IMG/VR virus record: IMGVR_UViG_3300018428_000066
Span: 1 to 37,953 of that record
Strand: one strand, 5' to 3'
Length of the DNA stretch: 37,953 nt
Source: a virus
Shown one piece after another: positions 1 to 37,953 of this stretch. The translations under genes and the position numbers were made by a program. Positions within the stretch are counted from its first letter, which is position 1; each line of letters begins with the position of its first letter. The notes beneath the pieces are model-generated. The model worked only from the letters and a program-made list of their open reading frames with translations, did no database searches and had not been told where the DNA came from.

Positions 1-228
1 AATATAACCATTAGCATTTCTAACCCACCTCTGGTCTTGACTATTAATCTTAGCCTTTACATCAGGATTGTCCCTTAGGTAGCGCATCCATTTATCTATT
101 GGATTATCAACTACATTATCATCTATAGGATCTAGACCCAACTTAACGGCAGCACTATTAAGACCGCCACCATTGGATATCGCAGCTAACTTTATTCGCT
201 GCGCTTCTGTTAGACTAACGCTGGCCAT
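1..228 (-). CDS. Partial hypothetical protein at the end of the tail module
   Basis: An ATG at 228 opens a frame of 76 codons that runs off the left edge of the window. The start is bounded by an in-frame stop a few codons upstream, and AAGGG just before the ATG could be a weak ribosome binding site. The peptide begins MASVSLTEAQRIKLAAIS and has a Gly-Gly-Gly turn, then a region with acidic residues. I do not recognise a family. The N-terminal stretch resembles a short helix-turn-helix-like packing (SLTEAQRIKLAAISNGGGLNSAAVKLGL), but that is not enough for a functional call. It follows the 192-aa fibre gene by 21 bases and is probably cotranscribed with it. Confidence 0.6.
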   Translation of the reverse strand, partial: MASVSLTEAQRIKLAAISNGGGLNSAAVKLGLDPIDDNVVDNPIDKWMRYLRDNPDVKAKINSQDQRWVRNANGYI

Positions 229-249
229 CGCCCTTAACTAACAGGTACG

Positions 250-828
250 TTAATCAGTGGTTGTTATTGTAAGTTGACCTGTATTGGCGTCGTAACTGAA
301 ATTAGCAGAAGTAAGATAATCAGCCTCGATGGCAGTGACTCGAGTATCAACACCACCGATGCTAGTCGTATTCGCTGATATGCTTGTGCCTTGAGTGCCA
401 ACAGTAGTTGATAATGAGGTTATATCGGACTCTGCTGTGCCTACCCGAGTGTCTAGTGCTGTAATATCAGTAGCATTACTTGAGATATTAGTGGCATTAG
501 TTGAGATATCAGTTTGAGCTGTACCTAGGTCTGTCTGGAGTGTACTTACATCTCCCTGCACAGTTGATAGATCTGATGCTAGTGCATAATTTGCGAGGTC
601 TAGATTGCCCTCTGCAACTTTACCAGATGATATCGTTAACTCTGTTATGCCAGTGTTTAAGATCTCATTGATCTTGTTGGCAAGGTTACAAAAGTTTTCA
701 TCCAATGATTCATGGCTCAAAGGAGCAGTTTCCTTGGATCTTAACTTAATATTATCTTCGTCTCCACTACTTACTGTGAAGGCAGGGTCATAGGCTGGAA
801 CGCCAAATGTGATGGGATTGATGCTCAT
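250..828 (-). CDS. Putative tail fibre protein with coiled-coil repeats
   Basis: 192 aa, unrecognised by family. Residues about 85-165 are a run of short Ser/Thr/Asn/Asp-rich repeats with hydrophobic residues at regular spacing (STLQTDL, TDISTNATNIS, TDITALDTRV, SDITSLSTTV), typical of trimeric coiled-coil shafts of phage fibres. The C-terminus is a short beta-like segment (FSYDANTGQLTITTTD), common where a fibre shaft meets its tip. It lies at the end of the tail module. The ATG at 828 directly abuts a GTWAC-type site at 829-850 with no Shine-Dalgarno sequence, so this gene probably has its own control signal and is not only read through from the 836-aa gene upstream. Confidence 0.7.
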   Translation of the reverse strand: MSINPITFGVPAYDPAFTVSSGDEDNIKLRSKETAPLSHESLDENFCNLANKINEILNTGITELTISSGKVAEGNLDLANYALASDLSTVQGDVSTLQTDLGTAQTDISTNATNISSNATDITALDTRVGTAESDITSLSTTVGTQGTSISANTTSIGGVDTRVTAIEADYLTSANFSYDANTGQLTITTTD

Positions 829-850
829 GTTACTTAATTTATTTGGTTAC
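829..850 (-). promoter_or_regulatory. GTWAC-N12-GTWAC site abutting the 192-aa gene
   Basis: Read on the minus strand this is GTAAC, 12 mostly A/T bases, GTAAC, ending at the base before the ATG at 828. Both pentamers match exactly. It is one of nine such sites at gene boundaries in this window. Promoter or operator role is inference; the spacing and position are seen directly. Confidence 0.7.
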
Positions 851-861
851 ACAATAAACGG

Positions 862-879
862 CAAGCAAAAGGATGCTTG
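862..879 (-). terminator. Small hairpin after the 836-aa gene
   Basis: CAAGCA, six-base loop, TGCTTG forms a perfect 6-bp stem just after the stop codon at 882, followed on the minus strand by CCGTTTATTG. It could be a weak intrinsic terminator separating the 836-aa gene from the 192-aa gene. The T-run is poor, so this is tentative. Confidence 0.35.
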
Positions 880-881
880 AT

Positions 882-3392
882 TTAAAGGAGTGCCGGGACA
901 AGCCCACTGTTCTTAGATATGCCATCTATCTTATTGTTAGAGTTAAGGACTGCCTCGAGCTGGGGTTGAATGTTTGCAACCATGCCTCCAGTGTCCATGC
1001 TTATAGGTTTATCTCCATCTTCTGCATATAGAACAGAAGCATCATCATCTCGGTAAAGTCTTCCACCTGAAACAACCACTGCGTTACTACCTGTATTCTG
1101 TATTAGTATGTCAGCATTAGCAGTATTGATTACATAGTTAGCAGCATCGATTGCTCGAATACCATTAAACCATAAATCAACACCCTGCTCGGTTGTTGTA
1201 GAATATACAAAAAATGCGTAAATTTCTCTTACACTTGCAGATCCATCGGGGTCGGAAACATCTACGCCCATAGGATTAACATAATCTGCAGAAAGTGTTC
1301 CTACCTGACTTCCATCTATTCCATTACTATTATATATAAGGTCAGGTTCTTGACTAACTGAGAAAGTTAAGCCTGCGCTAGACGCAACCCCTGTTATCTC
1401 CGTTGGAAGCATAGCCTGCGCGCCAACAACACAGGTACATCTAAGCCTAACAACATCATTAACTGCAATCTCGGTTTGGGTGTAAAGCCCAGTTGCATCA
1501 GTATATTCACCTGGGGTTCCTGACAGCTTCTGAGTTACAACTAGTTTATCCTGAGTCAAGTTGTACAACTGAATACGAGTAGTTGCCTCAACATTTTTAA
1601 CAGTCCACCTCAATACAGTCTCTCCACCAAATGCTCCTACCACAATAGCACCATTAAGTTTTTGGGCAGTACCAGTGTTGGTTATATTGCCCTCAAATAC
1701 TGAAGCCTTAATGGTTATTGTTGAGCCATCAAAACTAAATACATTAGTGGCATTAGCATCGATAACTACATTGTAGGATCCTGCATTAATAGTACTACCA
1801 TCCCTACTTACTATTGTATTAACCTCGCCTGCGTAATTATCAGTTAAGTATGCCTTTGCTGCATTATAAAACTTTTCTGCGCTATCTATCTCTGTGTATG
1901 CATCTACATCTTCCCTAGAGTCTGTTATGAGCAAATCGTCAAACAATACCCAATTAACAGCGAGTTCACCAAGCCCTTTTAATGCCTGTGATGAGGTGGA
2001 CAATGAGTGTCCGTATGAGCAAAACTTAAAGGTGAAATCATCTGCGTTTGTATTGGAGTCTGAACGGCGGTCTACACGATAAAAGTTACCGAAGTTAGCT
2101 GTGTCCCAATCGGAATAAGAAGGCGAAGATAAGTCTGAACTACTAACCCTCCATGTTCCGTTATGGATATGCATTCCGTAGATCGTGGCCGCATCTGCAT
2201 CATTGGTGTTGTACTCGTGAATTTGTACGCCTGTCAGTACCTCGAATTTTGCTACATTACCGCTTGCATCTGAAGTTTTATTGTAGACCTCGGATGTGCT
2301 ATAATCATAAACCATATCACCATTAGAATTAACCACCCCTCTAGTAATTGGTGAATTACCTGATGCAGTGTATCCGTTGGTAGTATCCTTAGATTTACTT
2401 TTTAGGAATATTGCGTTTTTAGCGTATGCGGATGGATTGTCCTCGAGGTACAATTCTACGCCTTGTATTGCGGTTCCGCTAGCATCCTTAAAATTAAATG
2501 AAACTTCCTTCTTGGTAACGACTACACCACGCTGACCTGTTGAGCCTCTAGTGTTTCTCCACATCTTCACAACATCTGAACCTGTTGCGGAGTTTATAAC
2601 CTCGTATTCACGATGGGATTGATTATTCAATCCATCCGATCCGATGTCATAGTCGTTAATATTCTGCGAGACATCAAACTCTCGAAGCGTGTGGTAAGTA
2701 ATTACACCTTGATTTATAACCTCACCAATAGACGAGTTTGCAAAATTAAATGTTGCATTAAATGCAGGAAGCAAAACCGCAACTCCATCAAATGTGCCAT
2801 TAAATGAACCATTGGCATTACCGAATGGATTACGCCACTCTAACGAGCTAGTAGTTCCCCGCCAAGTAGTACCGATAACATCAAGATTCATTGATCCGGT
2901 GCATGGCCTACCTGTTAGTATAACTCCACCCCTCCCAACAAAGGTGGAATTACTTCCACTCCCGCTAAGGCAAGCATCTGCAGGATGCCAATTAGAAATC
3001 CTAGCACCTGTAAAGATTAAACCTGTGCTTTTCGAATTGGTAGATGTGCCTCTTGTTGAATTAGTTCTAGTAGTCCCATAATAATAAAAAGCAGGGTTCG
3101 CATTTGTCCCACTAACCCCCATTGCAGTTGTTGCGGTGCTATTACTAAGACCTGTATTTGTGTGATGTAGAATTAATATCTCAGTGTCTGGATCGTGGTA
3201 CAGAGTGCCGTTAATCACTACTCGTGTATCGGAGGCAATCTCATAAACATCTATGTGATTTTCGTTTATGTAATGGGTGACTCCTGTTAGACCCACTAGA
3301 CCACTAAGATTATTTTCTGTAGTACCTGCTTCTAATTTTAGTACATTTCTATTGCCAGTTTCATGGCTTGATGCTGAGTAAGTCCAGGTCAT
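882..3392 (-). CDS. Large putative tail fibre or tail spike protein
   Basis: 836 aa, rich in Gly, Ser, Thr and Asn with alternating polar/hydrophobic residues, as expected for a beta-rich virion protein. The N-terminal third contains a series of short beta-like strands (residues about 30-230), reminiscent of parallel beta-helix spikes. Residues about 290-400 (FNFKDASGTAIQGVELYLED onwards) look like a carboxypeptidase-regulatory or Ig-like beta-sandwich insert. The C-terminal 30 residues are helical. No catalytic motif for a depolymerase is evident. It overlaps the 113-aa gene by 4 bases (translational coupling) and belongs to the tail module. Exact role in adsorption is inferred from composition and position. 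Confidence 0.65.
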   Translation of the reverse strand: MTWTYSASSHETGNRNVLKLEAGTTENNLSGLVGLTGVTHYINENHIDVYEIASDTRVVINGTLYHDPDTEILILHHTNTGLSNSTATTAMGVSGTNANPAFYYYGTTRTNSTRGTSTNSKSTGLIFTGARISNWHPADACLSGSGSNSTFVGRGGVILTGRPCTGSMNLDVIGTTWRGTTSSLEWRNPFGNANGSFNGTFDGVAVLLPAFNATFNFANSSIGEVINQGVITYHTLREFDVSQNINDYDIGSDGLNNQSHREYEVINSATGSDVVKMWRNTRGSTGQRGVVVTKKEVSFNFKDASGTAIQGVELYLEDNPSAYAKNAIFLKSKSKDTTNGYTASGNSPITRGVVNSNGDMVYDYSTSEVYNKTSDASGNVAKFEVLTGVQIHEYNTNDADAATIYGMHIHNGTWRVSSSDLSSPSYSDWDTANFGNFYRVDRRSDSNTNADDFTFKFCSYGHSLSTSSQALKGLGELAVNWVLFDDLLITDSREDVDAYTEIDSAEKFYNAAKAYLTDNYAGEVNTIVSRDGSTINAGSYNVVIDANATNVFSFDGSTITIKASVFEGNITNTGTAQKLNGAIVVGAFGGETVLRWTVKNVEATTRIQLYNLTQDKLVVTQKLSGTPGEYTDATGLYTQTEIAVNDVVRLRCTCVVGAQAMLPTEITGVASSAGLTFSVSQEPDLIYNSNGIDGSQVGTLSADYVNPMGVDVSDPDGSASVREIYAFFVYSTTTEQGVDLWFNGIRAIDAANYVINTANADILIQNTGSNAVVVSGGRLYRDDDASVLYAEDGDKPISMDTGGMVANIQPQLEAVLNSNNKIDGISKNSGLVPALL

Positions 3393-3730
3393 GCGTAATC
3401 CTTTGTAATCGACTCTAGGTTGCCATCTGAGTCATATGTGAGTGTCTTAGTCAGATGCACTGCTCCCGACTCACTTTCCACAATCTGAGTTAGCACTCCA
3501 TCCGTATAAGTAAAACTCTTGCTGCTTAGTGTAACAGCTTTAGTTGAATCTGTATAAGTAGTGGTCGCACTAAGAAGCCCATCCACAAAACTTAATTCTG
3601 TGAAGTCATCTGTCGGATCGGGGTGATTATGGTCATTTCCTCCACCCCCCGATAAGCCGTCAATTTGGGTTTGAAGAAGCTTTACTTCCGCACCCAGCTT
3701 GTTGCCGATCTGGGCTAGGATATCTGTCAT
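3389..3730 (-). CDS. Small tail protein with a shared N-terminal anchor motif
   Basis: 113 aa. Residues 2-22 follow the pattern DILxxIGxKLGAExKxL, which also occurs at the start of the next gene upstream (317 aa). This suggests a duplicated attachment peptide. A Gly-rich hinge with HNHPDP (residues about 29-40) precedes a beta-rich C-terminus containing repeated T-Y-T-D/K strands (TLTYDSDGNLESITKDYA). That tail is similar in style to YD/RHS-like or collar segments, but too short to assign. Its start overlaps the stop of the 317-aa gene by one base, and its end overlaps the 836-aa gene, so the three are one translational unit. Confidence 0.6.
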   Translation of the reverse strand: MTDILAQIGNKLGAEVKLLQTQIDGLSGGGGNDHNHPDPTDDFTELSFVDGLLSATTTYTDSTKAVTLSSKSFTYTDGVLTQIVESESGAVHLTKTLTYDSDGNLESITKDYA

Positions 3731-4683
3731 TATGCCTTAGCAGTATTGTATGCTGTTTCGAATGTTGCATAGTCACCTAGTGCAACATTATTTATTGTGA
3801 TATCTGTACTAGCAGCTGCAGCAACGCTTCCTGTTAATGCACCACTAATGGTAGAAAAAGCAGCAGTTCCAGTACCTGTGATTGTTGGACTAGTTAGACT
3901 TTTGTTCGTAAGAGTCTGTGAAGCAACTTCTGATACTAGGGTGGAGTCTGAGCCACCAGGTAAAAGTAAAACATTTGTAACTCCCTCAGAGTGAGGTTGA
4001 GACATAATAGTCTGCCCATGAGTATTAGCATGACAATTAACTTTGATCTGACCTGAGGTGTCAGACCCATTACCTTTTACTACAAGTATACTAGAGCTTG
4101 GGCTGACTTCTACATCCCCGGACGCACTAGAGATATTCCCAACTAAGTTACCAGTGAATGAGGCTGCATTGCTATTATCACCACTATCAAGAACTACCGT
4201 GCCATCAGTATTCTTAACATCACCAATAAGGTCACCAGTCACACTACCAGTAACATTTCCCTCGAGCGAACTTACAACTAAGTCGGCAGCAGCAGTACCT
4301 AATAGAAGCTTCCACTTATCATCAGCATCATCAAATATAGCAGATGCTTTATCAAGTGGATTGCCAGTCCCATCGTTTCCTCGGTTTACTTCTAATCCAC
4401 CTGTGGTTGCTGTAGCATTACCAGTTTCAGGAGCAAGGTTAACCTCGATAATATTATCCTCCACAGAAACCGTGGTGGTATTCAAAGTAGTGGTTGTGCC
4501 TGTTACAGTGAGGTTGCCGATCTCAGCAGAGTCTGCCCTTAGCTCACTAAAGCTATCTGTGCCATCCTTAAGGTTGCCCAAGCTTACTTTTGTAGCATAT
4601 GTAGCTTGGAGGTCTGTTGTGAGTTGCTTATGCTCTGCTCCGAGCTTTTCGCCTATCTTTCCGAGTATGTCTGTTGCTGCCAT
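3730..4683 (-). CDS. Putative tail fibre protein
   Basis: 317 aa. It begins with the anchor-like sequence DILGKIGEKLGAEHKQL, shared with the neighbouring 113-aa protein. Residues about 55-110 carry LTVTGTTTTLNTTTVSVEDNI followed by a GGLEVNRGND segment, a combination I associate with fibre proteins of marine phages. Later come repeated N-V-T-G-S/D strands (GNVTGSVTGDLIGDV, FTGNLVGNI) and ASQTLTNKSLTSPTITGTG, also typical of phage fibres. The start at 4683 sits 2 bases after a GTWAC-type site that overlaps the stop codon of the preceding gene, and no Shine-Dalgarno sequence is present. Receptor binding or shaft function is inferred. Confidence 0.7.
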   Translation of the reverse strand: MAATDILGKIGEKLGAEHKQLTTDLQATYATKVSLGNLKDGTDSFSELRADSAEIGNLTVTGTTTTLNTTTVSVEDNIIEVNLAPETGNATATTGGLEVNRGNDGTGNPLDKASAIFDDADDKWKLLLGTAAADLVVSSLEGNVTGSVTGDLIGDVKNTDGTVVLDSGDNSNAASFTGNLVGNISSASGDVEVSPSSSILVVKGNGSDTSGQIKVNCHANTHGQTIMSQPHSEGVTNVLLLPGGSDSTLVSEVASQTLTNKSLTSPTITGTGTAAFSTISGALTGSVAAAASTDITINNVALGDYATFETAYNTAKA

Positions 4684-4685
4684 GA

Positions 4686-4707
4686 GTTATATATTATATT
4701 AAGTTAC
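4686..4707 (-). promoter_or_regulatory. GTWAC-type site overlapping a stop codon, before the 317-aa gene
   Basis: On the minus strand: GTAAC, 12 A/T-only bases, ATAAC (one mismatch in the second pentamer). It begins inside the TAA stop of the 79-aa gene and ends 2 bases before the ATG at 4683. The spacer contains TATAAT, so it could double as a -10 element. Confidence 0.6.
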
Positions 4708-4943
4708 ACTTTATGTAGATCAAAATTTAACTCGAAAGTGACTTCATTGCCATATTCTTGTCGAATTTGATCCAGCTGTATGTCATCTGCATACGGTAAG
4801 TCGTTCCACGATGTAAACCCATCACCTATCTTCATCCTTTTATTTGTAAGATCCAATCCAATCTCGCCCTGCAGCAGAGAGGGGTTAATTGTCTGCCAGT
4901 TAGTAGCAGAATCTCTACGTAGCTGTATCCTTCTATAAGTCAT
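4704..4943 (-). CDS. Small tail protein resembling the N-terminal domain of Mtd
   Basis: 79 aa. The pattern RRIQLRRDSATNWQTINP, then LLQGEIGLDLTNKRMKIGDG, then SWNDLPYA is the hallmark of the major tropism determinant N-terminal domain family (Mtd_N; also called a hyaluronidase-like or tail fibre N-terminal domain). In that family a beta-prism attaches fibres to the virion. Here it stands as an isolated small protein without a receptor-binding C-terminus, so it may be a connector. It overlaps the 115-aa gene by 4 bases upstream, and its stop is embedded in a GTWAC-type site. Confidence 0.75.
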   Translation of the reverse strand: MTYRRIQLRRDSATNWQTINPSLLQGEIGLDLTNKRMKIGDGFTSWNDLPYADDIQLDQIRQEYGNEVTFELNFDLHKV

Positions 4944-5287
4944 GCTGAACCTCCATCTATATCATCATCTGTCCTATAGTCAGTTGTATCAGCAAATCCT
5001 CCATCAATCGAGTCAATTGCATCCAAGCCTGAAGCTACCCAAACACCCCCTATATACTGCAGTACAGAGTTTTGCTGAGGGTTTATTATGGTAACATCAT
5101 TCAATGCACCAAGAGTAATCTTTGATATGTATGTTCTGAGACCATTAACTGCATCCGTTATGAGTGATCTTAATCCAGACTCATTACTTTTTTGATCTAC
5201 CTTTTCCGCTAATCTTTCGAGCTGTACATCATCAAATGATGTTGTGATCTCATAGGATGGCTTTGAGCTTTGCTTTCTACGCGGCAT
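4940..5287 (-). CDS. Small putative tail protein
   Basis: 115 aa. The basic N-terminus (MPRRKQSSKPS) is followed by a helical stretch (residues 20-55) and the segment TLGALNDVTIINPQQNSVLQYIGGVWV. This last pattern is widespread in phage tail fibre and baseplate proteins, where it forms a small beta unit. The C-terminus is rich in Asp and Gly (DSIDGGFADTT). The start overlaps the end of the 794-aa gene by 11 bases and the end overlaps the Mtd_N-like gene by 4, so it is translated as part of the tail operon. Exact structural role is not known. Confidence 0.6.
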   Translation of the reverse strand: MPRRKQSSKPSYEITTSFDDVQLERLAEKVDQKSNESGLRSLITDAVNGLRTYISKITLGALNDVTIINPQQNSVLQYIGGVWVASGLDAIDSIDGGFADTTDYRTDDDIDGGSA

Positions 5288-7661
5288 CGCTAGTTACCTC
5301 CGATGTGTGTCTAGTCCTTACACCTGAAACCTCAAATGTCCTGCCAATAAACTTAAATGGCTGACCTACTCCTGTTAAAGAAATTGTATCCTGGTAGTAG
5401 TTGCCTTGAGCATATGTTGGAATCATAACCTCACTGCTCATGTCCTCTAGCTTCTCAATGATTTCCTCAGTCTCTGTGATTTGAGTGGTGCTATATGTGG
5501 AAAGCTTAACATTAGCTACAACTGCAGTATCTAAATATCCGTATGCCCCCTCTACATAGTCACCTGCCATGTAAGAAGAGTAATCAAATATGTCCGACAT
5601 ATGTAATGCATATGACCTTAACTTCTTTTCAGAAAATCTATCCGAGAAGTCATTCTTGCCAAAAACTATTTTACTTTCATAGTCTTCACCGATTCTAGTA
5701 AATTCACGAAATGGAGCTGAGTCGCCTTCACGAGACCCATAACCATACCTAACTATTACTCCCCCCCTAGTACTCTCATCTGTCTTGGCTAATTCAGAGT
5801 CTATATATCTCGGTGATGAGTAGCTTACCCCACCTAAGTCAAGTGTTTGCCGGACTACATGAGTTGCCATAATAAATCTACGACTAGGGAACCTACTTGT
5901 AGGTAGAGTAGTACACATAGCAGTAAATGCATTATCTATCTGTGACACTGTGCTATGCGTCATGTCGTAAGCTAACACACCATAATCAATATCAAGGGTA
6001 TTCTTATTAGCATTAAAGTTTATTGGGCATATAAAGAACACCTCATTGGTCAGTGGATTAACCTGGGAGTACACATGTTCGGTTTCATCAAAACCAATGA
6101 GCCTCCAGCTTTCTGGGCCAATCATTAGTGGAGTGAAAGGCTCGGGTTCCGTGGATGCTAGGGTTATAAAGTATACTCCATTATAGCCCATGAATACCTG
6201 TTTGTCATCTATGTTCACCACAGTGTGCGAGAAGTCTGCCACCCGCTCTCCCTTATACCGCTCCTCGTAGTAAAATGCAGTATACTCATCTCCTCTACTA
6301 ATAGATAAATAGCCCGACTCCCTATGAACCATAAGCTTATCAGATAACTTAGCCATACGAAGTATGCTAGTTCCATCATCAGGGAAGCTGAATGAATCTG
6401 CAGACTCCCTAACAATCCTCGCATCATCAGAGAATGTATCAGGCTCCTTAAGCAATATGAACTCCACAGTATTGCCTATAGATATATTTGCAGAGCTACC
6501 AGACTGAGGATCTCCTGTATTTGTTAATACACCATCAGCAGTATTGTTGTATGCATCCCTAAGTGTAATTGTGGTCTTACCATTAACATAATCTGCACGT
6601 ATTAACTCTATATCTGCATCATATACTTTTACTACTCCTGCAGAATCAGTTATGCTCATCCTTATACTGTCATCCTTAATAAAGGTTGAATGAGTATAAT
6701 CTACTTCATCAGGATCAATTATGAAGAAGTATGGGTTATGAACTGCAGATACATAAAATTCGTCAACATCCCTTGCACCTCCCAACGGATAGTCAATTTC
6801 TATTTGTTGTAACTGTGAACCATTCATTGCAGACACTTTACCCTTATATGTCTGACCGAATAAATAAGGTGCTGCCTTTGCTTCATTCTGATCATCTGCA
6901 AGCCTCCAAGCAGAGAACTCAACCATATGCGGTACCGTATAGGTAGTTACATAATCATCATATTCGTTAAATAACTCAGGCAGCCCATAAGGAAATGAAG
7001 ATGCCCCCATAAAGTACTCAAAGTTGTGAGTTATATTTTCATCAAAATACTCAACATTTCCAATAAATAATCGACCATCAAACTCTGCTATAGTTCCGCA
7101 TCTAACTATACCCCTCTCTCTTAAGCTAAACATAGGAAATGCACATGGCCAGTCGCCTCTATAAATCATAGGGAGATCCACACCATTATTAATTATGCAA
7201 TAACCATCAATGGCTACTGCCTCCCACCTCCTGGCATTTAGATTATAATTTTCGACTGTTGCTTGAGTAGCTGGGCTATTGGGGTAAAGACCATCTATAT
7301 TGCATAGGTCATAGGCTATCTCTTCCCATTCATTGGAACTCTCTCTAAACCTATATAGGGTGTCTCCGGAAGCACAGACTAGGACTTTATCCCCTTCAGA
7401 TTCGAATTGAAATAGTAGTCTTATCGGATCATTCCCTGTACCCACTTTGGATACATCAGTGAAATTAGATTCAATAGGGTTCCACCCTTCCCTCCTAACC
7501 TCACCATCTGTTTCTCTTCTGAAGTTTATTTTCTCAACATAGTTCGCTGCCCCTGCAGTGTCCTGAGAGTTACTACCAGACACAAGGTTACCGCCGTCAC
7601 TAACTAAGACAGAATAGTGTCTATATGGATTTGTAGCCCTTGCCATTACTCGCCAGGCCAA
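5277..7661 (-). CDS. Putative tail nozzle / stabilisation protein (T7 gp12-like)
   Basis: 794 aa, beta-rich throughout, with repeated blades such as DGYCIINNGVDLPMIYRGDW, IAEFDGRLFIGNV, LSDKLMVHRESGYLSISRGD and VFMGYNGVYFITL. Short-tailed phage nozzle or stabilisation proteins (T7 gp12, P22 gp10) are large beta-propeller-like proteins with this look. They lie next to the gp11-type adaptor, as here (244-aa gene three genes upstream on the same strand). The N-terminus (WRVMARATNPYRHYSVLVSDGGNL) is compatible with a propeller start. The assignment rests on size, composition and order, not on a diagnostic motif. It overlaps the coiled-coil fibre gene by 16 bases. Confidence 0.6.
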   Translation of the reverse strand: MAWRVMARATNPYRHYSVLVSDGGNLVSGSNSQDTAGAANYVEKINFRRETDGEVRREGWNPIESNFTDVSKVGTGNDPIRLLFQFESEGDKVLVCASGDTLYRFRESSNEWEEIAYDLCNIDGLYPNSPATQATVENYNLNARRWEAVAIDGYCIINNGVDLPMIYRGDWPCAFPMFSLRERGIVRCGTIAEFDGRLFIGNVEYFDENITHNFEYFMGASSFPYGLPELFNEYDDYVTTYTVPHMVEFSAWRLADDQNEAKAAPYLFGQTYKGKVSAMNGSQLQQIEIDYPLGGARDVDEFYVSAVHNPYFFIIDPDEVDYTHSTFIKDDSIRMSITDSAGVVKVYDADIELIRADYVNGKTTITLRDAYNNTADGVLTNTGDPQSGSSANISIGNTVEFILLKEPDTFSDDARIVRESADSFSFPDDGTSILRMAKLSDKLMVHRESGYLSISRGDEYTAFYYEERYKGERVADFSHTVVNIDDKQVFMGYNGVYFITLASTEPEPFTPLMIGPESWRLIGFDETEHVYSQVNPLTNEVFFICPINFNANKNTLDIDYGVLAYDMTHSTVSQIDNAFTAMCTTLPTSRFPSRRFIMATHVVRQTLDLGGVSYSSPRYIDSELAKTDESTRGGVIVRYGYGSREGDSAPFREFTRIGEDYESKIVFGKNDFSDRFSEKKLRSYALHMSDIFDYSSYMAGDYVEGAYGYLDTAVVANVKLSTYSTTQITETEEIIEKLEDMSSEVMIPTYAQGNYYQDTISLTGVGQPFKFIGRTFEVSGVRTRHTSEVTSDAA

Positions 7662-10135
7662 GCATACCCAGCTGAGTAATATCCAGATGCAGTATAATAG
7701 CCGCTTTCGTAGGTTGCTTCATACCCATCAGCTACATAATACCTAGAGAAGTAGCTAGTAGCAGGGTACTCCAAGGACGCTACTTGATCCTGGAGGTCTC
7801 CAATAAGAGTGTTGGCGGACTCGAGGTCAGTCTGCAATGTAGTTATAGTTGCATTAGCAGCATCTACGGAATCATTTAAAGTAGTAATTGAGGTGTTTGC
7901 AGCTACCAAATCATCCTGTAAGGTTTGAATTGTAGTATTTGATGTGGCTAGATCATCCTGTAGGGTCTGAATGGTAGTATTTGATGTAGCTAGATCACTC
8001 TGCAAAGTTGTAACTGAAGCTGATAAGGTTTCAACAGAGGAGACTAAAGCATCTAACTCCTCTTGAGATGCACTACTTGCCCCCGAAAGAGATGTTATGC
8101 TAGAAATAAGCGGATTCCTTAAGACTACTTTTGATCCATTCGGGTGAGATTTTGTTAAGGGGTCAACTAAAACTAATGAGCCAAATTCTTTTATTATAGC
8201 TATTTCTGAATTTGCAGTTCCAGGCTCAATAACTATTTCATCACCTACCTTAAATATAGACTGAAGATCTACTTGTATTGTGTCCTGACCTATTGAAGCA
8301 GGGCTAGTCAGTGATGCCTCTGGAACATCTGCAGCAAGCTCATCTGCAGTTCTACCTAACCATTTTCTAATATTATCAATTTCAGTAAATGCCCCACCTA
8401 GCTCCATCTGCACCTCTCCTAGTTGTGCAGATACTGCAGCTGCAGTATCACCATTTTCTAGTAAGGTTTGTATCTCCTTGAGGGTATCATAAGCAGCACT
8501 AGCACCACCGATTAAATCAGTTATTTTTTGGTCAGTATATGCTTTTAGATTCGTATCTAAATCTGATGTTGATTGAGCTAAGTTATTATTAAGAGTTCCT
8601 ACATCACTCTGAAGTTGTGTGATGTTATCATTTATTGCAGTGTCTGCTGCAGTAAAGTCTTCCCGAATACTTGCGTCCTCTGCCTCGTAGGCAGTCTGCA
8701 TTTGTGTATCCTTGAGACGAAATTCATTAGTTATATCTGTGTCTGCCGTAGTGAAGTCAGTACGGATACTTGCGTCTTCTGCTTCAAAATCTGCTCTTAT
8801 TTGTGCATCAACAGCATCTAGGGCATCCTTATTTGCAGTGTCTGCTGCTTGATATGCATTACTTATAGCAGTGTCTGCTGAAGTGAAATCTGATCTAATG
8901 CTTGCATCCTCTGCTTCTAGTGCTTCCTTGATCGTAGTATCTGCAGCACCAAAGTCATTTCGAATTGCAGTTAAGGATGTATTTAAGTTGGCTTGAGTAG
9001 CAGCATCTGCATCAGCAAACTCAGTCCTAATAGTATCATCAGCAGCTGCAAACTCGGCTCGGACTGCATCATCAGCAGCTGCGAAATCTGCAGAAACTTG
9101 TGCATCGGCTGCAGTAAAATCTGTAACTATCTGTGCATCGGCTGCTTCAAAATTTACCTTTAATTGATCATCTGCTGCAACTAGGTCTGTCCTAACAGTA
9201 TTATCAGCTTCTGCAAAGTCCGCCCTCATTTGAGCGTCACGTGCGTCCAAGTCCTGCTGAGTCTCTTGTCGGATGATGTCTATGGCATCAGCAAGTTGTA
9301 CTTGTGCAGCTGCATTTGCTAAAACAGTCACATCATTATCAAAATTAATGATCTGATCTGTCCTCCAAGTGGCTACAATAAATTTCTGATCAACCTCACC
9401 CTTAGAATAGTATCCATCAGCAATAAGGGCATCTATATCAATTTGAAGTTTATTTTCATCAATTAACGCAAGAACTTCATCCTCTGTTGTAAATGCACCC
9501 TCGAGATCGACTATATCTGCTACTACATGGAAGTGATCCCGATCTGCATAATCAGGAATATCTGCCATGGTAATAAAGTTAGCAATATTATCTGCAGTTA
9601 AGTATTCTGGGTGAGTATGATCTATATTAGACTTTATGTCTAAAGCTTGATTAATAGTATCTACTGCACCTGCTAGATCTGCATCACTAGCAAAGGTGTA
9701 ACCAGCTATCTCGTTTTCTATCGCAGTTAATCTGCCTGTAACTAATGTATCTAAGTTACTAACTACAGTCTCAAGATCAGTAATTGCAGTAGAATTAGTT
9801 GCATCTACAACATTAAGTGCTGCTACTGCTTCTGTTAATGCAGTGGATAAGGCAGCACTAACTTCATCATCCCAATCTCTGATTTGAGTTTCTGTTGAGT
9901 GAGTTCCTTTGTATTCATCGAACTCATTCCTTAGTGTCTCGGCATAATCTGTGAGGTCAGATAGATCACTTGTAACCTCTGTTAATGCAACACCTGAAGC
10001 CAAAAGGTTAGATGTTAAATCTTCTGAAGCATGAGCTAGGGAATCTATAAGTGCAGCAAAATCCGACTCGCCAATCCTTTGACCAGATGAAAACCTTGCC
10101 TTTAACTGTACTCTAGTCTCTGACATATCAACCAA
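7646..10135 (-). CDS. Long coiled-coil tail fibre protein
   Basis: 829 aa. The N-terminus (VQLKARFSSGQRIGESDFAA) matches a common fibre start in which a virion-bound peptide precedes the shaft. Residues 298-506 are 19 tandem 11-residue repeats of the type AADAQVSADFA. Residues 709-778 are five 14-residue repeats of the type QTLQDDLATSNTTI. Between them, residues about 605-672 form a small beta domain (SIGQDTIQVDLQSIFKVGDEIVIEPG). The last 40 residues are strikingly Tyr-rich (YY, GYY, SAGYAW). Hendecads favour right-handed coiled coils and heptads left-handed ones, so the fibre probably has two shafts of different twist. It overlaps the adaptor gene by 8 bases. Confidence 0.8.
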   Translation of the reverse strand: MVDMSETRVQLKARFSSGQRIGESDFAALIDSLAHASEDLTSNLLASGVALTEVTSDLSDLTDYAETLRNEFDEYKGTHSTETQIRDWDDEVSAALSTALTEAVAALNVVDATNSTAITDLETVVSNLDTLVTGRLTAIENEIAGYTFASDADLAGAVDTINQALDIKSNIDHTHPEYLTADNIANFITMADIPDYADRDHFHVVADIVDLEGAFTTEDEVLALIDENKLQIDIDALIADGYYSKGEVDQKFIVATWRTDQIINFDNDVTVLANAAAQVQLADAIDIIRQETQQDLDARDAQMRADFAEADNTVRTDLVAADDQLKVNFEAADAQIVTDFTAADAQVSADFAAADDAVRAEFAAADDTIRTEFADADAATQANLNTSLTAIRNDFGAADTTIKEALEAEDASIRSDFTSADTAISNAYQAADTANKDALDAVDAQIRADFEAEDASIRTDFTTADTDITNEFRLKDTQMQTAYEAEDASIREDFTAADTAINDNITQLQSDVGTLNNNLAQSTSDLDTNLKAYTDQKITDLIGGASAAYDTLKEIQTLLENGDTAAAVSAQLGEVQMELGGAFTEIDNIRKWLGRTADELAADVPEASLTSPASIGQDTIQVDLQSIFKVGDEIVIEPGTANSEIAIIKEFGSLVLVDPLTKSHPNGSKVVLRNPLISSITSLSGASSASQEELDALVSSVETLSASVTTLQSDLATSNTTIQTLQDDLATSNTTIQTLQDDLVAANTSITTLNDSVDAANATITTLQTDLESANTLIGDLQDQVASLEYPATSYFSRYYVADGYEATYESGYYTASGYYSAGYAWPGE
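7802..8011 (-). repeat. Five tandem 42-bp repeats (heptad coiled coil)
   Basis: Encodes residues 709-778 of the 829-aa fibre as five 14-residue units ending TI or LI. The two central units are nearly identical at the DNA level, so the tract can be expected to change copy number by slippage or recombination. Confidence 0.8.
8618..9244 (-). repeat. Nineteen tandem 33-bp repeats (hendecad coiled coil)
   Basis: Encodes residues 298-506 of the 829-aa fibre as 19 consecutive 11-residue units without insertions. A typical unit has Ala-Asp at positions 2-3, a hydrophobic residue at position 6 and an aromatic or aliphatic residue at position 10. Unit AEDASIRxDFT recurs three times (units 11, 15, 18), suggesting block duplication of larger segments. 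Confidence 0.8.
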
Positions 10136-10862
10136 TTATAAAGCCATCCTCGGGGAGTGCAGGTGTGGTTGCATTGTCTGTGTTAGATATAAATTCCTTC
10201 ATCTTCCAATGCAGTTTTCTACGCTCTTGAGTGTAGCTCTTGTAGTTATCCTGTGCTTGCTTCTGATCATCATTAACATCCTTATGGAAATGATACTTCA
10301 CAAAGTAATGTACGGCAAGCGCAGCATCGTCTCCAAATGGTGTCTTTTGTGCTTTCTCATCTGCAGAGCATTCAAATAGTGGCTTATACTGAACTTCGTA
10401 ATTATAAAGAATGCTAAGTACCTCTCCCTCTTGGATAGGTGGAGCTAAATAAATCAACCCCCGATCAAAAGCAATTTTACCAGGGTATGCTGGAGTTCTC
10501 CTTGAATGATTTCCTGAAGTTAAAACATGCCTGTCATAACCTGCATATAGGTTAGGTTTGTAAAACACACTAGATGGATTATCCTCGGTTGGTAGGACTC
10601 TGATTCTGAAATCTAAAACCCTAGCGAAATCCACATCAAATTCAGTGGTAGATGAATTGCCCTCACTATGTAGCTCAAATTCTGACTCAGAAAATACACG
10701 CTCTGTTGGTGTAGCCATATATGCAGGTATAAATCCTTGTAGATCTTTTGTTCCTGCAACAATCATTCGGTCTTTAAACCTTTCGACACCTCGCCCTCTC
10801 CTTAGGCCATCGATCAAAAGCATATCGTTAACTGAGTCGTTAAATTCCTGCCAAGTCTTCAT
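10128..10862 (-). CDS. Putative head-tail adaptor / tail tubular A-like protein
   Basis: 244 aa. It has a helical N-terminus (MKTWQEFNDSVNDMLLIDGL), a central beta-rich region (TEFDVDFARVLDFRIRVLP, GKIAFDRGLIYLAPPIQEGE) and a C-terminal helical bundle (DDAALAVHYFVKYHFHKDVNDDQKQAQDNYKSY...). This helix-beta-helix organisation and the position upstream of a large nozzle-like gene fit the T7 gp11 type of adaptor. That protein forms a dodecameric ring under the portal. A strong ribosome binding site, AGGAGG, lies 6 bases before the ATG. The start overlaps the holin-like gene by 4 bases. No diagnostic motif was seen, so the role is inferred. Confidence 0.55.
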   Translation of the reverse strand: MKTWQEFNDSVNDMLLIDGLRRGRGVERFKDRMIVAGTKDLQGFIPAYMATPTERVFSESEFELHSEGNSSTTEFDVDFARVLDFRIRVLPTEDNPSSVFYKPNLYAGYDRHVLTSGNHSRRTPAYPGKIAFDRGLIYLAPPIQEGEVLSILYNYEVQYKPLFECSADEKAQKTPFGDDAALAVHYFVKYHFHKDVNDDQKQAQDNYKSYTQERRKLHWKMKEFISNTDNATTPALPEDGFIIG

Positions 10863-11323
10863 CGTCTACCTCCTGGGGTGAAATAAAATCCTAAAACCAT
10901 GGGGGCCAAAACAATTACGAAGTAACTCGCTAGCGAGCCTGTAGTGACCATAATGGGGGACTGCTTAGCAGGGAAGGTGATGAGTCCGAAGAGGATTTCG
11001 GTTGCTCCTTCTCCTGTGGGGTTGGTAAGGGTGATGATTTCTGCGCTTGGGAAAAGGGTGCAAAGGATAACGACGGCACTGAGGGTGCCGCATAATATGA
11101 GGCTGAGCAACCTGCGTGTAACCCTAGTAAACATGCCACCTTCACCACTATTAAGCTGCTCTTGAAATTTAAGTGCGAAATCATTACCTCGTGCCTCCCT
11201 TGCTAACTCTAATTCAAATTTTTGCTGGCGGGAGTCGGATATTGCGCCAAATACCCCTTTTAGCACACTACCCAGTGCTGCACTCCCACCAGCAGTAAAA
11301 AACATTGTGATTAATTCAAACAT
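10859..11323 (-). CDS. Three-helix membrane protein, candidate holin
   Basis: 154 aa. Hydrophobic segments: residues about 3-24 (Gly/Ala-rich, amphipathic), 70-90 (LLSLILCGTLSAVVILCTLF) and 128-147 (SLASYFVIVLAPMVLGFYF). A charged helical linker of about 40 residues (ARGNDFALKFQEQL) joins the first two. This arrangement, with a basic RVTRR patch just before the second segment, resembles the three-transmembrane holin-type proteins found in many short-tailed phages. It sits in a cluster of membrane proteins (123-aa and 50-aa genes). Holin activity is inferred; an alternative is an internal membrane-piercing virion component. It starts one base after the stop of the 123-aa gene. Confidence 0.5.
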   Translation of the reverse strand: MFELITMFFTAGGSAALGSVLKGVFGAISDSRQQKFELELAREARGNDFALKFQEQLNSGEGGMFTRVTRRLLSLILCGTLSAVVILCTLFPSAEIITLTNPTGEGATEILFGLITFPAKQSPIMVTTGSLASYFVIVLAPMVLGFYFTPGGRR

Positions 11324-11695
11324 CTATCTAGCCACTTGAAAAAATGGACTCATCTGATCAACCACATACCTAAGTCTATCTAGCTCTTTCTCTAGGTACT
11401 TAATACGCTCGAACTGTTGATAATCAGATGTAATTGGTGCATCCTGCAGAGTCATTAAATGCTCTAGGTCACTTTTGCTTTGTTCGGCAAACTTCTCGAT
11501 ATGCATCATTCTAGCAGATAGATCCCCAAGTAAAGTGCCTTCATGTTGAACTCTATCTAAACCTGAATCTAGAGCATTGAGCTTGTTCCAGACCACACTA
11601 TACCCCCAGACTAAACTGCCGCATATTACGATGACCTTCGCCATAAAAGCGAGGTTCGCTTTGACCTGAACATTTTCGCCAACCTCAGTAGCCAT
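11324..11695 (-). CDS. Single-pass membrane protein with coiled coil (lysis cluster)
   Basis: 123 aa, counting from the ATG at 11695, chosen because GGAGG lies 5 bases upstream and the previous gene ends just before it; an ATG nine codons earlier would overlap that gene. Residues about 16-36 are hydrophobic (LAFMAKVIVICGSLVWGYSVVW). The rest is a charged helical region with heptad character (NALDSGLDRVQHEGTLLGDL, YLEKELDRLRYVVDQM). One N-terminal helix plus a coiled coil facing the periplasm or cytoplasm is the plan of i-spanins and some holin antagonists. Neither can be confirmed without a partner. No o-spanin lipobox gene is seen nearby. Confidence 0.55.
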   Translation of the reverse strand: MATEVGENVQVKANLAFMAKVIVICGSLVWGYSVVWNKLNALDSGLDRVQHEGTLLGDLSARMMHIEKFAEQSKSDLEHLMTLQDAPITSDYQQFERIKYLEKELDRLRYVVDQMSPFFQVAR

Positions 11696-11697
11696 AA

Positions 11698-12621
11698 CTA
11701 CCTCCAAAAATATCCTGTACAAGCACCTGTTACATTGAATTCATCTAAAGATCTAGCACAGTAATATTGATAACTCTGACCAGGGCTTATGACCTCAGAC
11801 TGACCTGTCGTTAGGTATCCCTCTAGTGTGTCCACATAATGAGAGGCATTACCCTCAGATGATATACCTACTACATACTCAGTAAGACCAGAAAGTTCAC
11901 TAAGCAGACCAGCTCCAGATGAAGTGTATTGGGGTGATGTAAATAAGTTATTATATCCTCCTCCAATTGCCTGCTCTACTGTGGCAGTAAAGTCTGATCC
12001 ATTAACTACGATAGTAGCTCGATTCCAGGCCCCGAGAGTAATCTTACCTGATCCTGCTACAGTTAGATCATCATAGCCCCTGCGAACAATTATATCTAAA
12101 TTAGGTTTAATTCTAATGGCAGCAGCCGGGAAGTTGATATCAATACTATCAAATACTGTATAGAGACCAATTGGTTGAAGGTCGGCATCTAAACTATCGA
12201 CTTTAAAGTAGATCCTAAAAAACAAACCATTAGTACCTACATCATTAGGGATCGTGTGGTACGCAGCGGTGGCAGCACTATGGTCTAGCTTGAGTATCTG
12301 ACTTTGACCCAATGGTGTAACATCTTGCTCTAGACTTAGAGCTAAGCTAGGTGAGTCTATCCCAATTCCCTCAAGGTCTGTATCGAAATGTTTAGAGAAG
12401 AAGATCTGTTTTTGTGATACATTTACTGCACCACCAGAAGCATTTAACCTAAAGCCTCTAGCTTGGATAGAAGGAAGGTCACCGCCAGGGGCTTCAAACA
12501 CTCCGCTAAAGCTTGGGTATTCCATAGTAACTAGCCTACCATCACTTAATGCTATAGGCTGATTAAAGGAACCAGTTGTAAGCTTTTGCCTACCTATTGA
12601 ATCTAATGAAATAGTGTTCAT
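11698..12621 (-). CDS. Putative virion protein with a lectin-like beta-sandwich
   Basis: 307 aa. Residues about 85-225 alternate beta strands in a way that resembles LamG/concanavalin-type sandwiches (ILKLDHSAATAAYHTI, GLFFRIYFKVDSL, AIRIKPNLDIIVRRGYDD, AWNRATIVVNGSDFTATVEQ). Phage head-decoration or tail proteins often carry such a domain. The C-terminus ends with a Cys-containing strand (EFNVTGACTGYFWR). The start overlaps the 50-aa membrane gene in an ATGA arrangement. It lies between capsid and tail genes, so it might be a decoration protein or a spike. Carbohydrate binding is a guess from fold style. Confidence 0.55.
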   Translation of the reverse strand: MNTISLDSIGRQKLTTGSFNQPIALSDGRLVTMEYPSFSGVFEAPGGDLPSIQARGFRLNASGGAVNVSQKQIFFSKHFDTDLEGIGIDSPSLALSLEQDVTPLGQSQILKLDHSAATAAYHTIPNDVGTNGLFFRIYFKVDSLDADLQPIGLYTVFDSIDINFPAAAIRIKPNLDIIVRRGYDDLTVAGSGKITLGAWNRATIVVNGSDFTATVEQAIGGGYNNLFTSPQYTSSGAGLLSELSGLTEYVVGISSEGNASHYVDTLEGYLTTGQSEVISPGQSYQYYCARSLDEFNVTGACTGYFWR

Positions 12622-12770
12622 TTTTTACTTTCCCTTATCTTCTGTCGAATTGCAAAGACCATGTATATGCAAGTGAGGACTGCTGCAGCGCTTGCTGCTA
12701 CTAAATGGAACTCTGCCAGTCCCCAAGCAGTCACCCAGCCGATTGTTCCGACTGCGGTGTGTTGATCCAT
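12618..12770 (-). CDS. 50-aa small membrane protein, candidate holin
   Basis: An ATG at 12770 overlaps the stop of the 131-aa gene (TAATG), and the frame ends at 12618 with a TGA that overlaps the next ATG (ATGA). It therefore fills the only gap between those two genes exactly. Residues about 21-41 are hydrophobic (FHLVAASAAAVLTCIYMVFA) and are followed by a basic tail (IRQKIRESKK). One membrane segment with a cationic C-terminus and about 50-70 residues is the size and plan of small class II/III holins such as T7 gp17.5. There is no enzymatic motif, and the assignment is inferred from size, topology and tight overlaps. Confidence 0.65.
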   Translation of the reverse strand: MDQHTAVGTIGWVTAWGLAEFHLVAASAAAVLTCIYMVFAIRQKIRESKK

Positions 12771-13165
12771 TACTTCTTACCCCTTTTGGGTTTTGGAGCA
12801 GGCTCAGGCTCTTCTTCCTTTGGAGGATCTACATCCTCTACCTCTACCTCGATAATCTCCTTATCCGATGTATTGGAAGGTGCTTGGCTTCCAGCTTCCT
12901 CCACATAGTTTGCATTTGGATTTTTTGCTGGATCTTGCTGAACTGTGCCGAAGGTTCTGTAGGCTACCGCCTCTTCGTTCAATTTTTTTTTATAGTACTC
13001 CCAATCGCTATCGCTAGCTTCAGTTACACCAGGGAGTTTAACTAATTTTTCACCTAGCTTTTTATCAACTTCTGCTAAACCCTGCCATCTGTTTCCAACG
13101 AGAACAGGGGTAAAAGAGTCAAATCCATCATAGGATATACTAGAGTTCTCAAATATTAATTTCAT
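12770..13165 (-). CDS. Small capsid-associated protein with acidic, Pro-rich tail
   Basis: 131 aa. It directly follows the capsid gene. Residues 1-75 form a compact domain (MKLIFENSSISYDGFDSFTPVLVGNRWQ..., then DWEYYKKKLNEEAVAYRTF). The remainder is disordered and highly charged (EIIEVEVEDVDPPKEEEPEP, then KPKRGKK). Small proteins of this kind located between the major capsid gene and the tail genes commonly act as decoration or head-completion proteins. I do not recognise the family. A terminator-like hairpin lies between it and the capsid gene, so it may be expressed at a lower level than the capsid. Confidence 0.55.
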   Translation of the reverse strand: MKLIFENSSISYDGFDSFTPVLVGNRWQGLAEVDKKLGEKLVKLPGVTEASDSDWEYYKKKLNEEAVAYRTFGTVQQDPAKNPNANYVEEAGSQAPSNTSDKEIIEVEVEDVDPPKEEEPEPAPKPKRGKK

Positions 13166-13180
13166 AATTTATAAATAAGA

Positions 13181-13210
13181 CGGGAGGCCCCGCATACGCA
13201 GTGCCTCCCG
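13181..13210 (-). terminator. Terminator-like hairpin after the capsid gene
   Basis: Perfect 8-bp arms CGGGAGGC/GCCTCCCG with a 14-base loop, in the 85-base gap after the capsid stop codon. On the minus strand it is followed by GTCTTATTTAT, a broken T-run. A partial terminator here would lower transcription of tail genes relative to capsid; the hairpin is seen, the effect is inferred. Confidence 0.6.
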
Positions 13211-13250
13211 CCGTCATGAGTGATGTGAGATGTGGAAGGCTAGGTGATCC

Positions 13251-15119
13251 TTAGAACGTGGAGGTCACTCCACCAATGGTGAACTGAACAGTGTCACTAA
13301 GGTTCTCGATGATGAGGTGTCTGTGAGGACGATCCAACATCGTAGTCCACTTGGTGGAACGAAGATTAAAGGTGCGTTTCACAGAATCCATACGACAGCT
13401 GTAAAGTCGATCAACTTCAGGATGAGGCTGAGTGCGAGTTACGCTATTGGTTCCAGCAATTCCGATTTTAACATCAGACCAATCAACCATCCAAATCATA
13501 CGGCTAGTTGATTGTGCTGCAGCCAAGTCGGCTCCTGCAAATACATCAGTACCTGAACGTGAACCCCCGATAAGATACTTCTGACCAGAACTTACATTCA
13601 AGAAGTCATCGAACATTGGATCGTGGAAGACTGCGAACTGAACTCCTACATCTGGAATGTCATAGACATTGTAGTTGAAGAGAACGATTCCGTTATGCTC
13701 AATCGTTTGATTGATCTGAGCATTACGCTGAGTTTCCCAGCCATAGCGAGTCTTGTAGTAAGCATTAAATGCTTCAAAGATCTTAGCTGCAGTGAGACGA
13801 TCAGTCATGGCGTCGATCACCGAAATGGTGTCTCCGTCTTGCTCACGGTTACGTTTGAGGTAATAAAGGTCAGAGAACAATTGATCGAGATCAAAGTTGT
13901 TTCCACCATTATCCTTAACACGATTACCTTCACGAAGGAGAGACTTGATACCAAGAGCATTTGCTTTGTACTCGAGTGTACAGTTGGTGTCCTCGGGATC
14001 GGTAACTCCTGGGAGTTGCATGTAAGTCTCAGGCTTCTGAGCATCGTTGAGAGCTTGGTTATACCAAACTGAGCGAGTCCATTGGTCTTGGCTCATCTTG
14101 GAAGCAATTTTGTTTTGCTCTGCAAGAGGCTGATATTCCATAGAAGCCAAGTAAGGATTAACTTTACCAGACATGATTGCCTCAAGAGTTTTCTTGTAGG
14201 AATCATTAACTTCACGAGACTCACGAGTGGTCTGCAACCAGTTGACAAGCAAGCGTACGCTCAAGTCAGTTGGTTGGTTTTTACACCAGTGTTCGTAGTC
14301 GTTGATGTTATTCGCAATAGTTTGAAGAATACCAACTTCTGGCTCGTAATTGTCTTTAATTGCTTGTGCTAATCCTCCCCAATTGGCTGGGTTCGCAGGA
14401 ACCTCTTTACCAGTAGGACGAAGAATCACTTGAGCTTTTGCAATTCCGCCAGCGTCAGCATTGGTTGCACCAACGATCATGAACTGAACTTCAATGCCAC
14501 TTCCAGCTGCAGTCCAGTGATTTACAATAACATATCCACCAGGAAGGAAGTAACGCTCAATGCTCTGAAGTGGGGAAACCCAATCAGATCCACCAAGATT
14601 AACAGTCACCTTAAAATCTCCGGCTTGTGTTGAGAAGCTAGGATCGTATGGATCAGCAGCAATAGCAGCTACACCTGCTTCGATAGCGAAGTAGTTAGCA
14701 TTAATTACAGAGCGTTGACGCCTTTGAATGTATGGCAGAATAATCGATTGCTCAGCAATGTTCTGTTTATTAATTAAAGGTTTAATATTTTGCACCGAGG
14801 AAGTTAAGAGTGTGGCAAGACCACGCTCTTCGACACCTAAGGTTTTAGCTTCAGCTGCCGATGCAATAACTCGTGCTAGGTCGATTTCCTTATTACCAAG
14901 TGCTTCAAACTCAGCAGGCGTTAAGCCTTTTACATGAGCCTTGGTAAGGGTACAGCCATTTGAGCTGTCGACTTTAATGATTCTAGGGAGTGCATCATAA
15001 CCAGATCCTTGGGTTCCTGGAATCAGTGAACCTGCATTGGATGCAGTAGATGCAGCCATCTGTGTATTTTGTACCCCTGTTGTGGTAAATTGTCCTGAAT
15101 TTGAGATTTCGTTAGCCAT
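13251..15119 (-). CDS. Major capsid protein
   Basis: 622 aa. Identified by order (portal, scaffold-like protein, then this gene) and by its large, soluble, mixed alpha/beta composition. No family-diagnostic motif was seen and 622 aa is long for a simple HK97-fold subunit, so an inserted domain or a distinct lineage is possible. The N-terminal 60 residues are Ser/Thr/Gly/Asn-rich and probably flexible. Residues about 120-160 carry QNIAEQSIILPYIQRRQRSV and later VSPLQSIERYFLPGGYVIVNH. The C-terminal region includes MDSVKRTFNLRSTKWTTMLD and ends FTIGGVTSTF. A GTWAC-type site lies 8 bases before the ATG and there is no Shine-Dalgarno sequence, unusual for a gene expected to be strongly translated. 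Confidence 0.75.
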   Translation of the reverse strand: MANEISNSGQFTTTGVQNTQMAASTASNAGSLIPGTQGSGYDALPRIIKVDSSNGCTLTKAHVKGLTPAEFEALGNKEIDLARVIASAAEAKTLGVEERGLATLLTSSVQNIKPLINKQNIAEQSIILPYIQRRQRSVINANYFAIEAGVAAIAADPYDPSFSTQAGDFKVTVNLGGSDWVSPLQSIERYFLPGGYVIVNHWTAAGSGIEVQFMIVGATNADAGGIAKAQVILRPTGKEVPANPANWGGLAQAIKDNYEPEVGILQTIANNINDYEHWCKNQPTDLSVRLLVNWLQTTRESREVNDSYKKTLEAIMSGKVNPYLASMEYQPLAEQNKIASKMSQDQWTRSVWYNQALNDAQKPETYMQLPGVTDPEDTNCTLEYKANALGIKSLLREGNRVKDNGGNNFDLDQLFSDLYYLKRNREQDGDTISVIDAMTDRLTAAKIFEAFNAYYKTRYGWETQRNAQINQTIEHNGIVLFNYNVYDIPDVGVQFAVFHDPMFDDFLNVSSGQKYLIGGSRSGTDVFAGADLAAAQSTSRMIWMVDWSDVKIGIAGTNSVTRTQPHPEVDRLYSCRMDSVKRTFNLRSTKWTTMLDRPHRHLIIENLSDTVQFTIGGVTSTF

Positions 15120-15127
15120 TGTTAATT

Positions 15128-15149
15128 GTTACTAAGATTAATGTGTAAC
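15128..15149 (-). promoter_or_regulatory. GTWAC-N12-GTWAC site before the capsid gene
   Basis: Exact match on the minus strand (GTTAC, 12 bases, GTAAC), ending 8 bases before the capsid ATG. The remaining 138-base gap (15120-15257) also contains two small inverted repeats (GAAGCA/TGCTTC, and ATAAATT/AATTTAT). Confidence 0.7.
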
Positions 15150-15257
15150 AATAGAATAGCAGAAAAAATCCAAAGAAAGTCAGTTTTTCATAAATTTTCT
15201 GAATTTATACAAGAAGCACCGCGAGTATGCTTCCTAATTGATAACCAAAAAGGCAAC

Positions 15258-16580
15258 CTACATTCCCAAAAGGGATAGAACAGGGTTGCCTGCTTTCGTT
15301 TCTGCTGTTGGCGCAGATGCACCAGGGCGAGGTGATGGACTAAGCCTTGGTGCTGATGTTTGTTGAGGCTCAGCTTGTTTTGGTACTGCAGTACTCCGCC
15401 TAAACCCTGACTCCTCTAGTTGACTGAGAGTTTGCTTAATCTGCTGATTGACAGTCATGCTAGCTCTCTTAGCTAGGATACTCATAATATCATCATCAGT
15501 AAAAGTATAGTACTTTGACTTTTCTGATTCTGGAACTTGAGGAAATCTTTCTCTGCGAACAAATAGCTTACCATTTCTTTTGGTTTTTCCACTATTAATA
15601 AACGCAGTCTGCTCACTATCTATCCATTTAGATAATTTAGTGTGCATGGGATCGTTGGGATTATAGTCAGTTAATTCATTCGCAATGTCATAAAATGCAT
15701 CAATCATTCCATATGCATCCCCAAGAACACGATCTACAATCTTAGCCTCCAAACCATGAGTTTTGTTGTAGTTCGGATTATTCCTGAATAGATCCATAAC
15801 TTCCTTTGGCATAGCATTAGAAATCAACTTTCTCTTTTCTGATTTTTGCTGTTTTGCTAAAGGTTCATTCCTTAGGGCTTTAATCTCTCTTTGAATCTGC
15901 TCTTGCTGAGGTTTTAGTTTCTCCAAAGCCCGGGCTTCGGCATCACTTGTTATCTTTCTCTCCTTAACTAACTGCAAATCAAACTTAGGTTGATTCATAG
16001 AAAGGAACCTTTTGTATTCTTCATCAGAAGCAAAATCTGCATCAGGATCCTCTTGGAGCTTTTTATTAAGATAATCAGAGTGCTTGTTAAAAAAATCTAA
16101 GTACTGCTTATGCTTCCCTTCATACCCATCGATATTATCAGAAGCCCACTTTGCTAAATGATAACGCTCTTGCTCATCCTTATTGAGGTTAGATAAATTT
16201 TCTTTAACCTCTGGAGTGGATTTAGGGGGGCTACTTTGCGTAAACTCAGGATCAATAACTCGCTTCTTGCGCCTTACTTTTTTCTTAGGCTCAGCATCGG
16301 CAACTGGAGCTTCCTCTACCTCTGTAGTATCTTCCTGAGCTTCCTCTTCTGTGGGGTCACCCTCATCATACTCAATTCTATCTAAAGCATTCAGAAGTGA
16401 ACTAGGTGCAACCACTTCTTCTTCAGGCTCAGGCTCAGGCTCATCATCCTCTACTGCTTTGAATAAAGCATCGAAAATAGGATTACCCGACTCTTCGGAC
16501 ACCTGATCCGATACCTCTTCTGATTGAGCCTCCTCAATCGACGTTTCTTCTATTGCTTCCTCAACTTGTTCTTCGCTCAT
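15258..16580 (-). CDS. Putative scaffolding protein
   Basis: 440 aa, placed between portal and major capsid genes. The first 100 residues are strongly acidic (many E and D), followed by a basic cluster (EPKKKVRRKKRVID), a helical middle (residues 135-345) and a Pro/Ser/Ala-rich tail. High charge, helix content and position are those of internal scaffolding proteins, which chaperone procapsid assembly and usually leave the head. Short related motifs occur near both ends: GNPIFDALF (residues 32-40) and GNPVLSLLGM at the very C-terminus. They may be capsid-binding peptides. No protease domain is seen. It starts 3 bases after the portal gene ends. Confidence 0.65.
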   Translation of the reverse strand: MSEEQVEEAIEETSIEEAQSEEVSDQVSEESGNPIFDALFKAVEDDEPEPEPEEEVVAPSSLLNALDRIEYDEGDPTEEEAQEDTTEVEEAPVADAEPKKKVRRKKRVIDPEFTQSSPPKSTPEVKENLSNLNKDEQERYHLAKWASDNIDGYEGKHKQYLDFFNKHSDYLNKKLQEDPDADFASDEEYKRFLSMNQPKFDLQLVKERKITSDAEARALEKLKPQQEQIQREIKALRNEPLAKQQKSEKRKLISNAMPKEVMDLFRNNPNYNKTHGLEAKIVDRVLGDAYGMIDAFYDIANELTDYNPNDPMHTKLSKWIDSEQTAFINSGKTKRNGKLFVRRERFPQVPESEKSKYYTFTDDDIMSILAKRASMTVNQQIKQTLSQLEESGFRRSTAVPKQAEPQQTSAPRLSPSPRPGASAPTAETKAGNPVLSLLGM

Positions 16581-16583
16581 AAA

Positions 16584-18872
16584 TTATGCTACTGGTGGGA
16601 GTGGCTGTCCTGCAGGAATTGGCTGACCCCCCTCGGGTGGCATTGGTGCAGGAGCCTGTCCTCCTGGAGCAGGGGCCGGAAGTCCCTGTTGTTGCCCGCC
16701 ACCCATGTTTTGCATCACTGCCATAAGCATTTGCTCTATCTGTGGCATCTTCTGCTTTAATTCCGCAAGGAACTGCTCGTCCTGCATTGAAATATCCTCT
16801 TCTTGATCAGCTTCATCCATGTCGAGGTTTAAGTCATAACCTGCCCCTGACATGCGAAAGATCTCATTTAATATATCAAAAATCCTTTCCTTTCCGATTG
16901 CCTCGGCAATGGGTTGTATTGACATAATCTGTTGGAATAACTGAGTCAAGGTTCCTGCAGCTTGTGTATTCTGTACCCTCTCTGCACCATCCCTGTTGGT
17001 AAACAGATACTCGTGTATAAGGTTGGTTGGATTCCCAATTATATTTCTACCCTTGGGGTTCTCGTCTTGATCACCTGTATCTTCAATCTCTAGACCAGCA
17101 TCTGTTATGGAACCTAAAGAGAATCGTTTTTTAATTGGTACATTAAATTCAGTTGTTGAGCAGGTCACGAGATGCTCATAAATCATCTTCTTTGTGGCAG
17201 ACCTCATATCATCAATCCCTTGAGATATGAATGAATAGATAGCATTGGTGGAGTTAGCCATCTCACTAACCTCAGTTGCAGATATCTCTCTTTCAGCTGG
17301 CTGACCAAGCTCTTGAGGTGACATAATCATCATCCTCTCAACTACATTCAGTAATCTGAACAAAGAATCGAGCGACATACTAATCCCTTGTGCTAGCTCC
17401 CTAGAAACATCTACTACTGTTAAGATATTCTTGGTGTCTATACCAAGTTCTGCTGCACGAGATCCCGAGTAAAATACTGCCTTTGGCTTTTGGTAAAAAT
17501 TGTCCTCTGCCAAAGAAGATGCAAGGTACTCTTTCACATCTTCATCTAGTGCATCTTGATCAACCATCATCACCTTAAACATAGATATCTTCATGTGGTG
17601 AAGCATGGAGTACACGATGTTATTCATCTGATCTTGGTAGGGCATTAAATCGTGAGCAAATGAGCAATTTGCAACTCTATCGTCATTCTGATTAATACCA
17701 CCATAAACAGCAGGAATAGATGGCATCCACTCACCATGAATTATGGTTTCATCTGATGCTACTACTAGCTTCAACCAACACTCGAAAGGATAGTCACCTA
17801 GCCCTTCAGCTTTGGGATTTAGCTTCATGTAGATAGTTGAAAGGAACATAGCTTTATCTTCGTCCTCACCAGCATACAGACCCTTCTGCGAGGTTCTGTC
17901 GTTTGCTAATGGAAACCAATCTGACTTCTTCGGGAAAGATAAAACAGACCCATGAAAATAATGGTCAAAAAAGTCCCTATAGGTGTTAACTAAGCCATGG
18001 AGTGAGTTAGTGTAAGCTATCTCATTTAAATTCCAATAAGCACCACAATCTCTAACTTCAGAGTACCTCACTATATCCCAATAACCAATCCACTTCGGGC
18101 CAAGATTTGTGTTAACTGCTGCAAGTGGTGCAGAGCTATCAAAGTAAGTCCTTGTTGGATGTGGTATAATAAAGTCAATTCCTTCCTTCTCTACATAACT
18201 CTCAAGGTCTCCATCCTGATCCTTTCTCCACTGAACTTCTCTTGTCCAGGGTTCTGCCGGAAACATCAAAGAATATCCATACATGAACATATTTCGGATG
18301 GATTGCTCAAACTTACGCCTATAGCCAAACTGTTCAGTCATCATCTCTACGCGTTGCGACAAAACTTCCGCTCGAATCTTTGACGGAATATCTGTTCCTC
18401 TAGCATCGTACTTGAAGTATGGGTAGAGGTTACTGAATCTGCTGACTTGTGCTGCAACGCGGCGAGTTATGTAAGACCTAATAAGGGAGATACTCACTTC
18501 ATATAGACGAAGTAAGTTAATATCTTTGATACCACCCTCATCGTCATACTCCACAAACTTGTCACTTAAGGCAGAGTCAATGCCTTCTAGTTTTGTAGCA
18601 CATTGCTGCACATTGATTTTTCCCTGTGCATACTGTAATAACGGAACCGAAAACTTATTTATAGGAAGGTCGTCCCAAGCTAAATCAACAGCAAGGTACA
18701 AAGAGTGATTCTTGCATGAATTATAAATACCCTCATGAACCCTACTACGTACAAGATCAGTAAGTCTTTCCTTGATCTTCCAATCCTTAGAGGATGAATC
18801 GTTACAAGTAAAAACCTCCCTAAGCCTCGCTTGGGTTGTCCCTGTCTCTTTCAGTATGTCTGGATGAACCAT
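16584..18872 (-). CDS. Portal protein
   Basis: 762 aa, the size of portals of P22-like and other podoviruses. It forms the dodecameric ring through which DNA is packaged. It has the usual mixture of helices (DINLLRLYEVSISLIRSYITRRVAAQVSRFS, then FGYRRKFEQSIRNMFMYG) and a core containing WIGYWDIVRYSEVRDCG. The middle to late part includes YQDQMNNIVYSMLHHMKI and NVVERMMIMSPQELGQPAEREISATEVSEM, typical of portal clip/stem regions. The tail (residues 720-762) is Gln/Gly/Pro-rich. The gene lies between terminase and capsid genes. Its start overlaps the 118-aa gene by 53 bases; a later start cannot be excluded. Confidence 0.85.
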   Translation of the reverse strand: MVHPDILKETGTTQARLREVFTCNDSSSKDWKIKERLTDLVRSRVHEGIYNSCKNHSLYLAVDLAWDDLPINKFSVPLLQYAQGKINVQQCATKLEGIDSALSDKFVEYDDEGGIKDINLLRLYEVSISLIRSYITRRVAAQVSRFSNLYPYFKYDARGTDIPSKIRAEVLSQRVEMMTEQFGYRRKFEQSIRNMFMYGYSLMFPAEPWTREVQWRKDQDGDLESYVEKEGIDFIIPHPTRTYFDSSAPLAAVNTNLGPKWIGYWDIVRYSEVRDCGAYWNLNEIAYTNSLHGLVNTYRDFFDHYFHGSVLSFPKKSDWFPLANDRTSQKGLYAGEDEDKAMFLSTIYMKLNPKAEGLGDYPFECWLKLVVASDETIIHGEWMPSIPAVYGGINQNDDRVANCSFAHDLMPYQDQMNNIVYSMLHHMKISMFKVMMVDQDALDEDVKEYLASSLAEDNFYQKPKAVFYSGSRAAELGIDTKNILTVVDVSRELAQGISMSLDSLFRLLNVVERMMIMSPQELGQPAEREISATEVSEMANSTNAIYSFISQGIDDMRSATKKMIYEHLVTCSTTEFNVPIKKRFSLGSITDAGLEIEDTGDQDENPKGRNIIGNPTNLIHEYLFTNRDGAERVQNTQAAGTLTQLFQQIMSIQPIAEAIGKERIFDILNEIFRMSGAGYDLNLDMDEADQEEDISMQDEQFLAELKQKMPQIEQMLMAVMQNMGGGQQQGLPAPAPGGQAPAPMPPEGGQPIPAGQPLPPVA

Positions 18873-19176
18873 AGAAGTTAAATATGTCGGGTATTGAGTC
18901 CTTAATGAACTCGTTCATGTATGTTGCCTCGAGAACTGTCAGGAGTAATGCACAGGGGCCTGTTACACTCCCTCTTAAATAACTTGCCTTGAATGCACTT
19001 GAAGTTGTGTTCAGTAGGGATACAAGTTCCTGCTCGGTGATCCTTAAATAACCGATCAGACGCTGTATGCGATTCCTGTTCCAAACCTTATTGACTCCAA
19101 CGTTATTGTAGTGGGCTTGGATGAGTAGACTAGCAGGGGAGTAATTATCAGTACTCCTCTTCTTCGTCCTCGTCAT
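18820..19176 (-). CDS. Small HTH-like protein between terminase and portal
   Basis: 118 aa with a basic N-terminus (MTRTKKRSTDNYSP). Residues about 40-80 read RIQRLIGYLRITEQELVSLLNTTSSAFKASYLRG, which has the spacing of a lambda Cro/CI-like helix-turn-helix: a helix, a turn at NTTS and a second helix. It could be a DNA-binding packaging accessory or a late regulator. Its start overlaps the acidic-protein gene by 29 bases and its end overlaps the portal gene by 53, both long overlaps for this genome. A near-match to the GTWAC site (18962-18983) lies inside it. Function not known. Confidence 0.55.
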   Translation of the reverse strand: MTRTKKRSTDNYSPASLLIQAHYNNVGVNKVWNRNRIQRLIGYLRITEQELVSLLNTTSSAFKASYLRGSVTGPCALLLTVLEATYMNEFIKDSIPDIFNFYGSSRHTERDRDNPSEA

Positions 19177-19414
19177 CCTCGTACTCTTCTTCTTCCTCCT
19201 CTCCTTCCTCTTCGTAGTCTTCCTCGTCCTCTATCTCGAGATCATCAAACTTCACATTGTCGTGAACTTCATCGATGGTTGCTACGAATCTCTCATCATC
19301 GATCTCGGATACAGTTACATCCAAGGTAAGAGTGACTTTACTACCTGCCGAAATACCCTCGAAAAGTTCCGAAACATCGGGATCGGCAACTGCAAATTGT
19401 ATGATGTCTTGCAT
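19148..19414 (-). CDS. Highly acidic small protein
   Basis: 88 aa. Residues 1-58 form an ordinary domain with beta strands (GSKVTLTLDVTVSEIDDERFVATIDEV). Residues 59-88 are almost all Asp and Glu with a few Tyr and Gly. At pH 7 this gives a net charge far below zero, so it may bind basic surfaces (portal, scaffold, nucleoid proteins) or mimic DNA. Acidic head-related proteins between terminase and portal are known in phages but share no single family. A GTWAC-type site is 3 bases before the ATG and there is no Shine-Dalgarno sequence. Confidence 0.65.
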   Translation of the reverse strand: MQDIIQFAVADPDVSELFEGISAGSKVTLTLDVTVSEIDDERFVATIDEVHDNVKFDDLEIEDEEDYEEEGEEEEEEYEDDEDEEEEY

Positions 19415-19417
19415 AGT

Positions 19418-19439
19418 GTAACTTAATCTTTTGGGTTAC
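19418..19439 (-). promoter_or_regulatory. GTWAC-N12-GTWAC site before the acidic-protein gene
   Basis: Exact match on the minus strand (GTAAC, 12 bases, GTTAC), filling the 31-base gap between the TerL stop and the ATG at 19414, 3 bases from the ATG. Confidence 0.7.
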
Positions 19440-19445
19440 AAAAGG

Positions 19446-20984
19446 TCAAGCATTTATTTCCACCACAGATGATGTCCCAACACTTACCTGAGGCACTGTT
19501 GGTCTAACATCATAGAACATTATTGGATAAGTCAGAGCATCGAATGTGTGTATGTAAACACTCCGCTTGGGCTTCATTGCCAGCGAAGGGTCATACTTGC
19601 CATCCTTGCTCTTTTCAGATGCTAGATTCCTAACACTCTTTACAACCTCTATACATTGAGCAGAGATTAAAATCTCCTCTTGCACTAACTTTGCTATAAG
19701 AAGCCTAACCCTACCCTCTACAGACCCCTGGAACTTCGGTGCAGCTTTCATCCTTATTGGATCCATTCCGAATACTTCACACTTTTCTTTAGAGATGTCT
19801 TCAAAGTCTTTAACATCGTAAGATCCTGTTTTTGCCCTATATTGGTTGAAGGCTGAGTTATCAGAAATATGTATGTACTTCATCTTTTTCTCTAGCCTTT
19901 CATTCCAATACTTCATCTTCCTGTATAACAACGGAATGATCTTAGTGTATGGTATCTTCTGATTTATAAATACTAGTTCATCAAAAACTATCCATATACT
20001 TTTTTCTTTACCGACTAAGCATTGCATGAAGACCATTGCGTTGTTTACTGAACCTGGATCATACCCAATAATTATAGGGAAATTCGGGTTTGGAACGATT
20101 CCTTTTTTCGCATCTCCTTTTACATGAAGGGGTTTTGAAAAGTAAGGAGCGAATAAAGCGTCGCCCGATGGTCTATCCACCCACTGCCCCTCGAGCATTC
20201 TTTTTGCCTCAATAGGATCGTTCGAGACTGCCTCCATGACTCGGTTGTAATAACCCTCAGGGAGGTTCTTCTCGTTCTCTGCTATCTTTACATGAACCAC
20301 ATGGTAATCGTTATTGTAATTACCTTCTTCATCTATAGGACTCTCAAAGAATCTTTTGTATACCCAGTGAGAAGGGCCATCAGGATTGCAAGCAGCGCAG
20401 TATTGCTGAATCCCCTCAATCCCCTGTCTTCGACCTAACTGCTGTACCACAGCCTCAAAGTAGGAAGGAGAGTCTAAGTTTGTAAGCTCATCCACGAACA
20501 CATAGCTAGGCTCAAAGCCCTTGATTCTATCAATAAGCATAGTACCAAAAGGAGCAGACATAAGTGATATCCTAGACCAACCACCATATCTATTCTGTAC
20601 ATCGATGTATGGAGCTTTCTGTAAGTCCATTTTTTCATCTGTATAATCTATCCCTAGTCCCTCCTTCCACTCGGGAAGTATCTCAGTCTGGAGTTTATGC
20701 CAAACACCACCCTGAGTAGCTTGAGACTTAACTCCTACGATAATTAGCGCTAAAGCATTAAAGTTCTCATAGCAGTGGCGTACTAACTTATGTCCACCTA
20801 AGACGAAAGTTTTACCTGATGCTCTCTCCCCATATGCCAATATATACTTGGAGGTAGAATGGAATAGCTCATCCTGTGATCCCGATAGAGATGGTGACCA
20901 TATTTCATCTTCCTGCTGCTCCTCTTGCTCCTCGGAGAATGCATCAAGAAATGCCTTAGGATCAATCTTCTTCAGCCGTGGCAC
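19446..20984 (-). CDS. Terminase large subunit
   Basis: 512 aa. This is the ATP-driven packaging motor with a nuclease that cuts concatemers. ATPase: Walker A GERASGKT (residues 52-59), Walker B YVFVDE (161-166) and coupling-like motif CNPDGP (199-204). Nuclease (RNase H fold): candidate metal-binding Asp at 309 (GYDPG), 375 (ISDNS) and 482 (HTFDAL). The length is normal. The N-terminus is acidic (SEEQEEQQEDE) and could bind the small subunit. The start overlaps the TerS gene by 23 bases. No intein or insertion is apparent. Confidence 0.93.
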   Translation of the reverse strand: MPRLKKIDPKAFLDAFSEEQEEQQEDEIWSPSLSGSQDELFHSTSKYILAYGERASGKTFVLGGHKLVRHCYENFNALALIIVGVKSQATQGGVWHKLQTEILPEWKEGLGIDYTDEKMDLQKAPYIDVQNRYGGWSRISLMSAPFGTMLIDRIKGFEPSYVFVDELTNLDSPSYFEAVVQQLGRRQGIEGIQQYCAACNPDGPSHWVYKRFFESPIDEEGNYNNDYHVVHVKIAENEKNLPEGYYNRVMEAVSNDPIEAKRMLEGQWVDRPSGDALFAPYFSKPLHVKGDAKKGIVPNPNFPIIIGYDPGSVNNAMVFMQCLVGKEKSIWIVFDELVFINQKIPYTKIIPLLYRKMKYWNERLEKKMKYIHISDNSAFNQYRAKTGSYDVKDFEDISKEKCEVFGMDPIRMKAAPKFQGSVEGRVRLLIAKLVQEEILISAQCIEVVKSVRNLASEKSKDGKYDPSLAMKPKRSVYIHTFDALTYPIMFYDVRPTVPQVSVGTSSVVEINA

Positions 20985-21630
20985 TTTTCATCTCCTTTAA
21001 AGGTCTAAATCCAGGCTTCTTTTTCTCCTTAACTTTATCCTTTTCAGACATCTTGATCATTAAATCAAGACCATGCAAAAGCCTATCGTAGAACTTACCT
21101 TGTTGTTCTGTAGTCTGAAGAAACAACTTGGTACGTAAAATCTCCTCCTCGGCATCGAGAGATCCACTTGATATATCGTCCCTTAGTTTCTCCCCGACCT
21201 CAAATAAAGCCATGTTCTGCCTAATAGCTATCTTCTGCGTGACATCCAACGCATTTGACATTAATTGCCCTATGCCACCCTTGAGGTTCTGAAATACCTT
21301 TAGCTTTTCAATGCTATTAGGATTGTGGAGCATGGTCTCAATCTCATTCAAGAAATCTTCTTTACCATTCTCCTTCAATGCACCTAGAAACTCTTTATGG
21401 TCGGGTGCAGGAGGAGGATCCTTTCTTACTAGTATTTCATTTTCGTTAGGGGCATGACCTTGATTACCAGCCACTTGCCAAATACTTTTAACGCGAGGAT
21501 CCTTACGTACACGCTCTCGCATATTTTTTTCAGTAATACCAAGCTCATGAGCAGCATCTGCATAATTGCCGTCGTTACGGCGCATTGCAGTTGCCAACTC
21601 TTCAGTACTATACTTTTTCCGTCTGGGCAT
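20962..21630 (-). CDS. Putative terminase small subunit
   Basis: 222 aa, directly upstream of and overlapping the large subunit. Residues 8-45 (STEELATAMRRNDGNYADAA then HELGITEKNMRERVRKD) form a homeodomain/Fis-like helix-turn-helix, as in small terminases that recognise the packaging site. The central part is helical (oligomerisation, residues 85-190) and the C-terminus is basic then acidic (KEKKKPGFRPLKEMKS, then ATAEED), suitable for contacting the large subunit. A cos or pac site could not be located by eye. The start overlaps the 130-aa gene by 23 bases. Confidence 0.8.
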   Translation of the reverse strand: MPRRKKYSTEELATAMRRNDGNYADAAHELGITEKNMRERVRKDPRVKSIWQVAGNQGHAPNENEILVRKDPPPAPDHKEFLGALKENGKEDFLNEIETMLHNPNSIEKLKVFQNLKGGIGQLMSNALDVTQKIAIRQNMALFEVGEKLRDDISSGSLDAEEEILRTKLFLQTTEQQGKFYDRLLHGLDLMIKMSEKDKVKEKKKPGFRPLKEMKSATAEED

Positions 21631-22000
21631 TGAAAAAAGCCATTAGCATTGGCTTGTACTTCTTGATCCAATCAGGGCTAGATCTTAGGTAAGCAAAGCT
21701 ACCATTTGAAGCCAGTGCATAAGCTCCATTTCGAACCTGCCAATCGAAGAGATCAAAGTTGCAACCTTGGCAAAACTTCTTGGCTTCACCCACACTTATA
21801 TCAGCCCAATCATGCATCTTAGATATGTACTTAATATCCTGAACATCCATACCAGCATTAATGGCTATTTCTTCGTCAGACAAAACCCTTACTGCACTAG
21901 TTTTTCCATTCTTATTTTTAATTTTCTCACGAGCTAATAGCCTAACAAATATAGGAGGAAACTCATCGAAGCATGCCCAGCCTTTACGTATTTTTCTCAT
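21608..22000 (-). CDS. Hypothetical protein upstream of the terminase
   Basis: 130 aa from the ATG at 22000, chosen because GGAG lies 7 bases upstream; an earlier ATG at 22024 would lengthen the overlap with the preceding gene. The sequence (MRKIRKGWACFDEFPPIFVRLL..., then VLSDEEIAINAGMDVQDIKYISKM) contains a helix-turn-helix-like segment around residues 45-70. It also has an aromatic C-terminal part with SPDWIKKYKPMLMAF. It may be a packaging accessory or transcription regulator; no family was recognised. It is cotranscribed with TerS, whose start it overlaps by 23 bases. Confidence 0.55.
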   Translation of the reverse strand: MRKIRKGWACFDEFPPIFVRLLAREKIKNKNGKTSAVRVLSDEEIAINAGMDVQDIKYISKMHDWADISVGEAKKFCQGCNFDLFDWQVRNGAYALASNGSFAYLRSSPDWIKKYKPMLMAFFNAQTEKV

Positions 22001-22199
22001 TTTCCTTCTCCACCAACCGCACAATATTTCTATAGATCGGCTTCAACTTTCTATGTTCATCGAATTTACTTTTAGGGCATCCCATATCACCTATGCAACT
22101 CACCTCTCCAGTGTCTGCTTTAAAACCTACTAGAAGAAAGGTAGAGTAATATTCTTTAAGTTTTGGTTCGACCTGATTTAAAATGTCCGCATCGTTCAT
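21984..22199 (-). CDS. Hypothetical protein, first gene of the late module
   Basis: 71 aa from the ATG at 22199; a further ATG eight codons earlier (22223) is possible. GGGAA lies about 8 bases before the chosen start. The sequence MNDADILNQVEPKLKEYYST, then FLLVGFKADTGEVSCIGDMG has a helix followed by a two-stranded hairpin and a charged helical tail (RNIVRLVEKENEKNT). Not recognised. It is divergent from the integrase, with 63 bases between the starts, and the shared interval holds one GTWAC-type site. It overlaps the next gene by 17 bases. Confidence 0.55.
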   Translation of the reverse strand: MNDADILNQVEPKLKEYYSTFLLVGFKADTGEVSCIGDMGCPKSKFDEHRKLKPIYRNIVRLVEKENEKNT

Positions 22200-22237
22200 G
22201 ATTTGATTCCCACATACTAACATTGGGAATACAAAGT

Positions 22238-22259
22238 GTAAACAAATATATTAAGTAAC
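22238..22259 (+). promoter_or_regulatory. GTWAC-type site before integrase
   Basis: GTAAA, 12 A/T-rich bases, GTAAC (one mismatch), ending 3 bases before the ATG at 22263. The spacer is closely similar to that of the sites before the 192-aa and 654-aa genes. It could also act on the divergent late genes. Confidence 0.6.
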
Positions 22260-22262
22260 AAC

Positions 22263-23183
22263 ATGAGAAAACTCCTTGATTCACTGAAGATTTGGGGGTT
22301 CCGAAAGATGCATGACACGCATGAGGTCGGCAGTTCGAATCTGCCATCTCCCACCACTCATAAGCCTCACGAGGCTAATGGGTTATGCGACAATGTGAGC
22401 ATTGTCGATGCATACCACATGTATATGGACGCCTGCGGTCAAAGGAACCTTCGAAACACTAGCTTGATGACCTATAAAACTAGGCTCACTAGCTTCTTAA
22501 ATTGGACAGATTGTAAAACTGTTGACCAAATCACTAGGCAAGACGTCAAACGATTTGCCGAAAGCTTCGACGGCAGATGGTCTAGAATCGGTCATAGAAA
22601 TGATGTTTGTGGCTTTCTGAACTGGTGTGGAGATCAAGGTTTCTGCTCAGAGAGAAAGTTTACCAATGTTAAGATCCTTGAGGTTTTACAAGATGAGAAC
22701 CCCATTGAGATTTTGTCAGTTGATCAGGCTAAGGATCTACTTGATAAGATGCCCGATAAGTTCAAAGGCAGAACAGCCATACAACTTTTCGCAGGAGTTA
22801 GACCCTACGAGTCCTTGAAAATTGAAAGTAAGGATTTAGATTTTCAAGGAAAGAAGCTTTATATCCTTGGCGCAAATTCTAAGCTACGTACGACACGTGT
22901 ACTACATGATTTACCTAATAATTTATTAACTTGGTTAAGAAAGTATGGGATTAATAAAACATACACCTACAATGCCTACCGGATTGCTAGGCGCAGATAT
23001 TTTGGCAGAATCGCACATGATGCCATGAGGCACACATTTTGCACTTATGCATACTTCACAATGGGCATGGAGCAAACCATGCGGTACACAGGGCATTCAA
23101 ATTACAAAACCTTCCATAGGCATTACTGCTCTTCTGTTGCAAGAAAGCAGGATGCCGTTGATTACTTTAATATAATGCCCTAA
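22263..23183 (+). CDS. int: Tyrosine integrase
   Basis: 306 aa from the ATG at 22263. Catalyses integration at a tRNA gene. Catalytic residues: R180 (AGVRPYE), H252 and R256 (AHDAMRH), H278 (TGH) and nucleophile Y288 (FHRHY); a lysine on the beta-hairpin is not certain. The core-binding domain runs from about residue 45 to 145. Codons 15-31 are the tRNA-like sequence, so the first 40 codons lie within or before attP. A GTWAC-type site 3 bases from the first ATG mirrors other gene starts, which supports this start in free phage. After integration the frame could only begin downstream, for example at GTG 22395 (codon 45) or ATG 22419. It is the only gene on the plus strand in this part of the window. 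Confidence 0.9.
   Translation: MRKLLDSLKIWGFRKMHDTHEVGSSNLPSPTTHKPHEANGLCDNVSIVDAYHMYMDACGQRNLRNTSLMTYKTRLTSFLNWTDCKTVDQITRQDVKRFAESFDGRWSRIGHRNDVCGFLNWCGDQGFCSERKFTNVKILEVLQDENPIEILSVDQAKDLLDKMPDKFKGRTAIQLFAGVRPYESLKIESKDLDFQGKKLYILGANSKLRTTRVLHDLPNNLLTWLRKYGINKTYTYNAYRIARRRYFGRIAHDAMRHTFCTYAYFTMGMEQTMRYTGHSNYKTFHRHYCSSVARKQDAVDYFNIMP
22307..22356 (+). other. attP: attP core: 3' part of a tRNA-Val-like gene
   Basis: From 22307 the sequence reads as the 3' two-thirds of a tRNA. It has an anticodon stem-loop with anticodon GAC (22314-22316), variable loop 22324-22328, T-arm GGCAG-TTCGAAT-CTGCC (22329-22345), acceptor strand ATCTCCC, A, then CCA (22354-22356). Only the outermost anticodon-stem pair fails (G/G). 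There is no matching 5' acceptor strand or D-arm upstream, so it is not a functional tRNA. Phage attP sites carry exactly such fragments to restore the host tRNA after integration. GAC predicts tRNA-Val as the target. Confidence 0.8.
22363..22376. repeat. Palindrome next to attP
   Basis: AGCCTC-AC-GAGGCT, perfect 6-bp arms with a 2-base centre, 7 bases after the tRNA CCA. It could be an integrase or excisionase arm site; speculative. Confidence 0.4.
22388..22407 (+). promoter_or_regulatory. Hairpin with GTG codon in its loop
   Basis: CGACAAT, loop GTGAGC, ATTGTCG: perfect 7-bp arms. The loop is codons 45-46 of the integrase frame, and GTG 22395 is a possible alternative start. It might control translation from the internal start or form part of the att region. 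Seen directly; the function is inference. Confidence 0.4.
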
Positions 23184-23195
23184 GTACTACTTAGG
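23179..23195. repeat. 17-bp palindrome across two convergent stop codons
   Basis: CCTAAGTA-C-TACTTAGG. The integrase stop (23181-23183) and the stop of the receptor-binding candidate (23191-23193) both lie in it. It may be a compact bidirectional terminator, though T-runs are absent. Confidence 0.55.
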
Positions 23196-26100
23196 AAATT
23201 TGCTTTAAAGCGACACGGAAGCCAATGTGGCTTGCAAGTTTGTTGGCGACGTCGCTGTAGCGGTTGCCCGAACGCACGAACTCAGGCAAAGTTTGCCAGC
23301 CCCCACCCCGAATGACACGTTCATCGCCTTCTACGCCGACATTGAACGGATCGGTCTGGTCACCTGCTGCGTAACTACCCCAAGCATCCGCCGTCCACTC
23401 ATACACATTGCCGTGCATATCAAAAAAGCCCCAGGGGTTGGCACTGTACTGGCCCACATCAGTAGTTTCTCCAACGGTAAAATAATAATTCGCATCAGTG
23501 GAAGAAATTGCATCCCCCCACGAGTACGCCGTGGTCGTGCCTGCCCTGCAGGCATACTCCCACTCAGCCTCAGTAGGCAAAGCATACTCCCAACCATCAG
23601 GGATATTGCCAGCTTGCTGTTCATTTAAGCGGGTAAGGAATACCTGAACGTTGTTCCACGATACCGCCTCCACCGGGCGGTCCGGGTTGCCGCCATATTG
23701 GCTCGGGGTGGCACTCGACCAATCCGGCCCCAACTCTATCCCAGTCATCACTGCCTCGTACTGGGCCTGGGTCACCTCGTATTTACCTAAATAAAATCCT
23801 TTAGTCAGGGTGACATTGTGAACAGGCTCTGCATTGTTCCCCCCTACATCCCCCATAGTAAAGGTACCAGGCTCTACATAAATCATTTCCAAATCTTTAG
23901 TACCACTACCTAGGGTTAAAGGTTCAGTATAGGTATTGCCTGAAACTGCTTCTGAAGAATTCTGCCCTCCAGAATTTTGCTCTAAGTAGTTATAGTAAGG
24001 AACCTCAGCATTGTAAATCGCTGCTGGATCAGACTCAGAGAGTGGAGAAGCTTCGCCGCCGTTAAGATAGTAATCAAACTGACCCACCCAACCCTGAAAC
24101 TCCATACCAGTATAATTGTAGTAGGCTCTTCTACCAAGTTCAAATGGTCGATAGTCTGTATACCTAAAATACTTGTCTGTTCTAGTATGAGTTGAACCTA
24201 TACGGAATTCACCATTGATGTAGACATTTTGAGTTTGGTTGGTGTTATCATTCGTAAAAACTAGATGATACCATTTATTGAACTCAAAATTACCATCCGG
24301 GAAGTGCTTCCTTTTTATCGGAGTTGTGACAGCGTAGCTGTAGTAAAAATTTCCATCGGTGTCTGTACTACCATTTGACGCAAGCATTTGTATTGGGGAA
24401 TAATATGTAGCTATAACCTGCTCGGGGTCGATGTTTGACTTAATATTATTAATAGTGCTTTGCATCAAATAAGAACCACTGTTAGCAGCGTTATTCTCTC
24501 CATTAGGCCAAATGGCGTCAGCGAAAACCATTGAGGCTTTATCTGGATCGATAGTCACCCCACCTATATCGCTATCTGCGAACTTAACCCACAAAGAGTA
24601 GGCACGACCATAGTACTGAGTGGTGCTGTTAGTAGAAAATCCAGACAATGTGGCAACCAAACCACCCATACCAGAAGTAGGGCCTAAGCCATTAAACTCA
24701 AATACTCCCCCTGTTACATCAGCAGTCCCCGAATAAGGATAAACCCTAAAATATCCACCACTACCATCATTGGCTCCTATTTCAGAGCCTTGTTCTGAAG
24801 AAAAAGTGATTTGCTTATATGGTGCGTTAGTTGTACTCTCTGTGAGTTCCGGGGCATCAGCTACCCCAATAGTATTAAATGAAAACTTAGATTGGTTGGC
24901 TGCTAAATTTTCACTAACTGGGTTGGTTAGTATTATTTCAGCGCTTTGGGGGCCACTAGGGATGGGCAGAGCAGACTGTGGGATATACTTTTTTACGCCA
25001 CCAGCAGTGCGTGCAGCCCAATCAAATCCATAGAACATGGTTCCATCACTAAGAATTGCGTAAGCCTCATAACTAGTGCCTTCACCAGAACCTTCTAAAT
25101 TTAGAATAGTTTGTTCCACAACATAGTAATCCTCAATGCTTGTTGCGTCCGGGTTAAACTTCAATCGCCTATAAGTAGAATCAAAGTAGTCCACTACTAA
25201 ATTTCCTCTCTGCTTCGAATTGAGGAATGAACTTACTAGAGATGACCTATTAAATGTATTAACATGATTCTGCAGGCTAGATGTGTCAGAAAGATCTGTC
25301 TCATAAATATGCTCATTCAGACTAGCGTCACTGAACCTGCTACCTAATACACGCACGACAAGATTACCATTTGTTGCAAAGTTTGCTGCAATACCATAAC
25401 CGATCTGCTCATTAGAAGTATCGGGTGAATCTAATCCCACAAATTGTTTAATCAATGTGAATGTAGCATTTCCATCATTGGATACATAAAGATCCACGAG
25501 TCCTCTTCGTTCACCATCCACCCGAGCAGTGTCGCCGCTGTGACCATTCCCATGGGCAGGAATAAATAAATACTGTTTGCCCTCGTGGATAAATCCATTA
25601 AGACTGCCATATCCATAATAATCAAAAGCAAAATTTTCAAAGGGGTGATCATCCGTGAGGGTTCTTTGTACATAATATACATTTGTATAACTGTCATCTG
25701 AACGCACCCAACTAACCCTACCCTGAGAGGAGCCACCATAATAAGGATCACCCCACGAAATCACGGACGCATCCGGACTCATATAGAGTGAGCTAATGTC
25801 GTTAGCTGGGTTGGCATGGGTTGCGAAAAGTTGCCACTCCTGGGATCCGGATAATTTATATACGTAAAGTTTTAGGTTAGTAAGAACAATGACAACCGTT
25901 TGCCCATCATCAGAAATTCTAATAAGGTCATATTTCCCAAAACCATAAGTTCCACCAGGTGAATCAAAAGGTGAGTAGGAAATATATCCACCTATTTGAT
26001 TACCGATCACACCATCATTAAGCTCATGAATGACAATCTTCTCGTTCCCAAGTTGCCCCCCACATATTGCAATTCTAGTCTCAGTGTCGTTGATCGCTAG

Positions 26101-27081
26101 GGCTTGTCCAAGACCCTCGCTAATTGCAGGTTCAGTCACTAGACTTGATACATCATCAATCACGTCTGATGAAAGAGGCTGAACATTCAGTTGAAGTGAG
26201 TCAAGTGAAGCATAACCATTTTGTACAAAAGAAGACATTCTTAACCTAAAGTATCTAGCTTCTATATTTAAATTAGTGTCAGAGAAGTCTTTTCGGGTGC
26301 CATCGGTAAGACTAAAGTTGGCAACAATGCTCCAATTTACATCATCATCACTTGCCTGGAGGGAGGCAGTCGAGAGGTCTCCTTGATTGCTACCCGAGAA
26401 ATAAAGCCCTGTGATATTATATCCTGTTAAGGAAACTTTCTCAGGGTAAGATTTTTTCAAAATATCAAATGCAGAACCTGAAGATACAACTGTATTAAAA
26501 AATACATTATCTTGAGTCTCGGATGATGTTAGCTCCCCACCAGAAGGTGCCTCTGTTTGCGAGGCTGTATCGGGGTCGCTTGAGTCATATTCGGTGACTC
26601 CGATGTAAAAAGAGTCAATAGCTAACTGACCGTCATTATCACTACTGATTACCTGAATCCTAAATGATTTTGCTGCAGTGTTAATTGTGCCACTGAAATC
26701 CTGTGGGCCAGAAATTACATTAAAAACGTCAACTGTCTCCCAGGATGCAGCTGGGTCGTCTATAATTGACTGAAGCTCAACCACTGCATTTCCGCCAGTA
26801 TAGGAAATTCCGGATATTGAGTAAGATGTTGCAAGAATCTCAGAAGCATACTGATTCTCGAGTATAGTGGCTTCCTGTCCTGCAGCTAAAGTGTTAGTTA
26901 AAAACAGATTTCCATCAGCAGCACCACTTAGACTACTAGAATCTCCTCCTGATGGAACCACCTGGCTGAGTTCAACTGTCTGAGATGTGAAAGTTGTCTG
27001 CCCATTAAATACCATACTATCAATTGCTGTCCCATTAAAGACAACACTTGATACCTCTACCCCATTATATGTTATTCCCAT
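23191..27081 (-). CDS. Multidomain receptor-binding protein with C-terminal FGE/C-type-lectin-like domain
   Basis: 1296 aa. Residues 1-32 repeat V-x-F-N-G-x (YNGVEV, VFNGTA, VFNGQT), a common start of phage tail proteins. Residues about 36-163 and 183-300 look like two discoidin (F5/8 type C)-like sandwiches. Residues about 318-700 have beta-propeller-like blades (LALNxTETRIAICGG style, ISDDGQTVVIVLTNLKLYVY). Residues about 790-1025 resemble a LamG/concanavalin domain (SLWVKFADSD, KWYHLVFTNDN, VYINGEF). Residues 1065-1296 are FGE-sulfatase-like (YVEPGTFTMGD, KYEVTQAQYEAV, LPTEAEWEYACRAG, NPWGFFDMHGNVYEWT, GFRVA). The catalytic cysteine pair near the FGE C-terminus is absent, so it is probably a binding domain. 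Coding DNA from about 23218 to 23780 is much richer in G+C than the rest. It is isolated from the tail genes and has its own promoter-like region. Confidence 0.85.
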   Translation of the reverse strand: MGITYNGVEVSSVVFNGTAIDSMVFNGQTTFTSQTVELSQVVPSGGDSSSLSGAADGNLFLTNTLAAGQEATILENQYASEILATSYSISGISYTGGNAVVELQSIIDDPAASWETVDVFNVISGPQDFSGTINTAAKSFRIQVISSDNDGQLAIDSFYIGVTEYDSSDPDTASQTEAPSGGELTSSETQDNVFFNTVVSSGSAFDILKKSYPEKVSLTGYNITGLYFSGSNQGDLSTASLQASDDDVNWSIVANFSLTDGTRKDFSDTNLNIEARYFRLRMSSFVQNGYASLDSLQLNVQPLSSDVIDDVSSLVTEPAISEGLGQALAINDTETRIAICGGQLGNEKIVIHELNDGVIGNQIGGYISYSPFDSPGGTYGFGKYDLIRISDDGQTVVIVLTNLKLYVYKLSGSQEWQLFATHANPANDISSLYMSPDASVISWGDPYYGGSSQGRVSWVRSDDSYTNVYYVQRTLTDDHPFENFAFDYYGYGSLNGFIHEGKQYLFIPAHGNGHSGDTARVDGERRGLVDLYVSNDGNATFTLIKQFVGLDSPDTSNEQIGYGIAANFATNGNLVVRVLGSRFSDASLNEHIYETDLSDTSSLQNHVNTFNRSSLVSSFLNSKQRGNLVVDYFDSTYRRLKFNPDATSIEDYYVVEQTILNLEGSGEGTSYEAYAILSDGTMFYGFDWAARTAGGVKKYIPQSALPIPSGPQSAEIILTNPVSENLAANQSKFSFNTIGVADAPELTESTTNAPYKQITFSSEQGSEIGANDGSGGYFRVYPYSGTADVTGGVFEFNGLGPTSGMGGLVATLSGFSTNSTTQYYGRAYSLWVKFADSDIGGVTIDPDKASMVFADAIWPNGENNAANSGSYLMQSTINNIKSNIDPEQVIATYYSPIQMLASNGSTDTDGNFYYSYAVTTPIKRKHFPDGNFEFNKWYHLVFTNDNTNQTQNVYINGEFRIGSTHTRTDKYFRYTDYRPFELGRRAYYNYTGMEFQGWVGQFDYYLNGGEASPLSESDPAAIYNAEVPYYNYLEQNSGGQNSSEAVSGNTYTEPLTLGSGTKDLEMIYVEPGTFTMGDVGGNNAEPVHNVTLTKGFYLGKYEVTQAQYEAVMTGIELGPDWSSATPSQYGGNPDRPVEAVSWNNVQVFLTRLNEQQAGNIPDGWEYALPTEAEWEYACRAGTTTAYSWGDAISSTDANYYFTVGETTDVGQYSANPWGFFDMHGNVYEWTADAWGSYAAGDQTDPFNVGVEGDERVIRGGGWQTLPEFVRSGNRYSDVANKLASHIGFRVALKQIS

Positions 27082-27087
27082 TTTGAT

Positions 27088-27116
27088 AATTTAAATGCAT
27101 GAATGGGAGTAATCAA
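27088..27116 (-). promoter_or_regulatory. Sigma70-like promoter of the receptor-binding gene
   Basis: On the minus strand, TTGATT (27116-27111), a 17-base spacer, TAAATT (27093-27088). The -10 ends 6 bases before the ATG, so the transcript would be nearly leaderless. The -35 overlaps the GTWAC-type site, so a bound protein would block it. Confidence 0.5.
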
Positions 27117-27130
27117 GTTAAATAGGTTAC
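27109..27130 (-). promoter_or_regulatory. GTWAC-type site before the receptor-binding gene
   Basis: On the minus strand: GTAAC, 12 bases, ATTAC (one mismatch). It overlaps the TAA stop of the 154-aa gene. Together with one flanking base it matches the site at 34249-34271 in 22 of 23 positions. Confidence 0.65.
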
Positions 27131-27591
27131 TCTGGAAACACCTTTAATTCTGATTGCTCCAGGCAATACCCAGGGCCATGCCCGAGATCTCTTATGTTTT
27201 CGTTTTTAATTAAGTCTTTTTTCCAAGCCCAACCTTTGATGTCCACAGCCCTTCCGTCCACGATGACCAAAACATAAAAGTCAACATCAGGGTTAACTTT
27301 TAGTGTACTTAATAGCCTAGCATTAGGGTAGTGGGATGACTTAATGTCGTACCTGTTGCCCTTAAGAACACCATCGTAACTTCCGCTTCTAGCTTCAGGT
27401 GCAAAGTCAGGGAAGCAGTTAAACTTTTTTGCGAATGCATACTCAGCTACTGCTCCCATCACATCTGCTTCCGAGCCATCTTGCTTTCCCATTTTGGCAT
27501 CCTTCACACCAGTGCCTCGGCTAATGAGACTCCTCATTCTGCCTAGTATTTGGCAGAGGTTGTACTCTGCTTCTGTAAGTTCTAGCCTCAA
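27127..27591 (-). CDS. Putative PD-(D/E)XK nuclease-like protein
   Basis: 154 aa, last gene of the early operon. Motifs: E50 in MGAVAEYAFAKKF, D73 in YDGVLKG and D82-I-K84 in RYDIKSSHYP, followed by a beta strand (FYVLVIVDG). This E...D...DxK order is that of restriction-endonuclease-fold proteins, found in small phage nucleases and in sequence-specific endonucleases. It could cut host DNA, process recombination intermediates or be inactive. It overlaps the 86-aa gene by 4 bases. The stop codon is inside a GTWAC-type site. Confidence in the fold is moderate because only the core motif supports it. Confidence 0.6.
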   Translation of the reverse strand: MRLELTEAEYNLCQILGRMRSLISRGTGVKDAKMGKQDGSEADVMGAVAEYAFAKKFNCFPDFAPEARSGSYDGVLKGNRYDIKSSHYPNARLLSTLKVNPDVDFYVLVIVDGRAVDIKGWAWKKDLIKNENIRDLGHGPGYCLEQSELKVFPE

Positions 27592-27848
27592 ACTCTGTCA
27601 GCTATTTTTGCTAGCTCTGTTATGATATCATCTAACCTTCCCTCAACCTTGTATGTAAGGTCTCTTATAGCTTGAGATTTTTCATATTCATCTACCTGAC
27701 GCATGAAGTTTTCTGCCTCAGATTGGGTTAGCACAATCTTATGTCCACCGACTAGATAAAGATCCACTTCAGTCTTTGTTCTATAATTAATATGTGTAAC
27801 ACAACTTGTGTTTATGTAGTCATCATTTATTTCTGCGAATAAGCTCAT
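27588..27848 (-). CDS. Hypothetical early protein
   Basis: 86 aa. N-terminal beta strands (THINYRTKTEVDLYLVGGHKIVL) are followed by a helical C-terminus rich in charged residues (TQSEAENFMRQVDEYEKSQ, then VEGRLDDIITELAKIADRV), probably a coiled coil. I do not recognise it. It is sandwiched by 4-base overlaps with the kinase gene and the nuclease-like gene, so it is part of the same translational unit. No catalytic motif. Confidence 0.55.
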   Translation of the reverse strand: MSLFAEINDDYINTSCVTHINYRTKTEVDLYLVGGHKIVLTQSEAENFMRQVDEYEKSQAIRDLTYKVEGRLDDIITELAKIADRV

Positions 27849-28378
27849 ACTATTATTTCCTTATCAATTTGATCCTCTGGTAATCCACACTCACTTGAGT
27901 GACTATCTTCTAATGGCTCAAAGCTATCTCTCTTAATTCTCCATACCTCTCCCCCTAAATCGTGGATCATCTTTGCCTCATTAGGGAATCGGATGTCATC
28001 TACTATGCATCGGAAGCTTTTATGTTCTGTTGCACTAGCCCAGGCAATTAGATCTGATATCCTTTCATATACAGGGGTGATCCATATGTTTGGGTGCATC
28101 GCTCTCCCCCACTCAGTCCCCAAAGTCTGTAAACAGTGTCTAGCTGTCACTCCTTCTGGGAACCCTGGAATCTGATCCTCCTTTTTATCATAGATAAATT
28201 TTGCAGGTATTATTACCTCTAGCATTTTTTTTATAGGTGAGGATAAGCTTATTAACTCACCACCTACTTTCTCTGCGAATGTTGACTTCCCGACGCCCTT
28301 CGGGCCGGTAAGCCCGATTACCGAGGGGAAGGTAAATTCTTCTGAATTAACTGCCTGACTGATCTGATATGTCTGCAT
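27845..28378 (-). CDS. Deoxynucleoside monophosphate kinase
   Basis: 177 aa. Walker A GPKGVGKST at residues 25-33, with further features of the T4 gp1-like dNMP kinase family: LQTLGTEWGRAMHPNIW (residues about 85-101), VDDIRFPNEAKMI and the late DSHSSECGLPEDQID. It phosphorylates dNMPs to dNDPs for phage DNA synthesis, in the cytoplasm. The length is slightly short but complete. The start overlaps the previous gene by 61 bases, an unusually long overlap; no better start was found because codon 20 is GTA. Confidence 0.85.
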   Translation of the reverse strand: MQTYQISQAVNSEEFTFPSVIGLTGPKGVGKSTFAEKVGGELISLSSPIKKMLEVIIPAKFIYDKKEDQIPGFPEGVTARHCLQTLGTEWGRAMHPNIWITPVYERISDLIAWASATEHKSFRCIVDDIRFPNEAKMIHDLGGEVWRIKRDSFEPLEDSHSSECGLPEDQIDKEIIV

Positions 28379-28563
28379 ACTTTTAATGGTTTTTTTCCAG
28401 CCTTTAACTTAGGGCCGAGTTTAAAATGAAAATACTCGCAACTACATTCTCCAAATCCATCGTACTCCTCGAGATCTACCAAGTGAGTATTCTCGGGATT
28501 ACTTAAAGACGTTAATAGGAATCGATATGCTTCAAGATGATGTATCTCAAAGCGCGTACTCAT
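28318..28563 (-). CDS. Small SWIM-type zinc-finger-like protein
   Basis: 81 aa. C40-x-C42 and, after 20 residues, C63-x-H65 (GECSCEYFHF...VCRHIRSVR) fit the SWIM zinc finger CxC...CxH, known in DNA- or protein-binding modules. The short N-terminal part is helical (FEIHHLEAYRFLLTSL). Similar small CxC...CxHI proteins occur in phage early regions with unknown function. It overlaps the 74-aa gene by 17 bases and the kinase gene by 61. Confidence 0.6.
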   Translation of the reverse strand: MSTRFEIHHLEAYRFLLTSLSNPENTHLVDLEEYDGFGECSCEYFHFKLGPKLKAGKKPLKVCRHIRSVRQLIQKNLPSPR

Positions 28564-28771
28564 TGTAACGCAGATTTCTAGGTTTCACCCTCGGGATACC
28601 TGTGCCAATTCTTTTCCCATCCTGATCAAAGCCTCTGATCTGGTCTTTCTCCCAAAAAAGATCAAATGCTAGATCCACCTCTTTTTTAAACTTCTGAAAA
28701 TTCTGTAGTGTATAATGGGCAGGGAGGGGAACTTGTCCCCCTCCCCCCATGTAATCACTCTGCTTTGTCAT
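28547..28771 (-). CDS. Hypothetical early protein
   Basis: 74 aa, Gly-rich at residues 8-13 (MGGGGQ) and Pro-containing, with aromatic and basic residues later (FQKFKKEVDLAFDLFWEKDQ, then RVKPRNLRYNEYAL). No family is recognised. A 17-base overlap with the genes on both sides indicates tight coupling. It could be a small accessory factor of replication or host takeover; this is only a positional guess. Confidence 0.5.
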   Translation of the reverse strand: MTKQSDYMGGGGQVPLPAHYTLQNFQKFKKEVDLAFDLFWEKDQIRGFDQDGKRIGTGIPRVKPRNLRYNEYAL

Positions 28772-28973
28772 CGGCTTTCTTCAAGCCTAGCTTAAGCTCC
28801 ATATTCTCTAACTTGAGGGCAATCGTCTCAATTTTCTGCAAGCACGACTCAAAGCGTTCATAGGCTTCGTTTCGGCTCATAGCATTATTGGCGATCACAG
28901 TTATTTTTTCCTCTGCGTTCAGTTTCTTCCAGCGTTCCTGGGCATCTTCTTCAGTTATTTTCTTTTCAGTCAT
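28755..28973 (-). CDS. Hypothetical small coiled-coil protein
   Basis: 72 aa, almost entirely helical and highly charged: TEEDAQERWKKLNAEEKITV, then CLQKIETIALKLENMELKLG with leucines at heptad spacing, ending KKADDKAE. It probably forms a dimer through the C-terminal coiled coil. No family is recognised. It starts by overlapping the 62-aa gene and overlaps the 74-aa gene by 17 bases. Confidence 0.5.
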   Translation of the reverse strand: MTEKKITEEDAQERWKKLNAEEKITVIANNAMSRNEAYERFESCLQKIETIALKLENMELKLGLKKADDKAE

Positions 28974-29158
28974 TGTGCGTTTTTGACTAGTTGATAAATT
29001 TTAGAGATCGGTAAACTAACTATAGCTTTGGCTGTTCTGCCTTTAGGCTTAAAGTCAATCGTCCCCGAGGTGGGGTTGAGCGTAACAACTAAGTTACGCC
29101 CATTCCCATCATCGGCTTCGGTTTCCCGAGTTACATTCTTTAATAGCTTAGTAGCCAT
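28970..29158 (-). CDS. Hypothetical small protein next to SSB
   Basis: 62 aa, beta-rich and basic (NLVVTLNPTSGTIDFKPKG, then RTAKAIVSLPISKIYQLVK). It could pack as a small beta-sheet with a C-terminal helix. Its start touches the SSB stop codon and it overlaps the 72-aa gene by 4 bases. It may act with SSB, but nothing in the sequence proves this. Confidence 0.5.
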   Translation of the reverse strand: MATKLLKNVTRETEADDGNGRNLVVTLNPTSGTIDFKPKGRTAKAIVSLPISKIYQLVKNAQ

Positions 29159-29553
29159 CAGTAAGGGACATCCTCATCGTCATCCGATGGAGCCACACCA
29201 ACTGGAGCAGGAGTAGCTGCAGGCTCATCAGTTTTAGATTTGGCGCAGAACCCGAATGTCATGGGGGTGACGACAAACTTAAACTTTGTACGAGGATTAC
29301 CATTCTTATCCTCGTAACTATCTTGCTCAATCTCGGCATCGCAGTAAACTGCATCTCCCTTCTTGGCAAACTTTGCGATATAATCAGCTACTTGCCTCCA
29401 AGCTTCGCAGTCGAAGTATTTTACAGTCTTCTCGCCCTTTCGGGTTTTATTAACTGCGAGCGAGAAAGTGCAAAGTGTTGCATCCCCGATTTGCTTTGTA
29501 ATAGGATCGGCAGTGAGCCTGCCCATCAACATGGATTTACTATATGAACTCAT
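29158..29553 (-). CDS. ssb: Single-stranded DNA-binding protein
   Basis: 131 aa. OB-fold residues 5-105 with the family pattern MLMGRLTADPITKQIGDATL, ATLCTFSLAVNKTRKG, VKYFDCEAWRQVADYIAKF and KGDAVYCDAEIEQDSYEDKN. The acidic tip DDDEDVPY resembles the C-terminal recruitment peptide of bacterial SSB, which binds replication and recombination partners. It coats ssDNA in phage replication and recombination. The neighbouring helicase and recombination genes agree with that role. Confidence 0.92.
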   Translation of the reverse strand: MSSYSKSMLMGRLTADPITKQIGDATLCTFSLAVNKTRKGEKTVKYFDCEAWRQVADYIAKFAKKGDAVYCDAEIEQDSYEDKNGNPRTKFKFVVTPMTFGFCAKSKTDEPAATPAPVGVAPSDDDEDVPY

Positions 29554-29554
29554 A

Positions 29555-30817
29555 TTAATTTAATCTTGGTTTCTGTGTGAATTTTTGGATTTTTGGTTCG
29601 AAGCAGACCTCGACATCGCCACACCTTCCCTGCCGCTGCTTATTTATTGAAATAATAGTTTCTTGGGGGTCGTCATTTTTTCGCCATAGCATTGCTACTA
29701 CATCCGCATCCTGTTCTAATGCTCCTGACTCCCTAATGTCTGATAATCTAGGCTTACGATTTAACTCGTCTGCCCCTCGATTTAACTGACTTAAAAGAAT
29801 GATGGGTATATTAAGCTCCATAGCTAATGACTTAATTGATCCTGCAATCTCAGCAACCTGCTGCTCCCTTGGGATCCTAGGATCCATTGGGGTCATCTTC
29901 TGAGCATAATCTAGCACGATAAAGTCCAATCCCTTTCTAGCTAGCTTCCTAGCTTTAGATCTAACTTGAGCAGAATTTACAGAGCCTCGATCATCGATCC
30001 AAAGGTTCTTAGTCTTCATCCAACTCATAGCCTTTTGATACATCTCTATGTCAGATTCCCGGGCTGTTCGATCAACGATGTAACCGAGTGGAACCTCGGA
30101 TATATTAGATATCATTCTCTGCATTACGGCTTCAGCTTTCATCTCCAAACTGAAAAATAAAACATTCTTGTCGTGCTTTAGCGCGGACAATGCTAACTCA
30201 CACCCAAACGCAGTTTTCCCGACTGAAGTTCGAGCAGCTAGTATAATCATGTCGCTAGGTTGCCAACCATAAGTGTACGAGTCTAATTGCGTGATTCCTG
30301 AAGGAATACCTGACATTCCAGAAACCTCCATGCGTTTCTGTATGCCAGCCCACATGGAGTCAACGATGTCATGTGCATGCCTAATATCATCTTTACTACT
30401 TAATGAAATTTGAGTCAGTTTATGCTCAACCCTCTCCACTAGCTTGTCTGAAGTACACCCATGCAGTTCGTCCTGAACTTCCATAACTAAGCGCATTAAA
30501 CAGCGCTTACGAAAGTCCTCTTTGCATTTCTCAAAGTAAGAACCAAACATGCGTGAGGTGTCACATCTCATTAATACCTCCTGCACATCTGACCTTTTTT
30601 CGCCCTCAAACATAAGCATCACATCTACATCGATTATGTCAGATTCTCTAGGAGCTTCAGTTATGGACGTCCAAATTTCCTGATTTAAAGGACTTATGAA
30701 CCAATCTATGGTGACCCCACTATCTATACACTCATCAATGAGTGAAGTGTCTCGGCAGATGGTTGAAAGCAATCCTTCCTCTGCCTGAATGTCGCTACTG
30801 ATTTTCAATGTATTCAT
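29555..30817 (-). CDS. Replicative DNA helicase, DnaB family
   Basis: 420 aa. Hexameric helicase that unwinds DNA at the fork. Residues 1-110 form a short N-terminal domain (EEGLLSTICRDTSLIDECID). RecA-like domain: Walker A ARTSVGKT (residues 195-202), FSLEM (222-226), Walker B DFIVLDY (298-304), SQLNR (343-347) and RESGALEQDADVV (362-374), then NKQRQG near the C-terminus. The length is close to bacterial DnaB (about 450-470), with a shortened N-terminus. It lies beside a loader-like gene that overlaps it by 23 bases and next to SSB. No primase gene is found, so it would rely on host primase. Confidence 0.92.
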   Translation of the reverse strand: MNTLKISSDIQAEEGLLSTICRDTSLIDECIDSGVTIDWFISPLNQEIWTSITEAPRESDIIDVDVMLMFEGEKRSDVQEVLMRCDTSRMFGSYFEKCKEDFRKRCLMRLVMEVQDELHGCTSDKLVERVEHKLTQISLSSKDDIRHAHDIVDSMWAGIQKRMEVSGMSGIPSGITQLDSYTYGWQPSDMIILAARTSVGKTAFGCELALSALKHDKNVLFFSLEMKAEAVMQRMISNISEVPLGYIVDRTARESDIEMYQKAMSWMKTKNLWIDDRGSVNSAQVRSKARKLARKGLDFIVLDYAQKMTPMDPRIPREQQVAEIAGSIKSLAMELNIPIILLSQLNRGADELNRKPRLSDIRESGALEQDADVVAMLWRKNDDPQETIISINKQRQGRCGDVEVCFEPKIQKFTQKPRLN

Positions 30818-31343
30818 CTAGGTAAAGTTGCCCTATATCTTCGATGCTTTTGGCATTTTTAAATTTTTCGTAAACAGGAGTTCGGTTTTCTGAAGCCCAA
30901 TCTAGAAAATCATCTAAATTAATCTCATTTTTATCTGCCTCGGGGATTGGTCTCCAATCAGCATTGTTTTTTAGCCAAGTAGTTAAACATGATCCCCACT
31001 CCTTGATCGAATTGCCTCCCTTGAGTACCCACCCAACACTTTGGTAGTGATCGTAAAAAAGCTGTGCTTTAGGTTCCACAGGCTCGGGAATTTTCTTACT
31101 GCGAAAAAACTCAACGACTTCCTTTGCATCCTTGGGCTTATTTCCTCCGCCTAAGGTTTTGCCCTGCCTAGGCTTTCTTTTCCTCTTAGGCTTCTGCTCA
31201 GTCACTTGAATATCTTTTCGGTATTCTGCAAGAGCAGCTAGAAACACTGCAGGTCTAGAAAGGCTCGTCATGTCACAAAGAAGCTCGAGCCTAGCCTCGA
31301 CAAAGTCGTTAAATATTACATTGGCACGATTAGCCACAATCAA
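30795..31343 (-). CDS. Helicase-loader / replication organiser-like protein
   Basis: 182 aa. The middle and C-terminal half contains AQLFYDHYQSVGWVLKGGNS, followed by KEWGSCLTTWLKNN (residues about 92-125). This is the F-x-x-H/Y-Y-x-S-x-G-W...W-x-x-x-L-x-x-W pattern found at the C-terminus of DnaD/DnaT-like and phage replisome-organiser proteins. The N-terminal part is a small helical domain (residues 1-50), with a basic linker (PKRKRKPRQGK). Position immediately upstream of DnaB supports a helicase-loading role. The domain call is by pattern only. Confidence 0.6.
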   Translation of the reverse strand: MIVANRANVIFNDFVEARLELLCDMTSLSRPAVFLAALAEYRKDIQVTEQKPKRKRKPRQGKTLGGGNKPKDAKEVVEFFRSKKIPEPVEPKAQLFYDHYQSVGWVLKGGNSIKEWGSCLTTWLKNNADWRPIPEADKNEINLDDFLDWASENRTPVYEKFKNAKSIEDIGQLYLDEYIENQ

Positions 31344-31755
31344 CCTCCCTTAACCAGATGTAAATACCTGCATCCTGAGATCTTATTTTCTGAATCTGAA
31401 GATCCACAACTTGAGCGTCCGAATTATAAAAAAGCAACTTTCCCATGCAGTCCTGAAACATTTTGACCAGATTATCGGCATCAGGCTTAGTAAAGTGCCA
31501 AGTCCAGCCCTTGTCCTTGACTGCTCGTTTCTCAGACTTAAGAAAAGGGAACTTGTATATAATAGTAAGCGCCAAAGGGCCTTCGAGAGGTCTCTCGGGG
31601 ACATAAGGCATAAGGAGACTAGCGAAGTCTGCTTGCTGTTGCTTTCCTTTGGCTGTGGTATACGAAAATGGTATTCCATTCTTTTTTACTCCTACTCGTT
31701 TAGATGACTGTGCAGTGGATCTTGGTGGGTTACATTTTATGAAAAATGCTTTCAT
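31330..31755 (-). CDS. RusA-type Holliday junction endonuclease
   Basis: 141 aa. Conserved motif KPDADNLVKMFQDCM (residues 90-104), followed by YNSDAQVVDLQIQKI (110-124). Acidic residues D92, D94 and D113 correspond to the RusA active site, with a conserved Lys at 123. RusA resolves Holliday junctions and recombination intermediates as a dimer. The length (about 120-140) is normal. It overlaps the loader-like gene by 14 bases and the DUF2800-type gene by 4, within the recombination block. Confidence 0.85.
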   Translation of the reverse strand: MKAFFIKCNPPRSTAQSSKRVGVKKNGIPFSYTTAKGKQQQADFASLLMPYVPERPLEGPLALTIIYKFPFLKSEKRAVKDKGWTWHFTKPDADNLVKMFQDCMGKLLFYNSDAQVVDLQIQKIRSQDAGIYIWLREVDCG

Positions 31756-32831
31756 GCTGCTGATACAGACTTGGCTTTTTCTTTTCGAAACATGACCTGC
31801 TCGAGGCGAGTCCTAAGATCCTTCTTTGCGTCTTTATCTGACTGATCAGTATGCTCTGCCCAAATCTTTATTAGGTCTGGCTCAGAGATCTTCGTAGCTT
31901 GCAGGAAGCTCGAAACAGGCAGATTCGCAGAAAACAGAATTTCAGACGCACCCACAGCGTCAAAGGAAGTAACACTTCCAGTGTTCCGCAACTTAAAACC
32001 AGGAACATCAACACCGTTCTCAAGCCTGCCTTTCGCAGTAGATTTAATACTTTTCGCGTACCGCTCGATAAACCCGACCAGCTCCATTTTTTCAGCCAAT
32101 TCTTCGTTAGATATATTCTCCATATCAGTTTCTTTATTAATTTCATCTTTGATTAATTTATAAGCCGCAGGGCAGTGTGCTAAAGCCTTGCAGTATTTAC
32201 ATTGAGCTGCGCCTGCAGTCATGGGTGCATCTTCTGCCTCAACCTCGATAGCTAACTTTTTCAGCTTCTCGGCTAAGATTTCCGACAGATCTCTGTGCAT
32301 AACACCCTGTGTCCACTTCCCTAATGCAGGTTGAAGAAGAGCCACCCTCACGCGTTTTACCTGAGGGTAGTTCTGCATCACCAAGGTAGCATAAACCTGT
32401 AACTGCTTATTTTTAGCAGCCTCCTCATACTGGCCGTAGAGCATCTTATAATCAATGACGCTAGCATCCTCTCCATCGACCTCCAAGTAATCGATCTGTC
32501 CAGAGAGGACGCCAACGCCCTGATCAAGCAACCACAAGCGAGCCTCGCGGACAACTTCCCCGCGTAACCCAAATAACTTAGTAACTTCCGACTCCATCCT
32601 TCGACATTCAGCAATGATATAAGCATGGCTAGAATCCATGATCTCATCCACAGGTGTTCCGTTTTCCATATATGAATGCAGCTCGGTTCCTTGAGTTGCA
32701 TCCGATGTGTCGTAATCCTTAAATTTCTGTGAGGATTTGAAGCGAGCTTTGCATAGCATGTTTTCGTAGACTGATGAACCCGACATTTTCGGGACACCCT
32801 TCCAAGCTCGAGCGTTTTTTACTATTCCCAT
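31752..32831 (-). CDS. Putative PD-(D/E)XK nuclease with iron-sulfur cysteines (DUF2800/AddB-Cas4 type)
   Basis: 359 aa. Active-site motifs: H52 (TELH), D114 (GQID), D127-Y-K129 (VIDYK) and Q143 (KNKQLQVYA), the order of RecB/Cas4-family nucleases. C27 plus C211-x2-C214-x5-C220 gives the one-then-three cysteine arrangement that binds a 4Fe-4S cluster in AddB and Cas4. A phage DUF2800-type exonuclease could make 3' ssDNA for the neighbouring Rad52-type annealing protein (10-base overlap). The C-terminal 130 residues are helical and may contact DNA or a partner. The cluster call is inferred from cysteine spacing. Confidence 0.75.
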   Translation of the reverse strand: MGIVKNARAWKGVPKMSGSSVYENMLCKARFKSSQKFKDYDTSDATQGTELHSYMENGTPVDEIMDSSHAYIIAECRRMESEVTKLFGLRGEVVREARLWLLDQGVGVLSGQIDYLEVDGEDASVIDYKMLYGQYEEAAKNKQLQVYATLVMQNYPQVKRVRVALLQPALGKWTQGVMHRDLSEILAEKLKKLAIEVEAEDAPMTAGAAQCKYCKALAHCPAAYKLIKDEINKETDMENISNEELAEKMELVGFIERYAKSIKSTAKGRLENGVDVPGFKLRNTGSVTSFDAVGASEILFSANLPVSSFLQATKISEPDLIKIWAEHTDQSDKDAKKDLRTRLEQVMFRKEKAKSVSAA

Positions 32832-33292
32832 CCCGATAGATCCGCCACTTTTTCATTTGCAGGCTTAGGTAATGCCCACTTAGGTAATTTAGGTGGGCTG
32901 ACAATCCTGCGATTTTCAACAGCCACCCAAGAGACTGGAAGATAGTAAAGGTACCTTCCGATCCCCCACTTAACAGCTGCGCGTTTAAATGCATCGCTGA
33001 TTCCACCCTTAACGCCCTCAATGTTAGTGTCCCCTGCCCCATCGACCTTAGACACCCACCCATCACCAATGTTTAAAGAAAGAGTACATAGGAGCCTTCC
33101 TGTTTTTGTCTCGTAGTAATCGTCAGACCAGTTCTCAAACCCAACGACGTCATCGAGTCGTTTCATTACGTCTCTCGCGTCAATGTAAGCTAACGCACTA
33201 CCTTTTTTGCCGTCTTTAGTCATTTGACCAACGCGCCAGTGTACCACCTTCTCCTCGAATGGAGCCTTCAATCCTTGATAAATATTTTTCAT
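32822..33292 (-). CDS. Rad52/Rad22-type single-strand annealing protein
   Basis: 156 aa. The family signature GGISDAFKRAAVKWGIGRYL lies at residues 96-115, and the N-terminal half contains YIDARDVMKRLDDVVGFENW (residues 36-55) and a strand pair (GRLLCTLSLNI). Such phage proteins form rings and anneal complementary ssDNA during recombination-dependent replication. It pairs with the adjacent nuclease, as in Red-like systems. It overlaps the HTH gene by 4 bases and the nuclease gene by 10. C-terminal residues 125-156 are Pro/Lys-rich, probably flexible. Confidence 0.88.
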   Translation of the reverse strand: MKNIYQGLKAPFEEKVVHWRVGQMTKDGKKGSALAYIDARDVMKRLDDVVGFENWSDDYYETKTGRLLCTLSLNIGDGWVSKVDGAGDTNIEGVKGGISDAFKRAAVKWGIGRYLYYLPVSWVAVENRRIVSPPKLPKWALPKPANEKVADLSGWE

Positions 33293-33498
33293 GCTTCTTC
33301 CAATTCTGTTAGTGCCTCAACTTCTTTTTTGAGGACGCGCTGATATTTCGAAAACTTTGTCTTGTAGGATTTTAAAACTCCTTTTTTGACTAAGTGTTTC
33401 ACACTACGAAATGAGTCAAAACCTAGCTTGGACGCTGCCTCTGTGAGGCTATAGGTGTCACTCAATTTCACAATTCTATTCACTTGTGTATCACTCAT
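33289..33498 (-). CDS. Small HTH protein, first gene of the early operon
   Basis: 69 aa from the ATG at 33498, preceded by AAAGG at a good distance; a TTG at 33534 would add 12 residues. Residues about 12-35 (YSLTEAASKLGFDSFRSVKH) match a MerR/excisionase-like winged or simple helix-turn-helix, and the rest is basic then coiled. Such proteins act as excisionases, replication initiators or regulators. As the first gene after the divergent control region it may bind the operator nearby. It is cotranslated with the annealing protein gene. Confidence 0.6.
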   Translation of the reverse strand: MSDTQVNRIVKLSDTYSLTEAASKLGFDSFRSVKHLVKKGVLKSYKTKFSKYQRVLKKEVEALTELEEA

Positions 33499-33576
33499 GG
33501 GAAACCTTTTGGCGGTTAATGCCACCTCAGTCAATAGATTAATTTAGCATATTGCAAAAAAATATACTAAAACACA

Positions 33577-33590
33577 ATTACAGGTGTAAT
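33577..33590. promoter_or_regulatory. Palindromic operator candidate
   Basis: ATTACA-GG-TGTAAT, perfect 6-bp arms and a 2-base centre, midway between the divergent 69-aa HTH and 73-aa genes. It is suited to binding of a dimeric repressor such as a ribbon-helix-helix protein. Position and symmetry are seen; binding is inferred. Confidence 0.55.
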
Positions 33591-33607
33591 AAGGTGAAAA
33601 TAATGTA

Positions 33608-33636
33608 TTGACATTAGTGGTATAAAATAATTTATA
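33608..33636 (+). promoter_or_regulatory. Sigma70-like promoter for the 73-aa gene
   Basis: TTGACA (33608-33613), 17-base spacer, TTTATA (33631-33636). The ATG at 33671 is 34 bases further on. The -35 is a perfect consensus; the -10 is moderate. A minus-strand promoter for the early operon should lie in the same interval but was not clear. Confidence 0.6.
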
Positions 33637-33670
33637 GTAGATCTTAACACGCTAATAATCCCTCACCATT

Positions 33671-33892
33671 ATGACAAAACCCGAAAAATCAATAGGCATT
33701 CGCGTATCAGACGAATGCTACTCTAAAATTCTAGCTATGTGCGAAAAGCTAGGAGGGATTCCAATAAACAATTTCGCACAAAACTCGATTGAGACCTGCA
33801 TTGAAATGCTTGAATCAAAAGATTTAACAACCCCGAAGTGGATAGCAGTAGGTCGTTATTCATTAGATTTTACGAAAGGAAAAAAATTGTAA
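33671..33892 (+). CDS. Putative ribbon-helix-helix repressor
   Basis: 73 aa. Starts TKPEKSIGIRVSDECYSKIL: a beta strand (SIGIRVS) followed by two helices (DECYSKILAMCEKLGG and NFAQNSIETCIEML), the order of a ribbon-helix-helix (Arc/MetJ/CopG) fold. Those dimers bind palindromic operators like the one 81 bases upstream. No Shine-Dalgarno sequence is present. It is transcribed away from the early operon, as expected for a lysogeny repressor or early regulator. Whether it is the immunity repressor is a guess, since it is small and no CI-like protein is visible elsewhere. Confidence 0.6.
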   Translation: MTKPEKSIGIRVSDECYSKILAMCEKLGGIPINNFAQNSIETCIEMLESKDLTTPKWIAVGRYSLDFTKGKKL

Positions 33893-33928
33893 GGGCAATA
33901 AACATAAAAGATTAATGATTATACTTAC

Positions 33929-33953
33929 AGTAAAGTATAGTACTTACTTTACT
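33929..33953. repeat. Inverted repeat after the 73-aa gene
   Basis: AGTAAAGTA, 7-base loop, TACTTTACT: perfect 9-bp arms. It could be an operator or terminator (no T-run follows). Confidence 0.55.
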
Positions 33954-33974
33954 CAATGCATTGCCTCCTTAAAT

Positions 33975-33996
33975 CCCCCCCCTATAGTCCCCCCCC
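33975..33996 (-). other. Two C8 tracts, G-quadruplex candidate on the minus strand
   Basis: C8, TATAGT, C8 on the plus strand. Read on the minus strand the two G8 tracts can be divided into four G3 runs with loops of 1, 7 and 1 bases, which fits the standard quadruplex pattern. Unusual in this A/T-rich region. Confidence 0.55.
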
Positions 33997-34042
33997 TTTT
34001 ATGGTTCCATGCCAACCATGTGAATGAGTAAATCCGTACGCT

Positions 34043-34070
34043 TTCACAAAACGCACATCGATTTTGTGAA
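34043..34070. repeat. Inverted repeat TTCACAAAA/TTTTGTGAA
   Basis: Perfect 9-bp arms with a 10-base loop, followed by TTTTT on the plus strand; a further half-site ACAAAATC at 34081-34088 pairs with GATTTTGT at 34060-34067. It may be a terminator or cluster of protein-binding half-sites. Confidence 0.6.
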
Positions 34071-34248
34071 TTTTTAATTTACAAAATCGGGCTGTAGACC
34101 GCATAAACACTAGGATTTTTCCGTTTGCTAAAGGCAGTTGGCTTTAGTCATTTTTTAAATACCTTAGCTAGGCACATGGTCTTACTGAGGGAAATGACAC
34201 ACCCATGTGTTAAATGTTGCATAAATTTGTGTCAAATATGTGCTAGGC

Positions 34249-34270
34249 GTAACCTATTTATCTTGATTAC
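34249..34270 (+). promoter_or_regulatory. GTWAC-type site before the 67-aa gene
   Basis: GTAAC, 12 bases, ATTAC (one mismatch). Nearly identical to the site before the receptor-binding gene. Contains the -35 of the adjacent promoter. Confidence 0.65.
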
Positions 34271-34291
34271 TTTACAGAAATTGGTTAATAT
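34263..34291 (+). promoter_or_regulatory. Sigma70-like promoter of the 67-aa gene
   Basis: TTGATT (34263-34268), 17-base spacer, TAATAT (34286-34291), 12 bases before the ATG at 34304. Same layout as the promoter at 27088-27116. Confidence 0.5.
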
Positions 34292-34303
34292 ATTGATAAT
34301 CAA

Positions 34304-34507
34304 ATGACATATGCACTGACATATGGGGAATATGCACCTGATACCCTTGGGGTAACAGTACAAGATCGCATACGTTCATTAGAGCAATGGCGTAACCTCT
34401 GCATAGACGTTGAAACAGACGCCCGCAGAAAAGCAGATCAAGCAAGTGAAGATATTAGGAGGCTAAAAAAACCTAGTATCGAAGAGGCTCAAGATGATGA
34501 GCTGTGA
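34304..34507 (+). CDS. Hypothetical protein, possible regulator
   Basis: 67 aa, helical C-terminal half (LEQWRNLCIDVETDARRKADQASEDIRRLK) with alternating acidic and basic residues. The N-terminal 20 residues (MTYALTYGEYAPDTLGVTVQ) are beta-like. No family is recognised. It has its own promoter-like region with a GTWAC-type site almost the same as that of the receptor-binding gene, so it may be coregulated with it. It runs towards the HNH gene, 34 bases away, with no clear terminator between. Confidence 0.55.
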   Translation: MTYALTYGEYAPDTLGVTVQDRIRSLEQWRNLCIDVETDARRKADQASEDIRRLKKPSIEEAQDDEL

Positions 34508-34541
34508 ACATATCTTGCTCGTTATGGTTACATTATTGATT

Positions 34542-34838
34542 TTAATCGACGTATCGGTCTAGTAAAAAGCCATTTTCCCTTGCCCAAATCGGATTCTTAT
34601 GGATCCGATCATGGCAACTTCGGCACGTAGCCAACCAAGTATCCTCATCTAGGTAGTACTTACCTCGGCCTTTTCGATGATGAACGTCTTTGCTTTTTTC
34701 TTTTCCACAAACCTCGCATAATGGCAATGTGGCTAGGAAGTTCAATCGCTTCCGAGAGTATTCTTTCAAATCGGCTTGTCTTTTCTTCGATACCCTCTTC
34801 ATGGGCTTTTTTCTTTTTAGAGGTACGTTTCTTTTCAT
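34542..34838 (-). CDS. HNH endonuclease
   Basis: 98 aa. Cysteine pairs C41-x2-C44 (CEVC) and C72-x2-C75 (CRSC) bind structural zinc. Between them lies VHHRKGRG with H53-H54, and H80 completes the HNH active site. Strongly basic N-terminus (KRKKPMKRVSKKRQ). Many phages encode one next to the terminase, where it helps packaging cleavage; here it is far from the terminase on a linear map, at the end of the 34.5-37.7 kb cluster. It overlaps the 62-aa gene by 4 bases. The role is inferred. Confidence 0.85.
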   Translation of the reverse strand: MKRNVPLKRKKPMKRVSKKRQADLKEYSRKRLNFLATLPLCEVCGKEKSKDVHHRKGRGKYYLDEDTWLATCRSCHDRIHKNPIWARENGFLLDRYVD

Positions 34839-35023
34839 TCTGCATATATGTCTATAAAACTCCTAATTTGAGGCATGACCGAAAACACGTATTCATGCCC
34901 TAGTTCGTAAAAGTAAAAAAAGGTTTTCCAGTCGAAGCTTTCACCCACTACTTCCGCGATGATGAGCGTTTCTTCCGACTGCCAGATGAATGTATGGATT
35001 CTGTTCTGAGCCACCTGTTCCAT
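34835..35023 (-). CDS. Hypothetical small protein
   Basis: 62 aa. Aromatic-rich middle (WKTFFYFYELGHEYVFSV) after a short hydrophobic strand (ETLIIAEVVG). No membrane segment is strong enough to call. It overlaps the 89-aa gene by 76 bases and the HNH gene by 4. A long overlap makes one of the two frames less certain, but both have gene-like ends. Function unknown. Confidence 0.4.
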   Translation of the reverse strand: MEQVAQNRIHTFIWQSEETLIIAEVVGESFDWKTFFYFYELGHEYVFSVMPQIRSFIDIYAE

Positions 35024-35217
35024 TCATTACACAATAACCTGGCATCACTCTCATTGTCGGCCTTTCTTCCGAATTTCGGCAAATCTCCATTTTTTGCTAA
35101 TCTAAGCCCGATATTTTGATAACCCATTAGCTCTGAGAAGAATTTAATATCCCAACCCGTACCACCTGCAACCGCTCGAAACTCGCGGATGTAATCGGGC
35201 GCTTTTACGCCCTTCAT
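34948..35217 (-). CDS. Hypothetical protein
   Basis: 89 aa. Start ATGA overlaps the stop of the 84-aa gene. Residues 1-60 look like a small folded domain (KGVKAPDYIREFRAVAGGTG, FFSELMGYQNIGLRLAKNGD), and the last 15 residues are Ser/Lys/Arg-rich (SGSRKKRSSSRK), which may be an artefact of overlap with the next frame. No family is recognised. Confidence 0.5.
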   Translation of the reverse strand: MKGVKAPDYIREFRAVAGGTGWDIKFFSELMGYQNIGLRLAKNGDLPKFGRKADNESDARLLCNEWNRWLRTESIHSSGSRKKRSSSRK

Positions 35218-35468
35218 TTCTTTCCAACCAATTCTATTTTTACATCAATATTTTCTAGCCCTTTAGGGGCTAGGGCTTTCACTTCAAGTTTAAGAAGTGA
35301 TTTTACTGCCTCTTCCAGTTCGTCAAATAGTCCAATCTCGTTTCTCCACTGATCCCCTTCGAGTTTTATTTCCCTGTCCATAACGAACACGCTCAAGCCA
35401 CGACTCCGGATCATACCCAGACCATCCGATGGCTTTTCCATAATTAAGTCTTCCCCAGCATTCTTCAT
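35214..35468 (-). CDS. Hypothetical protein overlapping the 137-aa gene
   Basis: 84 aa from the first ATG; ATGs at 35441, 35414 and 35381 are alternatives and the last gives a 55-residue protein that keeps the best-looking part (MDREIKLEGDQWRNEIGLFD, then ELEEAVKSLLKLEVKALAPK). The overlap with the 137-aa gene is 146 bases from the first start and 59 from the last, so a later start may be correct. No family is recognised; beta/alpha small domain. Confidence 0.4.
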   Translation of the reverse strand: MKNAGEDLIMEKPSDGLGMIRSRGLSVFVMDREIKLEGDQWRNEIGLFDELEEAVKSLLKLEVKALAPKGLENIDVKIELVGKK

Positions 35469-35736
35469 AAACTAAGTTCGAGAAAGGTGTATAGCATCCA
35501 CACCCCCGAGTTGAATTATCAAAAGGCTTACACCTTTTAAGCTCGGCATCGAATATCGGGCATCTGAGGCAAACTTTATATCTGCGTTTCCACTCTAAAC
35601 GATCAATCTCCTTAGCTAGCAACCAATAAGGAAGAACCTTCCATATGGCGTTAGCTAAAATAAAAAATACTGCTACTGAGCTAAGCTCGCCCTTCTCCCG
35701 ATAAATTACTTTTAGAAACTCCTTTATTCTCTTCAT
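35323..35736 (-). CDS. Membrane-associated, cysteine-rich small protein
   Basis: 137 aa. Residues about 19-40 are hydrophobic and may be a membrane helix (SSVAVFFILANAIWKVLPYWLL). Six cysteines follow at 56, 59, 69, 79, 81 and 93 in the pattern CxxCPxF...C...GCGCY...CWG, suggesting a zinc-binding knuckle as in several phage proteins with CxxC...CGC patterns. The start overlaps the 654-aa gene in an ATGA arrangement. It could be a lysis or membrane accessory. The C-terminal part overlaps the 84-aa gene. Confidence 0.6.
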   Translation of the reverse strand: MKRIKEFLKVIYREKGELSSVAVFFILANAIWKVLPYWLLAKEIDRLEWKRRYKVCLRCPIFDAELKRCKPFDNSTRGCGCYTPFSNLVYEECWGRLNYGKAIGWSGYDPESWLERVRYGQGNKTRRGSVEKRDWTI

Positions 35737-37697
35737 GCAAAGGAAGGAGCATCATTTTCAGTAAAGCTTATTCCGCTAGTCCTCTTATCTTCTTGCTGAG
35801 GTTTTGGGTCGGGGGCATTTGGCACAGGTAGTGCCTTCGGATGGCTATCTATCGGGTTCTCAATATTTTCCTCTTTGACTACTACTTGTTTCTTATTACC
35901 ACCACCCTGCTTCTCGGCAAAATTTTCGCCTAGTGAAGAGCTGTCAGCTTTTGTGCTTGTTAATGGTACATTGCTACCACCTTGCCCAGGTGCAGTACCA
36001 GGTGGCATACTCATGGGAGCAGCTGCCATAAATTGAGCATCTGACAACAGGTTCTCGGCACCAGCTTCTGAAAGAGCTTCCATGAGTGTGGAAACCCCAC
36101 CCTTCTCAAGCAGCTTAGCCTGACCATCGGCAGTGTTCATGTCATAAGTTTGACCACTGTATGCAACGGTGCCGCCACCCACAGATTTTACACCTTGTGT
36201 GTTTCTGCCATCATTTTTGTTTTTATTACCCACCATATTTATGGGGTTCCTTTTTCTCTGGGGAGGTCTTCTAGATGAGCTACTACCACTTCCTCCACCA
36301 CCACCACCACCGCCACCACTACCAGTAGCATTAAAACTTACCTTATCGGCTCCAAAGGTGTCTACTGCCAAGCTCATGGGTACTGACAAAGCATTGCCTA
36401 AAAGCTCTACAGGCGCGCCAAGTAAGCCCCTTGCCCCATCTAAAGCAACATCCCAATTTCCTGTTATGCCACCACCAATAGTATTGGCTATGTCATCAGG
36501 CACATTCCAGATCAAACTATTCAAGGTTCTTGCACCTGGTTGACCATCACTAGTCAGCCCATCCCCAAATAAATAATCACCTGTCTTGTTTATTAACCCG
36601 CCAAAGTTTCTAATCCCTGAACCCAAGAAGTTGTCACCTGCTTTTTCACCGAGCCAATTGATACCACCTGCAAGACCATCGGTGACCATATTCAACGGTT
36701 TAAGAACTAAACCAGTACCTTGTTGTAGTAAGTCAGTACCTCGGTCAAAATATCCAAGTAGGGTCTCACCTCGTTTAGGAGTAAACACCATTCCTTGAGC
36801 AGCATATCTCTCATAGCCAACTGGCATCCCATTTATATCAAGCCTACCACCATTCTGAGCCAATAAAGCCTCTGTGTTTCTTGCCCCAGCCTCTAGCTGA
36901 GCAGGTGTGTAGTTCTTGGTGTAATCTAAAGCTCTCTGCTCAGTTAAACTAATATTTGGATCTCTACTACCAGAAATAGTGTTAGCTAAATCATTTCCAG
37001 CCATCACTACTTTCGAGTCTTTCTGACCACCTATCCAATCACTAGCATCATTATTGCCTGCCCAATCTCTACCATCAGTTTCAACTTTTAAAGCTTCAGT
37101 CCCGGTGTACTCAGCTGCAATAAGCTCATTCTGAAGAGATATCATCTCAGCTAACTCTGCGTCTGAGTAGTTCTCAGCGTTATCTGTGGTCTCCGTTGCT
37201 AAATAATCAATTGCATCGGTAGAACTAAAGTTAGCTACATTCCCATCCCGATCTATGTCAATTAAGCCGAGACCCTCAAGTACATCAACCTCTCCACTAT
37301 CTAACTCCAGGACATCATCTATGACCGACTGAATCTCATCTGCATTGTTAAAGTCAGAATAGTTAATGTCGTCTGTGTAATATGCTACAGAATCAAATAA
37401 AAAGTCAGTGTCTAAACCATGAAAGCCGAGATTCGTGTCAAGACCACCATAGTTATCATTTATCAGACCCTGTGCGAATGTCTGATCAGCCACATCCAGC
37501 CCGATGTTGGAAATATTATCAAACTGATAACTGTCCGAGTTCCAAAATGAATCATTAAACACATCGTTTACATCGTTCTGTATGCTCGATGACTGCATCC
37601 ATGATGTATCTACAGGATCAACATCCACACTCGTTGAGTTGTAGTCATCTAAAAAGCTAGATAACTCCCTTGAGTAATTATTCTCTATATCTGCCAT
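35733..37697 (-). CDS. Large putative virion protein, Gly-rich
   Basis: 654 aa. The N-terminal 160 residues are Asp/Ser/Asn-rich and acidic (DVDPVDTSWMQ, DVNDVFNDSFWN). The middle has several short hydrophobic Gly-rich helices (residues about 300-450: GLVLKPLNMVTDGLAGGI, then LLGAPVELLGNALSVPMSLAV). A run of nine Gly precedes SGSSSSRRPPQRKRN (about residue 460), and the C-terminus is Pro/Lys-rich and disordered. Large proteins with this mix are often internal virion or ejection proteins that insert into membranes, but no motif proves it. The start lacks a Shine-Dalgarno sequence and lies 4 bases from a GTWAC-type site. Confidence 0.6.
   Translation of the reverse strand: MADIENNYSRELSSFLDDYNSTSVDVDPVDTSWMQSSSIQNDVNDVFNDSFWNSDSYQFDNISNIGLDVADQTFAQGLINDNYGGLDTNLGFHGLDTDFLFDSVAYYTDDINYSDFNNADEIQSVIDDVLELDSGEVDVLEGLGLIDIDRDGNVANFSSTDAIDYLATETTDNAENYSDAELAEMISLQNELIAAEYTGTEALKVETDGRDWAGNNDASDWIGGQKDSKVVMAGNDLANTISGSRDPNISLTEQRALDYTKNYTPAQLEAGARNTEALLAQNGGRLDINGMPVGYERYAAQGMVFTPKRGETLLGYFDRGTDLLQQGTGLVLKPLNMVTDGLAGGINWLGEKAGDNFLGSGIRNFGGLINKTGDYLFGDGLTSDGQPGARTLNSLIWNVPDDIANTIGGGITGNWDVALDGARGLLGAPVELLGNALSVPMSLAVDTFGADKVSFNATGSGGGGGGGGGSGSSSSRRPPQRKRNPINMVGNKNKNDGRNTQGVKSVGGGTVAYSGQTYDMNTADGQAKLLEKGGVSTLMEALSEAGAENLLSDAQFMAAAPMSMPPGTAPGQGGSNVPLTSTKADSSSLGENFAEKQGGGNKKQVVVKEENIENPIDSHPKALPVPNAPDPKPQQEDKRTSGISFTENDAPSFA
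36292..36324 (-). repeat. CCA/GGT microsatellite encoding poly-Gly
   Basis: A run of nearly uninterrupted GGT codons encoding nine glycines in the 654-aa protein; length variation by slippage is expected. Confidence 0.6.
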
Positions 37698-37701
37698 CCT
37701 A

Positions 37702-37723
37702 GTTACCTAATTTACTTGGTTAC
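37702..37723 (-). promoter_or_regulatory. GTWAC-N12-GTWAC site before the 654-aa gene
   Basis: Exact match on the minus strand (GTAAC, 12 bases, GTAAC), ending 4 bases before the ATG at 37697. Confidence 0.7.
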
Positions 37724-37826
37724 AAGGTTTTCGTCAAATCCCATTAGTTCCAGATTTAGGAAAGTTCAGAAAAGGTGGATATAATTGTATATGACGCCAG
37801 GTTGCTTCCCCCCCGGCACCCCCTTT

Positions 37827-37850
37827 GTAACCTAATGCCTATTAGGTAAC
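37827..37850. promoter_or_regulatory. Variant GTWAC-N14-GTWAC site
   Basis: GTAAC, 14 bases, GTAAC, with a CCTAAT/ATTAGG inverted repeat inside. The spacing differs by two bases from the other eight sites and no gene start adjoins it, so it may be a decoy, a relic, or a site for a gene beyond the window. Confidence 0.5.
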
Positions 37851-37953
37851 ACATATGCCATAAGTTATTGATAGTCAATGGGTGCGTGCGTGGCGTTGTT
37901 ATGGTTGCCCATGGTGGGCAGTTTATTAATCAATCAAAAATCAAAAGGAAAAA

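Follow-up and report, generated by a model that had tools for sequence, protein, structure and literature searches.

A conserved 22-bp dyad ahead of many genes of an uncultured phage: candidate dispersed operators of one regulator

Why do two widely separated promoters of one phage, facing opposite ways, carry almost the same 23-base block? The window analyzed herein is the whole stretch of 37,953 nucleotides of IMG/VR virus record IMGVR_UViG_3300018428_000066. Block 1, GTAACCTATTTAACTTGATTACT, runs on the minus strand from 27130 to 27108, upstream of the 1296-aa gene. Block 2, GTAACCTATTTATCTTGATTACT, runs on the plus strand from 34249 to 34271, upstream of the 67-aa gene. A sequence-only reading had reported that the blocks agree in 22 of 23 positions and that a -10-like hexamer follows the TTGATT within each block after exactly 17 bases. 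Both statements were confirmed on the window sequence, with 1 mismatch in 23 positions. TTGATT (27116 to 27111), 17 bases and TAAATT (27093 to 27088) precede the 1296-aa gene; TTGATT (34263 to 34268), 17 bases and TAATAT (34286 to 34291) precede the 67-aa gene. At up to 3 mismatches to the block, only these two places were found in the window, and none in 100 dinucleotide shuffles. The promoter geometry of both blocks is kept in relatives, as read from their sequences. Upstream of the 67-aa gene, TTGATT-17-TATTGT was found in G011, TTGATT-17-TACTAT in G003, and TTGATA-18-TATGCT in G005. The 352-aa gene of G011, which occupies the position of the 1296-aa gene, is preceded by TTGATA-17-TAAAAT.

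Both blocks are instances of a recurring 22-bp dyad with the consensus GTWACC-N10-GGTWAC. This larger, genome-wide family had been missed by the sequence-only reading. Mismatches were counted against the dyad consensus, and scores were calculated with a leave-window-out matrix trained on 35 sites from relatives. The matrix found 11 places scoring at least 17 in the window, against a chance expectation of 0.12 matches of at least 14 (200 shuffles). The consensus search found 6 places with up to 3 mismatches, against 0.0 in 10 shuffles. The sites are as follows.

27108 to 27130, minus strand: block 1 dyad, over the -35 of the 1296-aa gene (23191-27081); matrix score 24.5
34249 to 34271, plus strand: block 2 dyad, over the -35 of the 67-aa gene (34304-34507); matrix score 23.0
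34281 to 34303, plus strand: second dyad, TTGGTTA-N9-TAATCAA, covering the -10 within the 67-aa gene's leader
829 to 850, minus strand: dyad abutting the ATG of 250-828 (192 aa); 1 mismatch, matrix score 29.5
4686 to 4707, minus strand: dyad 2 nt before 3730-4683; 4 mismatches, matrix score 21.4
15128 to 15149, minus strand: dyad 8 nt before 13251-15119 (622 aa); 5 mismatches, matrix score 18.2
19418 to 19439, minus strand: dyad 3 nt before 19148-19414, directly past the terminase; 4 mismatches, matrix score 25.4
22238 to 22259, plus strand: dyad 3 nt before the integrase ORF 22263-23183 and also 14 nt before the opposite-strand ORF 21984-22223; 2 mismatches, matrix score 24.6
28565 to 28586, minus strand: weaker dyad 1 nt before 28318-28563, within ORF 28547-28771; 5 mismatches, matrix score 20.9
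37702 to 37723, minus strand: perfect dyad 4 nt before 35733-37697 (654 aa); 0 mismatches, matrix score 27.7
37827 to 37850: GTAACC-N12-GGTAAC, a variant of the dyad, in conserved non-coding DNA beside the 654-aa gene
32564 to 32585: dyad-like site within the exonuclease gene; 3 mismatches, matrix score 23.6
9738 to 9759: dyad-like site within 7646-10135; 5 mismatches, matrix score 20.0

The block 2 22-mer is identical and in the same place in G011, G003, and L050, and more diverged in G005, G007, and L047. The leader of the 67-aa gene, with its second dyad, is conserved in an alignment of 7 leaders. Similarly, the site before the 622-aa gene lies at equal distance in G005, G011, and G003, and the weaker dyad at 28565 has counterparts in G011 and G003. 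The perfect dyad covers the -10 of TTGACG-17-TAAATT, the promoter of the 654-aa gene, and the arms of the neighboring variant are identical in G011, G010, G003, G005, and G007. Counterparts of the exonuclease-gene site in relatives have 3-4 mismatches, and this site may reflect coding conservation. In the early divergent region (33535-33670), no 22-bp site was found, the best matrix score there being 9.4.

A site with up to 3 mismatches was present in 11 of the 11 related records searched, and the reversed pattern gave no match. All 17 terminase loci carried a site of up to 4 mismatches. The exact pattern, with 14 fixed bases, occurred in 6 stretches of IMG/VR. Five were of the same clade as the window and the sixth had no tblastx match to it, so the pattern is nearly restricted to this clade; a stricter 24-base consensus had no match in IMG/VR. 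When half-site pairs were counted in 4 genomes, spacers of 10, 11, and 12 were found 15, 5, and 5 times. All five spacer-11 pairs fall within ORFs and could have arisen by chance, and all five spacer-12 pairs are the conserved variant at 37827. The left half-site was better in 21 of 40 sites, the right in 6, and the two were equal in 13 (p 0.006). This directionality would fit equally a promoter element and an operator over a -10. The post-terminase site was compared in 19 sequences, several of them near-identical; in 4, a G005-like lineage, it had moved 6 bp and flipped, and the distance from terminase end to ATG nevertheless stayed constant within 1 nt. The fixed distance of the TTGA there is not independent promoter evidence, since some of its bases belong to the terminase stop codon.

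The sites cluster at gene starts. Among 70 sites with up to 4 mismatches in six records, 42 are followed by an ORF start 0-14 nt past their end and 28 have no listed start within 14 nt, the ORFs being a crude longest-ORF set. In a set of 40 non-redundant sites, selected to have an ATG no more than 14 nt away, that distance is at most 10 nt for 39. A strong Shine-Dalgarno match (at least 5 bases) is rare in site genes (1 of 41) compared with internal genes (43 of 128). Operon-first genes lacking a site had one in 11 of 84, a class made unreliable by gaps to neighbors that are often miscalled. Matches of at least 4 bases occur in 18 of 41 site genes (random 28%) and are probably the site's own AGGT; on account of these, the site genes are at most putatively leaderless. 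The sigma70-like score, from a matrix entered by hand, was maximal where 3-12 nt separate the end of the -10 from the ATG; here 21 of 40 sites reach at least 4 and 19 score lower, and five upstream bins gave 3-9 of 40. Part of the -10 score may come from the AT richness of the site's core.

These data bear on what had been claimed for the two genes. The proposal that the same protein controls both draws indirect support from the block being a conserved dyad before many genes of the clade, and one DNA-binding protein probably switches many phage genes together. The suggestion that these two may be the genes expressed in the prophage is not supported. The same site also precedes the integrase, structural-region, and 654-aa genes, so the two are not a special pair.

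The reading that we favor, and hold to be moderately probable, is that the dyads are dispersed operators for one dimeric regulator on leaderless or near-leaderless promoters, holding many units off. The regulator would read the half-site GTWACCWA, usually as the 22-bp inverted pair, and is probably a repressor. Its operators would sit on leaderless or near-leaderless sigma70-type promoters, covering the -35 of the 1296-aa and 67-aa genes and, at many other genes, the -10 and the start. Once bound, the regulator would obstruct RNA polymerase, so that the structural, integrase, accessory, and 67-aa units would be kept off together and then freed together. The sequences themselves show the sites, how symmetric and conserved they are, where they lie, and their near-restriction to this clade; single control, repression, and leaderless transcription are what we infer from the pattern of sites. 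The position of the site relative to the promoter does vary, at the -35 in some and the -10 in others; such variability, together with the shift and flip in one orthologous promoter, is expected of an operator. Among the features looked for in a dispersed-operator regulon of a temperate phage, one DNA site recurring at many of the phage's promoters was found, and a site in the early lytic control region was not. The latter counts against this reading, because a lysogeny repressor is expected to act there.

The strongest rival is a phage-specific middle or late promoter or activator element that recruits RNA polymerase via a phage factor, with early genes on plain sigma70 promoters; we regard it as possible but doubtful. 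It accounts for structural-region and accessory genes with sites beside an early control region that has none, for the low sigma70 score of about half of the sites, and for the tendency of site orientation to follow the gene. Against it stand the placement over the -35 in two promoters and the -10 in others, the shift and flip, and the absence of an RNA polymerase or sigma factor from the families listed for G011 (12 Pfam and 25 of 39 PHROG, covering 44 of the 85 ORFs of at least 60 aa). T7-like promoters were rejected, with no phage RNA polymerase in 40 window proteins scanned (10 also against Pfam) or among the listed families of those 44 G011 ORFs. Binding by a host regulator that the phage exploits, so that the state of the host and not a phage repressor governs the regulon, is unlikely. 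No CI-like repressor was recognized among the scanned proteins, a subset of all, as this rival would have it; however, exact consensus sites in IMG/VR are nearly limited to this clade, and in the one genome bin that includes a relative, sites with up to 3 mismatches are confined to the phage contig, while the reversed control pattern gave a single match. The bin itself probably does not represent the host.

The two blocks face apart because the 7-kb replication module has the opposite orientation to that in the nine relatives compared; for 5 genomes the comparison included the flanks, and the module is inverted against these in every case. Blocks acting as recombination sites, a 23-bp inverted repeat that flips this module, are nevertheless very improbable. 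One side of the inversion adjoins the 34249 site and tyrosine recombinases are present, but colinearity with the window extends through the covered parts of all 5 near-identical contigs, two of which (L037 and L038) span both sites. One of the two alternative junctions was sought in IMG/VR and gave no match. In G011 the sites are direct repeats around a gene with a leader and N-terminus like the 1296-aa gene, an arrangement that places the inversion breakpoints outside the 27108 site. Recombination at the many other sites would also scramble the genome. Site-specific inversion at both blocks was disfavored by the colinear contigs, the G011 layout, and the absent junction. Least credible is that the dyads form RNA hairpins before the AUG as translational operators. 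Many do lie directly ahead of start codons, but no covariation was seen (outer pairs paired 0.688 versus 0.698 permuted, 40 sites), and mean folding was weak at -1.29 kcal/mol, with -5 or lower in 4 of 40. The dyads would thus act as DNA sites, not RNA.

Dispersed operators placing many genes under one protein are likewise found in some known temperate phages. In phage P1, the C1 repressor uses dispersed, asymmetric operators; the sites here are similarly dispersed and, unlike those of P1, symmetric dyads. In Bacillus phage SPbeta (PMC10516654), a repeated intergenic element, SPBRE, is served by one master repressor, MrpR, much as one phage here carries a repeated intergenic element. SPBRE is a 15-bp motif, compared with the 22-bp dyad, and MrpR has a tyrosine-recombinase fold whose activity is lost, whereas the two recombinases seen here keep their catalytic residues. 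Both retain R, K, HxxR, H, and Y, as read by eye, and an MrpR-like repressor was rejected on that ground. Stoperators of Cluster A mycobacteriophages, read by an L5-type repressor, are asymmetric and stop elongation, whereas the sites here are dyads mostly near start codons; as here, those repressor sites are numerous and spread genome-wide (PMC9283540). Repeated regulator sites also occur in control regions of CtrA-controlled alphaproteobacterial phages (PMC9437464). A CtrA regulon was rejected, TTAA-N7-TTAA lying within 60 bases of none of the 40 sites tested.

Candidates for the regulator were sought among small proteins. The 73-aa and 81-aa proteins had no confident family match or model (pLDDT 48.0 and 54.9). 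A ribbon-helix-helix regulator in the 73-aa early protein was a guess to which profile, PDB, and model gave no support, and the 81-aa model was too poor for use. As regards a temperate lifestyle, the window carries a tyrosine integrase, its catalytic residues read by eye, together with a tRNA-like stretch; no prophage was found in an established host. A tRNA-Val(GAC)-like 3' end lies at 22312-22356. An archaeal host, suggested by the genome bin of L035, was rejected. Of 200 genomes from that phylum, one contained the attP-like 40-mer (up to 2 mismatches), the match being the phage contig itself.

A wider reading is tentative and rather doubtful: much of the genome outside the replication module would be under one operator abutting leaderless start codons, its reader would be unlike known phage repressors, and integration inside the integrase ORF would also sever the integrase from its operator-controlled promoter. 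For a lineage of uncultured phage without a recognized repressor, the favored operator reading supplies a concrete, testable regulon. The window provides about a dozen named sites and a consensus adequate for fishing out the binder, and the natural shift and flip in one promoter is available for study. If true, the reading adds an example of genome-wide single-operator control on leaderless promoters.

When relatives were sought among named phages, 8 records matched the terminase, with identities of 25-31% across 27-55% of the query, and the integrase and the 73-aa protein matched none. The helicase matched 2136 records, all below 60%, which says little. The 1296-aa protein ends in a C-terminal FGE-sulfatase-like domain, and its residues 1-33 resemble (48%) the same-position protein of a relative in a search with residues 1-200 only. 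Its earlier assignment as a receptor-binding gene is plausible.

Two widely separated promoters were proposed in the sequence-only reading to share almost the same 23-base upstream block. This near-identity is real, with 22 of 23 bases the same, and the arrangement described for each block, TTGATT within it and a -10-like hexamer after exactly 17 bases, was borne out. The features concerned are:

27108-27130, minus strand, block before the 1296-aa gene
23191-27081, minus strand, 1296-aa gene, previously called the receptor-binding gene
34249-34271, plus strand, block before the 67-aa gene
34304-34507, 67-aa gene
22263-23183, plus strand, integrase ORF
33535-33670, early divergent (control) region
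33671-33892, plus strand, gene of a 73-aa early protein
37760-37946, conserved non-coding region

No third copy with at most 3 mismatches was found in the window, and 100 shuffles gave 0. A repeat search returned 23- to 27-base elements like the blocks at 829, 4686, 19418, 22236, and 37702. Aligned by eye, the block and these elements are one dyad-symmetric family, GTWACCWARTWWAYTWGGTWAC, with the 22-bp site GTWACC-N10-GGTWAC. No covariation between the site halves was detected, and the site is therefore read as DNA.

Consensus matches in the window numbered 6 at up to 3 mismatches and 13 at up to 5, versus 0.0 and 1.2 in ten shuffles. A matrix was trained on 35 gene-adjacent sites from five relatives only to limit circularity, although its candidates were still chosen by the window-derived consensus and nearness to an ATG; 11 window places scored at least 17, versus a chance expectation of 0.12 for scores of at least 14. 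Nine of the 11 adjoin a gene start, and the better-scoring orientation faces the gene in all nine, though by a small margin at 15128 and at 28565. The integrase site has, in addition, an opposite-strand gene at a distance of 14 nt. The two intragenic places (9738 and 32564) may be non-functional.

Placement was compared in six records: the window and its relatives G005, G011, G003, G007, and G010, of which G010 and G011 are close kin. Among 70 sites with at most 4 mismatches, 42 end 0-14 nt upstream of a listed ORF start. The two original sites and their counterparts, 27-56 nt from the ORF start, fall beyond this class, and others lie within ORFs or lack a listed start. In a set of 58 sites preselected for an ATG within 14 nt, reduced to 40 by removing near-copies, 39 lie within 10 nt of the ATG. 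Strong Shine-Dalgarno sequences precede 1/41 site genes versus 43/128 internal genes (random positions, 8%); at a 4-base cut the site genes rise to 18/41, probably through the AGGT of the site itself. A frequency-based sigma70-type score is maximal with the -10 ending 3-12 nt upstream of the ATG, where 21/40 score at least 4, versus 3-9 of 40 in five upstream bins. Together, the ATG proximity, the few strong Shine-Dalgarno sequences, and this peak suggest leaderless promoters overlaid by the site. Phage transcripts are often leaderless, according to PMC5312081.

At both original promoters the site overlies the -35, with the -10 following 17 bases on. For the 67-aa leader this geometry is kept in G011 and G003, and in G005 with an 18-base spacer; a second dyad covers its -10. 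G003 has a single site between the 66-aa gene and the 154-aa gene counterpart, and at that place G011 has a 352-aa gene flanked by two sites. Because the leader and first ~33 residues of this gene resemble those of the 1296-aa gene, the latter looks like a cassette carrying or sharing this promoter. The C-terminal domain of the 1296-aa protein is FGE-sulfatase-like, and the protein's N-terminal YNG/FNG repeats are common to the same-position protein of a relative.

The two sites face apart because the replication module is inverted versus its flanks in the window, relative to G011, G010, G003, G005, and G007 and to the related contigs L050, L041, L047, and L035 (L035 on one side only). L045, without flanks, is uninformative; L050, G010, and G011 appear to be conspecific. 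Five near-identical contigs are colinear with the window over the covered parts, with L037 and L038 spanning both sites, and one alternative inversion junction searched in IMG/VR was not found. Since the window's order of 154-aa gene, site, leader, and N-terminus is already present in G011, we place the breakpoints near the integrase 3' end (~23183-23191) and in the interval 34047-34249; the sites themselves are less likely points of recombination. Within this comparison, the inversion (23191-34248, including the replication module) is limited to the window's species.

A terminase search gave 17 IMG/VR loci and one contig from a genome bin. The site, at up to 4 mismatches, was present in 17/17 loci. 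Sites occur in all 11 searched records of these loci, with a maximum of 12 in one record at up to 3 mismatches, versus 0 matches to a reversed control pattern. An exact-match pattern fixing 14 bases hit 6 stretches of IMG/VR, five from this clade and one on a contig that tblastx did not match to the window. The longest relatives measure 72.9 and 75.6 kb, and the window probably covers about half of a genome. L035 sits in a bin titled 'uncultured archaeon' and is probably mis-binned.

We somewhat favor the sites being operators of a predicted repressor, a reading that fits their position over the -35 in some promoters and over the -10 in others. Downstream of the terminase the site lies 3-4 nt upstream of the ATG in 15 of 19 sequences (some near-identical); in the other 4 it has the flipped orientation and lies 6 bases farther from the ATG, and the flanking-gene spacing is unchanged. 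Such tolerance of shift and flip suits an operator. A promoter or activator element is a less likely alternative. About half of the sites lack a clear promoter, the sites show a direction (left half better in 21, right half in 6, no difference in 13), and the matrix search found no site in the early control region, all of which count against a repressor. The 73-aa early protein shows 67-92% identity to the window's copy in 6 aligned relatives; PHROG gave no match for it, and Pfam and PDB none that was convincing.

The P1 C1 operators are one system of similar working. MrpR/SPBRE of SPbeta (PMC10516654) and the mycobacteriophage stoperators (PMC9283540) also work similarly. Membership in either was not assigned, as the present system is known from its sites rather than its binder; MrpR/SPBRE was set aside because the MrpR feature tested was not found. 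Among the entries listed by literature searches for this layout, none was seen to describe this site.

A site lies 1-3 nt upstream of the integrase ATG in each of the window, G011, G005, and G003. Within the ORF, an attP-like stretch (22312-22356) is read through in frame, as in 3/3 aligned integrases. By eye it resembles the 3' portion of a tRNA-Val(GAC) gene; ARAGORN found no whole tRNA there. Integration at this stretch would separate the ORF from its promoter, a likeness to the 'suicidal' integrases described in PMC8371274 as exclusive to archaea. Beyond the region covered by the window, the genomes of G011 and G005 encode a second, 346-aa tyrosine recombinase (L025:3854-4894, minus strand; L020:15895-16935, plus strand) with apparently intact catalytic residues.

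The conserved non-coding region, 84% identical to its G011 counterpart, contains a variant of the site at 37827-37850, with half-sites 2 bases further apart, and a dyad TGTAACCTAATG-N3-ATTAGGTAACAC invariant across all aligned rows. Part of this region is found at both ends of the G005 contig, which suggests a complete circular assembly.
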